The translations under genes and the position numbers were made by a program. A DNA stretch of 64,000 bases from Ischnura elegans. Taxonomy: Eukaryota > Arthropoda > Insecta > Odonata > Coenagrionidae. The notes under the pieces were generated by a model. The model did not search any database and was not told where the DNA came from. It saw only the letters and a program-made list of their open reading frames with translations. Positions 1 through 64,000 of this stretch are shown piece after piece. The stretch covers positions 1,116,001 through 1,180,000 of the forward strand of contig NW_025791658.1 in NCBI RefSeq assembly GCF_921293095.1. The letters are read 5' to 3'. Numbering within the stretch: the first letter of the stretch is position 1; every line of letters starts with the position of its first letter.

Positions 1-604
1 TTGTGGTGTTTGTGAGTAGATTCAGGCCCTGTACCAGTACGCTTGTGAGTGCCATTGGGCTATCATGTTATGAAAAAAATATACAAAAGGTTGCAAATTG
101 TTGAATATTCTACATCTTCATCTACATAATACCCTGAGACCCACCTCTATGGTTTTTGGCCGGGGGGTGATCAATCACCAGCATGCAAGCATGCAATTGG
201 ATTCCCACATGCACCACCACACGGTCCAAAAAACGTCACGTGTACTAAAAAATTGCACTACCATATGTTGTTAGAAATAATAATAAAATTAAGAAACATG
301 CATTAGGTTTTACATGGGTTAGTAGGCTACCCTACAAGTCATGCAATATATTTATGAGTTCTATCGCTGCCATTTTAATCTCCCATTGATCGTGGAAAAA
401 AAGAATTTCTGAATCTGTCTGTTCTACAATCTATCTCTCTTATTTTATTTATATCATCTGATCTTCCGTAGTATGTTGGCGTCCGTAAGATATGGTCAAC
501 TTCGTTAGAAAAGACACTGCTCTTGAATTTATCTAAAATGTTTAGTCTATTTTACTATGAGGGACAGAGATCAGGGAAACATGTCTTTATAATCACCTAT
601 TAAA
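1..604. other. Unassigned AT-rich flank
   Basis: No convincing coding region, RNA gene or terminal inverted repeat is visible. The stretch is upstream of the plus-strand Toll-like gene and could hold its promoter or an untranslated first exon, because the first coding exon is preceded by a splice acceptor. I cannot place a start site. Confidence 0.4.
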
Positions 605-860
605 ACTTGCTAAGGTCGGAAAGTTTTCTTCGTTTGATAAGGTATTAATAATTCTTATTAAAGCCAAGCGCTACCAGCTAGCAGGGTATTCTGCTACCTG
701 CTAGCATCCTGCGTTGTATCAGCGCTCAAAGCCTCGCTCCAAGGTCTCCTCACTTGCGGTAGCGGGAACCACAACGGCGTCACAAGGAGTTTTCCCGGCA
801 TTCATACTCGCGTTCCCGGCATTCGCCGTCGCGTTTTCGCGCGCTTAAAATTTTTACGTT
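605..860 (+). repeat. Dispersed repeat, copy 1 (inverted relative at 32.9-33.1 kb)
   Basis: The segment with AAGGTCGGAAAGTTTTC, then GCCAAGCGCTACC and the near-palindrome CTAGCAGG...CCTGCTAG recurs in reverse orientation at about 32930-33112 (GCCAAGCGCTACCTGCTAG on the minus strand). Two diverged copies in opposite orientation indicate an interspersed repeat. I see no coding content and cannot assign a class. Confidence 0.5.
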
Positions 861-1434
861 TCCTTTAATCGCGAAAAATAGATATCGCCATATAAAAATC
901 TAAATGCATGAAATACGTACTCTAGGATTAATAATCTTTCGATTTAGGCAATAAAAAATAATAGGAGACCATCCTATTACTGTTAGTCAACAATTGCTTG
1001 TAGGTTTGTTTACACACATATAGGGATGTTTATGTTGATATATGATTTTTAGGTGAAGTTAGCTTGCATGAAATGCTTTAAATATTATTTTTGTGTTTAA
1101 AATATGTTTTTGCTACTGAAATGATTTAGTTGTTGAAATGAAGCCCAATCATTAAATTGGTTTTAACAAGAGAAATCACGCAGTATTTACCAACTTGATA
1201 TCTTTTTCAGTGTAACCAACTCAAAATATAATAACTTAACATTACAATCAATTTATTAGTGAAATTTTATATATTTATTTTGTTATCCGGGGCTGAGACA
1301 AATTAAAAAAAACAAATATCATTAAAATAAGTACAGACGTTTTCGAGTAATAAATGCTGTAAGTAACACGATTTTTTTATTAACTTGTATAGATTATTAT
1401 TAATATTATTTTAATTTTATTTCAGGTTCAAAGA

Positions 1435-2876
1435 ATGTCTGGAGCTACGAAGCGCGGCATCTGCACAGGACGGAGATACTTTTATATCGTCACAACCGTC
1501 ATATCCATCATGGGTTGCTCTTCCGAAAAATTGGCAACTGATAGAGAAGATGGGGTTATGATGGGCTTTCATTGTGAAGCTGAGCCCAGGTGTCTCTGCT
1601 TCGAAATGAAGAGTCCAAATGCTATTATCGTCTGCGAAGACAAGGTTTTTCTAAGCCGAAGGATAGGATTAGGTGCGCCGGTGTACTATGTAATGGAATG
1701 CATGGGCGAAATCGAGATAGACCCATATCATTACCTCCCAATGATACTATACGCCCACTTCTCAGCGCCTTCCATTATGTACAGAGATAGTGCCCGTTTG
1801 GATGTGTCTAATTGCTCAGCTCCGTCCCGTAGTCAGTCAGTGTTATTTGGAGCTTTGAGTACAGGTTCTATTGGAGGCTGGAGAGACCTTTCTCTGGAAA
1901 TTCTCACGATAATCTGCCAGCAGTCGAAAAATGTCCACCTTTCCAAGCAGCATTTGAGTGGCCTGAAGCAACTGAAGAGGCTTATACTCATCTGTCCAAA
2001 GTTGGCGAAATTAGACGAGGACCTTCTCTCTGGGACATCAAAACGGCTGGAAAAGCTTCAAATCGAGAGTACACAGGTGCGAGATTTGCCGGAAAGATTT
2101 TTCGCGGATATGGAAGCGATGAAGTCGTTATATCTTCGGAAAAACAAGCTCAAGTCACTCGGACGCAGTTTTCTGAGCAGTATGCGGAGTTTAGAGATTA
2201 TTGATCTCAGTAAAAACGAGATAAAAAGCTTAGACGACGACGTTTTCCTCCAAACGGAGAAGTTGTCTCATGTCCAATTATCAGAAAACTTGCTCACAAC
2301 ATTACCGACGAGCTTATGTAGCCTAAGAAAACTTAAATTTCTCTTAGCAGAATACAACAGGATAACTTTCATCCCTCAGGAATGTTTGTGCAACATGCCG
2401 CGCCTGTCTCTTGTTTCCCTCAAGGGTAACAAACTTGTAACTTTGGGACAGGCACCAACCTACAAAAAAGTATTGAGTTCCAATGAAACGTTTCCGAACT
2501 CATCTTCAATTCAAGAAAAACCTGCAAACTTAAATAATGCATGGATCGGCACATCATTGATAGAGGATCTTTGTCTAGGCAACAACCTCTTATCTTCCCT
2601 ACCAGATGATGCTTTCTACGGTATGGACGGACTTCAATTCTTGAATATTTCCAGCAACAGAATCACTTACTTGCCTCAAGACATCTTTTCCCGGAACAAA
2701 AATCTGATCGAACTTCTAGCTTCGAATAGTCTCTTCGCCAACGTTCCGGCGGCACTGCTGAGGAACAACACCAGACTAGATAAATTGGACCTATCCCACA
2801 ATTTCATTGAAACGCTAGACTTGGATTTCTTCAGTGCGTCGACTTCATTGTGCTACATATATATCAACGACAACAG
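1435..2876 (+). CDS. Toll-like LRR protein, coding exon 1 (plus copy)
   Basis: This exon encodes about 480 residues. A hydrophobic stretch at residues 15-27 (YFYIVTTVISIMG) fits a signal peptide. Cysteines at about 47, 53, 55 and 67 form an N-terminal Cys-rich segment. From about residue 170 there are repeated LRRs of the LxxLxLxxNxL type, for example around LEIIDLSKNEIKSL and LQFLNISSNRITYL. The start is chosen because TTTCAGGTTCAAAGAATG is conserved at the same place in the paralogue, which also shows that a 5' untranslated intron ends at 1425. The donor at 2877 (CAG/GTTTGC) is chosen by alignment with the paralogue and leaves phase 2. Reading on instead gives only 12 more residues to a stop at 2911. 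The exon is fully open, unlike its paralogue. Confidence 0.88.
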
Positions 2877-2943
2877 GTTTGCATCAGGTAGTTTTCAGGG
2901 TCGAGTCGAGTAGTTTCGTTCAAGGAGCTGTCGAGGCCAGTAA

Positions 2944-3405
2944 AGCCTAAATCACACTATCATTTTTTTCGTCGCGAAAGTGATCACTATCGGGATCACT
3001 TACCCCGTCGCGAAAAGCGATCGCCCTAGTGATCATTTTTATTAATCACACGGTCCCTCCCGCCGTCGCATTTCACATCATTTCCAGCATCACAGCTCGT
3101 TGTCATAGGACCCGCATCACGAAAATATGTACAGCGTGTTTGCTTATTTATGTCGTTCCCACATTTGTCAAACGCTGCGCTGCAATCACATCATACGGGC
3201 ATGCGTTCTGATTGGCTGATATGGGGTTTTAGGGACGGTATAAAGCGACGGAAAAGGCGACAGGACGAGTGATGAAATGCGGCGATGGGAATCTTCATCG
3301 CGATCGCGAAAAAGAATTGCCCATGGCGATCATTTTGACGATCACCCTAGTGATGGCGATAGTGATCGCTTTCGTGACGAAAAAAATGATCATGTGATTC
3401 AGGCT
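2944..3405. mobile_element. MITE with ~49-bp terminal inverted repeats, in intron 1
   Basis: The left end AGCCTAAATCACACTATCAT continues as TTTTTTCGTCGCGAAAGTG. It is matched, inverted, at the right end (…CATGTGATTCAGGCT) with about 44 of 49 positions identical. The interior contains further GTGATC/GATCAC palindromic pieces and no transposase. No clear target duplication is seen. It lies just inside the intron, about 67 bases after the exon 1 donor. Confidence 0.75.
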
Positions 3406-3822
3406 CAAGTTCCTAAATTTGCCGTAAAGAAATGCTATTCAGGTAATGACGTTTATAACACTTCTCTGGTGTCCCTTCGGTTCGAAGTCTGCATGGCGTA
3501 TGCCGATGTTTTGTTGGGAGACATAACCAACATCACCAGGGCTGATGATGATGATGAGTTGTGACCAGGTTGAAAACCCGAAAAGCTTTTATCCATGGAA
3601 TTCACCGCGAGAAGCTCAGATTCGTCTTAGGTAATTGTGTCGTTTTTGATGTCGATACGTCGTTCCAACGCCTTGACCTGGGGATTTCAGCTCGCTGTAT
3701 ACGTAGCAGTCAATCACCATAGTCATCGAGGTGGGCGCCGATTACCTCTTAGTCATCCGCTGAGTCTTGCCGTCTTCCGACTTGGCGATGTATTTGGAGT
3801 AATCTGAGTGGACCGCCTCACA

Positions 3823-4380
3823 GTGGGCTTAAATCGAAAAAAGCTGGACAAAACCTCAGAATCGAATTTCTTTGTGCGAAAATTGAAACTTTACACGGAT
3901 GATGTCAATAAATTAGTGCATTTTTGACGCAAAACGGTTTTTATGGGTAAATTTTTCAGGCAAATTACTTAGCCTCAAAGATGAACAAATTTCGCAAACA
4001 TTGCCCTAATTGATTTTTTTTTTCGAAATTCAGCATTTTAAAAACTAATGCCACAGCTTCTGCAATAATTCAATGGAATCAAAAATTTACAATCTAATTA
4101 TTACGAAATTTATTACTGTTAATTCTCGGCAACTTTAACGACTCGGTTGCATTACTTGTGGCCGATACGACACAAAATGACGGACCCTGTTTTTCGTCGA
4201 AATTTTGTATTCGTGCATTTTCGTGTATGATTATTAAAAAAGTATCACCGAGTTACCTCGAGATATTTACACTACTTGCGCAACAAAATCTACAGAGTAT
4301 GATACTAAAAGAAGCATTGCGACCACGTGAGACGCCGAAATTAAGATCGATTTTTCGAACGAGCGGCACAGTTCGCAGCT
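3823..4380 (+). repeat. Inverted-repeat arm A (partner at 6200-6772)
   Basis: This stretch matches 6200-6772 in reverse complement over more than 500 bases with many substitutions and small gaps. Shared landmarks are the TTTTTCGTCGAAATTTTGT block, ACCTCGAGAT, and ACAAAATCTA…GAGTATGATAC. A shorter third piece with the same TTTTTCGTCGAAATTTT block occurs at about 5390-5450. It is a dispersed repeat with no ORF that I can support. Confidence 0.7.
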
Positions 4381-4435
4381 CGCTGTTGGCCACGGTGCTC
4401 GACAGATGCCAGACCTTGAATCTTTAAAAGCAGAT

Positions 4436-5159
4436 TAATTGTATTATTATTATTAGAGTATTCTACCGATTAAGGTAGGTTTGCATGGAGTACTAAAGAA
4501 GTGATCTGGGAGCCTTCCTTTCCTTCCATTACCGCCTTCTTCAATTCACTATAAGGCCTACTCCCCTTCAATCTATCCAAAAATCCTACTCTTTTCCTTC
4601 ACCTCCCTCGTTTCCCTAACATTCTACCCTCTAACACCTTTTTCAACATCCCCTCCCCGCCGAGTACTCCCTCCATCCATACATTCTGTCTCCTCCGTAT
4701 CTCATCCAAAAGCTGCCTCTCCTCACCCACCATATCCAGCACTTCGTCGTTCCTTATCCTCTCCGTCCCTTTCACCCTCTCCATTCTTCTCCATACACAC
4801 ATCTCGAATGCCTCCAATCTTCTCTCGTCTTCTTTCCTCAGTGTCCATGTTTCGGCACCATAGAGAGCTACACTCCAAATCAAACTCTTCACTAACCTTT
4901 TCTTTAAACTCTTACATAACGATCCTCTAAGAAGCTCCTTCCTGTTCATGAACGCCTCCTTTGCTAGTGCAATTCGCTTCCTGATGTCTTTGCTCCTGTG
5001 TCCGTTGTCCTCTAATGTGCTGCCCAAATAGTTAAACTGCTTTACCTGTTCAAGTTTTTCCCCAACTACTTTGATCTTATGTCATACATTCCTCGCTCGC
5101 GATACTTTACAAAACCGCATTACCTTAGTCTTCTTGTGATAAATCCTCATCCCATACTC
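4436..5159 (-). mobile_element. LINE (non-LTR retrotransposon) 3' fragment
   Basis: Minus-strand translation at about 5027-4599 gives the C-terminal part of a LINE ORF2, with LYGAETWTLRKEDERRLEAFE, then NDEVLDMVGEERQLLDEIRRRQ and an EGRMLGKRGR-type end. These are typical of the region after the reverse transcriptase in arthropod LINEs. The 3' end has an (AAT)n-like tail at the left edge (TTATTATTATTATTAG). The copy is 5' truncated at about 5159, where Penelope-like sequence begins. A longer copy of the same family lies at 9226-10560. Confidence 0.8.
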
Positions 5160-5330
5160 AAAAACTATAAAATCTTAGTTGATGCGTATTTTTTGCGGAG
5201 TTGTCTAGATGATATCTCAATGCTTTTGGGTTTCACCTCGTGGATTTTCTTTGCGACGATAGTTTCTCCGGTATTCCAACCGGCGTCTTCAGGTCGATAT
5301 AATACCTTAGTATCACATCTCATTTCAACT
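5160..5330 (-). mobile_element. Penelope-like element end with hammerhead-like motif
   Basis: On the minus strand CTGAAGA (5292-5286) is followed by a 5-bp stem CCGGT/ACCGG with loop TGGAAT, then GAAAC (5266-5262). This matches the hammerhead core CUGANGA-helix II-GAAA. The same loop and layout occur in the 3' end of the Penelope-like element at 22155-22199. No coding sequence is attached here, so this is a fragment of an element terminus. Confidence 0.6.
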
Positions 5331-5980
5331 TCATACCATCTAATTTATTCACTTTCTTGCGATATTTATCGTCAATGCGATACAAAATATTGGACCCTGT
5401 TTTTCGTCGAAATTTTTTTTCGCGTAGGATTATAAAAAAAACGGGGCAGTCGTGGGACTGGCCGACAGAAGTGAAAACTGTAATAATTATTATCCATTTA
5501 TTTTTTATATAGATTTAATATTATTAAAGAACTAATTTTTCCAGTTACACTCATTTTTCATCCAATATTGAAATTGTTTTTTTTTCAGCAAACTGTTTAT
5601 TATTAAATTAAAAATACGATGTGTATGAATAGAAAGTAACATCATTTATACATTAAAATATAATATGATTTTATTTCCTTTATTTAATATGCTTCAAACC
5701 TATAATTGTTCACTATGCACATAAAAGAAATTGCCTTCAACTGTACTGACCTGTATTTTTATAGCGTGTACACTCCTCTGCACGTTCATGCACAAGCTCT
5801 TTATCTTTACTTAAATTATACAATATGCACTATAGATCTTTATTTTCAACTATAATATTTTTAAAACAAAAATACTTTAACAGTCTCTATATTAACAAAG
5901 TTTATTTACTATACCTAGTCAGCCTGCGCAGTTGAAATATCCATTGTAAAATATTTTTCATTGTATGAGATTGAGAGAAA
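5331..5980. other. AT-rich intron sequence
   Basis: Apart from the short repeat block near 5390-5450 shared with the inverted-repeat arms, this AT-rich stretch shows no ORF, RNA gene or terminal repeat that I can support. Confidence 0.5.
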
Positions 5981-5984
5981 AATT

Positions 5985-6056
5985 CTCACCGCCGGGGAAT
6001 CAAACCCAAGTGTCCCGCGTGACAGACGGGGAAAATGACCACTATACTACCGAGGA
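5985..6056 (-). tRNA. tRNA-Asp(GTC)-like gene or pseudogene
   Basis: On the minus strand a 72-nt tRNA-like sequence begins TCCTCGGTAGTATAGTGGTC. It has an anticodon arm CCCGT-CTGTCAC-GCGGG (anticodon GTC) and a T-loop box TTTGATTCC. A TTTTTC run follows directly and could act as a Pol III terminator. The acceptor stem has mismatches at positions 3 and 7 and the T stem has one, so it looks decayed. It may instead be the head of a tRNA-derived repeat, since it lies next to the repeat arm at 6200-6772. Confidence 0.65.
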
Positions 6057-6199
6057 TGTGATACTGAGAGACGAATTTTAAGACGGAAATGTAAATCTCG
6101 CTGTAGCGATCGCGGTGTCGGGTCGGTGACGCTCACGCGAATTCTATGCTTTTTTCCCCATCCCGCTAAAGTGCTTAACGCCGCTAAAGAAGTTTTCAC

Positions 6200-6772
6200 T
6201 TCAAAAAGACCAGGGAGTTACCTCAAAAAACCGATCTCAATTTCGGCGTCACTGGTGGTCGTAATTCCCCCGCTGGTATCATACTCTATAGATTTTGTTG
6301 TGTATGAGTTGTAAAAATCTCGAGGTAACTCCGTGATCCTTTTCTTTATTATCCTACACGTACACAAAATTTCGACGAAAAACAGAGTCCTCCATTTCAT
6401 ATCGTATCGCTTATAAATAATACAAATGAGTCGTGGATGTTGCCAAGAATTAACAGTAATAACTTTCATAATAGTATTGTAAATTTTTGTTTCTATTGAA
6501 TTACTACAGAAGGTGTGGCATTAGTTTAAAGTTGTTGAATTTCAAAAAAAAAGTTAAATGAGAGCAATATTTGCGAAATTTGTTCAAATTTTTGAGGCCA
6601 AGCAATTTCTTTAAAAAAAATTCCTATGAAAAGGCTTAGCACAAAAAAATTCACTAATGTATTGGCAAAATCTGTGCAAAGTTTCAATTTCCGCACTCAA
6701 AAAAAAATATCGATTTTGAGGTTTTCTCCAACTTTTTTCCATTTCAGCGCAATGTGCTCGTAATTCCTTTTG
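6200..6772 (-). repeat. Inverted-repeat arm B (partner at 3823-4380)
   Basis: Reverse-complement partner of 3823-4380, imperfect over about 550 bases. The two arms enclose about 1.8 kb holding a LINE fragment, a Penelope-like end and the tRNA-Asp-like sequence. Two independent insertions of the same dispersed repeat in opposite orientation would explain the layout. Confidence 0.7.
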
Positions 6773-7006
6773 CAAAGTTTACTATACCCTTCCCCACTTT
6801 CTATAATTAAACTCCCATATAATGGTTGCGGTTGTTAAGTTTTCTGAAGGAAGGGATGAAAAATATGATACTTTAAGGTTTTCGCGGAAAATGCCAATTC
6901 TTCCACATTTTGAGACAATTCATCTCAAAATGCTCCTCAATCTGATCTCTAAAATTCATATCCACCTGATCTCTATATTCCACATCAACGCTCCTCATTC
7001 GCAAAA

Positions 7007-7511
7007 TTAAGGCAAATACGCAAATTGGCATAACTTTATTAGTGTGTACCTTGGACCAATGAAATTTGATGAATGGTTACATCTTGGTATTCCTCACAGT
7101 GCCCAATGGAAATATATTCTGTATGTGGTCTCACATTCGATATATATCGAATCTCCTTTTTTCTAAAATATATCGAATTGCTATAACATATAGGATTTTA
7201 CATCCACGGGCATTGTTGACCAGGAATTATAGAGTAGATGACCATAGACTGGAATTAAAATCCATAGTACTGCGGATTTTACAGTATTGATGGCAGTATA
7301 ATCGAAATATTGATTCGATTATTAAGGCAAGTACGTAAATTGGAATAACTTAATTAGTATATACCTTGCACCAATGAAATTTGATGAATGGTTACATCTT
7401 GGTATTTCTCAGAGTGCCCAATGGAAATATGTCCTGTACATAGTCTCACATTCGATATATATTGAATATGCTTTTTCTTATAATATATCGAATTGCTGTA
7501 AAATATAGGAT
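7007..7511. repeat. Tandem direct duplication, ~190-bp units
   Basis: Two diverged direct copies, about 7007-7196 and 7321-7511, share ACCAATGAAATTTGATGAAT, GGTTACATCTTGGTATT, GTGCCCAATGGAAATAT and TCACATTCGATATATAT. They lie in intron 1 of the plus-strand Toll-like gene. No ORF is conserved between them. Confidence 0.75.
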
Positions 7512-7761
7512 AATAAATAATACAAAACTAAAATATATATAATGGTCTTTATAAGATATAAATATCCTGATGATTTTTTTTACGTGTCAGGCTTAGATTT
7601 CGGTATATTAATTTCGCGACACCACTCTTTTAAGAGGAATATATTGGAGCGTGTATATTGTTTATTTTTCATTACCAAGAAATTACCAAACTCGACTCGA
7701 TACCCAACTCTAGATCAATATGTGATTCTCGAACAACCCTAATTTTTATGTTTCATTGCAG

Positions 7762-8410
7762 GATCCGCCATTTGCCGAACAAGATATTCAAGCCATTCGA
7801 AGGAAAGCGGTGGGGATGCAAAGAATTTGTCCTTGATATGAGCAGAAATCTTCTGGAGGATGTACCTGAATTGTCGCTTCCGCTGTTAACAAACCTGAGC
7901 CTATCCGAAAATAATCTGACCTGGATAAAATATGACATATTATGGCAAGCAGGGAATCTGAAGGAGGTCAACATATCGCACAATCTGATTCACACCATAG
8001 ATGGTCGATTGGAGCTTGACGAATACCATGTACTCTTTGAAAATTATTTGCTCAATTTGGAAGTTATCGACCTATCGTCTAACCGTTTAACAGTGTTGCC
8101 AAGCATTGCTTTTTTCGCGAAAACCTTAAAACACCTCAACGTTAGCAATAACTATATCACGCAGTTTGCATTTAAACCTGAAAGAAGAGCGAGAGAAGTA
8201 AAATGTCTCCCATTCGAGACGTTTGACATGTCTGGAAACAGTTTAAAATCGGTCGAATTTTTCGGCGATAGGCTATGGCACTTTGAGAAGACGAGGTACG
8301 TGGACCTCTCCCGCAACCGGATCGAGCTGGATGGATGCTTCGAGCATGTGTATTTCCCAAGGCTCGTTTGGGGGTGCTTGACGTCCTTACGCAGGCTTCC
8401 AGCATTAGAG
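7762..8410 (+). CDS. Toll-like LRR protein, coding exon 2 (plus copy)
   Basis: This exon is 649 bases, exactly as long as its paralogue at 34962-34314. It enters in phase 2 and leaves in phase 0. The acceptor is TTTCATTGCAG/GATCC and the donor GAG/GTGAGA. It begins with RIRHLPNKIFKPF, which completes the LRR started at the end of exon 1. It continues with LRRs, including LTNLSLSENNLTWI, LEVIDLSSNRLTVLP and TRYVDLSRNRIELDGCFEH, and a Trp-Gly-Cys stretch near its end. The exon is fully open. It would need exons 3 and 4 to continue in the family frame, and those are missing from this copy. Confidence 0.88.
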
Positions 8411-8490
8411 GTGAGAAAATGGGGTGGTTTCCGATAATTTTTTCATTGCCAAAATCGAATGATCCTGGAGTACACAGGATGGTAGCTTAA

Positions 8491-8803
8491 CCCTCCTAGT
8501 GCCACGGGCCGATGTATCGGCTTTTGCTCCACGGGATAAAAGAGCCAGGAGCCGATATATCGGCTTGAGCGTAGACCAAATATTCAAACGAATATTGTTA
8601 TTATAATGATATTTATCCTTTATCCAGTGTAATAGAATATTGCAATGGACAAATAATTCATTTTTAGTAGAATGAAAATGACATTACATTGATATCTCAA
8701 ATATCAACTTCAGATTGTGTTTTGTCATAAACTGCTACTAAACTCTTACATTTAGGTGATCACTTTTCGCTAGTACCACCAAATTTCGGTGGTACTGTGA
8801 CGG
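8491..8803. mobile_element. piggyBac-type MITE flanked by TTAA
   Basis: The element is bounded by TTAA at 8487-8490 and 8804-8807. The ends CCCTCCTAGTGCCAC and (inverted) CCGTCACAGTACCAC are related imperfect inverted repeats. Two near-palindromes, GCCGATGTATCGGC and GCCGATATATCGGC, lie near the left end. There is no ORF. The TTAA duplication and CC-start termini fit non-autonomous piggyBac-like elements. It sits in the intron from which exons 3-4 of the Toll-like gene are missing. Confidence 0.65.
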
Positions 8804-9225
8804 TTAAATCATGTACTCCCGATTATCCGATAATTCGGTAGCTATTCAGCTGGTTTTCCCACTCTCACGAGCAGGTTACTCTACTCAGTGAAAACTGAAG
8901 AAAATTTAAGAAAAAGCATAATAATAACAATAATAATAATAAATAATGAGTTATTTTACTTATTTTATAGGAAGTTTTTACAAAGTAATTATAACTGTGA
9001 TCAAAGAATCAAACGTCTTCTCACGCAAACAAAACAAAGTGAAGAAAAGAATAAAACACTTTATGTGTTTTAAAATATCAAGATATTATTAAATTCCAGG
9101 CCCTGCTAATCTTATCAATGCTTGTCATCAGGTGCCTATTTGTATTTTATTTGTAGACGTACATAGTTTTTCAAATTTTATCCCACAAATTTGTTTACAA
9201 TATTTTCAAAAGTTATAAATACTAT

Positions 9226-10560
9226 AGTACTCAACCAATTAAGGTTTGTTTCTATGCAGTACTAAAGAAGTGATCTGGGAGCCCCCCTTTCCTTCCTGCA
9301 CTGCCTTCTTCAATTCACTGTAATGCCTACTCCCTTTCAATCTATCTAAAAAATCCTACTCTTTTCCTTCCCCTCCCTCGTTTTCCTAACATTCTACCCT
9401 CTAACACCTTTTCCAACATCCCCTCCCCGCTGAGTACTCCCTCCATCCATACCTTCTGTCTCCTCCGTATCTTATCTAAAAGCTGCCTCATCTTCCCCAC
9501 CATATCCTGCACTTCGTCGTTCCTTTTCCTCAATGTCCATTTAACCTTCTCCATACCCATATCTCGAATGCCTCCATTCATCTCTCGTCCCTTTTCCTCT
9601 AACTGCTCTCCTTTCCTCCCTCTCCTACTCTTGAATCTCACATTCCTCGCTTGCGTTGCTTTAAAAATCGCATTACCTTAGTCTTCTTGTGATTAAGCCT
9701 CATCCCATGCTCCTCGCTCAGCTCGTCTAACGCATCCACTGCAGCCTACAGTCCACTCGCTGACTGGCTAATCAGCGTCTGATTATCTGCGAACCATACC
9801 GCTTTAAACATAATTCCTCCCTCTTTCACTCAAACTTCCAACTAGTCCCACGATTTTCTCACCATCTCCTCAGAGTATACGTTAAAAAGCAGCGGCGATA
9901 GAGGACAGCCTTGCCTCAAACCTTGGCCAATGCGTATCCACCCACATTATCCGTCTGATACCCTCACTTGCGCAGTCTGGGCCATATACAGATTACGAAT
10001 CAGTCGTCTATCCCTCGAATCTACACCCATTCTCTTGAGAATATCCATGCACTTCACCCAGTTCACCCTATCTAACGCTTTTTAAAAATCCACGAAACAC
10101 GCATTTACGTCCTGGTAATATTCTTGTTTCCTCTCCACGAGGGACATCATTATTGCAATTGCATCACGAGTTGGCTTCCCTTTTCTAAAACCAAACTGAT
10201 CTTCGCCCAATTATTCGTTTGCCCTCGCCTCCATTCGTCTGTTCAATATCCTCAATGCCACTTTCGCCGCATGTGGTATTAGGCTGATGTTCCTATAATC
10301 TCCGCAATCCACCGCTCTCTTCGTTTTCGGTAGCGGAATCAACCGTCTTCGCGAAATCCTCCGGCCAACATCCCTCCTCATAGATCCTGCGCACTAGTTC
10401 GAAAACCCTTTTCTTACTCTCCTTCCCTGCATTCTTCAGAAGCTTACACGTGATATTGTCCGTGCCTACAGCTTTCCTAGCCTTCGTATCAAGAAGTGCT
10501 TTCTCTATCACCGAATCTAACATTCTCCCCTCAAGATTATCCTCCTCCACTGATATCCAT
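9226..10560 (-). mobile_element. LINE fragment with decayed reverse transcriptase
   Basis: Minus-strand frames give successive parts of a LINE RT: KARKAVGTDNITCKLLKNAG near 10500, then EDQFGFRKGKPTRDAIAIM, DRVNWVKCMDIL, GLRQGCPLSPLLFNVY and WFADNQTLIS (YADD-like box), then the same C-terminal region as the copy at 4436-5159. Internal stops and small frameshifts show it is dead. It is 5' truncated near 10560. The insertion lies where exons 3-4 of the plus-strand Toll-like gene would be expected. Confidence 0.85.
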
Positions 10561-11287
10561 GCGACATGGATTGGATTGACATGGATATTGCACGGATGTC
10601 AATTGTTAACCCAGGCAATGTTGTCTGGATGTTCTAGGGATATTGAGTTTTTTAGGGAAATGAGCAGTGGAAACGACGTGATTTTAATTGGTTATTGATT
10701 CTTCAGGTCCGTGGGACTGATTAACTATGTTTCAGGCTTCTTATATAATCAGGGAGGATGGAAAATATCATTAGTGTGAACATTGAAATGAACATTTATA
10801 AGGTAACAAACAGTTCACAGTTGTGTACACGACCATGCACTACGATTTTAGATTTTAGAACATAATTTTTATGCACTGCGATAATATTAAGAAATTATTA
10901 TCATCAAGAATACTCCATCGTCATTCATTATTTTCAACCAATATATTCTTTCTAAACATTATTAATTAGATTTAAACAACTGAATACATGGCTTAGTGAA
11001 AATACTTGACGACGCTCAATCATCTTGCCTGCCGTTGTGTCATCCATCTTGTTTTACGAATGTAAAACAAAACACATGTGTCCGGCGGAGGCAGAATCAT
11101 GTACTACGAAGTGCAAAGAAAAGTAGCGGTAGGTTTAAATGACATAAAATGATACTTGAAGGATAAAAATAAAAAAAACGTGAGTCTGAGTAGGATATCC
11201 ATCCTTTCCATCACGTGCAATCTTAGGGGATCAATTTGGATTCTAATTTTCCGTTTGAAATTCTAATTAATTTTTTCGTGTTTACAG
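10561..11287. other. Intron remainder, no exon 3/4 remnant seen
   Basis: I looked here for counterparts of paralogue exon 3 (LRR with SHNQIAYVP) and exon 4 (NPFVCDC) and saw none. The last intron ends with GTGTTTACAG at 11287, as in the paralogue. No other feature is supported. Confidence 0.5.
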
Positions 11288-11456
11288 GAAGCCAGACTCG
11301 GTCAACGGGAAGGCCGTTGCGGAAGTGGAGTCTTGGGCTTATCATTGGTTGCCAATGATTGGTCTTTGTGGATATGACACTGGAGTTGAGCCACTGTCCG
11401 GGCACACGGCGACCAACACCACCGAAATGGAAGCAGTGGTTGATCCACCGACATAG
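11288..11456 (+). CDS. Toll-like LRR protein, last coding exon (plus copy)
   Basis: The 169 coding bases are the same length as in the minus-strand paralogue. They begin after TTTACAG in phase 2 and encode KPDSVNGKAVAEVESWAYHW, then a short tail ending …VDPPT and TAG at 11454. The paralogue tail is KPDSIKGKAVADVESWAFHW … EPPA-stop. The frame is kept open in both copies and differs by scattered substitutions, which supports real coding. The tail is hydrophilic apart from the short HWLPMIG stretch, with no transmembrane span and no TIR domain. In this copy the upstream exon with the matching phase is missing. Confidence 0.8.
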
Positions 11457-11507
11457 CACTCGTGGTTTCTGGCGATACTATGCAGAATCTGCCGAACATC
11501 CTTGATA

Positions 11508-11513
11508 AATAAA
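11508..11513 (+). terminator. Poly(A) signal AATAAA
   Basis: AATAAA lies 52 bases after the TAG of the last exon. An AATAAA is found at an equivalent distance (about 58 bases) in the minus-strand paralogue, which supports it as the 3' end of the gene. Confidence 0.7.
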
Positions 11514-11698
11514 ATTTTGACAGTGTTTTTCCACGTTATTTCTTTGTAATTTACAAAACTTTTTCCTTAACCAGCAATTATATTTTTAAGTTTTTTTTTT
11601 AAGCTAGGCTTAACCGGCGCCAAAGAGGTATTACACTGAACTTTGATTGAGAGATTTGTATGAAATTATTTCGAGCTGAATTGGGCCGTGTATTATAT

Positions 11699-12462
11699 GT
11701 ACAGTCACTTTCAAAAGTTTTAGGACAAAGTTTGCGGCGCCACTTCTGCTTCTCAAGAAAATTTAGTTTCCCTTACTCCATTTTTTTTCCTTGCTCACGC
11801 ACTGCAACTATTTCGCTTCCATGTGAAGATATATGAACAAAGATGGAGTAGTTACTTGCTAAATTTATCGTTTTCTTTCGATCTTTGATGGATTTAATGA
11901 TTAATTTCGTGTGCATACTCTGTGTCCTTGCTCCGGTTTTCACTGCTGGTCTGATGTTATGTATTACAAAACTCTCAATGTCATAAGACGTGGTGGCGTA
12001 GTGGACTTAATGCGACGTCGTCATAGTAAAGGTCGTTGGATCGATTCCCCTGCTCGGAATTAAGATCTCATAATTTTTTGTCCTTAGTAACTCCTTTCGT
12101 ATTTAATAATGGGTTTCAAATAATTTAAATTCGCTGTAACCGTTATATATTTTTTTAATGGTAAATGGTTATAAACTTTTTTAAATACAAGTTAAGAATT
12201 GGGCAAGGGTTGACGTATCATTTTTATGGATTGCTAGTACCCATTTTGAAAATTAGGGATTTGCATAAGGGGTAACCGTAACCCGACGGTAAGGGGCGCA
12301 TTCAAACCCAGCGTTGGTATTAACTTAATGATTTTAGATTGACAATGAAGGGTCACGCATAGTAGTTGATTATTGCATTAATTGATTTAGAAAGCTGTTG
12401 ATTATTATGATTTTCTGCAATGAGCTCCATACTTTTTCACCCGTCCCTTGAGACGGGTGATA
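11699..12462 (+). repeat. Inverted-repeat arm with tRNA-like promoter boxes (partner 18890-19644)
   Basis: About 760 bases match 19644-18890 in reverse complement with very few differences. The element starts ACAGTCACTTTCAAAAGTTT, which resembles a Tc1-type terminus, and ends with a hairpin CACCCGTC…GACGGGTG. Inside is a tRNA-like stretch with A box TGGCGTAGTGG (11994-12004) and B box GGATCGATTCC (12038-12048), so it may be a tRNA-derived SINE or a MITE that captured one. No ORF was seen. Confidence 0.8.
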
Positions 12463-12884
12463 TGTGTGTCATTATATGACGTCTAACTTGACTTATATAC
12501 AGCAAATAGCCTTTATAATCATCACATACTACTTCATTTGGGTTTTGCGTTGAATGTGTTTTCTAGTTTTTAATCAATGCAAAGATCCAACTAATTTGTC
12601 AGAACGGATTCATCCAAGTAATCGGCGAGCTGATAATGGAAACCTGTTGATGTTATACCCTATTGCGAATGCACAATCTAGAATTTTAACCAATGAATTA
12701 GAGGAAGGCCTAAACAGCCCTAAGAAATAAAAAATATCTTAGGAGACCTCTACCCCATCATCAGCGCAAACCAAAGTATTTCCAATCTCCTCCCTTCCCG
12801 CCCTTCTATCACCTAAAGAAAGGCACCCAACGTGCGCAAATATTCCGATCCACCCGCCCCTCTCACCCCCACACTGCCCCCCTA

Positions 12885-13405
12885 TCTTCTTCCTCCTCAA
12901 CATGAACCGCCCAAGATGCAAGTTCTGCTTCTGGTTTCTCTCCACCTCCCCACCAGTCATCAACAAATCTTCCTCTTCTCCTTTTTCCTTTAAATACTTC
13001 CTTTAATTCCATCTACCGACTATCCTACAATTTCTGCCCTGCCTACTACATTGGAGAATGCACCACGGTATCCATTTAAATGAACAACCATCGCCTCTCC
13101 ACCAATTCCCCCCCCCCCCATTCGTTGAACCAGTACTCCAACACAAAATAGTTCCTTCGGGAAGTGCTTTTCCCTTTCCTTAATCGAAATACTACCAGAA
13201 AATTCACCCAGCACACCTGGGTGGAAACAGCGTTCAAACCGCCAGGGCTGAACGTCGCTCAGTAGCCACCAGCCAATCCCTCCCCATTTCCCCCTCACCT
13301 CCACCTACCCCTTCAACCTCCCCCCCCTATACTCCACAGAAGACATCAGGAATCCTTACTCACTCATTGAGAATGGTGGGTAACCCCGTAGAAACGTCTG
13401 AAAAA
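12885..13405 (+). mobile_element. Penelope-like element remnant: GIY-YIG region and 3' end
   Basis: Interrupted plus-strand frames read NRPRCKFCFWFLSTS, which resembles the Cys motif before the endonuclease in Neptune/Poseidon-type Penelope-like elements. After about 100 bases comes a YIGECTTVSI…MNNHR block resembling the YIG part of GIY-YIG nucleases, and later PPGLNV. At 13366-13405 a degenerate TTGAGAATGG…GTAGAAACGTC fits a decayed hammerhead at the element end. The order (nuclease, then hammerhead) matches the better copy at 22.1-24.5 kb. Stops and C-rich decay make this tentative. Confidence 0.45.
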
Positions 13406-14784
13406 CATTTTGTGAGTGTCCCTTTTTCAGTGTTTCTATGTTATTTATTTAATCTAAGTATATTTATATTCATAAAAAAGTCGTAAATCGTGTTAGTTAC
13501 ACTATTTATAACTCGAGAACGGCTACATATATTTGAACGATTTTCTAGATGAATAGAATTTTTTGGATTCGTATCAACCTCGAATAGCAGAATTAACAAT
13601 TAAAAATAATATCAGTTCATGGAAGAAATTAATATGGATGCTAGGGGACATTTTTAGGACTTCAACAGCTCAAGTTCAAGTCGGTCATTCTACTTACAAA
13701 ATGATCTGTTTAGTTTTTACCAATTTAATGACTGAGCCTCATAAAAATTTTTGACTATCGGTAAAGGCCGTGTTCTTGTCGACGAATCGAGCGGATTTAT
13801 TTCTTATCCTCGGCATTTTTGCAATTTCGTTTCATCGAAAGATGAACAAAGTGCTCTCGAACATGAGTGATGAGCACAACAATCACAAATTTTAGAGCGA
13901 ACGAGCAATTTTGGCGGCTCAGGACGAAGACGTGGATTACTTCTTCGAAACTTCGAAATTTGCAAATAATTGGTAATCTGAATTTACTCAAATGTATTGA
14001 CTGTGTTACAAAAATAGATGAAGTCACCAACTATCCATCTGCATATTTAAACTTCTTAGATGTGACTACTGGCTTACCACCGCAATGGAACATATTAGGT
14101 GATAAAAAAAACGATAATCAATGTGATTCACGCGGTTATATTCAAAGGAAAATTCAAAGATGAGGATATTCTCATTCCAAGGATTCCCATGATCCCATCT
14201 GATATGCCCTATGAGTTCGAATAAATTCAAATTTCGGCTTCGTGTTTCATTCGCGATGATGATTAGCTAATTACTATGCCAACCGCCGAGTGTTTGTAGT
14301 CTGAATTTAGGAAATCCATGTTTTTCTCATGAATAATTATATGTGTCATGTTCAGTGTTGGTAAACTATCCGCTTCATTTGTTCGTGCGTCTAATAACAA
14401 AGCGAAAACTGTTGTATATCAGAAGGTGCTAGTGCAGAATAAACCCAAATGTGTTGTGTACACTGGGGTTCGTTTACGTACGGGGCACGTTTACGGAGTG
14501 CACTTTTACCAAACCGAGTTATAAATGGCTCTCCACAATTTGGACTTTATCAACTGCTTTATAAAACCACAATGTCTAAATTTTGATAAGTTAAAACATA
14601 AAAATAAGAAAATTCACAGAAAGAAATTCTGCGTAACAAGCCCTGGTCAACCCAATGTAGATAGAGAAAATGCCTTTCTGACTAGCAATTGTAATACTAA
14701 TTGTTGTAGTTTTATTGAATTTTTTCCTTACGATATTATAATAAGTCAAAAATTATTCAAATCGGTTCCGCCGCTCATCTTCTA

Positions 14785-16249
14785 TCTATATATATATAAA
14801 AGAAAGTCGAAAATCGTGTTAGTTAGAACACTTATAACTCGAGAACGGCTGCACCGATTTTAGTGACATTAGGCTCTTTGGATTCGTCTCAGCCCCGGGT
14901 AACATATAGGACATTAAAAAATAGGAAAAGTTCACAAAAAAAATTCAATTTTATCTTAGAGATATGTTTTTAGGAGTCGATTGTTAAGACGGTCAAAAAA
15001 TAAGATATTTTTTCGTTTTTACTAATTTATTGACTGATCTTTTTTTGAAAAAAATTTAAATGTTCAAACATGTTAAAAATCTTGATGATCTTTCGAAACC
15101 TAAACCAACCAAAACTATCCAACGGAACGTGTTTGGTTATTTAAAAAACTGATTATGAAAGTGATTCACGCCACTATACTCAAAGGAAAATTCAAAGATG
15201 AGGAAGTTCTCAATCCGAAGATTCCATGATCCCAACTTATATGCCCTTTTGAGCTTAAACGTATTCAATTTCCAATTCGTGTTGCATTCGTAATAACGAT
15301 TAACAAATCGCATGGTCAGTCATTCAGTTTTTGTGATGTTTGTTCTCATGTGTCAATGAAAACCCATGAATTTCTCATGGTAAATAATATGTGGTGTGTT
15401 TACGAGTCGGTAAACCATCCGCTGTATTTCTTCCTTCGCTTCAAGGGCGCAGCTAGGAATTAAGGATAGGCGCAGCTAATACTGGCGGGTTTGTAGGGTA
15501 TAGAAAACTCGCCAAGGTAAGCGAGAGGTGTGGGGGCCCTCCCCAGACATTTTTTAGGATAAAAGGTTCAAAATGGTAGGTTTTGCGGCTGAGTGAACAG
15601 TTAAATATTTTGTGACTCATCCGTCCCCCTAATATTAATAACCAAATGTTTTATAAAAAGATTCTCTGAGCTTTTGGGGGGGTTTTAACACCCAAAAACC
15701 CCCCTCGCTGCGTCCCTGCTTCGCTTCGCTATTTTTATTTAGCTTCATTCGCTTTATCTTGCGCCTGATAACAAAACAAAAACTGTTGTTTATAAGAAGG
15801 CGCTTGACGCAAGACATTAAACCCGAATGTGTAGGGCACACCGTGGTGCGTTTACGCATGCAGCACGTTTACGCAGTGGATTTTTTCCAAACAGAGATAC
15901 TACAATTGGCGCGCCTAAAGTCATTTGATACGAATGCTGCTTCATAGGGGCTTTTCTTACACTATTTTGAGCATCAGTCATGCGTCGGTCTAGCGTTGCG
16001 TTAACCTGCCCCGTGTACGAGCCAAGTTTACGCTACGGACTTAGACCTAGAAACATTTTTTTACGGTTAATAACACAAATAGCCAACAACTGAATGCGTA
16101 TAATTTTTATTTCATCAATATTTTCTCATTTAATTTATAATAAATCAAATATGATTAAAACGATACAGCCGCTCTTTATTTATAAACGGTGTAACTAAAC
16201 TATAAGTTCATTGAATGTTAGGCGGTACGAAGTTCGCCGGGTCAGCTAG
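14785..16249 (+). mobile_element. Helitron B, inserted between A and T of Helitron A
   Basis: It begins TCTATATATATATAAAAG after A14784 and ends with a hairpin GGCGGTACGAAGTTCGCC followed by GGGTCAGCTAG before T16250. This fits the Helitron rule of 5' TC, 3' CTAG and an A/T host site. Decayed helicase frames at 15180-15330 read FKDEEVL, then FELKRIQFPIRVAFVITINK, the motif region of the Pif1-like helicase of Helitrons. It carries a hAT-type MITE at 15442-15718. It is homologous in parallel to Helitron A, so the two are the same family nested. Confidence 0.8.
15442..15718. mobile_element. hAT-type MITE, 277 bp, 8-bp target duplication
   Basis: The ends CAAGGGCGCAGCTAGG and (inverted) CAGGGACGCAGCGAGG match at 13 of 16 positions. 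The insertion is flanked by an 8-bp direct repeat CTTCGCTT at 15434-15441 and 15719-15726. Both features fit non-autonomous hAT elements. It interrupts Helitron B and so is younger than it. Confidence 0.78.
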
Positions 16250-16283
16250 TTATTTATAAATGCTGTAACCAAAATGTTCATTG

Positions 16284-16430
16284 TGAAAAATGATTTTATA
16301 CTTTCCCAGCGAATAATGTCGGTAAACTCTACTCGGGATTCCCACCGGGTTAATGTTTTTACAACGGCCAACTTTTCAAGTACCGTCTTGGCACTCATCA
16401 TCAGGGCTGAATGTTGATTTACTTCAAATT
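16284..16430 (-). mobile_element. 147-bp hammerhead-bearing mini element with 11-bp target duplication
   Basis: The insert is flanked by an 11-bp direct repeat AATGTTCATTG (16273-16283 and 16431-16441) and interrupts the 3' end of Helitron A. On its minus strand CTGATGA (16404-16398) is followed by a 7-bp stem GAGTGCC/GGTACTT with a 5-nt loop, and GAAA (16377-16374). This is a full hammerhead core. There is no coding sequence. It resembles Penelope-like element termini or animal retrozyme-like small retroelements. Confidence 0.65.
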
Positions 16431-16492
16431 AATGTTCATTGATTGCTAGGCGGTGCGAAGTTCGCCGGGTGAGCTAAGAAAAAATATTAGCT

Positions 16493-16562
16493 TCGAAGGG
16501 GATGCGAACCTAAGACTCCAGATCAGCAAACTAACGTTCTAATCACTTATCCATGCCACGCA
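16493..16562 (-). repeat. tRNA-derived repeat (A and B boxes)
   Basis: The minus strand reads TGGATAAGTGATTAG (A-box-like) and, about 30 nt later, GGTTCGCATCC (B box). The acceptor and anticodon stems do not close well, so I call it a tRNA-derived repeat or decayed tRNA, not a working tRNA gene. Confidence 0.45.
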
Positions 16563-16589
16563 TTACTAACAGGTAGGAATGAAAAATAC

Positions 16590-17860
16590 CCATGGTTTTG
16601 AAGTGGTAATCATGGGAACAGGACCTGAGAACCGTGAACCATGGAACAGCGAACTAAAAAAAGCACGTGGTTCAGAAACAACTTCATCGATAACTCAGAA
16701 CCAGTCTTGAACTTCTGGGCTATGGAAGAGCAGAGGAGCACGCGATTGAGTCCAGCCTTACGCGGACAGATAATTGGCATGAAGGAGGGCGGTAAAACAG
16801 TTGCCCAAGTAGCTGGCCAGCTCAATTTGTCCCGGAATACCGTGTATTACTGGGTACGGCGTTTTAGGGAAGGCGACGAATTCCTGAAGGACGGGCGAAG
16901 AAGCGGCAGACCTCGGGCCACCAACGATTTGGAGGACAACAGGATTCGCCATTTATTGAGGGTAAACCTCTCAGTGTTGGCGGAGTAGCTGCGATTTCCA
17001 GGGAGGCGCAATTTGGTTGCAGCTACGCAACAATTAGAAGGCGGGTGATTGCGCATGGCATACAACACCACAAACCTGCCCTAAAGCCTTTCTTAACTGA
17101 GCAGCAGAAGCATTCGAGGTTGTTTTTCAGCAGAAATAATGTAGTAAACGACCAGGTTTTTTGGGACTTAACTATTTTCGCGGGCGAAAAAACTTTTCGC
17201 AGCAATCAGGAAGGAAGAATAGAACTGCGGAGGGCAAGGAATATACGGTATGAAAGCATTTCTTTCATTTCTTAAATTGCTAATATTTATTTCTATTGTT
17301 TTGTCAATCATGATGGAATTGATTAATGCAACACGAACATATTACGTTCATAGATACAATCAGCGGCACATCCTTACAAGGAATAACTCAGGACGCCTCA
17401 GCAAAAGTTATTGGGGTGCAATGACGGCTGCAGGGCCTGGACCTATAGTTTCCACGTCTCCAAGACTGAATGCAGAGGAGTACGTGGGTATCCTGACGAA
17501 CCATCTTCTGCCGTATATTGAAACGGTCGTTCCACCTGGCGAGGAAGTGACTTTCCTCAAGGACAATTGCCCAATCCATAGGGCAAATATCGTTTCTAAT
17601 TTTTTTGAAGAGCATCCACGGATTCATGTTTTGCCATGGCCATCTAATTCCCCAGACTTGAATCCCTTATAAAACCTTTGGAGTGTAGTGGTGAGAGAAT
17701 GGGAATGAGTGCAATCTGGATGCGCTAGATGGTCATGTGCGCCAAATATGGCAATCGATTGGACGCCGTTCTCAGGTGTGGGAGATTGTAGTTCGTTCTA
17801 TGAGCTCCAGACTGGAGGCGGTCATAGAAAATAATGGCGGTATTACTCGCTATTAATTAG
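16590..17860 (+). pseudogene. Tc1-like transposase pseudogene
   Basis: Frames in order give an N-terminal helix-turn-helix region (LRGQIIGMKEGGKTVAQVAG, then LNLSRNTVYYWVRRF), an AT-hook-like GRRSGRPRA, a decayed middle, and a C-terminal catalytic block FLKDNCPIHRANIV … LPWPSNSPDLNPL. The catalytic Glu that should follow PDLNP(L) before NLW is a TAA stop. Counting from the second Asp, that position is spaced by 35 residues. Several frameshifts and stops show the element is dead. Terminal inverted repeats were not identified with confidence. Confidence 0.82.
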
Positions 17861-18889
17861 ATAAAACCAACGCTTACGCCTTACGAAGAATAATTTGCAA
17901 GCTTTGCCATTTTTGTATCATGTTTTGATTTTTTTACTTTTATTGGTCGATAAAAGATTTTACGAAAATTTACAATTATTTTTTATGCGTATGTACTGAA
18001 AAAAAAACACGGCAATCAAATTAACAATTTTAAAGTTTTCCATAAGTTTCTGGGTTCGCAAGTAATTATTTTTTATTATTTATTTAATTATTATTTTCAC
18101 TTTAAGTCATTTTTATTTGATCATTCGGGGAGAGATGATTGATATCCACAAATTTAACTTTCCTGGGATTCATTTTATAATTTGTCATGGTAATAGAATT
18201 TACTTCATTCCTTTAGTTTTCGTTTTTCAATATTTAAAGGTTTATCTGTGAAACGATTCTCAGTTAAGTTAAAAAAAACTTGAAATTATTTAAGAGTGGT
18301 ACTGGGTTATTGAGCTCTACTACCCTCTAGCGCTATATGCCTGCTACGGTAAGTGTATAGCATGTGTGGGTAATTTCACGGAAACAGATTTTCGTTTTGA
18401 CAGTGAATAGGTAATTCTCTCCGAGGGCTTTTTTCAAAAATCTGGTGGTGGTGGACATTTTTCTGTTGAATGTTGTTCCCATCCTGTGTGGTGTGTGGGT
18501 AGCGCTGCAAGTACAAAATATCTGTCCGTCGCATGTGACGTTCAGATCCTTGGCGCCTTTCGTTAAGCACAAGAGAAAGCCGATGCCAGCTTTCTCTACT
18601 CCCTATCTTTTTTAAAGTGCTCTGAACGCGCAAGTGAAGTTATTTGTCGTTCGCCTTAACACAGTACTTGAAAGAGGATTCAAATATTGGCGAATTCCTT
18701 ATTTCCGCCATCTTTAATAATGATATATATGCAGGGGTGCCGACTCATAAAAAAATATTGGGGAAGCCCATACCGGGGGTCTTGCCCAGGGAATTTTTAT
18801 AAATAGTGCGCTTAAAAGTTTAATTTCGAAGCTCTATTTCAAATCCCTAGACTGAGGTTTGTGGTGATGAACATTGTCATTTATCACCC
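17861..18889. other. Unassigned, AT-rich then mixed
   Basis: No coding region is supported. A MITE-like start GCAGGGGTGCCGACTCAT occurs near 18732, but I cannot find its partner end. Short minus-strand frames at 18333-18633 have no recognisable content. Confidence 0.4.
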
Positions 18890-19644
18890 GTCTCAAGAGA
18901 CGTGTGATGAAGCGTGGTGCTCATTGCAGAAAATCATAATAATCAACAGCTTTCTAAATCAATTAATGCAATAATCAACTACTATGCGTGACCCTTCATT
19001 GTCAATCTAAAATCATTAAGTTAATACCAACGCTGGGTTTGAATGCGCCCCTTACCGTCGGGTTACGGTTACCCCTTATGCAAATCCCTAATTTTCAAAA
19101 TGGGTACTAGCAATCCATAAAAATGATACGTCAACCCTTGCCCAATTCTTAACTTGTATTTAAAAAAGTTTATAACCATTTACCATTAAAAAAATATATA
19201 ACGGTTACAGCGAATTTAAATTATTTGAAACCCATTATTAAATACGAAAGGAGTTACTAAGGAAAAAAAATGATGAAATCTTAATTCCGAGCAGGGGAAT
19301 CGATCCAACGACCTTTACTATGACGACGTCGCATTAAGTCCACTACGCCACCACGTCTTATGACATTGAGAGTTTTGTAATACATAACATCAGACCAGCA
19401 GTGAAAACCGGAGCAAGGACACAGAGTATGCACACGAAATTAATCATTAAATCCATCAAAGATCGAAAGAAAACGATAAATTTAGCAAGTAACTACTCCA
19501 TCTTTGTTCATATATCTTCACATGGAAGCGAAATAGTTGCAGTGCGTGAGCAAGGAAAAAAAATGGAGTAAGGGAAACTAAATTTTCTTGAGAAGCAGAA
19601 GTGGCGCCGCAAACTTTGTCCTAAAACTTTTGAAAGTGACTGTA
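18890..19644 (-). repeat. Inverted-repeat arm with tRNA-like promoter boxes (partner 11699-12462)
   Basis: Near-identical reverse complement of 11699-12462, ending at the same ACAGTCACTTTCAAAAGTTT terminus (19644). B box 19306-19296 and A box 19350-19340 are on the minus strand. The left border is less conserved, near the CACCCGTC hairpin. It directly abuts the solitary copy of the hairpin-headed unit at 19645. Confidence 0.8.
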
Positions 19645-22025
19645 GCTATACTTGCTGCGCTTCGCGCGCTCGTTAAGGGGCTCCGCCCCTTAAAAACCCC
19701 TGTTCCTGCTTCGCCGTCAACATTTGTGGTCGTTCGAGGACTTTCGAAGTTCGAATAATCTCACCTCAGCTAGGGGCCGGCTTCGCCGGCCAGGGGGTAG
19801 GGAGGCGCCCCATTAATTCCTCTGAACGGCTTCGCCGTCCAGGGGTTGAGTGTGCCCCCCCGGGGCTACCCCGCTTAATACTCGGTCACCAATCATCCAC
19901 AGTGATCACGTATCTGAAATAGAGGCGGACTTCTGGGGATTCTTTTACCCGGAGAGGCGATTTATTAGAAATTTTTTGGGAGGTTTCACAGGGTTATCGG
20001 GGGTTTTAATAAGCAGTAGTGGCACCGGCTAAATTGTGACGAAAACTACTCGGAAAGGCGAATTTAATTTTTTTTTTCGACGAGGTTCCAGGAGGTGATC
20101 GCGGGTTTTCTGGTATTTTTTCCCGTATGGTTTACCGTGGCCCGCCTTAACCAACCATTCTGGATCTAAAGGCCTGTTTACACGGTACATTAACACGCAC
20201 GGGTTAATGTCTAAATGTATGAATGCTAGAGTGAACGCCAAAATGTACCGCGTAACCACCCAACTTGTGCGAATGCATGAACGTAAAATATAACCTGTTC
20301 TAATTTGGTTCATGCATTCGTACATGTTCCGTTCCGGTCCACCAAAATCATTCACGCAAACGTAAATTAACTTGTACGTGTTAATGTACCGTGTAACCAG
20401 GCTTTAAAGCTCAGAGGGGACGGGTAGTGCGGCGTAATGTTTGCGAGAAGTTCCCAACTAGGAGACTCAATGGCACATTTTACATTTGGGGGGATTTCAG
20501 GGGATACCGGGGGTTTAAATGTGTGTACTCCTGGCGGTCGCCATCCGTTCACATAAATTCCGAAGGGATGAGTCGTTGGGGTAAGAACCAGCGGTGGAAT
20601 AGTCACGAAAAGTACCCAAAAAGTAGACTTATATGCAAAATTTTATTTTTTGGGAGGTGTACGTGGGTTCACCGGGGGTTCATAGGTTTGTACCGCCAGG
20701 GGTCATCAATCGTCCCCATCAATTCCATAGCGGTGAGTGGTAAGGCTTGGAAATGCGGCGGAATTGTGACGAAAAGTACCCGAAAAGGCAACTTATATGC
20801 AAATTTTAATTTTTTAGGGGGCTTCAGGGGGTTTAGGGATGACGATGTTATATGGTCACATCCATTTACTATCATATTTAAGAGAAGTTGCCCCTATGAC
20901 ATCCGTATTTCGAGAGTAATACAATAAAATGTAAATCTCTCCCCGGAAAAAATTAGTAGTGCCCGCCATTTTTATTTTTTCGCGGTAATATCGATAAAAT
21001 CGTTTATTAAATATTTATTTTTTCTGAAAGATAATGCATAGCTGTACGTAACTACGAGGTTTGGGAGAAATCGGTGAGGTTAAAATTGACAAATTCCTGT
21101 GTTAATCTTTTGGAAGTCGCAATTTTCGGTGATTTTCGGAATATTTAAATATATTTTTCAGAGTAACTAAGGAAGACGAAAGATAATTGTTGCCTACATT
21201 TCGTAGAAAATGTAATGAGCATATATAATAATCATTTTCGATGTCCAACTCACAAATTTAGGCCGACGGCAGTGGAAAGTATGAAATATTTACCGAGAAA
21301 TTAATTTTTGGACGCCATTTTGAAAGCGTTGAACTTAGAAACTAACTTAAAAACTTACATAAATAGGTAGCGACATTTATTGGCTTTCATAATATACAAC
21401 AACGGTCCGAGTGATGGAAATGAATTGCCTGTATAACGACAAATAGAAAACGGACTCCCGGGAAAAAATGGGAAATGTCCGCCATTTTTAATGTTTTGCT
21501 GGTTTATCGATGGCAATATCGTAAAACTGTTAAATTTTCTAAAACAAAATGCATAGCTTCATGTATATACTAAGTCTAAACGAAATCACTCGTGTAAAAC
21601 TATGCGAAATCTTGTGTTGATCTTTTGGAAATTGTACTTTTTGGTGATTTTTGGCATATTTTAATTTTTTTCTCGCTAACCAATGGTGACAAAATAAATT
21701 GTTGCTAAAGTTAAATGGAGAATAATGTAAGCATATATAATAATCATTTTCGTTGTGCAAAAGCTAAAATTAGGTCGATGGCAGTGGAAAGTATGAAACA
21801 TTTTCCGAGAAATCAATTTTTGGACGCCATTTTGAAAGCGTTTTACGTAGAAATAAACTTCAAAAATTACATAAGGAAGTGGCGACATTTACTGGCTTTG
21901 TATATGTACAACAATGACCCGTGTAGCATGCACGGTTTGCGCGCAGTAAAATAAAAACCGCAAGACGGTCCCCGGAAAAACGGCGATTTCGGCCATTTTG
22001 TCGTCCTAGCGACGACACGTGGCGG
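19645..22025 (+). repeat. Solitary diverged copy of the hairpin-headed 2.2-kb unit
   Basis: The order and sequence follow the array units at 42.7-63 kb: head GCGCGCTCGTTAAGGGGCTC, hairpins GGCCGGCTTCGCCGGCC and similar, G-rich monomers (…CCGGGGGTTTAAATGTGTGT), the AT-rich body with CATATATAATAATCATTTTCG, and CATTTTGTCGTCCTAGCGAC. It stops at about 22025 before the conserved 3' tail, where Penelope-like sequence follows. It carries a MITE at 20172-20402. The AT-rich body includes a partial internal duplication (about 20940-21420 versus 21470-21930). Confidence 0.85.
20172..20402. mobile_element. 231-bp MITE with ~26-bp inverted repeats
   Basis: The ends GCCTGTTTACACGGTACATT and (inverted) GCCTGGTTACACGGTACATT differ at one position in these 20 bases and both continue AACACG. 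It interrupts the solitary unit inside GGATCTA(A/G)AGCTCAGAGG, which is uninterrupted in array units. The surrounding TAAAG may be the target duplication. There is no ORF. Confidence 0.8.
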
Positions 22026-22099
22026 TCAAAACTTGAACTGTTTTCCATTAAAACAACACCAAAACCAGCCTTGCACCTTGTTAATAAAAATTTATATAA

Positions 22100-24500
22100 A
22101 TTTTCAAATTGGTGATGGTTTTCCGGGTTTACACCGCGTTGATACATGTTTTTTGCGGACGACAGTTTCGGGCGCGTTCCAGCTCCCGTCTTCGGGTCCA
22201 AATGATTTGCAGATCGGTGATCCTTATTTATTTACAGCTAGTCAGGCGGATGTTGATTTTTAATTCCATTGTTGGAAAAGCCGTTTGAAAGATGAGGATA
22301 AAGGATAGCCGTCTTCCCTATTGAAGTTGTTTGGGTGACTCGCTATTTCAATCGCCTCCCTTATCAGCCTAGGGAAATATTTATTTTCCCTGGCGATGAT
22401 TTTCGATTCCTTGAAAAGTATGACGTGCCCAGGTTCCGACCATGCATGCTCTGCAACCGCAGGAAGACGAAAATTTTTCTTTTCGGTTGCCTTGAGATGT
22501 TCTTTAATTCTGCATTTAAATGATCTAGATGTTTGCCCGATGTATGATAAACCGCAGGAACACGTTACTTCATACACTCCTTCATAGATATCTGATGGAT
22601 GACGATCTTTTTCACTCCGGAGGAGGTCAGAGGTCTTCTTCAAACTTATAAATCGCGTCAGAACGTCATATTTGGCGAGAACTCGAGCAATTCTTTCCGA
22701 CGTTCCAGCCACGTATGGCAAGAGAGCATGTGCCTTTGCCTTTTGCTGGTCTTCCTTTGCAATGTCCAAGGCCACATCTCTTTTCTCTTCTTCCCCACGC
22801 GCGATTTTTTGAATCAGTACCCGATCGTAGCGATTTTCTTGGAGCGTGGTAAGGAGGTGTTGTTTCTCTCTAGCGAGCGAATCTGTATCCAATATGGAAT
22901 ATGCCCTATGATATAGAGTTTTAATAACTGATGCTTTTTGCCTGGGATGATGGTGTGACTTGGCATTCAAATAGCGATCAGTATGCGTTTCCTTACGATA
23001 GACTGAATGTCCCAATGTGCCATCTGATTTCTTGATTGATTGACGAGAACGTCCAAAAAGGGAAGTTGGTTATTTTCTTCCATTTCCATAGTGAACTGGA
23101 TGGAATTATTTTGGCTATTAAGATGTTCAAGGAATCTTTTAAGTTTATCTGTTCCATGAGGCCATATGACGAAGGTGTCGTCATCATATCTCACGAAGAG
23201 TTTCGGCTTCATAGGGAAAGAATCCAGGGCTTTTCGTTCAAATTCTTCCATATAAAGATCTGCGACGACAGGTGATAAAGGAGAGCCCATGGATGCCCCT
23301 TTCGTTTGTTCATATAATTTCCCTCCCCAAGAGAAATAGCAATTACAAAGGCAAAACTACACCATTTTCGGAATGTCTTTCGGAAGGCCTTTTTCTGTCA
23401 GAGTCTTAATGACTTCGATGGCATCTTCAATAGGTATTTTGGTGAACAAAGACACCACGTCAAAACTAACAAGGAGATCCTCTTCCGTAATCTTATATTT
23501 CTTTATAATATTGATGAAATGGAAGGAGTTCTTCACATAGGTTGCAGTTAGGCCCGAGAATGGCCGAAGGCTATGGGCAAGATACTTTGCAAGCTAATGC
23601 GTCGGTGAATCAATAGCACTTACGATAGGCCGGAGTGGTATCCCATCCTTGTGAATCTTAGGCACGCCATAAAGTCGTGGAGGTTTAGGAGCCGACTGGA
23701 TCAGTGATCGTCTCTCCTCTTGGGGTATTGACGAATGCTTCATGAGGTCCTTGATGTTCCTCTGGATTTTTGCCGTAGGATCAGAGTTAAGTTCTTTGTA
23801 GGTGGGGTCGTCTAGCAAACCGCAAACCTTCTTTCGGTAGTCCTCCTTAGAGATGATCTCAGTTGCGTTCCCTTTGTCAGCTGGCAATATCAGTGAATCA
23901 TCAATTTTCCCGAGTTCACAGACGGCCTCTCTCTCTGCCCTGGTCAAATTGGGTTTTGGAGGCCTCGCTTTCCTGATGATATGGCTGACTTCTTCCCTGA
24001 TTTCATCGGCCTCTGATTTCCTTAGCTTGCGTAAAGCATTTTCTACCCCAGTGATTATTTCCTCCTTCGGTATACTTCTGGGTGCTATGGCAAAGTTAAG
24101 TCCGTTGGATAGTATGGAGGTTGCAGAATCACTAAGATAGATTTATAACCACACGATCTGTTTTATTGAAGGTGGATTCGGGTGAAGGACGTTGTTTTTC
24201 CACCAAATTTTCGAACTTCTTTAATTGCTTCTCTCTCATAGCTGTAAAGGTGGTGGAGGACGATTGGAAGGTAATTCTCTCCAATGTCTCCCAATCCTCT
24301 GGTATCAATTTGCTGCTAAGCTCTAGGTGTAGGTGGTAGAGTTCCGTTGAACAAAAATGAAGAGCTTTGCGTGTGTACTGCACTCGTTCTCTCAGTAGAG
24401 CAAAGTTCGCACGGCGGAGAATTCTCTTCGCCTTCTTAGACTGGATAGGATGCTTGATGTTGAGAAAAGATGGTAGCGCATCCGAGTCTCTGCATCTCTC
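22100..24500 (-). mobile_element. Penelope-like element: RT + GIY-YIG, broken, 5' truncated
   Basis: The element reads on the minus strand. From 24490 down there is an N-terminal region (SDALPSFLNIKHPIQSKKAK), then LILPADKGNATEIISKEDY and PPRLYGVPKIHKDGIPLRPI (23.9-23.6 kb), the RT core with KGASMGSPLSPVVADLYMEE and FVRYDDDTFVIWP (about 23.3 kb), and a C-terminal GIY-YIG nuclease GVYEVTCSCGLSYIGQTSRS (about 22.6 kb). The frame shifts near 24135, near 23590-23300 and again near 23000, so it is inactive. After the last stop (22260) a hammerhead-like motif lies at 22199-22155. The gene order RT then GIY-YIG defines canonical Penelope-like elements. The 5' end is cut at a mariner fragment. Confidence 0.92.
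22155..22199 (-). ncRNA. Hammerhead-ribozyme-like motif in the Penelope-like element 3' end
   Basis: Minus strand: CCGAAGA (22195-22189; consensus CUGANGA with one change), stem GGGAGC/GCGCCC with loop TGGAAC and one A-G mismatch, then GAAAC (22169-22165). The second-position change in the core probably weakens self-cleavage. Position and layout match hammerheads known in Penelope-like element terminal repeats. Confidence 0.55.
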
Positions 24501-24504
24501 GAGG

Positions 24505-25448
24505 AAAGCCAAAGAAGTTGTGGCAAAAGTCGACAGTGCTGTACGCAAAGATCGCCGTTCCACTGTGGACGAACTCCATGAGTGTTTCCCTGAGATCTCA
24601 CGATCCATCGTTCATGAGATTGTCTCGGAAAAACTCGATTTTTGAAAAGTTTGCGCCCGACGGGTTCCGAGAGAGCTGACGCCCGAACACAAGTCACAAC
24701 GAGTGGCTGCAGCTCGTGAATTTTTGGGCCGCTACAGAATGGAAGGGGATCCTTTTCTCAAGTCCATAGACACTGGAGATGAAACCTGGGTGTCACACTA
24801 TACCCTGGAGAACAAAAGACAATCCATGCAGTGGAAACACACCACCTCCCCAAGTGCGAAAAAATTCAAAGTTGTCAAGTCCACCAGGAAGATCATGACC
24901 TCTGTTTTCTGGGACCAAAAATGGATCCCCCTGATTGATTTCTTGCCTCAAGGAGAAACAATTAACGCCTCCCGGTATTGTGAGACTCTGAAGAAGCTTC
25001 GTCGGGCAATCCAAAACAAGAGAAGAGGAATGCTGACCTCTGGTGTGTGCCTTCTCCACGACAACGCAAGGCCTCACGTCGCTCGATCCACTACGGAACT
25101 TTTGGATCAGTTCGGTTGGGATGCTCTGACCCATCCACCTTACAGTCCCGACTTGGCCCCTTCAGACTTTCATCTGTTCACCAAAATGAAAGAGGGATTA
25201 ACGTTTCACAATTGACGAGGAAGTGAAAGAAGCAATCACCAACTGGACCAAGGTGGTGGCGGGAAGCTTCTATGAGGAGGGGATTTCAAAGCTGATTTCT
25301 CGGTATACGAAGTGTATTGAGGTCTCTGAAGATTATGTGGAAAAATAATACATATTGTCAAAAACATTTCCTGCAAGTTTGAATTTTTTTCAATAAAAAC
25401 TCGATTTAAAAAAGAAAAACGTAACTTACTTTCTGGATGGCCCTCGTA
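24505..25448 (+). pseudogene. mariner-family transposase pseudogene, 5' truncated
   Basis: Plus-strand frames read VRKDRRSTVDELHECFPEIS (second HTH region), a stop, then RVPRELTPEHKSQRV. A long frame from 24703 follows with TGDETW, LLHDNARPHVA and HPPYSPDLAPSDFHLF. The three catalytic Asp residues have the DD34D spacing of mariner. The 3' end …TTACTTTCTGGATGGCCCTC followed by GTA is a mariner-type terminus. The 5' part is missing where the Penelope-like element begins, and one stop plus later frame decay make it inactive. Confidence 0.88.
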
Positions 25449-25639
25449 GATACGATAAAATTCCTCTTATCACTTTTAAGGCACGCATTAAAAATTGTTT
25501 GGCCAGAGAAACTGCTAAACTAATTTATATGGCATTTACTTTTGGTATTACCAAGGGAAATTAACTTTGCCAGCTCATAAAATGCACAGAATAAGAGACC
25601 GGACCGTATAAAGTATTAATAGAGAAAGCTACGGGTAGG

Positions 25640-25990
25640 ACTTACCTTCATAATTGCAAATTTGGTGTGATAACTCTGACTCCCCAGTGGCTTCTGTCGA
25701 TGGTTGAACTCTCTCGTCTATGTCCCTTCCCGGAACTACCGTCCTATCTGAAGACAGCTCAGCGCAATCCTCGCGTCCGTGCCAGATGCGAACTTCCTGT
25801 CGTCGCGGTTAGGTGCAAACAAAGCTGACTCGTCACGTAACCCCGAGGAGGTTTGCAATATCAAGAGGCACCAATTCAGAGCTTTTAGCGAGATCAGAGC
25901 GGCGCCATTATGTGTTGACAACTCTTTTGACTTATTCCTTTGAATGATACATGCAGGTGGCCATTTTTTGATCTGCAACTACGCTAAGTT
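25640..25990 (-). other. Possible untranslated or short exon with strong splice donor
   Basis: The minus strand has a moderately GC-rich stretch ending in ATGAAG/GTAAGTCC at about 25647, a near-consensus donor. It contains a frame starting MQIKKWPPACIIQRNKSKEL that stops inside the segment. No matching downstream exon is recognised. It may be the first exon of another transcript, or chance. Confidence 0.25.
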
Positions 25991-26177
25991 AAGAGAAAAC
26001 TATTACCACAACGACTAGCATACATCCGGTGATTATCTTCGGAGTTTACCCATCGTTCGCGAGAATACTATTAATCTACAAACTCTATTTCGTGAAAGTA
26101 ACCTTGCTCTTGGGGAATCCATGAAAATATACTTTTGTACTTTGTTTTTTTTTAGATTTCCATAGGCTATGATAAAT

Positions 26178-26323
26178 AGCGACATATTCGGTATAACGAA
26201 ATTATTTTTCATTCCGTATAACGAAAGTTTCTATAAAACGAAAATTCCCGTATAGCGAAATTTTAGTAAAATGATCGTACTTCGGTGGTCCGTGGGATTT
26301 CGCTACAAAGACATTTCACTGTA
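26178..26323. mobile_element. pogo/Tigger-type MITE fragment
   Basis: The right end reads, inverted, CAGTGAAATGTCTTTGTAGC next to TA. The interior has repeated GTATAACGAAA/GTATAGCGAAA motifs. It is related to the TIR element at 35482-35641. The left end is less clear. Confidence 0.5.
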
Positions 26324-26369
26324 GTCACTTTGCTGATGGGGATATCCATGTTCATTCCCTCATGACGAC

Positions 26370-27030
26370 GCTTAAATAATTTTTAATGATTCATTGTTAT
26401 AGTCGAGTTAAGAATGTGTGAAACTATACATATATTTTGGCAGAATTTCATACATCTCCTTTAATTTCAGCTTTGTAGCAACATTGCGACTATAGAGTCT
26501 AGGTTAAAATAACCATCCTACACATCCGATGATAGAAGAAATATTTCTGAAATTTACGTGGAAATTCTATGGATAAAAAATTGTCAAAATTTTATTAGTG
26601 AAAAGTAATAAAGAACTTTCACCACATAACAGCCGAAACTGTTTTACTAATTCAAACTAATCCTCTTACTTAATATAAACCACTAACACGATTATTTCCA
26701 TATTCGAAGCAGGTATTGTGGTGGGGCGACGTTTAAACAATATGAAATGATTCATTGTTGTAGTCAAATACACAATGAGTATAACTATATTTATTACGCG
26801 AACCTATGGAGCTCCGGAAGAGATTCTTACAAGTGTCACCTTAACCTGTTAGACCCTTTGAGGGTTTTTCCATTGTTGCGCCGAATAAACCTAGGTATTA
26901 AAAAATTACAAATGTAATTCCCGGTCGAGCAAAGAGTTTGGAAACTTACGAAGAAATTCTCTGCAAAAAAATAGTAAAAAATTTATTAATCGAAAATGTT
27001 CAGCAAATTACACAATTTATCGCCGGAAAA
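26370..27030. repeat. Direct duplication in the 3' flank of the minus-strand Toll-like gene
   Basis: AATGATTCATTGTTATAGTC (about 26377) and AATGATTCATTGTTGTAGTC (about 26748) begin two similar stretches with a period of roughly 370 bases. The second runs into the 3' UTR of the gene. Diverged TTTATTA(G/A)T…GAAAA blocks near 26600 and 26990 also correspond. Confidence 0.5.
26982..26987 (-). terminator. Poly(A) signal AATAAA (minus-strand Toll-like gene)
   Basis: AATAAA on the minus strand lies about 58 bases after the TAG at 27048-27046, matching the position of the signal in the plus-strand paralogue. Confidence 0.65.
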
Positions 27031-27045
27031 CCACCGGTGGTTCAA

Positions 27046-27214
27046 CTATGCCGGTGGTTCAACTATTCCTTCTGCTTCAGTGGAGCTTGTTGCCTTGCGT
27101 CCGGACGCTGAATTAACTCCAGTATCATTCAAACAAAATCCAATCATGGGCAGCCAATGAAAAGCCCATGACTCCACATCCGCGACCGCTTTCCCCTTGA
27201 TCGAGTCTGGCTTC
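27046..27214 (-). CDS. Toll-like LRR protein, coding exon 5 (minus copy)
   Basis: The acceptor GTGTTTACAG lies at 27215 and phase 2 is joined from exon 4, so TT/G gives Leu. It encodes KPDSIKGKAVADVESWAFHW, then …IGFCLND… and ends IVEPPA, TAG. Similarity to the plus-strand last exon is obvious at both DNA and protein level. A GTTGAACCACCGG direct repeat spans the stop codon. The tail has no membrane span. Confidence 0.82.
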
Positions 27215-27439
27215 CTGTAAACACGAAAACATTCATTAGAAAATCATTCGGAAAATTAAAAAACTCACGAACTCACTTCGCACGAAACTTGATCTTTATG
27301 TCAATGTAAAAACACACTGTAAAAACTAAATGGACCAACAGAATATATATTTCCTCTCTCCATCATTAATTAACGAACAATATGGTGTATATTTGAGCTT
27401 GTTTTTTGGTATTGGTATATTTTACAGTTCTTAACGTGA

Positions 27440-27838
27440 TTTTAATCATATGTCATATAATAGCTTTTTATATTGATCACATGTTATCTTTCGCTACATT
27501 TTACTTTTTTAAGCGTGTTGAATAATGCTTTTAATATTTGTATACTTTATTTTTTATATTATCAAATGTTATCTTTCGCTACGCTGCTTTTTTAACGTAC
27601 TAGTATAAGTCTTATTTATGTTTGTATGCTTCTTATATGTTTGTTATCAATAACGTTTTATATTAATGACATGATCTTTCACTACCCTTCAGTTTATAAA
27701 TGTGTTACATTATGCTTTTTAATGTTTGTATACTTTTTATATGTATTTAATTATGTAACGCTATGTCTATATGCTATTTAATGTAACACTTTTTCTGTAC
27801 ATTGGGTTAACACCCGTAAGAATAAACAATAATAATAA
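27440..27838 (+). mobile_element. LINE 3' UTR fragment with ~100-bp tandem repeats
   Basis: Three diverged tandem copies contain GTTATCTTTCGCTAC / ATGATCTTTCACTAC and TTTGTATACTT. They are followed by GGGTTAACACCCGTAAGAAT and an (AAT)n-like tail AAACAATAATAATAAC. This resembles the 3' UTR and tail of a non-LTR retrotransposon. It lies in intron 4 of the minus-strand Toll-like gene. No ORF is attached. Confidence 0.5.
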
Positions 27839-28516
27839 CTTTTATTATAGTAGAAAGTATCTACGCTTTGCTCTCAGCACCGATGTACAAACTCTTGGTA
27901 ATCCGGAAATTAATTTATGTTGTTTTTGTGCAATTATTACCAAATATTATCACAAATCATTGGTTTCTCTGGGAATTTATTGATTTTTCTAATTATATTT
28001 TTGGCATTAAGCAGTCATAACGTCGTAAATAATATATTTTATGCATTCAATTTCATGTAAAGTGCCTTTTAGTTGCCATTCATTGCTTAAATTCACCATT
28101 TACTGGGACGGTGGTTTGTTTGTTAAATGCACTTGGGGTAACCGACGCATTGCACTTTTCTTTTCTAGCCACCTAAGAATAATGTTTTTTAAAATATGAA
28201 TCACGCATTTATTGTCATTAGGAACCCTTTGATAAATCTCCGTGTTTTAGTAGAGGATATTTCAGCAAAAATTTATGAATTTCTTAATGTTAACCGCTAT
28301 ATGTCGTAGTCCCCAGGAATCGAAATGCCACCTTTAAGGCAATAGAAATCTTCTTTGATATTTTATACATTGATTTTTGCAAATGGCTCAACGAATTATC
28401 CTGTTACACCTATGTAGTCATCACAACAATATCCTCGATGCGTCGGCCATGTTGGCAAATTACGTCACTGCCTTCAGCGCCGCAATCGGTGATTTGAGTT
28501 TCAAATTGTTGCTTAC

Positions 28517-28728
28517 AAGCAGCGGAGGTCCTGAATGTCGATGACCGCTGGCACTACCAGCTTGTGTCCATTGAGCCTCTCCAACGCAGACGTTGGCCTC
28601 ATTTCCTTGGAGGCGTACCGCAGGACCTTGAAGACTTCGCAGTCGCACACGAAAGGGTTGTGTCCCAGAAGTAATTTGACACGGGAGAACTTGCTGTCTA
28701 TGTCGCAGCCAGGGATAACCACTTCAAT
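28517..28728 (-). CDS. Toll-like LRR protein, coding exon 4: LRR C-terminal cap
   Basis: The acceptor CTCTCAG/ATTGAAG lies at 28729 and the exon is entered in phase 0. It encodes IEVVIPGCDIDSKFSRVKLL, then GHNPFVCDCEVFKVL, and ends DIQDLRC. The NPxxCDC and later Cys are the signature of an LRR C-terminal flanking domain, as found in Toll receptors. The 3' limit is the donor CTT/GTAAGC at 28516. Reading through would give a stop one codon later (LTAA). The donor is preferred because the phase matches the last exon exactly. No counterpart exists in the plus-strand copy. Confidence 0.82.
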
Positions 28729-28869
28729 CTGAGAGGGAGAAAAGAACACAGGTGATAATATATCCTCTTCAGACCTGAAAGATTATTTTCTATATAAAAA
28801 AATGAATAAATATCATTTTACTAAGGTTATGGAATTGAAACAAATTAATCTGTTTATAGTATTGTAAAA

Positions 28870-29500
28870 TAGGGAGGCAAAAACTGATAGAAGTGGATGA
28901 ATTCTGTTATTTGGGAAGCAAGATAACTAGTGACGGGAGAAGCAAGAAAGAAATTATCAGCAGAATAGCCCAGGCGAAGAGAGCATTCCACCAAAAGAGA
29001 GACCTGCTTACAGCGGGAAACTTAAATATGGATGTAAAGAAACAATTTATAAGAACCTACATCTGGAGTATGCTCCTATACGGAAGTGAGGCATGGACAA
29101 TGACCGCAGCGGAGATAGCAAGGATAGAGGCCTTTGAAATGTGGTGCTACAGAAGAATGATGAAAATCAAATGGATCGACCGAGTTAGTAACGAGGAAGT
29201 CCTAAGAAGGGTAGGAGAGAAGAGAAGCCTCATGAAAACCTTAATGAGAAGACGGAACAACCTTATAGGCCACATCTTGAGACATGATGGCCTGATGAAG
29301 ACAATCGTCGAAGGACAGGTGGAAGGCAAGAATGGAAAAGGAAGACCTCGAACAAAATATATGGAACAAGTAAAGAGAGATGTGAAAGAGAAGAAATACG
29401 TAGGAGTGAAAAGATTAGCTGATAGGAGAACTGAGTGGAGAGCTGCGTCAAACCAATCCTAGGATTGTTGACCAGTGATGATGATGAATTGTAGTGATGG
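28870..29500 (+). mobile_element. LINE ORF2 C-terminal fragment (copy 1)
   Basis: An open frame (28893-29462) reads FCYLGSKITSDGRSKKEIIS, then MLLYGSEAWTMTAAEIARIE and GHILRHDGLMKTIVEGQVEG, ending near GRPRTKYMEQVKRD. This is the post-RT region of a LINE ORF2, a different family from that at 4.4 and 9.2 kb. A GATGATGATGA tail follows. It is 5' truncated and sits in an intron of the minus-strand Toll-like gene. Confidence 0.85.
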
Positions 29501-30785
29501 TAACTCCTTGCATCAACCATGATACGGAAAATAAGGCAGCAATAACTACAGAAAGGTAAGTTTCTATGTATAAAAAAATTGCCGTCCAATCCAATTGGTT
29601 GAAAAAGAACCGTTTTAAATCCAGATAGGGCGAGCCAAGGCGAAAATGTTTTCTTCCTTCGGAGTTGGGGACTTTTACCCATCCCTTCACTGAGTGGTAA
29701 CTCTACAGGCAGAGGCTGAGAGAAATAACGTCTTGTTGCTAAACTTTGCTATTTCCATCAAGAGAATCACCAATTTTAATCATTGAAGAACATAGCTTTT
29801 CGAGTTATATTTTTTCCTACTGTTAAAGGTGTTAAAATTTCAACTAGTAACGTAATCCAATTGAAAATCCAGGCATGAATGATAAGAATGAGTAAAAAAT
29901 ACTCTTTGCATTATGAAAGATAGCATAAGTATCTTAAAAATGCGTCCCGTTGCAACTTCAAAATGAAATAATTCAAAGGTAGCCTACGTGTGAAAAAATG
30001 GGAGAAAATCAGACGTCGCAAATGTACAAAAACATTTCCCAGCGCAGAATTACAATTTTCAGTTAACACAATGAATATTATTGTGAAAAGCAAGTTTCTG
30101 CAAATGAAAAGTATGATGAAAGTCATGAGAAATAAATTTACTGCAGACAAGAATCGAACATGAAACTTCAGAATGGTATTCCAGCAACTTAGCCACTGGA
30201 ACACGCACATAAACAGCTGAATATCGTTTTGAAGGGAGTTCATTTCACTGGTAAGTGTTGGTACTGTTAATTGCACTGGTAAGGTAACTTCGTTTTTTTA
30301 GTATAAGATATGATATAATATTGATAGAACCTGAGTTTGAGCAATAAACGATTATATGTTATAATAATTCCTGGAGTTTAGATTGAACTAAACTCAAAGA
30401 AATTTTATAGCATGTATTAAACGAGGTCAAGATAAGTAGAGAAAAAAAACATAAGTAAACGTTTATATTCAACTTGTAGCATACCTCTCTCGGGTTGTTG
30501 CGTATTTTGACTTGTATTCTAGCGACTGGAGCGCTGCTATTTATTGCCACCGGCGGTAACCAAAGGAACCATGGGAGTGGGGAATCATGTGCAGATTATT
30601 TGTGAATTAGGAGACTAAGGACTATTAGGAGACTTATTAGGACTGAGGTGAGTTTAGTCATTCAATAACTTAAGTTTGAGTAATCAATCTCTATTATTTT
30701 GATGCACTCAGACATTGGCGTCGCATTTCATTCATTTATGTATTGTGTAGTTGCAGTTTTCAAAGTCAATGTCCTAGCCTTTGTA
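29501..30785. other. Unassigned intron sequence
   Basis: AT-rich intron 3 sequence. No ORF with recognisable content and no terminal repeats are seen. Confidence 0.4.
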
Positions 30786-31196
30786 GATGTCGTACAATTG
30801 CTAACAGCAGATAAAAATAGCTAGGAATGCCTGGCCGTAACTCTAATAGAAGAATCTTCCTAGATATTCCACTATTACACCCCAAAAATCCTTGTGACGC
30901 CAACCCACGCTCCTCTTTGTAACTACCTCTGGTTTTTCCCCTATCCCTTCCCACCTTCACCCTTCCCGTCACTTACCTCTCCCCTTCCCCTCCAATCACC
31001 CGACCACAGAGTATATATACCGGCAAATTCTTATGTGTATCACTTGTCTTGAAAATGGTACAGTGTAACCGAAACTAGTCGGCAATAAAGTGTGTGTTTT
31101 TGTAGAAAAGCAAAGTAATTTCCATTTCGTCGCACAATTGCTAACAGCAGATGAAAATAGCTAGGAATGCCTGGCCATAACTTTTATAAAAGAAGC
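30786..31196 (+). mobile_element. Short element with direct end repeats and a hammerhead-like motif
   Basis: Two direct copies of about 68 bases (30786-30853 and 31129-31196) share ACAATTGCTAACAGCAGAT and AATAGCTAGGAATGCCTGGC. Between them, at 31053-31090, TTGAAAATGGTACAGTGTAA then CCGAAACTAGTCGGC resembles a decayed hammerhead (GAAAC preceded by a GGT(A)C/GTAACC stem), followed by CAATAAAG. Direct terminal repeats with hammerheads are typical of Penelope-like elements and retrozymes. No coding sequence is seen. Confidence 0.45.
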
Positions 31197-31500
31197 TAAA
31201 AAGATTGGACTGGATATGATGGAACAGAAAACAAAAAATATTCGGAAAGGCCAGCAAAGAGACAGGCTGATCGTTCACGACTACATAATATTCTCGTCTA
31301 CATGTAGATTTCGAGTAGAATAAATGATTTATTAGTAGTTTGCAGAATGAACGGTTCACGTTCAACGCGTAGCATATCTCTTGGTTGTGTTGAAGTGCTC
31401 AAAGGAAGGGGAGGCTCTAAGACTGATTTTAACTACTCCATAGAGACCTACTTTAAATGGCTGAAAACAATTATAATATTAATACAACATGCTACGTTAC

Positions 31501-31788
31501 CTTATCGTCCGGGAGTTGCAGAGAGGAGATGGAGTTGTGTCTGAGGTCGATTGTCAGATTCTTCGAACCTGGAAAATGATTGAAGGCCAAAAGATGATAG
31601 TTTTCAATGTATTTTAACAACATGAACGATTCTAGGTCCATGGTGTCCCGTGCCCTGGTGAAAAGGAGGTCTCCGTACCACAGTCGTTTGATTTTGTTGT
31701 GGCTTAGGTCGACGTAACGCAGGTTTGGCAGATAGTGCTGGAATTCCATGGGTACGTAGGCAATTTGATTGTGGGATAGTATGATGAC
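31501..31788 (-). CDS. Toll-like LRR protein, coding exon 3 (minus copy)
   Basis: The exon is 288 bases, phase 0 to 0, with acceptor AATTGCAG/GTCATC and donor GATAAG/GTAACG. It begins VIILSHNQIAYVPMEFQHYL, then LRYVDLSHNKIKRLWYGDLL, and later NLTIDLRHNSISSLQLPDDK. These are LRRs directly preceding the C-terminal cap, as in Toll receptors. Joined to exon 2 (…ALE) it restores an LRR consensus (LEVIILSHNQI). No counterpart is present in the plus-strand gene. Confidence 0.85.
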
Positions 31789-31799
31789 CTGCAATTACA

Positions 31800-32259
31800 T
31801 ATTACAGATATTATCATTAATATTACAAATATGGTTGCTAAAGTCGGCCTCTCAAAGTGTTGTCACCCACTGCCTATTTAGACGAGTTTACGAAAGTCGC
31901 CACTCGCGTCGCTCACATACTATTTGATATGAGTTTAACGGGGAAATAAGGTATGATTTGGGGAACCAACACTTTATAACCCAATGTTGCTTCCAAGCAA
32001 CATCAAAAATGTTTAAAATTTCAGCTCTATTTAGGAGATATCTAAACCAAATATTATTTTTAGTGTATAATTTAATGACAAAATATATAGCTGCAAGGTA
32101 ATTATAATTGTTTGTAAAAATTTCAAGTTTTCCAATTAAAAAGTCTTGAAATTTAGTTTCTCCCAGATACAGCTCTGGTTAAGAATGAGTTAAACGCATT
32201 TTATTAACATGACAATGTAATCTATAAATATTATTTAGTTAAACATTAAGTGGATGCAG
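31800..32259. other. Unassigned intron sequence
   Basis: AT-rich intron 2 sequence with no supported feature. Confidence 0.4.
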
Positions 32260-32860
32260 TAGCAGAGTGGCGGATGAATAGTTAAATTTGGAAGGCAAGA
32301 TCACCAACGACTTGAAAAGTAAGAAAGAAATTATCAGCAGAAAAGCCAAAGCAAAGATAGCGGGACACCAAAATAGAGACCTTCTAACAACGAGAAACTT
32401 AAATGTGAAAGTAAAGAAACAATTTATAAAAACAAATATTTGGATTACGCTATTGTACCAGAGTGATATGTATAGAGAGTGACAGCAGTGAAGAAAGCAA
32501 GGATAGAGGTCTTCGAATGCAGCCCTACTGAAGAATGATGAGTCTCAAATGGATCGACCGAGTTGGAGATGTGGATGTCCTAAGAGTAGATGGAGAGAAT
32601 AGTAGCCTCAGGAGAACCTTCAAAAGAAGACAGAAAAACCTAATTGGCCAAATCTTGAGTTATGATAGTCCGATGAAGACATTTGGAAAAGTGGATGGCA
32701 AGAATGGAAAAGGAAGACTTCCAATTAAATATATGGAACAAGTGAAGAAGGATGTGAAAGAGAAAAATTGCGTTGGTATTTTTGCTGATATTAGAATTAA
32801 GTGGAGAATTGCGTTGAACCAATCTTGGGATTGTTGAACAGTGATGTTGATGATGACCGG
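32260..32860 (+). mobile_element. LINE ORF2 C-terminal fragment (copy 2, decayed)
   Basis: Same family as 28870-29500. It reads GKITNDLKSKKEIISRKAKA, then after stops MMSLKWIDRVGDVDVLRVDG and IKYMEQVKKDVKEKN, ending in TTGTTGAACAGTGATGTTGATGATGA. Frame breaks show decay. A further scrap of the family is at about 33118-33190. Confidence 0.82.
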
Positions 32861-32929
32861 ATGGTGATGACGGAAGACATGATAAGTACACGCAACGGCT
32901 AAGTATGAACGCTGGGAGAAGCCCGTGTG

Positions 32930-33112
32930 ACGTCTAACAGCTACTGAGTTCGGCCACCTGGGTGCGAGGCTAAGAACGCCGCTACGATGCAGTCAGCTTG
33001 CAGCCGTGAATGGCGGTAACGTAGAGTACCCTGCTAGCAGGTAGCGCTTGGCATAAATAAGGGTTATTTATACCCTATCAATTGATGGAAACTTTCCGAC
33101 TTTAGGCAATAA
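32930..33112 (-). repeat. Dispersed repeat, copy 2 (inverted relative of 605-860)
   Basis: The minus strand reads AAAGTCGGAAAGTTTCCATC … GCCAAGCGCTACCTGCTAGC, matching 605-730. Further sequence toward 32930 is GC-richer and only weakly comparable. Confidence 0.5.
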
Positions 33113-33539
33113 TTAATAGATGGAGGAATAGTAGCCTCAAAAGAACCTCAACAAGAAGAGAGAAAAACCTTTTGGGCCACATCTTGAGATATGAATGAAT
33201 GAATTTATTACTCCAACTTAAATGTGCACAAAATAACACAAAATAAATAGGAGCTTATGGTAGCGTAAAAAAACCATCGTTGAAGCTACCATCCTTAAAA
33301 GAATTAAATTCAAGGCAGGCCAGAAATCAAAAGAAAGTTTTCAAAGCAAGTTCAATTGTTTGCGTATTGTTAGTCTCTTTTCAGGTTAAAAGTTTCATTT
33401 TTACGATGGGGAATACTCCGTTAAATTTCTCGAAAAAGAGACCAGTGGCCGCCGAAATCAGCTATATGTGGGATGAAATTGGGCTTTCTCTATGCAGACC
33501 ACTTGTATATGCTTTTTCCGCTAACCCATCTATCGTTGG

Positions 33540-33840
33540 CTGCGTTCGTGGAGTTAGAGAAGACGTTTGGCAACGTGGATAGGAAAAAAATCATGGGAAT
33601 CCTGAAATAAATTGAAAATCTTTACAATGACAGGATAATATTCCAGAGTTTATACGAAAACCGAGCAGCGGTGATAAAACGTAGCTGTGAACAAGGAAGA
33701 ATCAGGAAAGGGATGAGACAAGGTATTTGCTTCGTCATTAGTAATTTTCATCTTTTACATCAAGAAAGCCATTAATGAACTCATAGAAAAGGCCTCGGGA
33801 GTGGACATCCAAGGGGAAAAAATGAACATGCTTAACCCAT
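33540..33840 (+). mobile_element. LINE reverse transcriptase fragment
   Basis: The plus strand reads AFVELEKTFGNVDRKKIMGI, then SLYENRAAVIKRSCEQGRIR and KGMRQGI, with stops and a frame change. This matches the RT segment FVDLEKAFDxVxR … GxRQGC of LINE ORF2 and probably belongs to the family at 28.9 and 32.3 kb. Confidence 0.75.
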
Positions 33841-34106
33841 TTCTTCCCAATTTTGCGTGAACGCAACCCCGTATTTGCTGTTTTGACAGTGACCTTTTAA
33901 TTTATATGTAAGTCGTTATTATAGGCTATCTTCTAAGTATATATTTCATGTAAAATCTGAGGCATTCTATGATTTTATCTCTCTGAAAATACAATTATGC
34001 ATTTGTATTCTAGGTCATTGCGACTAAATTGATGAAATTTGAAAAAAAGTTCTTCTCAAATTGTTTGAGAATAATGGAAGCGTAACGTTCACGCAACATT
34101 GGGAGG
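33838..34106. mobile_element. MITE with hairpin ends (TTAACCC start)
   Basis: The left end TTAACCCATTTCTTCCCAAT is followed by the hairpin TTGCGTGAACGCAA. The right end, inverted, reads CCCAATGTTGCGTGAACG. A similar architecture is seen at 40557-40931. There is no ORF. The TTAA at the left suggests a piggyBac-like origin, but the right flank is not clear. Confidence 0.5.
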
Positions 34107-34313
34107 ACCCCGGAAATCCATGGAAACTGCGCGTTGATTTAGTCGTCATAGCAGAGACGATGAAGGATTTTAGGAATATTTTGGTTTAGACGTATAGGGT
34201 AATGTAAGGAAAGGTAAATGTAATATTAGGTTAATGTAAGGTTAGGGTAATGGGTGAATAACAGCTGAAAATAAGCATGGAGAAAGAATGGGGAGTAATC
34301 CAATGTCTCTCAC

Positions 34314-34962
34314 CTCCAATGCTGTCAGATCATGTAGGAACGACAAGCAGCCCCACACAGACCTTTCTTTATGCATATGCGCGATGCATTCCCCCAGGTC
34401 AATAAGGTTGTACGAGAGGTCCTCGTACATCATCTTCCCAGAGTCCCAGAGCCAATGATCGAAGAATTCAACCGACTTTAAACGGTTTCGAGACACGTCC
34501 AATGTCTCCAATGCGAGATCAGCATAATGCATCCCTCGTATTTCAGGTTCAAAAGCGAAATCCGTGATAAAGTTTCCGATTAAGTTGAGGTGTTTTAAGG
34601 TTTTCAGGACGGGCAATAGTCTTGGATAAACCGTTAATCGGTTTGAAGATAGGTCGATAATTGACAAATTGATCAAATACTTGCTAAAGAGAACTTTATA
34701 TTCGTCAAGCTCCAATGGATTTTCTATGGTACTAATAAGGTTGTGGGACAGATTGACCTCCTGCAGACGTGGCGCTTGCGTAAACATATCCGGTTTAATC
34801 AATGTCAGACGATTTTTGGATAGGATTAGGTGTGTCAACCCAGGAATAGACAATTCCGGTACATCCTCCAGATGATTCTCGCTCATATCGAGAACAAACT
34901 CGTCACATGACCCGTCCTGTGCTTTGAATGGCTGAAATATCTTGTTTGGCAAATGTCGGAAC
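34314..34962 (-). CDS. Toll-like LRR protein, coding exon 2 (minus copy)
   Basis: The exon is 649 bases, the same as the plus copy. The acceptor TTCTCTACAG/GTTCC lies at 34963 and the donor GAG/GTGAGA at 34313. It encodes RFRHLPNKIFQPF, then LRRs such as LTHLILSKNRLTLI, LSIIDLSSNRLTVYP and LETLDVSRNRLKSV, ending with SVWGCLSFLHDLTALE. It is fully open, and similarity to the plus-strand exon runs along its whole length. Confidence 0.88.
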
Positions 34963-34984
34963 CTGTAGAGAAATGATAAAATTG

Positions 34985-35119
34985 TTTATATATATATATA
35001 TAGAGAGAGTCTCTTCTTGCCTCCCTCCCGACGAAGACCCTAAGAGGTCGAAAATTTGAAAGAAACTAACGTGTGAGTCCTCTTTTATTTGTGTCTGTGT
35101 TTTTGTGGCCTATCATGGC

Positions 35120-35160
<41 letters not shown>

Positions 35161-35440
35161 TATATATATATATATGCATATAAATTCACATCAGGCCGCA
35201 TTTTTACCCTCTGATTTCTGGCTTTTTCCATCTACCACAGCACCGTTGTCCTTGTCCTTTTTCTATTCCATGTTCCTTTCCCTTTCTTTCCTTACCTGTG
35301 AATTTATATGCATATTTGCGCTTAAGGCGTCGTGTGAATGAATGAAGTAGTGTATCGGCCATATTGGCTTATTTCACTTGGGCTCAGCGTGCCCCGAAAC
35401 GCATGTTCCTGTCTCTTTCCTGCTATCGTGTGAGTGTGTA

Positions 35441-35471
<31 letters not shown>
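34985..35471. repeat. (TA)n microsatellites with a possible hammerhead-like remnant
   Basis: TA-dinucleotide runs occur at about 34985-35003, 35127-35178 and 35444-35471. Between the first two, CCGACGAAGACCCTAAGAGG then TCGAAAA (about 35028-35055) resembles a hammerhead core with a GACC/GGTC stem. The core carries one change and an extra A, so this is tentative. Confidence 0.5.
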
Positions 35472-35474
<3 letters not shown>

Positions 35475-35481
35475 TTCACTT

Positions 35482-35641
35482 AAAGTGAAATGTCTTTGTA
35501 ACGAAATCCTGCGGATCGCCAAAACTCGTTCGTTAATCTGGAATTCCGTTATAAGGAAAGTTTCGTTATGGAGGACGGAAAATACTTTCGTTATACTGAA
35601 TATTTTGTTGCACTGACTTTCGTTATAAAGACATTTGACTG
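35482..35641. mobile_element. pogo/Tigger-type MITE
   Basis: The left end AGTGAAATGTCTTTGTAACG and the inverted right end CAGTCAAATGTCTTTATAACG are imperfect inverted repeats. The interior has repeated TTCGTTATA motifs. A related fragment is at 26178-26323. There is no ORF. Confidence 0.6.
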
Positions 35642-35790
35642 TGTTAGCTTATTCTAAAAGTTAGGATTGTGTGAGTAGCTCATTTAAATGTCGAGTCGAG
35701 TATCGAGTCGAGTCCATGTCTACTCGCGAGTATCGAGTCGAGCAAGATAATTTCTAAACATGAGAATACTACAATGCATGCTCTTAATTA

Positions 35791-36288
35791 CAGTGAAGCT
35801 CCGCTAATCCGAAATCCGGTAATCCGAAAATCCGCTTAATCCAAAATCGAAATCAGGAAAAAACAAAACTTTATAAAATCTATAAAAAAATATGGTTAAA
35901 TTTATTTTTGAAAATTACGGTATGTTTTTAGGTTGAAAAATGTAATAAACAAAATAAAACAGTGTCACAGAACAAAACTACATTTGTTTAAAAAAGTTCG
36001 TAACATTTTTTTCAGAGAGAAGAACAGCGTAGGTTGTGCTGCTACCTATCGGATTTCTTTGCAACTACGAACTCAAGCGGTAGCCGTGCAGAGCGTTGCC
36101 GTACGGCTACATAATGAAGTTGGTTGTTCCTCATACCGTATGGACGTGAAACGGCGTTTCGGCGATTAATGTATGTAGTTGCACGTTGTATTTAAGAATT
36201 AATCGTTAAATTAATAACAGTCCGCTTAATCCGAAATATTCGCTAATCCGAAATGTCCCAATTATTTCGGATTAGCGGGGCTCCACTG
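35791..36288. mobile_element. Tigger-type MITE, 498 bp, TA duplication
   Basis: The ends CAGTGAAGCTCCGCTAATCC and (inverted) CAGTGGAGCCCCGCTAATCC match at 18 of 20 bases and continue GAAAT. TA flanks both sides (35789-35790 and 36289-36290). CTTAATCCGAAA motifs repeat inside both ends. No transposase is seen, so it is non-autonomous. Confidence 0.82.
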
Positions 36289-36290
36289 TA

Positions 36291-37319
36291 CTTGCTACCT
36301 TGATCAATCCCCTGGTTAATTGCCGATTCTGAACCCTTAGCTAAGTTAAAAAAAGGATAATGAGGAACGTTTATGGTAATTGTGTCAATACCGGGAAAAA
36401 ATATCATTTTCCTGCAAACCTGAAATTAAGTTTTTTTCCTTCGAGAAATCTTAAATATTTTTAAACTATTCACTCGGCGTTTGATTATGGTTGCACGAAA
36501 ACTTCCGGGGGCCCGAATTATTTCTCATTTTTCATGATTTTGGCCTTTTCAATGGCTATAGTTTATGTAAACCCTCATAATCTATCTATGGTTATAAGGT
36601 GTAACATAATGTAAACAAGCCACCATGTTGTTTGTAAATAATTAAACACTAAAAATGGTAGTGAGGGACGGGGGAGATTGTTGTGAACGGAAAGAGGGGA
36701 GTCGTGCATGGAGAGGAGGAAGAGATGGACGTGATAGAAAGGATCGGGAGAAAAATCAAAGAGTGGTGTATTGTGCGACCGGAGGAAGTAATACGGCTGA
36801 GCACATGATCGGCAGGAGGAATTAAAGATGCGGAGAAGAAGGAGGCGTCTACGAGAGAGAGAGACAGCGGAGGAAAGGGATACGAAGAGCTCATAACCCC
36901 CACACTGGTGCAGTTCATGGCGGTGGTTCAGTGAGTGGTAGTACGGATAATATAAATGGGACTGTGATAGTCATGGTAGCTTTTTGATGTTGTTTTTTGC
37001 TCCCAAGTTTCAAAATATAGATCTTGTTTTTTAATTGTACTGAAATTATGTGTTAAGTTATTAGAGGATATTTAAAAACGTTACAAAGATATAAATATAC
37101 GTTAAGAATTGGGAAAAAATCTATATGTATTAAATAAAATTAAGTAGCTGAACGACGTTTTAATCTGAAATGTTGCTTATTCAGGAAAATGGCCTCGGCA
37201 GTCTTCGTGCATCCCACCCGAAATGGGCTGGCAGTAAATAGGGTGAAATAAGGATCCGTGACCGATATCACTCGACTCGACCCATCCCGAATAACTACGG
37301 AAACAACGAAATGCCTAAC
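36291..37319. other. Intron 1 of the minus-strand Toll-like gene, otherwise unassigned
   Basis: A purine-rich stretch at about 36655-36900 (GAGAGAGAGAC, GAAGAAGGAGGCG) has no recognisable coding sequence. The rest is AT-rich. No terminal repeats are seen. Confidence 0.4.
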
Positions 37320-38785
37320 CTGTTGTTGTTGATATGTACGTAGCATAATGAAGATGAATCACTGAAGAAATCCAAGTCTAGAGTCTCAATAAGGTTGTAG
37401 GAAAGGTCCAGTGTGATTAGTCTGGTTTTGTTTTTCAGCAATGTCGACGGAATGTTGGTGAAGAGATTGTTCGAAGCCAGGAGTACGGTTAAATTGTTGT
37501 TCCGGGAAAATATGTTATCAGGCAAGTACGCAATATTGTTGCTGGATATATTCAAGTATTCGAGGTTGACCATCCCGTGGAAGGCTTCATCCGGCAGGGA
37601 CGATAAGGAGTTATTGTCCAGGGATATTTGCTGGATCGAAGACCAGCTGATCCTCGCATTATTTAAGTTTTCAGACTGCTCAACAATTGAAGATGAGTTT
37701 GGAAACTTTATATCCGAACTCAATACTTTGTAGTGGGTGGGTGTTATGCTAACCAACGGGAGTCCCAGTGCTACAAGTTTGTTACCTTGAAGGGTAAAAG
37801 TATTCAGGGATGGGAGACTGTTTAAACATTCTTGGGGAATGAAAGTGATCTGATTATATTCTGCATAGAGACGTATAAGTTTCTTTAGCTTGCATAAACT
37901 CGTCGGTATTCTTTTGAGTGAGTTTTTTTCTAAACCGAGAATAGTTAAATTTTCTGTTGTGAGAAAAATGTCATCGTCAACGCTTTATATCTCGTTAAAA
38001 GCGAGATATAGTTCTTCTAGATCCCGCATACTGCTCAGAAAAGTACGACTAAATGATCTGAGCTTATTTCGGCTAAGATCTAAAATCCTTATGAATTTTG
38101 CGTCCGCCAAAATTCTTTCTTCTAAATATTGTATTTCCGTGTTCGTGATTTTAAGGAATTCTAGCCGTTTTGATATCCTTGAGAAAAGGTTCTCGTCAAG
38201 CATCGACAAATTTGGACAGATGATGTTGAGTTCCTTCAGATTTTCCAAGGCACTCCATCGACGCATGGAAAAGTGGAGAGTTTTTGACTTGCAGATTATT
38301 GTTAATTTTTCCAGTGGAATGTCCCTCCAGCCACCGATGGCACCAGAACTTCCATCTCCAAGTGGGACTGATTGATTGCTAGACGAAGCTGAGCATTTAA
38401 TCACCATCAAGTGGGCGTTGTTTGCGACCGTATAGTTATACGATGGGAAGTTGGCAAACATGATCATGTAGAGATAATGATAAGGGTCCACCTCTGATTG
38501 TGCATAGCATTCCATTTTATAGTACAGAGACTTATTAGTGACCATTATTCGGCTTAATAAGACTTTATCTTCACAGAACATTTCATAATATACCCTATTC
38601 TTCACTTTGAAACAGAGGCATCTGGGATCTTCTTGACAATGGAAGCCGTTCATTCCTCCATCTTCGCTATCAAGTGATGATCTTTCGGAAGAGCAGCCCA
38701 CGACGAATATCACGATTATAACGAAGCAAAGGTATCTCTGTCCCATGCTTACAATGAAGCCACTGCGCTTTGGAGCTCCAGGCAT
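37320..38785 (-). CDS. Toll-like LRR protein, coding exon 1 (minus copy), with in-frame TAA
   Basis: The start at 38785 (MPGAPKRSGF) is chosen because the preceding TTTCAGGTTCAAAGAATG is conserved with the plus copy. A second Met follows 14 residues later. The hydrophobic run YLCFVIIVIFVVG fits a signal peptide, followed by a Cys-rich segment (FHCQEDPRCLCFKVK). LRRs begin near residue 180. A TAA at 37987-37985 interrupts the LRRs after LEELYLAFNEI. The plus copy has AAA (Lys) there, so one base explains the stop. The frame then continues open (SVDDDIFLTTENLTILGLEK …) to the donor AACAG/GTTAGG at 37319. Of the 1466 bases only this codon is damaged. Confidence 0.85.
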
Positions 38786-39240
38786 TCTTTGAACCTGAAA
38801 TGTAATGAATACTGATAAAAAATTAAATACCAATTGTAATAAATATACGAGAAACACTATGAAACATGTTACGGAGCTGATACTGCTGTACCGCTTTCGT
38901 ATAACGTCGGAAAGACAATATTTGGAAGTAGAAATGAGTACCAAGAATCGCAATAGTAATAAAAAAATATGGATTATGTGAAACTGGTTTATATAGATCC
39001 ATTTGTTATCTCTGTCACCGATATCATCGGAAAACCTGAACAAAATAGTTTCAAAATAATCAACATTAATCACATATATTCATAAAATTGCAGAGGGCTT
39101 CAATGATTTCAACCTGCCATGTTACGAGAAATTTTTTAACGAAAACAAAAGTAAAGAGTTACCTTGGTGACTCTTTACTATAAAACAACCCAGTTAAAAC
39201 AGAAGAAAATTTTAGGAAAAAAAATTATTATTGTTAATGT

Positions 39241-39369
39241 TTGAGAAACGTATCATCGTCAATGCTTTCCAACTCGTTTTCATCGAGATAGAGTTCTTCT
39301 TAAGTCCACATGCTGATCGGAAAATTACGTCTTAGTGATCTCAGCTTATTTCGGCGAAGAGCTAACGTT
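39241..39369 (-). pseudogene. Third Toll-like LRR relic (exon 1 fragment)
   Basis: The minus strand reads ALRRNKLRSLRRNFPISMWT, a stop, then EELYLDENELESIDDDTFL. It aligns to the LRR around the TAA in the gene just downstream (…RNKLRSFSRTFLSSMRDLEE…) at roughly three quarters DNA identity. Flanking sequence shows no further homology. It indicates at least one more duplication of this gene locally. Confidence 0.75.
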
Positions 39370-39491
39370 GTATAATAATTAATAGGTACCAAGATCCCAT
39401 ACTATGAATACAAACCCAATACAGTGGTTCAATAAAGCGCATTTAAGATTTACTACAATTTTCCTATCCAAACAGATAAAACTTTAGTTAA

Positions 39492-40403
39492 CCCGTAACC
39501 AGTGACGTGCGAGACGTCTGAGAGATCGCTGCGTTTCTAAAATTATGAATATTTTTAAAATTGATGTTACAAAATATCCAGAGTCCTATTAAGCATCATC
39601 ATCTTGTATCATAACGACATAGGAAAGTTAAAATTTAACTTTCTTATTGTTTATTTCCGAAAATTTGCAACCGAATTTTAATAGCGGTCTGTGTGAGACC
39701 TCAACTCTATAAATTGGAAAAAAACAATAAACGCAATGCTGGTTGAAATGATTCCAAATAATGATGGAAACAATATTATGATTTTTCAAGAATATTACTA
39801 ATAATCAATAATTTTTTAAGAAGCCTTTTTAGTTGCATAACGTGGATAATTAAGTACTTAATTTAAAAAGTACCTTAATTAAAATAATAGCTCTAGTGTT
39901 TCTTTATCAGTTTCTTGATCCTGTTTCAAATGATAATTTTTTTGAAAAAGTTGGTTCCTATTGGGAATGCATAATATTAATTGTATGTTTTATAATAGTT
40001 GAGGAGTCAAAGAAACTGTAAACTAATCAATAAATATGAGTTTTAAAGATTTACAGCATTTATTTATTTATTAAGGAATCTTTTTTAGCTGCATCACGTG
40101 GATAATTTGTAATTAATTAAAAATTACAATATTAATAGCAACTCAAGTGTTTTATATCAATTTTTGATCCTGTTTAAATTAACAATTTTTACTGAAAAAG
40201 TTGGTTTGTATGGGGAGTTTATAATAACAATAATAGTTGAGAAGATTAACACACACGTCAAATAATAGTTGAGAAATCAAAGAAACAGTAAATTAATCAA
40301 TGAAAAGGACTTTGCAACGTTTAACGAATTTTTGTTTTGTGGCGGTCACCCAGACCGCACGTCACTGGTAGTGTAACGAGAATTGCACGTCACTGGTTAA
40401 GGG
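39492..40403. mobile_element. TIR element, ~912 bp, with internal tandem duplication
   Basis: The ends CCCGTAACCAGTGACGTGC and (inverted) CCCTTAACCAGTGACGTGC match at 18 of 19. The left flank is TTAA and the right flank TAAT, so a piggyBac-like origin is plausible with a mutated duplication. Two direct ~255-bp repeats (about 39795-40050 and 40058-40312) fill the AT-rich interior, sharing GATCCTGTTT and GAAAAAGTTGGTT. There is no coding content. Confidence 0.68.
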
Positions 40404-40556
40404 TAATAATGTTGATGGACGAGAAATATGGAACTGGTTACGTAGTTTGTATTTCTATGCCACTGTCGCATGTGAAAAAACGGCATATGAAAACCGGTGA
40501 GGGCACTTGATATCCTCATGGTTTATTTTACTTTTCCATTGACCCATTTACATCCA

Positions 40557-40931
40557 ACGTTGCGAAAACGCAACATTATTGAGAAATGCAAAAAAAAATG
40601 TCTCGGTTGAATTTTATTCATGTAGAATTCACTTTTTTCAACGGAAATAAGTTTGAACTGATTTTTAGTGAGATTATAATGACATTTAATAAGTATTTCG
40701 ATATTTATAAAAATACTCAAAATGTCTCGATTTTCGAGTCTAATTATAATCTCCTGTTAAGCAGGATAAAAAAGAGAGTAACTAAGAGTAACTATTCCCT
40801 TTATTAAGTTTTTTATTCGTCCATGTGGACGTAGAAACTTCAATGAATAGATATTAAAGCTTATATTTCGTAAGGGAGTCAATATTAAGCGAAAATCATA
40901 TCCGGAATATAATGTTGCGTTTTCGCAACTT
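40557..40931. mobile_element. MITE with hairpin-forming inverted ends
   Basis: AACGTTGCGAAAACGCAACA and, inverted at the right, AAAGTTGCGAAAACGCAACA match closely. Each end is itself a hairpin GTTGCG-AAAA-CGCAAC. An open frame inside (40586-40807) has no recognisable domain and I do not treat it as a gene. The preceding ACCCATTT resembles the left end of the element at 33838. Confidence 0.6.
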
Positions 40932-41589
40932 TGGCCGAATCCTGTATCTACAGGCAGCTATGCAACCCGCCTAACCACATATTTCCGTCTCGTAGGTTAT
41001 GCCGTTTTTACTGTCAGATATTATCCTACGCCTTTTTATGCCGCGTATTTGACAGATAGCGTCATATTTGATAGTTAAAATTCTTAGATATTATATTTCC
41101 AATGAGATGCTGCATTATTTTACCTAAATCCAATATAAATTAGAGATGCATTACGGCTTGAAAGAAATAGTCAATGTGAATATTTTTACAAAAGATAACG
41201 TATTTTCCAGTTTTATTTGGCATTTTTATCACAACAGATTGAATTATAACATACAATGACTATTTATGAAATACATGAAATCATTACGGGTGCAATGGAA
41301 CACAAAACTTTGTACATTCAATCCGAATTAGCCCTTCCTTACTTCACGATTCAGAGATATCACCGACTTCCACAACAAGATATTAGGTGAAAGAGGACGA
41401 TAAGGCGTAGATTTGGTTCGGAAATGATTGAACCAAAACATATTTAGATTAATAAAAAATAATCTACACTTTTCAGACAATTCCTGTCTGGAAAAAAAAT
41501 ACAGATTTGTAAATTATTACCTCAATTTGACGACTTGAAATAAAAATTATTACAATTCGGAATGTTTGCGCAGGAATGTTGAAATAATG

Positions 41590-42365
41590 AGCAAATGGTA
41601 CCTTACCAGGCGATAGAAAATTACTTCTATCGAAATTTAGGCTTGGAAGCAAGAGTTATTTTGGAATTTCTCAAGGTTATCCCTGATCCCTCGAATCATC
41701 GTATGTTTTTCGATAACTTCTTTTCATCTTGAAGACTATTTTTTTTTGAAAGAAAAAGGATTATTTGTCACTGAAGCCATCCGTGAAAATATAACGGAGG
41801 AGTGCCTGATAGAACATAATAAAACCATCGACGTGAAACCGTGAGAAACAAACGTTCAATAAAGCTGGAGGTCTTAGTGTTGCTCGATGGAATGATAAAT
41901 AGATTGTCCCTGTAGACATCAATTCAAGTTTTTCGCTTCCATTGGGCACAGGGAAAAGTTTCAGCAGAAAAAAGAAAATATTATTCCACAGCTTCGTGTT
42001 ATTGGGGAGCATAGTAAATACATAGGAGGTTCGGACCTACTTGATAATGCAAATGCAAATTACCGCACTGGAATTCAGGGGAAAAAAGGTCATAGCTTAT
42101 CAACTTAATGAACAGCGTTTGAACTAACGCCAGGAGATTCTACAGATTATGGAACGGAAGTAAATTTCACTGGTAGACTTCAAATCGTATCTAGCAGGGA
42201 CGCATATAAAAGGTTAAGTAAATCAGTCAGTAGATGGCGTACCCCTGTGCGAATCACGTACATAAACAAAGAAAAAGGTAAGCCATGTAATTCATCGCGG
42301 ATCCGTAAAGCATGAAAGGACGAATTTGGCCATAAAGTTAAAAAAATGCAGTAGTTGCCTAAACA
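41590..42365 (+). pseudogene. piggyBac-type transposase pseudogene
   Basis: Decayed plus-strand frames read MFFDNFFSS near 41700, RWNDK near 41890, RVIGEHSKYIGGSDLLDNAN and YRTGIQGKK near 42000-42090. This order (YFDNFF, RWxDN, MGGVDxxD, YRxxxxxKKW) is that of piggyBac DDE transposases. Many stops and frameshifts are present. No terminal repeats are assigned. The TTAA-type MITEs in this window could be related, but I cannot show it. Confidence 0.75.
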
Positions 42366-42738
42366 GTGCAAAAGCCAGCAGAAAATGCTTGCCTAAAATG
42401 CTTGAGTATTTCATAACTAGCCATTAATTATTGTAATTCAATCTGCAATGATAAAATTAAAGTCAATGAAAAAATGTGAAATAGATGCTCTTCTGAGAAC
42501 ATTTTGGCTTTGACTTATTTCTTTCAAACCGTAAAGCATGTCTAATTTATAGTGGATTTAGGTCAAATAACAACAACATCTCATTGCAAACATAATATCT
42601 AAGGATTTTATTTATCCAATATGACGTTATTTGTCATATACGTGGCATAAAAAGGTATAGGGTTACATACGACAGTAAAAACAGCATATTCGTATGAGAC
42701 GGCAATGTATTGTAGTGCGGGTTGTATAACTGCATACA
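42366..42738. other. Spacer before the tandem array
   Basis: AT-rich, no supported gene. The last ~40 bases (GCGGGTTGTATAACTGCATA) resemble the tail that precedes unit 48112 (CGGGTTGTATATATTATA), so a remnant of an earlier unit tail may be present. Confidence 0.4.
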
Positions 42739-44982
42739 GACTCGCACGCTCCGCGCGCTCGTTAAGGGGCTCCGCCCCTTAAAACCCCGGTTCCGGCTTC
42801 GCCGTCTACATTTGTGGTCGTTCGAAGACTTTTGAAGTTCGAATAATCTCAACACGGCTAGGGGCCGGCTTCGCCGGCCAGGGGGTAGGGAGGTGCCCCA
42901 CTCATTCCTCGGAACGGCTTCGCCGTTCCTCGCTGAAGGGCGGCTTCGCCGCCTGGGGGTTTAGTGTGCCAGAGGGCGAGGGCATTTCGGAACTGTTTCA
43001 CCGTTATTCGTTTAAGGGGCGGCTTCGCCGCCCAGAGGTGGGGGGAGTCCACAGCGGTTGCGCCGCTTGAACATCGGGGCGGCTACGCCGCCCGGGGGTT
43101 GCTGTAGCTCCCCCTCGCCTACGCCAGTTCCTCGTTGTGGGGCGGCTTCGCCGCCTTGGGGTTGAGGAGCCCCCCCGCGGCTGCTCCGCCTAGTCCTTAT
43201 AATCGGTCTTCCCCGCCGAGAGGGGTGCCCAGGGGGATTCGGGGATTTTAATGTGTTATGCATGCGGTCACCAAAAGTCCACAGTGATCATGTAGCGATG
43301 ATTTTAAAAGGTAGTGCAATACGGATTAATAGTGGCGACAAGTACCCATAAAAGAAGACTTAATGGCAAGTTTTTCATTTTTTTTTCGGGGGGTTCCTAC
43401 GGAATACCGGGGGTTTTATACTTGTGTTAAACCAGTGGTCACTAATAGTTCTCATAAATTCCGTGCCGATAAGTCCTAGGGGACCGGAAGAGTGGTCTTA
43501 CGATTCTTTTCCCTGGAGAGGCTATTTATTAGAAATTTTTTGGGAGGTTTCACGGGGTTATCGGGGGTTTTAATAAGTGGTAGGGGCACCGGTTAAATTG
43601 TGTCGAAAACTATTCGGAAAGCCGAGTTTAAATTTGTTTTATTTTTTTTCGGCGATGTTCCAGGAGGTAATCGGGGGTGTTCTGGTATTTTTTCCCGTAT
43701 GGTTTACGGTGGCTCGCCCTCACCAAATATTCCGGATCTAGAGCTCAGAGGGGACGGGTAGTGCGGCGTAATGTTTGCGAGAAGTTCCCAAATAGGAGAC
43801 TAAATGACACATTTTACATTTGGGGGGGATTTCACGGGGATACCGGGGGTTTAAATGTGTGTACTCCTGGCGGTCACCATCCATTCACATAAATTTCGGG
43901 GGGATGAGTCGTTGGGGGCGGTGGAATAGTCACGAAAAGTACACAAAAAGTAGACTTAAATGCAAAATTTTATTTTTGGGGGGTAGGTATGTGGGTTTAC
44001 CGGGGGTTTATAGATTTTTACTGCCAGCGGTCATCAATCGTCCACATCAATTCCGTAGCGATGAGTGGTAAGGATTGGAAAAGCGGCGGAATTGTGACGA
44101 AAGCACCCGAAAAGGCTAATTATATGCAAATTTTAATTTTTAGGGGGTTTCGGGGGGTTTAAAGATGACGATAGTATATGGTCACATTCATATACTGTCA
44201 TATCTAAAAGAAGTATGCCCTACGACATCCATATTTCGAGAGCAATACAATAAAAAGCAATCCAGTCCCTGAAAAAAGTGAGTAGTGCCCGCCATTTTTA
44301 TTTTTTCGCGGTTTAATCCATTGAATCATTTATAAAATGTTTATGTTTAATAAAAGACAATGCATTGCTGTATGTAACTACAAAGTTTGAAAGAAATCGG
44401 TCAGGTAAAAATTGACAAAATCTAGTGTTAATCTTTTGGAAATCGTAATTTTCGGTGATTTTCGGAATATTTTAATTTTTTTCTGAGTAACCAAGGACGA
44501 CGAAAGAAAATTGTTACCTAGATTTCTTAGAAGATGTTATAAGCATATATAATAATCATTTTCGTTATCCTACACCTTAAATTAAGTCGAAGGGAGCGGA
44601 AGTTATGATATTTTATTCGAAAAACGAATTTTTGGACGCCATTTTGGCTGCAATTTTCTTAAAAACAAATTAATATCATTACGTAATAACGTGCCCACGT
44701 TTAACAGCTTTCAGGAAATGCATTAATGATCCGTGTGGCACGCACGGTTCGCGCGCAGTAAAATAAAAACCGAAAGACGATCCCCGGAAAAAGCGCGATT
44801 TCGGCCATTTTGTCGTCCTAGCAACGCCACGTGGCGGAAACTTCCGGTTTTCGGATTTTTCCTCCGGATCATTTCGGGTTCCCCGCACGCGTGCCAAATT
44901 TCAGCTCTCCAGCACTTCTAGAAGTGGTCGGGAATTTGTATCCATGAGTGAGTCAGTCACCACGCCGGCTGTATATAGATAG
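42739..44982 (+). repeat. Array unit, type A (2244 bp), first copy
   Basis: Near-identical to the units at 56266, 58510 and 60754. Examples of differences: G at 43411 versus C at 56938, and C at 44243 versus T at 57770. The head runs from 42739 to about 43240 with around ten hairpins. The tail palindrome CACTTCTAGAAGTG is at 44913-44926. It is separated from the other type A units by the diverged and dimeric units. Confidence 0.9.
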
Positions 44983-47900
44983 GACTCGCCGCGCTGCGCG
45001 CGCTCGTTAGGGGGCTACGCCCCCTAAAACCCCCCGCATCCGGCTTCGCCGGCTGCCCCCGCCGGACGGCTTCGCCGTCCACCCCTCGACTGCTCGGAAC
45101 GGCTTCGCCGTTCCTCGCCGAGGGGTCGTCTTCGCCGTTCCTCGCCGAGGGGTCGTCTTCGCCGCCCATATATTTAGGTAGCCCTCCGACAGACAGCAGC
45201 TGGTTCCTTGGAACGGCTTCGCCGTTCATCGTGTGAGGGCGGCTTCGCCGCACAAGGGTTAACCGAGTCCCCCCTAGGCGTGGACTCCTGGGAACGGCAT
45301 CGCCCTTCCTCGTGCCGGGGCGGCTTCGCCGCCCAACGTGTACCGGTGTTCCCCCGAGACTGCGACAACTCGGAACGGCTGCGCCGTTCCTCGCCGCCCC
45401 CACCGGACGGCTTCGCCGTCCCACCCGGGTCTCCTCGGAACGGCTTCGCCCTTTCTCGTTGTGGGTCGGCTCCGCCGCCCATATATTGAGGCAGCCCTCC
45501 AACAGACACCAGCTAGCACCTCGGAACGGCTTCGCCGCTCATCGTGTTAGGGCGACTTCGCCGCCCAAGGGTTACCCGAGTCCCCCCGAGGCGTGGACTA
45601 CAGGGAACGGCATCGCCCTTCCTAGTGGCGGGGCGGCTTCGCCGCCCAAGGTTTACCGGTGTTCCCGCGCGCCTTCGACAACTCGGAACGGCTGCGCCGT
45701 TCCTCGCCTGTGGGCGGCTTCGCCGCCCAAGGATTATCTCGCCGTGATGGGGCGGCTTCGCCACCCGAGGTTTACCTATTTCCCCGCGCCATCGCCTCCT
45801 TGGAACGGCTGCGCCGTTCCTCGCGTGAGGGCGGCTTCGCCGCCCAAGGGTTATCGGCGCCCTCCGTCGTAAGCTTCCTCGTAATGGGGCGGGCTCGCCG
45901 CCCAGGGTTTACCCGTGTTCCCCCGAGGCGTCGACTCCTGGGAACGGCGTCGCCCTTCCACGTGATAGGGCGGCTTCGCCGCCCAAGGTTTACTGTGTCC
46001 CCCCGAGCCGTCGACTCCTGGGAACGGCATCGCCCTTCCGCGTGATGGGGCGGCTCCGCCGCCCAAGGTTTACTTTGTCCCCCCGAACCGTCGACTCCTC
46101 GGAACGGCGTCGCCGTTCCTCGTATTTGGGCGGCTTAGCCGCCCAAGGGTTATCGGTGCCCTCCCCCCTCGTAAGACACCCATTCGGCTGCTCCACGTGT
46201 TTGAGCGGATTTGCCGCCCGAGGGTTCTCGGAGGTTTTCCGCGCGTCTGACTCCTTGGAATGTCTCCGTCGTTCCTGGGGCGGGGGCAGCTTCGCCGCCA
46301 GGGTTTTCACTCGTCACAGAGCACTGCGTACTAACAGCTTTCCCCGATCGTTTACAAAGGCTGCCGGGGGATAATTTGGCTGAATGTAGACGCATGCTAG
46401 CCGTGATTGTGGCATTTTAGCTTATGACGATGTTTTGAAGGGGGTCCGGGGGGTTATCAGGGGTTTTTATGAGTATACTGACAACGGTCGCAATCATCCA
46501 AATAAGTTCCTTAGCGATGAGTCATAGGAGAAGGGAATTACTGCTAAAATATGCGAAAACACCGAAGAACATGCTATTCACAGAAAAAAAATAAATTTTT
46601 CCCTGGTCTTCTTGGAAGCCACGTGAAATATCGAGGGGTTTTCTTGCATAAAAGGTCTTTGTCTACCTACAGTAAAAATTCCAGCGATGTAACTGTAGGG
46701 GAACAATGAAGTTTCCCGTATTACTCACATTTAGATTACCCATTCTGTGTTCTCCACATAGCGGTGCATAGTACCTGTAATAAGGCATTACTCACGCGAA
46801 TTTTGTGGCCGTACCTTACGGGGAAGTGGTTTTAAAAAATGCGTTAAGGTGTACATGTGCCAGAGTCCTCATTTTCTCTCTACTATTTTGTTAATAAATG
46901 CACATTTAAAATTTAGAATTTTTATTGCGGGTGTGTAAATGTGCATGGATAATGGAACATAACGGTTAAATATAGCCGACAAAATTCCCATTTCGAATCA
47001 ATAAAAACGATACAACTGGGATGAATGGTGCACGAAATATACGACTTATTAAGTAATTTTTATTTTTTTGGGGGGTTCACAGGGAGTTATCGGGGGATTT
47101 TATTTGCTTGTCCCGTATAACGCGGCATCGTTTACCTTGGATAAAAATTTCGGCTCTGTAGCTGTAGTGTAAGCATGCTTTTTCGACGGTGTCACCCGTT
47201 AAAATTAATTATTCTGCGTTCTCCTGGTAGCGGCGCGTAGGGGCACGAGAAAGAAGTCAATCACCTGAATTTGGTGTCCGTACCACGTCGGGAAGTGGTA
47301 AAAAAAAATTCCGAAAAATTTAAAATCGTGTGTTGAGGGAATGCAAACTTCACGGCGGATGTGTTGTAAGTTACCAAACGTTGTAGGAGTCGCAAATTCA
47401 ATGAAAATACATAATCGTTAATTACTCGAAGTTTGATTAACATGTGGATATCAAAGGATAGCCAAAAAATTAAGAAAAAAATCTAGTATCTTGCATGAAA
47501 TTGAATTGGTCCTACAATTATTGCAAATTGGTCAAAAAAATTCCCAAAGTGAGCCCATAAGAAAAGCATTGGAAATTTTAAATTGTTAAAAAAAATACTT
47601 TTAAACAAAAAATTGCAAAGGCAACCACACCAAAAAATCAACCAAAAAATCTAGTATCTCATAAGTTAAGGACTTATTCGTACAACGATTAAAAGTTGGT
47701 TTTAAAAAAATCCAAAGATAGGCCCATAAGAAAAGCATTGGAAATTTAAAAAAATTATAAAAAATACTTATAAACAAAATATGGCAAAATGTTTCACATC
47801 AAAAAATCGGCCAAAAAATCTAGTTTCCCTCAGTGACATTTCATGTTCCCGTGACATTTTCAAGTAGGCAAAAAATGGAATATGTTTTAGTCCCATAAGG

Positions 47901-48111
47901 CTCCAATGTTAATTCGGATCGATATATCTCGAAAACCGATCGACTTTTTCGAGTTTTCGGACTTTTCCCCCCGATGAATATTTTTTCTCCACGACCTGTA
48001 AAAATTTCGTCTTCCCAGCACGTCCGGAAGTGGTCGGGAATTTGTATACGTGAATGAGTGAGTGAATCAGTGAGTGTGCTATCTGTCACACATCGGGTTG
48101 TATATATTATA
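44983..48111 (+). repeat. Divergent 3.1-kb unit with extended hairpin cluster
   Basis: It shares the head start, G-rich monomer style and tail with other units, but most of the sequence differs. The head (44983 to about 46340) holds some 33 hairpins alternating between GGAACGGC…GCCGTTCC and GGGCGGC…GCCGCCC types in subrepeats of roughly 90-110 bp. The body contains AT-rich tandem repeats of about 175 bp near 47470-47815, sharing CCCATAAGAAAAGCATTGGA. The tail palindrome is CACGTCCGGAAGTG (48019-48032). Confidence 0.85.
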
Positions 48112-51100
48112 GACTCGCACGCTCCGCGCGCTCGTTAAGGGGCTCCGCCCCTTAAAAACCCTGGTTCCGGCTTCGCCGTCTATTTGTGTTCGCTCGAAGA
48201 CTTTTTAAGTTCGAATAATCTCACCTCAGCTAGTCTTCGCCGGCCAGGGGGTAGGGAGGCGCCCCACCCATTCCTCGGAACGGCTTCGCCGTTCCTCGCT
48301 GAAGGGCGGCTTCGCCGCCCAGGGGTTCAGTGTGCCCCCCCGGGGCTTCCCCGCTTAATACTCGGAACGGCTTCGCCGTTCCTCGTCTAAGGTCGCCATA
48401 GCCGCCCAGAGGGCAAAGGCATTTCGGAGCTGTTTCACCGTTTTTCGTTTGAGGGGAGTCCACAGCTTCTGCGCCGCTTGAACATCGGGGCGGCTTCGCC
48501 GCCCGAGGGTTACTGAAGTTTCTCCTCGCCTACGCCAGTTACTCCGCGGAACGGCTTCGCCGTTCCACGTTCTGGGGCGGCTTCGTCGCCTTGGGATTGA
48601 GGATTTTTTTTGGTGATGTTCCAGGAGGTGATCGGGGGTTTTCTGGTATTTTTCCCGTATGGTTTACGGTGGCTCGCCCTCACAAAATATTCCGGATCTA
48701 GAGCTCAGAGGGGACGGGAAGTGCGGCGTAATGTTTGAGATAAGTTCCCAAATGGGAGACTTAATGGCACATTTTACATTTGGGGGGTAATTCAGGGGGA
48801 TTCCGGGGGTTTATGTGTGTATTGCAGGTGGTCACCATCCGTTCAAATAATTTCCGTGGGGATGAAACGTTGGGGGCGGTGGTATACTCACGAAAAGTAC
48901 ACAAAAAGTAGAGTAATATGCAAAATTTTATTTTTAGGGGGGTGCATGTGGGTTTACCGGGGGTTTATAGGTTTGTCCTACCAGGGGTCATCAGTCGTCG
49001 ACATCAATACCGTAGTGATGAGTGGCAAGGCTTGGGATAGTGGCGGAATCGTGACGAAAAATACCCGAAAAGGCTACTTATATGCAAATTTTAATTTTTA
49101 GAGGGTTTCGGGGGGTTTAAATATGACGATACCATATGGTCACATTCATTTGCTGTCATATCTAACAGAAGTGTGCCCTATGAACTCCATATTTCAGGAG
49201 TAATACAAAAAAAAGGAAACCAGTCCCCGAAAAAAGTGAGTAGTGCCCGCCATTTTTATTTTTTCGCGTTTAAATCCATGAAATCATTTACTAGATGTTT
49301 ATGTTTTCTGAAAGACAATTCATAGTTGTATGTAACTACAAAGTTTGAAAGAAATCAGTCGGGTAAAAATTGACAAAACCTTGTGTTAATCTTTTGGAAA
49401 TCGTAATTTTCGGTGATTTTCGGAATACTTTAATTTTTTTCTGAGTAACCAAGCACGATGAAAGAAAATTGTTACCTACATTTCGTAGACGAAGTGATGA
49501 GCATATATAATAATCATTTTCGTTATCCAACACCTTAAATTAAGTCGAGGGGAGGGGAAAGTTTGATTTTTTTTCGAAAAATCAATTTTTGGATGCCATT
49601 TTAGCTGTAACTTTCTCAAATGGAAACTAATAAATTTACTTAATTACGTGCCTACGTTCATCAGCTTTCAAAAAATGCATTAACAACTTGGGTGGCACGC
49701 ACGGTTCGCGCGCAGTAAAATAAAAACCGAAATACGGTCACCGGAAAAAGCCCGATTTCGGCCATTTTGTCGTCCTAGCGACGACACGTGGCGGAAACTT
49801 CCGGTTTTCGGATTTTTCCTCCGGATCATTTCGGGTTCCCCGTACGCGTGCCGAATTTCAGCTCTCCAGCACTTCTAGAAGTGGTCGGGAATTTGTATCC
49901 ATGAGTCAGTCACCACAAGGGCTGTATATGGATGGGACTCGCACGCTCCGCGCGCTCGTTAAGGGGCTCCGCCCCTTAAAACCCCGGTTCCGGCTTCGCC
50001 GTCTACATTTGTGGTCGTTCGAAGACTTTTGAAGTTCGAATAATCTCAACACGGCTAGGGGCCGGCTTCGCCGGCCAGGGGGTAGGGAGGTGCCCCACTC
50101 ATTCCTCGGAACGGCTTCGCCGTTCCTCGCTGAAGGGCGGCTTCGCCGCCTGGGGGTTTAGTGTGCCAGAGGGCGAGGGCATTTCGGAACTGTTTCACCG
50201 TCATTCGTTTAAGGGGAGGCTTCGCCGCCCAGAGGTGGGGGGAGTCCACAGCGGTTGCGCCGCTTGAACATCGGGGCGGCTACGCCGCCCGGGGGTTGCT
50301 GAAGCTCCCCCTCGCCTACGCCAGTTCCTCGTTGTGGGGCGGCTTCGCCGCCTTGGGGTTGAGGAGCCCCCCCGCGGCTGCTCCGCCTAGTCCTTATAAA
50401 TGGTCGTCCCCACCGAGAGGGGTGCCCAGGGGGATTCAGGGATTTTAATGTGTTATGCATGCGGTCACCAAAAGTCCACAGTGATCATGTAGCGATGATT
50501 GTAAAAGGTAGTGCAATGCGGATTAATAGTGGCGACAAGTACCCATAAAAGAAGACTTAATGGCAAGTTTTTCATTTTTTTTCGGGGGGTTCCTACGGAA
50601 TACCGGGGGTTTTATACTTGTGTTAAACCAGTGGTCACTAATAGTTCTCATAAATTCCGTGCCGATAAGTCCTAGGGGACCGGAAGAGTGGTCTTACGAT
50701 TCTTTTCCCTGGAGAGGCTATTTATTAGAAATTTTTTGGGAGGTTTCACGGGGTTATCGGGGTTTTAATAAGTGGTAGGGGCACCGGTTAAATTGTGTCG
50801 AAAACTATTCGGAAAGGCGAGTTTAAATTTGTTTTATTTTTTTTCGGCGATGTTCCAGGAGGTAATCGGGGGTGTTCTGGTATTTTTTCCCGTATGGTTT
50901 ACGGTGGCTCGCCCTCACCAAATATTCCGGATCTAGAGCTCAAAGGGGACGGGTAGTGCGGCGTAATGTTTGCGAGAAGTTTCCAAATAGGAGACTAAAT
51001 GACACATTTTACATTTGGGGGGGATTTCACGGGGATACCGGGGGTTTAAATGTGTGTACTCCTGGCGGTCACCATCCATTCACATAACATCCATTTCGGG

Positions 51101-52188
51101 GGGATGAGTCGTTGGGGGCGGTGGAATAGTCACGAAAAGTACCGAAAAAGTAGACTTATTTGAAAATTTTATTTTTTGGGGGGGGGGGGTGTATGTGGGT
51201 TTACCGGGGGTTTATAGGTTTTTACTGCCAGCGGTCATCAATCGTCCACATCAATTCCGTAGCGATGAGTGGTAAGGATTGGAAAAGCGGCGGAATTGTG
51301 ACGAAAGTTACCCGACAAGGCTACTTATATGCTAATTTTAATTTTTTAGGGGGTTTCGGGGGGTTAAAAGATGACGGTACTATATGGTCACATTCATTTA
51401 CTGTCATGTCTAAAAGAATTGTGCCCTATGACATCCATATTTCGAAAGTAATACAATAAAAAGCAAACCAGTCCCTGAAAAATGTTAGCAGTGCCCGCCA
51501 TTATTATTTTTTCGCGGTTAAATCCATTAAATAATTATTAAAATGTTTAAGTTTTCTGAAAGAAATTGCATAGCTGTATGTAACTACAAAGTTTGAAAGA
51601 AATCGGTTGAGTTAAAATTGACAAAACCTTTTGTTAATCTTTTGAAAATCGTAATTTTCGGTGATTTTCGGAATATTTTAATTTTATTCTCAGTAACCAA
51701 GGACGATGAAAGAAAAACGTTACCTACATTTCGTAGACTATGTTATGAGCATATATAATAATCATTTTCAATATCCTACACCTGTAATTACGACTAGGGG
51801 AGCGGAAGTTATGAAATATTTTTCGAAAAACCAATTTTTGGACGCCATTTTTGCAGCAAATATCTTAAAAAGAAACTTATATGATAAAATAATTACGTTA
51901 CTACATTTACCAGCTTTCAAAAAATGCATTAACGATCCGTGTGGCACGCACGGTTCGCGCGCAGTAAAATAAAAACCGGAAGACGGTCCCCGGAAAAAGC
52001 GCGATTTCGGCCATTTTGTCGTCCTAGCGACGACACGTGGCGGAAACTTCCGGTTTTCGGATTTTTCCTCCGAATCATTTCCGGTTCCCCGCACGCGTGC
52101 CAAATTTCAGCTCTCCAGCACTTCTAGAAGTGGTCGGGAATTTGTATCCATGAGTGAGTCAGTCACCACAAGGGCTGTATATAGATAG
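48112..52188 (+). repeat. Array dimer, copy 1 (1824 + 2253 bp)
   Basis: Units 48112-49935 and 49936-52188. The short unit lacks about 420 bp between the head and the middle monomers compared with type A. The pair is repeated as a block at 52189-56265 with one difference seen. Confidence 0.92.
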
Positions 52189-55100
52189 GACTCGCACGCT
52201 CCGCGCGCTCGTTAAGGGGCTCCGCCCCTTAAAAACCCTGGTTCCGGCTTCGCCGTCTATTTGTGTTCGCTCGAAGACTTTTTAAGTTCGAATAATCTCA
52301 CCTCAGCTAGTCTTCGCCGGCCAGGGGGTAGGGAGGCGCCCCACCCATTCCTCGGAACGGCTTCGCCGTTCCTCGCTGAAGGGCGGCTTCGCCGCCCAGG
52401 GGTTCAGTGTGCCCCCCCGGGGCTTCCCCGCTTAATACTCGGAACGGCTTCGCCGTTCCTCGTCTAAGGTCGCCATAGCCGCCCAGAGGGCAAAGGCATT
52501 TCGGAGCTGTTTCACCGTTTTTCGTTTGAGGGGAGTCCACAGCTTCTGCGCCGCTTGAACATCGGGGCGGCTTCGCCGCCCGAGGGTTACTGAAGTTTCT
52601 CCTCGCCTACGCCAGTTACTCCGCGGAACGGCTTCGCCGTTCCACGTTCTGGGGCGGCTTCGTCGCCTTGGGATTGAGGATTTTTTTTGGTGATGTTCCA
52701 GGAGGTGATCGGGGGTTTTCTGGTATTTTTCCCGTATGGTTTACGGTGGCTCGCCCTCACAAAATATTCCGGATCTAGAGCTCAGAGGGGACGGGAAGTG
52801 CGGCGTAATGTTTGAGATAAGTTCCCAAATGGGAGACTTAATGGCACATTTTACATTTGGGGGGTAATTCAGGGGGATTCCGGGGGTTTATGTGTGTATT
52901 GCAGGTGGTCACCATCCGTTCAAATAATTTCCGTGGGGATGAAACGTTGGGGGCGGTGGTATACTCACGAAAAGTACACAAAAAGTAGAGTAATATGCAA
53001 AATTTTATTTTTAGGGGGGTGCATGTGGGTTTACCGGGGGTTTATAGGTTTGTCCTACCAGGGGTCATCAGTCGTCGACATCAATACCGTAGTGATGAGT
53101 GGCAAGGCTTGGGATAGTGGCGGAATCGTGACGAAAAATACCCGAAAAGGCTACTTATATGCAAATTTTAATTTTTAGAGGGTTTCGGGGGGTTTAAATA
53201 TGACGATACCATATGGTCACATTCATTTGCTGTCATATCTAACAGAAGTGTGCCCTATGAACTCCATATTTCAGGAGTAATACAAAAAAAAGGAAACCAG
53301 TCCCCGAAAAAAGTGAGTAGTGCCCGCCATTTTTATTTTTTCGCGTTTAAATCCATGAAATCATTTACTAGATGTTTATGTTTTCTGAAAGACAATTCAT
53401 AGTTGTATGTAACTACAAAGTTTGAAAGAAATCAGTCGGGTAAAAATTGACAAAACCTTGTGTTAATCTTTTGGAAATCGTAATTTTCGGTGATTTTCGG
53501 AATACTTTAATTTTTTTCTGAGTAACCAAGCACGATGAAAGAAAATTGTTACCTACATTTCGTAGACGAAGTGATGAGCATATATAATAATCATTTTCGT
53601 TATCCAACACCTTAAATTAAGTCGAGGGGAGGGGAAAGTTTGATTTTTTTTCGAAAAATCAATTTTTGGATGCCATTTTAGCTGTAACTTTCTCAAATGG
53701 AAACTAATAAATTTACTTAATTACGTGCCTACGTTCATCAGCTTTCAAAAAATGCATTAACAACTTGGGTGGCACGCACGGTTCGCGCGCAGTAAAATAA
53801 AAACCGAAATACGGTCACCGGAAAAAGCCCGATTTCGGCCATTTTGTCGTCCTAGCGACGACACGTGGCGGAAACTTCCGGTTTTCGGATTTTTCCTCCG
53901 GATCATTTCGGGTTCCCCGTACGCGTGCCGAATTTCAGCTCTCCAGCACTTCTAGAAGTGGTCGGGAATTTGTATCCATGAGTCAGTCACCACAAGGGCT
54001 GTATATGGATGGGACTCGCACGCTCCGCGCGCTCGTTAAGGGGCTCCGCCCCTTAAAACCCCGGTTCCGGCTTCGCCGTCTACATTTGTGGTCGTTCGAA
54101 GACTTTTGAAGTTCGAATAATCTCAACACGGCTAGGGGCCGGCTTCGCCGGCCAGGGGGTAGGGAGGTGCCCCACTCATTCCTCGGAACGGCTTCGCCGT
54201 TCCTCGCTGAAGGGCGGCTTCGCCGCCTGGGGGTTTAGTGTGCCAGAGGGCGAGGGCATTTCGGAACTGTTTCACCGTCATTCGTTTAAGGGGAGGCTTC
54301 GCCGCCCAGAGGTGGGGGGAGTCCACAGCGGTTGCGCCGCTTGAACATCGGGGCGGCTACGCCGCCCGGGGGTTGCTGAAGCTCCCCCTCGCCTACGCCA
54401 GTTCCTCGTTGTGGGGCGGCTTCGCCGCCTTGGGGTTGAGGAGCCCCCCCGCGGCTGCTCCGCCTAGTCCTTATAAATGGTCTTCCCCACCGAGAGGGGT
54501 GCCCAGGGGGATTCAGGGATTTTAATGTGTTATGCATGCGGTCACCAAAAGTCCACAGTGATCATGTAGCGATGATTGTAAAAGGTAGTGCAATGCGGAT
54601 TAATAGTGGCGACAAGTACCCATAAAAGAAGACTTAATGGCAAGTTTTTCATTTTTTTTCGGGGGGTTCCTACGGAATACCGGGGGTTTTATACTTGTGT
54701 TAAACCAGTGGTCACTAATAGTTCTCATAAATTCCGTGCCGATAAGTCCTAGGGGACCGGAAGAGTGGTCTTACGATTCTTTTCCCTGGAGAGGCTATTT
54801 ATTAGAAATTTTTTGGGAGGTTTCACGGGGTTATCGGGGTTTTAATAAGTGGTAGGGGCACCGGTTAAATTGTGTCGAAAACTATTCGGAAAGGCGAGTT
54901 TAAATTTGTTTTATTTTTTTTCGGCGATGTTCCAGGAGGTAATCGGGGGTGTTCTGGTATTTTTTCCCGTATGGTTTACGGTGGCTCGCCCTCACCAAAT
55001 ATTCCGGATCTAGAGCTCAAAGGGGACGGGTAGTGCGGCGTAATGTTTGCGAGAAGTTTCCAAATAGGAGACTAAATGACACATTTTACATTTGGGGGGG

Positions 55101-56265
55101 ATTTCACGGGGATACCGGGGGTTTAAATGTGTGTACTCCTGGCGGTCACCATCCATTCACATAACATCCATTTCGGGGGGATGAGTCGTTGGGGGCGGTG
55201 GAATAGTCACGAAAAGTACCGAAAAAGTAGACTTATTTGAAAATTTTATTTTTTGGGGGGGGGGGGTGTATGTGGGTTTACCGGGGGTTTATAGGTTTTT
55301 ACTGCCAGCGGTCATCAATCGTCCACATCAATTCCGTAGCGATGAGTGGTAAGGATTGGAAAAGCGGCGGAATTGTGACGAAAGTTACCCGACAAGGCTA
55401 CTTATATGCTAATTTTAATTTTTTAGGGGGTTTCGGGGGGTTAAAAGATGACGGTACTATATGGTCACATTCATTTACTGTCATGTCTAAAAGAATTGTG
55501 CCCTATGACATCCATATTTCGAAAGTAATACAATAAAAAGCAAACCAGTCCCTGAAAAATGTTAGCAGTGCCCGCCATTATTATTTTTTCGCGGTTAAAT
55601 CCATTAAATAATTATTAAAATGTTTAAGTTTTCTGAAAGAAATTGCATAGCTGTATGTAACTACAAAGTTTGAAAGAAATCGGTTGAGTTAAAATTGACA
55701 AAACCTTTTGTTAATCTTTTGAAAATCGTAATTTTCGGTGATTTTCGGAATATTTTAATTTTATTCTCAGTAACCAAGGACGATGAAAGAAAAACGTTAC
55801 CTACATTTCGTAGACTATGTTATGAGCATATATAATAATCATTTTCAATATCCTACACCTGTAATTACGACTAGGGGAGCGGAAGTTATGAAATATTTTT
55901 CGAAAAACCAATTTTTGGACGCCATTTTTGCAGCAAATATCTTAAAAAGAAACTTATATGATAAAATAATTACGTTACTACATTTACCAGCTTTCAAAAA
56001 ATGCATTAACGATCCGTGTGGCACGCACGGTTCGCGCGCAGTAAAATAAAAACCGGAAGACGGTCCCCGGAAAAAGCGCGATTTCGGCCATTTTGTCGTC
56101 CTAGCGACGACACGTGGCGGAAACTTCCGGTTTTCGGATTTTTCCTCCGAATCATTTCCGGTTCCCCGCACGCGTGCCAAATTTCAGCTCTCCAGCACTT
56201 CTAGAAGTGGTCGGGAATTTGTATCCATGAGTGAGTCAGTCACCACAAGGGCTGTATATAGATAG
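52189..56265 (+). repeat. Array dimer, copy 2 (4077-bp duplicate)
   Basis: Exact-length duplicate of 48112-52188. The only difference I found is G at 50406 versus T at 54483. This implies very recent duplication, gene conversion, or an assembly effect. Confidence 0.92.
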
Positions 56266-59200
56266 GACTCGCACGCTCCGCGCGCTCGTTAAGGGGCTCC
56301 GCCCCTTAAAACCCCGGTTCCGGCTTCGCCGTCTACATTTGTGGTCGTTCGAAGACTTTTGAAGTTCGAATAATCTCAACACGGCTAGGGGCCGGCTTCG
56401 CCGGCCAGGGGGTAGGGAGGTGCCCCACTCATTCCTCGGAACGGCTTCGCCGTTCCTCGCTGAAGGGCGGCTTCGCCGCCTGGGGGTTTAGTGTGCCAGA
56501 GGGCGAGGGCATTTCGGAACTGTTTCACCGTTATTCGTTTAAGGGGCGGCTTCGCCGCCCAGAGGTGGGGGGAGTCCACAGCGGTTGCGCCGCTTGAACA
56601 TCGGGGCGGCTACGCCGCCCGGGGGTTGCTGTAGCTCCCCCTCGCCTACGCCAGTTCCTCGTTGTGGGGCGGCTTCGCCGCCTTGGGGTTGAGGAGCCCC
56701 CCCGCGGCTGCTCCGCCTAGTCCTTATAATCGGTCTTCCCCGCCGAGAGGGGTGCCCAGGGGGATTCGGGGATTTTAATGTGTTATGCATGCGGTCACCA
56801 AAAGTCCACAGTGATCATGTAGCGATGATTTTAAAAGGTAGTGCAATACGGATTAATAGTGGCGACAAGTACCCATAAAAGAAGACTTAATGGCAAGTTT
56901 TTCATTTTTTTTTCGGGGGGTTCCTACGGAATACCGGCGGTTTTATACTTGTGTTAAACCAGTGGTCACTAATAGTTCTCATAAATTCCGTGCCGATAAG
57001 TCCTAGGGGACCGGAAGAGTGGTCTTACGATTCTTTTCCCTGGAGAGGCTATTTATTAGAAATTTTTTGGGAGGTTTCACGGGGTTATCGGGGGTTTTAA
57101 TAAGTGGTAGGGGCACCGGTTAAATTGTGTCGAAAACTATTCGGAAAGCCGAGTTTAAATTTGTTTTATTTTTTTTCGGCGATGTTCCAGGAGGTAATCG
57201 GGGGTGTTCTGGTATTTTTTCCCGTATGGTTTACGGTGGCTCGCCCTCACCAAATATTCCGGATCTAGAGCTCAGAGGGGACGGGTAGTGCGGCGTAATG
57301 TTTGCGAGAAGTTCCCAAATAGGAGACTAAATGACACATTTTACATTTGGGGGGGATTTCACGGGGATACCGGGGGTTTAAATGTGTGTACTCCTGGCGG
57401 TCACCATCCATTCACATAAATTTCGGGGGGATGAGTCGTTGGGGGCGGTGGAATAGTCACGAAAAGTACACAAAAAGTAGACTTAAATGCAAAATTTTAT
57501 TTTTGGGGGGTAGGTATGTGGGTTTACCGGGGGTTTATAGATTTTTACTGCCAGCGGTCATCAATCGTCCACATCAATTCCGTAGCGATGAGTGGTAAGG
57601 ATTGGAAAAGCGGCGGAATTGTGACGAAAGCACCCGAAAAGGCTAATTATATGCAAATTTTAATTTTTAGGGGGTTTCGGGGGGTTTAAAGATGACGATA
57701 GTATATGGTCACATTCATATACTGTCATATCTAAAAGAAGTATGCCCTACGACATCCATATTTCGAGAGTAATACAATAAAAAGCAATCCAGTCCCTGAA
57801 AAAAGTGAGTAGTGCCCGCCATTTTTATTTTTTCGCGGTTTAATCCATTGAATCATTTATAAAATGTTTATGTTTAATAAAAGACAATGCATTGCTGTAT
57901 GTAACTACAAAGTTTGAAAGAAATCGGTCAGGTAAAAATTGACAAAATCTAGTGTTAATCTTTTGGAAATCGTAATTTTCGGTGATTTTCGGAATATTTT
58001 AATTTTTTTCTGAGTAACCAAGGACGACGAAAGAAAATTGTTACCTAGATTTCTTAGAAGATGTTATAAGCATATATAATAATCATTTTCGTTATCCTAC
58101 ACCTTAAATTAAGTCGAAGGGAGCGGAAGTTATGATATTTTATTCGAAAAACGAATTTTTGGACGCCATTTTGGCTGCAATTTTCTTAAAAACAAATTAA
58201 TATCATTACGTAATAACGTGCCCACGTTTAACAGCTTTCAGGAAATGCATTAATGATCCGTGTGGCACGCACGGTTCGCGCGCAGTAAAATAAAAACCGA
58301 AAGACGATCCCCGGAAAAAGCGCGATTTCGGCCATTTTGTCGTCCTAGCAACGCCACGTGGCGGAAACTTCCGGTTTTCGGATTTTTCCTCCGGATCATT
58401 TCGGGTTCCCCGCACGCGTGCCAAATTTCAGCTCTCCAGCACTTCTAGAAGTGGTCGGGAATTTGTATCCATGAGTGAGTCAGTCACCACGCCGGCTGTA
58501 TATAGATAGGACTCGCACGCTCCGCGCGCTCGTTAAGGGGCTCCGCCCCTTAAAACCCCGGTTCCGGCTTCGCCGTCTACATTTGTGGTCGTTCGAAGAC
58601 TTTTGAAGTTCGAATAATCTCAACTCGGCTAGGGGCCGGCTTCGCCGGCCAGGGGGAAGGGAGGTGCCCCACTCATTCCTCGGAACGGCTTCGCCGTTCC
58701 TCGCTGAAGGGCGGCTTCGCCGCCTGGGGGTTTAGTGTGCCAGAGGGCGAGGGCATTTCGGAACTGTTTCACCGTTATTCGTTTAAGGGGCGGCTTCGCC
58801 GCCCAGAGGTGGGGGGAGTCCACAGCGGTTGCGCCGCTTGAACATCGGGGCGGCTACGCCGCCCGGGGGTTGCTGTAGCTCCCCCTCGCCTACGCCAGTT
58901 CCTCGTTGTGGGGCGGCTTCGCCGCCTTGGGGTTGAGGAGCCCCCCCGCGGCTGCTCCGCCTAGTCCTTATAATCGGTCTTCCCCGCCGAGAGGGGTGCC
59001 CAGGGGGATTCGGGGATTTTAATGTGTTATGCATGCGGTCACCAAAAGTCCACAGTGATCATGTAGCGATGATTTTAAAAGGTAGTGCAATACGGATTAA
59101 TAGTGGCGACAAGTACCCATAAAAGAAGACTTAATGGCAAGTTTTTCATTTTTTTTTCGGGGGGTTCCTACGGAATACCGGCGGTTTTATACTTGTGTTA

Positions 59201-62200
59201 AACCAGTGGTCACTAATAGTTCTCATAAATTCCGTGCCGATAAGTCCTAGGGGACCGGAAGAGTGGTCTTACGATTCTTTTCCCTGGAGAGGCTATTTAT
59301 TAGAAATTTTTTGGGAGGTTTCACGGGGTTATCGGGGGTTTTAATAAGTGGTAGGGGCACCGGTTAAATTGTGTCGAAAACTATTCGGAAAGCCGAGTTT
59401 AAATTTGTTTTATTTTTTTTCGGCGATGTTCCAGGAGGTAATCGGGGGTGTTCTGGTATTTTTTCCCGTATGGTTTACGGTGGCTCGCCCTCACCAAATA
59501 TTCCGGATCTAGAGCTCAGAGGGGACGGGTAGTGCGGCGTAATGTTTGCGAGAAGTTCCCAAATAGGAGACTAAATGACACATTTTACATTTGGGGGGGA
59601 TTTCACGGGGATACCGGGGGTTTAAATGTGTGTACTCCTGGCGGTCACCATCCATTCACATAAATTTCGGGGGGATGAGTCGTTGGGGGCGGTGGAATAG
59701 TCACGAAAAGTACACAAAAAGTAGACTTAAATGCAAAATTTTATTTTTGGGGGGTAGGTATGTGGGTTTACCGGGGGTTTATAGATTTTTACTGCCAGCG
59801 GTCATCAATCGTCCACATCAATTCCGTAGCGATGAGTGGTAAGGATTGGAAAAGCGGCGGAATTGTGACGAAAGCACCCGAAAAGGCTAATTATATGCAA
59901 ATTTTAATTTTTAGGGGGTTTCGGGGGGTTTAAAGATGACGATAGTATATGGTCACATTCATATACTGTCATATCTAAAAGAAGTATGCCCTACGACATC
60001 CATATTTCGAGAGTAATACAATAAAAAGCAATCCAGTCCCTGAAAAAAGTGAGTAGTGCCCGCCATTTTTATTTTTTCGCGGTTTAATCCATTGAATCAT
60101 TTATAAAATGTTTATGTTTAATAAAAGACAATGCATTGCTGTATGTAACTACAAAGTTTGAAAGAAATCGGTCAGGTAAAAATTGACAAAATCTAGTGTT
60201 AATCTTTTGGAAATCGTAATTTTCGGTGATTTTCGGAATATTTTAATTTTTTTCTGAGTAACCAAGGACGACGAAAGAAAATTGTTACCTAGATTTCTTA
60301 GAAGATGTTATAAGCATATATAATAATCATTTTCGTTATCCTACACCTTAAATTAAGTCGAAGGGAGCGGAAGTTATGATATTTTATTCGAAAAACGAAT
60401 TTTTGGACGCCATTTTGGCTGCAATTTTCTTAAAAACAAATTAATATCATTACGTAATAACGTGCCCACGTTTAACAGCTTTCAGGAAATGCATTAATGA
60501 TCCGTGTGGCACGCACGGTTCGCGCGCAGTAAAATAAAAACCGAAAGACGATCCCCGGAAAAAGCGCGATTTCGGCCATTTTGTCGTCCTAGCAACGCCA
60601 CGTGGCGGAAACTTCCGGTTTTCGGATTTTTCCTCCGGATCATTTCGGGTTCCCCGCACGCGTGCCAAATTTCAGCTCTCCAGCACTTCTAGAAGTGGTC
60701 GGGAATTTGTATCCATGAGTGAGTCAGTCACCACGCCGGCTGTATATAGATAGGACTCGCACGCTCCGCGCGCTCGTTAAGGGGCTCCGCCCCTTAAAAC
60801 CCCGGTTCCGGCTTCGCCGTCTACATTTGTGGTCGTTCGAAGACTTTTGAAGTTCGAATAATCTCAACACGGCTAGGGGCCGGCTTCGCCGGCCAGGGGG
60901 TAGGGAGGTGCCCCACTCATTCCTCGGAACGGCTTCGCCGTTCCTCGCTGAAGGGCGGCTTCGCCGCCTGGGGGTTTAGTGTGCCAGAGGGCGAGGGCAT
61001 TTCGGAACTGTTTCACCGTTATTCGTTTAAGGGGCGGCTTCGCCGCCCAGAGGTGGGGGGAGTCCACAGCGGTTGCGCCGCTTGAACATCGGGGCGGCTA
61101 CGCCGCCCGGGGGTTGCTGTAGCTCCCCCTCGTCTACGCCAGTTCCTCGTTGTGGGGCGGCTTCGCCGCCTTGGGGTTGAGGAGCCCCCCCGCGGCTGCT
61201 CCGCCTAGTCCTTATAATCGGTCTTCCCCGCCGAGAGGGGTGCCCAGGGGGATTCGGGGATTTTAATGTGTTATGCATGCGGTCACCAAAAGTCCACAGT
61301 GATCATGTAGCGATGATTTTAAAAGGTAGTGCAATACGGATTAATAGTGGCGACAAGTACCCATAAAAGAAGACTTAATGGCAAGTTTTTCATTTTTTTT
61401 TCGGGGGGTTCCTACGGAATACCGGCGGTTTTATACTTGTGTTAAACCAGTGGTCACTAATAGTTCTCATAAATTCCGTGCCGATAAGTCCTAGGGGACC
61501 GGAAGAGTGGTCTTACGATTCTTTTCCCTGGAGAGGCTATTTATTAGAAATTTTTTGGGAGGTTTCACGGGGTTATCGGGGGTTTTAATAAGTGGTAGGG
61601 GCACCGGTTAAATTGTGTCGAAAACTATTCGGAAAGCCGAGTTTAAATTTGTTTTATTTTTTTTCGGCGATGTTCCAGGAGGTAATCGGGGGTGTTCTGG
61701 TATTTTTTCCCGTATGGTTTACGGTGGCTCGCCCTCACCAAATATTCCGGATCTAGAGCTCAGAGGGGATGGGTAGTGCGGCGTAATGTTTGCGAGAAGT
61801 TCCCAAATAGGAGACTAAATGACACATTTTACATTTGGGGGGGATTTCACGGGGATACCGGGGGTTTAAATGTGTGTACTCCTGGCGGTCACCATCCATT
61901 CACATAAATTTCGGGGGGATGAGTCGTTGGGGGCGGTGGAATAGTCACGAAAAGTACACAAAAAGTAGACTTAAATGCAAAATTTTATTTTTGGGGGGTA
62001 GGTATGTGGGTTTACCGGGGGTTTATAGATTTTTACTGCCAGCGGTCATCAATCGTCCACATCAATTCCGTAGCGATGAGTGGTAAGGATTGGAAAAGCG
62101 GCGGAATTGTGACGAAAGCACCCGAAAAGGCTAATTATATGCAAATTTTAATTTTTAGGGGGTTTCGGGGGGTTTAAAGATGACGATAGTATATGGTCAC

Positions 62201-62997
62201 ATTCATATACTGTCATATCTAAAAGAAGTATGCCCTACGACATCCATATTTCGAGAGTAATACAATAAAAAGCAATCCAGTCCCTGAAAAAAGTGAGTAG
62301 TGCCCGCCATTTTTATTTTTTCGCGGTTTAATCCATTGAATCATTTATAAAATGTTTATGTTTAATAAAAGACAATGCATTGCTGTATGTAACTACAAAG
62401 TTTGAAAGAAATCGGTCAGGTAAAAATTGACAAAATCTAGTGTTAATCTTTTGGAAATCGTAATTTTCGGTGATTTTCGGAATATTTTAATTTTTTTCTG
62501 AGTAACCAAGGACGACGAAAGAAAATTGTTACCTAGATTTCTTAGAAGATGTTATAAGCATATATAATAATCATTTTCGTTATCCTACACCTTAAATTAA
62601 GTCGAAGGGAGCGGAAGTTATGATATTTTATTCGAAAAACGAATTTTTGGACGCCATTTTGGCTGCAATTTTCTTAAAAACAAATTAATATCATTACGTA
62701 ATAACGTGCCCACGTTTAACAGCTTTCAGGAAATGCATTAATGATCCGTGTGGCACGCACGGTTCGCGCGCAGTAAAATAAAAACCGAAAGACGATCCCC
62801 GGAAAAAGCGCGATTTCGGCCATTTTGTCGTCCTAGCAACGCCACGTGGCGGAAACTTCCGGTTTTCGGATTTTTCCTCCGGATCATTTCGGGTTCCCCG
62901 CACGCGTGCCAAATTTCAGCTCTCCAGCACTTCTAGAAGTGGTCGGGAATTTGTATCCATGAGTGAGTCAGTCACCACGCCGGCTGTATATAGATAG
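56266..62997 (+). repeat. Three tandem type A units (3 x 2244 bp)
   Basis: Units 56266-58509, 58510-60753 and 60754-62997 are almost identical. Private changes include CAACTCGG and GGGGGAAGGG in the second, and CTCGTCTACG and GGGGATGGG in the third. The junctions all read TATATAGATAG/GACTCGC. Confidence 0.92.
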
Positions 62998-63118
62998 GAC
63001 TCGCCGCGCTGCGCGCGCTCGCTAGGGGGCTACGCCCCCTAGAACCCCCCCGCGGCCGGCTGCGCCGGCCGCTTCCCTGGACGGCTTCGCCGTTCCCCGA
63101 CTTCGTCGGGCGACGGCA
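62998..63118 (+). repeat. Last, partial array unit head
   Basis: It starts GACTCGCCGCGCTGCGCGCG like the divergent unit at 44983. Its first hairpin is CTAGGGGGC-TAC-GCCCCCTAG (63022-63042), followed by GGCCGGCTGCGCCGGCC and a TTC-loop hairpin. Homology to the array fades after about 63118. Confidence 0.75.
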
Positions 63119-64000
63119 TGTCCCCCGGTGTGAACAATATCGCGTCATGCATCAATGGGTAAGTACTCCGAGGGGAAAGGCATCGACCAGGTGAGTTTGA
63201 AGCCCGTACCTCGTTCTGCAGTGCTCTAAAATATATGTTAGAAATTTTCTATCTGCGAGGGTTGCGTTCCCCTTGTCGATCGTTGAAATCGCCCCTGTGG
63301 CGAAGAAGCACCGTTTTCCTCCCCCGCCTATATCTCCTGGCGATCTCTCACTGCGATAATACTTTTCGGGAAAGATTTCGGAGATGGAAACTGGTGCATT
63401 GTGCACGTACGTTGACAATAAGGATAATGGTTGGGATTCACGTGATATATCCCGTTGTCCGGTTTGCATCGTAAGTTTTACCGCGGCAAAGAAGTACGAA
63501 GAAGAAATTTTCGCTCAAAGTAAGCAATCTTTTTCTCTTTCTATCGAGCGTACAGATGTTATCACCCACTGCATTTGCCAATCGGAAGCCAAATACGGTG
63601 AAGAAAGACATTGGAATCCACGAGAAATCGTTCGTGGAGAGGAACGCAAAGTCTGCCTTAAGTAATTTTATGCAGTGTTCACCTGCGAAATGAATACGGA
63701 ATCGGAATTGGTTATGCTTGCGTCGTAAAGACGTAGCACTAATTGAAAAGTCCGTGAAATGGCTTTCGATTGTTGCCACCCCCTCGCCACGTTGAGGCTG
63801 CAGTTAGGATTTGAGAGGGGCATGCACTACAACTACTACTAAGTATTAGCTAAATGTACACAGACAGATGTCTCTGATATTGAATGACGCACACGTATTA
63901 CTCGTAATAGAGAACGTAGAAATAAATACAAGGCGTCAGTGATCATGCAAATCAAGTTTAGGTACATATACATTCTCGTCGGTGTGGCAGGAGTAGCTGA
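63119..64000. other. Unassigned right edge
   Basis: An open plus-strand frame at 63384-63665 (93 codons) contains SRCPVCIVSF and later HCICQ, a CxxC plus CxC pattern. I recognise no family and the length is compatible with chance. The remainder shows nothing I can support. Confidence 0.3.

What the first reader, a model, noticed from the sequence alone, without database searches (positions are those of the whole stretch)
42739..62997. Undescribed-looking tandem array of hairpin-headed units
Nine units head to tail over 20 kb combine features not normally seen together: a palindrome-packed GC head, G-rich monomers, an AT-rich body and a conserved tail with a palindrome. No protein is encoded. 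A diverged solitary copy at 19645-22025 shows the unit also exists outside the array, so this is more than a local satellite. Rolling-circle or other tandem-generating transposition is one possibility; unequal exchange is the simpler one.
Basis: partly seen in the sequence, partly recalled or inferred. Interest (0 to 1): 0.78.

Follow-up and report, generated by a model that had tools for sequence, protein, structure and literature searches.

The report
Tandem Helitrons beside an intact Helitron
The 20-kb array is a row of non-coding rolling-circle transposons (Helitrons) in the blue-tailed damselfly genome, joined end to end beside a larger Helitron with an intact transposase gene, and the family seems to favour landing sites that look like its own end, which could explain why it lines up in rows.

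Summary
In detail: nine units in four length classes lie head to tail at 42739-62997. The unit is not a satellite but a recently amplified non-autonomous Helitron. Unrelated flanks around other copies fix both ends. On the minus strand the element reads A|TCC...hairpins...CGAG|T, without target duplication. A 1870-aa RepHel frame (HUH, two tyrosines, PIF1; Helraiser match 6e-157) starts 2.3 kb past the array, outside the window, and its element's 3' end abuts unit 9 exactly. The genome is Ischnura elegans ioIscEleg1.1; it holds 816 exact heads and 419 exact end-to-end junctions.

Beyond a routine Helitron: (1) 46 of 51 perfect 3-nt-loop hairpins in six heads have GNA loops on the minus strand, none on the plus strand. 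(2) 12 of 15 unrelated insertion sites carry TATA within 20 nt of the 3' end (8.9% expected), as does the element's own 5' end, suggesting self-targeting as one cause of tandem growth, beside rolling-circle concatemers or unequal exchange.

Against: the 3' terminus is CGAG, not CTRR; the autonomous copy's 5' end was not found; tandem Helitrons are already known. New variant of a known kind.

The parts
42739..44982 (-). U1, non-autonomous Helitron, 2244 bp. Element proper 42741-44984; 5' end (TCC) on the right, 3' hairpin end (CGAG) on the left
44983..48111 (-). U2, divergent 3129-bp member; 16 perfect 3-nt-loop hairpins (stem >=6) in its head
48112..49935 (-). U3, 1824-bp member
49936..52188 (-). 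U4, 2253-bp member
52189..54012 (-). U5, identical to U3
54013..56265 (-). U6, 99.96% to U4
56266..58509 (-). U7, 2244 bp
58510..60753 (-). U8, 2244 bp
60754..62997 (-). U9, 2244 bp; its 5' end joins the 3' end of the autonomous Helitron
62998..64000 (-). 3' part of the autonomous Helitron; the RepHel ORF lies beyond the window at C15:1181298-1186907 (L027 1298-6907, minus strand; 65298-70907 if the window numbering is carried on)
42762..42782 (-). 3' subterminal hairpin, 9-bp stem, GGA loop on minus (example from U1)
44913..44926 (.). tail palindrome CACTTCTAGAAGTG (example from U1)
42719..42740 (+). host target flank of the leftmost unit, GGGTTGTATAACTGCATACAG|A; TATA begins 15 nt before the A
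19650..22034 (-). S, older solitary copy, tail truncated, with internal duplication

Best explanation
The array is a row of non-autonomous Helitrons on the minus strand, lying directly 3' of a larger Helitron with an intact RepHel frame. Inferred cycle: RepHel nicks at the 5' end between A and TCC, peels off one strand, terminates at the hairpin-rich 3' end at CGAG|T, and inserts the copy between an A and a T with no duplication. The target A|T is followed, on the 3' side of the new copy, by a TATA-containing stretch like the element's own 5' end (TCCTATCTATATACAG). Sites like that persist beside and at the ends of existing copies, so new copies tend to abut old ones at the exact terminal nucleotides. 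Homotypic stretches (U7-U9; U3-U4 = U5-U6) were probably made locally by rolling-circle concatemers or unequal exchange. Shown: ends, A and T at the insertion point, exact junctions, an intact RepHel frame beside the array, the target motif, strand-specific GNA loops. Inferred: that this RepHel moves the units, that the hairpins terminate transposition, and that motif likeness causes part of the tandem order.
For: Ends: 15 heads with unrelated left flanks, all with A before the head; 9 U-type tails with unrelated right flanks, T next in 8 of 9. RepHel: 1870 aa, Helitron_like_N 1.9e-31, PIF1 2.3e-50; HUH PHAHIVF, two tyrosines YLFKY, Walker GGYGKT; Helraiser 7lcc 5.8e-157 over aa 508-1848. Autonomous 3' kilobase: 11 genome copies, the query's own included; ten reach its terminal base or the next, the eleventh matches bases 1-45 and 164-1000; one more partial copy matches 574-1000 only (40 of 1114 candidates scored). 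Exact tail|head junction 419 times, reversed control 0; 816 heads, control 0. Target TATA 12 of 15 against 8.9% of 9674 background A|T sites, p 9e-11; top tetramer against an AT-matched background, 12 against 1.8 expected. GNA loops on minus 46 of 51, on plus 0. Terminal stem, 10 sequences: 2 of 9 pairs with changes on both sides.
Against: 3' terminus is CGAG, not CTRR. The autonomous element's 5' end was not found in about 10 kb upstream of the ORF, so partnership rests on the 3' end and adjacency. 3 of 15 targets lack TATA and 1 of 9 right flanks has C. The motif idea was formed on 12 of the 15 sites; of the 3 later sites 2 fit. No full two-sided empty site was recovered. Many palindromes are copies of one another, so 46 of 51 is not 46 independent events, and the head of segment E (2 hairpins) is not above its shuffles (mean 0.54, max 4). 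In one search the number of pairs with double changes is not above shuffles (291 of 500). The share of tails joined to a head genome-wide was not measured.
Confidence: 0.87

Rival explanations
1. Ordinary satellite: units arose once and spread locally by unequal exchange, with no transposition.
For: The four 2244-bp units of the array differ by 2-4 of 2244 sites, against 2-16 (mean 7.4) to 11 units elsewhere, and share three variants, partly shared by the C15b units; 4077-bp duplication.
Against: Copies on several chromosomes with unrelated flanks and the same exact ends; junctions between different element types; a RepHel element joined exactly.
Confidence: 0.04
2. Helitron, but the tandem order comes only from terminator bypass/rolling-circle concatemers, not from target likeness.
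For: [quoted passage not shown] PMC5876387 and PMC4778049 passages: precise TC-CTAG circle junctions. Regular arrays (C5, 3785-bp spacing, eight junctions among the listed places). Local likeness of units. The adjacent pair U-E occurs at two sites (C7, C3a), as a composite move would give.
Against: Heterotypic exact junctions: 8 of 10 fetched autonomous 3' ends abut a tail of another member. In the one U-E pair seen at two sites the halves differ in divergence, U 99.69% and E 97.51%, which speaks against a single joint move unless U is homogenised. TATA in 12 of 15 unrelated targets.
Confidence: 0.32
3. Helitron2/Helentron-type (HINE) element rather than a canonical Helitron.
For: Internal tandem monomers and palindromes recall HINE/DINE elements (PMC4067079 passages).
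Against: A|T rather than TT insertion; no endonuclease domain among the Pfam hits; the Helraiser match spans about 1340 aa.
Confidence: 0.05
4. The target motif is only AT-rich or promoter preference, not mimicry of the 5' end.
For: Helitrons insert at AT dinucleotides in general; A/T is frequent close to the junction.
Against: TATA exceeds an AT-matched background and the next tetramer is far behind (3e-9 against 0.0015); no excess at -36 to -20; G stands at -16 to -13 in 5-7 of 15 sites.
Confidence: 0.2

Closest known systems
Helraiser / Helibat1 (bat Helitron)
   Same: RepHel with HUH, two tyrosines and PIF1 helicase (7lcc match); 5'-TC; 3' hairpin; A|T insertion without duplication; end-to-end junction like the circle junction (PMC5876387, PMC4778049 passages)
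   Different: 3' terminus CGAG, not CTAG; many hairpins instead of one; about 380 aa more before the aligned region (aligned from aa 508 here, 124 in Helraiser); TATA-bearing targets
Tandem Helitrons of bats and Bombyx (PMC4067079 passage) and of plant centromeres (Xiong 2016, seen only in the reference list of PMC5876387)
   Same: Head-to-tail Helitrons; the PMC4067079 passage also notes distantly related Helitrons directly next to one another in bat and maize
   Different: Here the row includes an intact RepHel element and a target motif that resembles the 5' end; I did not compare sequences
Helentrons and their non-autonomous HINE/DINE-1 elements
   Same: Non-coding rolling-circle elements, some with internal tandem repeats and palindromes (PMC4067079 passages)
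   Different: Those prefer TT and their partner encodes an endonuclease (paper title); here A|T and RepHel only
IS91 / IS200-IS605 (HUH, single-strand transposition)
   Same: HUH nuclease, no target duplication, site-specific integration (PMC5876387 passages); target resembling an element end in IS605 is recalled
   Different: Prokaryotic, no helicase; resemblance of mechanism only

Membership tests
Helitron | RepHel protein (HUH Rep with two tyrosines + PIF1 helicase) in an autonomous member | tested here: met
Helitron | 5' terminus TC | tested here: met
   Units end ...TATAGATAGGA on plus = 5'-TCC on minus; 9 unrelated flanks. Not seen for the autonomous copy
Helitron | 3' terminus CTRR | tested here: not met
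   CGAG in the array, site and autonomous heads read; CAAG in the old copy S. A CTRY variant is in print (PMC6544945 passage), so I treat it as a variant terminus
Helitron | Palindrome/hairpin near the 3' end | tested here: met
   9-bp stem with GNA loop, plus a second hairpin close to the end
Helitron | Insertion between A and T, no target duplication | tested here: met
   A in 15 of 15 left flanks, T in 8 of 9 right flanks; by eye no repeat of the flanks at the three sites with both flanks unrelated (C1, C64, C2); no full empty site found
Helitron | Non-autonomous partner shares both ends with the autonomous element | tested here: inconclusive
   3' end shared; autonomous 5' end not found
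Helitron | Rolling-circle intermediates | not testable with these tools
   needs reads or wet work
Helentron (Helitron2) | TT insertion and endonuclease domain | tested here: not met
   A|T flanks; no endonuclease
Simple satellite | Found only as local tandem arrays | tested here: not met

The most novel reading that the evidence does not exclude
A Helitron lineage in which one recognition rule (A|T followed by TATA) serves both to nick its own 5' end and to choose targets. Every copy is then a preferred landing pad, and the family builds its own tandem arrays. Its 3' end has grown into a strand-specific lattice of C(GNA)G DNA hairpins on the presumed transferred strand, acting as a graded terminator or as protection of single-stranded DNA.
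Probability: 0.38. Interest if true: 0.72.

Novelty: new variant of a known kind. Interest (0 to 1): 0.52.

Why it matters
The published Helitron work of which I read passages used a bat element rebuilt from ancient copies and a wheat family mobilised under treatment. Here an animal genome holds near-identical non-autonomous copies (1-16 differences in 2244 bp among 15 units) with an intact RepHel frame beside them, so it may still be active. If target likeness drives tandem growth, it gives a simple and testable reason why Helitrons turn into satellite-like arrays. The strand-specific GNA loops are sequence evidence that one strand acts single-stranded.

Tried and rejected
Rfam and tRNA searches of the window: nothing (the tRNA search uses the bacterial code). 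Phage and plasmid blastn with one unit: no match. Patterns in viral and prokaryote contigs: none. These came partly from a vague memory of a bacterial-looking motif, which the searches did not support. Text search for the palindrome: the 30 listed of 268 papers looked unrelated. Organelle-type palindrome insertions and an rDNA spacer were considered and dropped once the RepHel neighbour was found. Segment E (about 9.3 kb at C7, 10.75 kb at C3a) was read for ORFs in the hope of an autonomous partner: no frame above 174 aa in the stretches read at C7, C3a and C12, and none of 160 aa or more over the whole of E at C7 and C3a; C1 was not read. I looked for two-sided empty sites in held sequence for 3 sites and found none spanning the junction; one left flank (C2:33.99 Mb) matches a paralogue in which the insertion point lies between A and T, but that site's right flank does not match it. 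No repeat library (such as Repbase) was available, so a named family in one cannot be excluded. Structure prediction was not run because the PDB sequence match was already strong. On re-checking I corrected one point: the U-E pair is directly adjacent at C7 and C3a only (at C12 a U2-type element lies between, at C1 an S-like one), so the divergence argument rests on one pair of sites; I therefore moved the bypass-only rival from 0.30 to 0.32 and the novel case from 0.40 to 0.38.
Full report
WHERE IT IS. The window is G000:C15:1116001-1180000 of a 1,722,721,009-base genome in 110 contigs. The lengths of C1 (170,575,982), C19 (123,641,648) and C12 (94,743,817) equal the longest, N50 and N90 scaffolds printed for Ischnura elegans ioIscEleg1.1, 110 scaffolds (PMC9975421, first of two parts of the text read). 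I take the species as settled.

THE OBSERVATION. Nine units lie head to tail at 42739-62997 in four length classes. U1, U7, U8 and U9 are 2244 bp and 99.8-99.9% alike; U3 equals U5; U4 and U6 differ by one base; U2 is a divergent 3129-bp relative. A tenth, partial head follows at 62998. The solitary copy S (19650-22034) is an older, truncated member.

DISPERSAL AND ENDS. A genome search with U8 gave 26 matches on C1, C2, C3, C7, C12, C15 and C64, several at 99-100% (9 of 1916 candidates scored, so a lower bound). Eight other sites were fetched. Where the flanks are unrelated, the homology stops at the same base: on the left A|CTCGC..., on the right ...GTATATAGATAGGA|. Over there are 15 heads with unrelated left flanks. 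Not in that count: heads that abut another member's tail, C3b (flank is a tail fragment), C15b (two heads face each other) and L063 (the stretch began inside the head). Nine U-type tails have unrelated right flanks, T next in 8 of 9; at C4:125.57 Mb the predicted right end was missed (L069). The two E-type tails read (C3a, C7) are followed by G and T. On the minus strand this is 5'-A|TCC ... CGAG|T-3' with no duplication seen: the layout of a Helitron.

THE AUTONOMOUS NEIGHBOUR. The Helitron Rep profile PF14214 gives 119 matches in the genome, none in 14 control genomes. One lies 4.0-4.6 kb right of the window, on the minus strand. The frame is 1870 aa at C15:1181298-1186907, with Helitron_like_N and PIF1, HUH, two tyrosines and Walker A. 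Its best PDB match is Helraiser, 5.8e-157 over about 1340 aa. The kilobase starting at the partial head 62998 is found in 11 copies, its own included; ten reach the terminal base or the next, the eleventh has a gap at 46-163 (40 of 1114 candidates scored; one further copy covers 574-1000 only, and weaker matches of 69-75% are listed). The array is therefore joined precisely to the 3' end of a RepHel element. Of 10 other autonomous 3' ends fetched, 8 also abut another member's 5' end (four of these, at C13:4.9-5.1 Mb, are near-identical and may not be independent) and 2 have unrelated flanks; of 10 further heads, 8 and 2. The 5' end was not found in about 10 kb upstream of the ORF, where a transposon with 821-bp inverted repeats sits (extended coordinates 71515-74847).

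SCALE. The exact junction GTATATANATAGGACTCG occurs 419 times and the exact head 816 times, reversed controls 0 (only the first 100 places of each are listed). Some arrays are regular, such as 3785-bp spacing on C5 with eight junctions listed. A long non-coding relative, E, follows a 2244-bp unit at C7 and C3a, a U2-type element at C12 and an S-like element at C1.

HAIRPINS. In six heads there are 51 perfect hairpins with 3-nt loops (stem >=6) and 10 with other loop lengths from 2 to 10. On the minus strand 46 of 51 loops read GNA (GAA 34, GGA 4, GTA 4, GCA 4); none reads GNA on the plus strand. Five of the six heads exceed the maximum of their shuffles; E, with 2, does not. In the window left of the array GNA is 3 of 21, two of these in the solitary copy S. 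That C(GNA)G DNA hairpins are unusually stable is recalled, not tested. The terminal stem, in 10 sequences, has 2 of 9 pairs with changes on both sides. The number of such pairs is not above its shuffles (291 of 500 reach it); paired cells, doubly changed cells and the covariation score are (0 of 500), and slid versions have no doubly changed cells. DNA folding is modestly better than shuffles, z -2.3 to -4.5, on both strands, so the strand claim rests on loop letters, not energies. Palindromes copied from one another reduce the independence of these counts.

TARGETS. TATA lies within positions -20 to -4 before the A in 12 of 15 unrelated sites against 8.9% of 9674 background A|T sites (p 9e-11), with no excess at -36 to -20 (2 of 15, p 0.34). 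Against an AT-matched background TATA remains far above every other tetramer (12 against 1.8 expected). The element's own tail, GGCTGTATATAGATAGG|A, has the same layout. Sites L045, L062 and S lack the motif. The idea arose on 12 sites; of three later ones two fit.

MECHANISM. Three processes fit different parts. Exact junctions between unlike members (U-E, U-U2, U-autonomous) fit insertion beside existing copies. The one U-E pair adjacent at two sites (C7, C3a) has U halves 99.69% and E halves 97.51% alike, which speaks against a single joint move unless U is homogenised; that both sites hold the same pair speaks for one. Within the window array the four 2244-bp units differ by 2-4 sites and share three variants, against 2-16 to 11 units elsewhere; the nearest of these lie on the same contig (C15b) and share some of the variants. 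So the homotypic stretches grew locally, by concatemers or unequal exchange. I cannot separate those two here.

LITERATURE. Passages read: Helitron ends and A/T insertion (PMC6544945, PMC5876387); circle junctions and the hairpin as terminator (PMC4778049); tandem arrays and Helitrons directly next to one another (PMC4067079; PMC9341512); an active wheat family (PMC13286980). Tandem Helitrons are thus known. I found no paper on this family, but only one search was aimed at it (12 listed of 428, none of the 12 with 'helitron').

VERDICT. A real, recently amplified Helitron family with a variant 3' terminus, a hairpin-rich end and a target that resembles its own start: a new variant of a known kind.

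Noticed in passing
C15:1266802-1275682 (L018-L020): Two pairs of units face each other head to head, about 88 kb from the window array, sharing some of its variants.
   Followed up: partly
L027 and L041, extended window coordinates 71515-74847: DNA transposon with 821-bp inverted repeats (95%) upstream of the RepHel frame; the stretch is near-identical in the copies at C15, C16 and C71 (97% at C3), and its repeat is common genome-wide.
   Followed up: partly
window 1393-2910 (+), 7634-8434 (+), 34242-34985 (-), 37295-39079 (-): Leucine-rich-repeat frames in inverted paralogous pairs; LRR domains confirmed for 1393-2910, 7634-8434 and 37985-39079, the first with Toll and LRR-receptor chains among its PDB matches.
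   Followed up: no
window 11694-12462 and 18882-19650: Inverted pair of a 0.77-kb repeat, 98.4%, with a hairpin near one end; its other end lies just before the solitary copy S.
   Followed up: partly
window 22260-23069 (-), 24646-25215 (+), 16868-17672 (+): Relics with GIY-YIG (Penelope-like, by recall), mariner-type and Tc-type transposase domains.
   Followed up: no
RepHel aa 29-180: Weak match to Herpes_teg_N (0.0004, below its cut-off), possibly a protease-like N-terminal domain.
   Followed up: no
C15: By rank of length C15 may be unlocalised scaffold 2 of chromosome 13, whose first ~1.5 Mb (A-morph assembly) holds the female colour-morph locus (PMC10781644 passages). Not verified, and coordinates differ between assemblies.
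   Followed up: partly
C2:37490161-37513062: Five heads of another family member 3-8 kb apart in one orientation.
   Followed up: no
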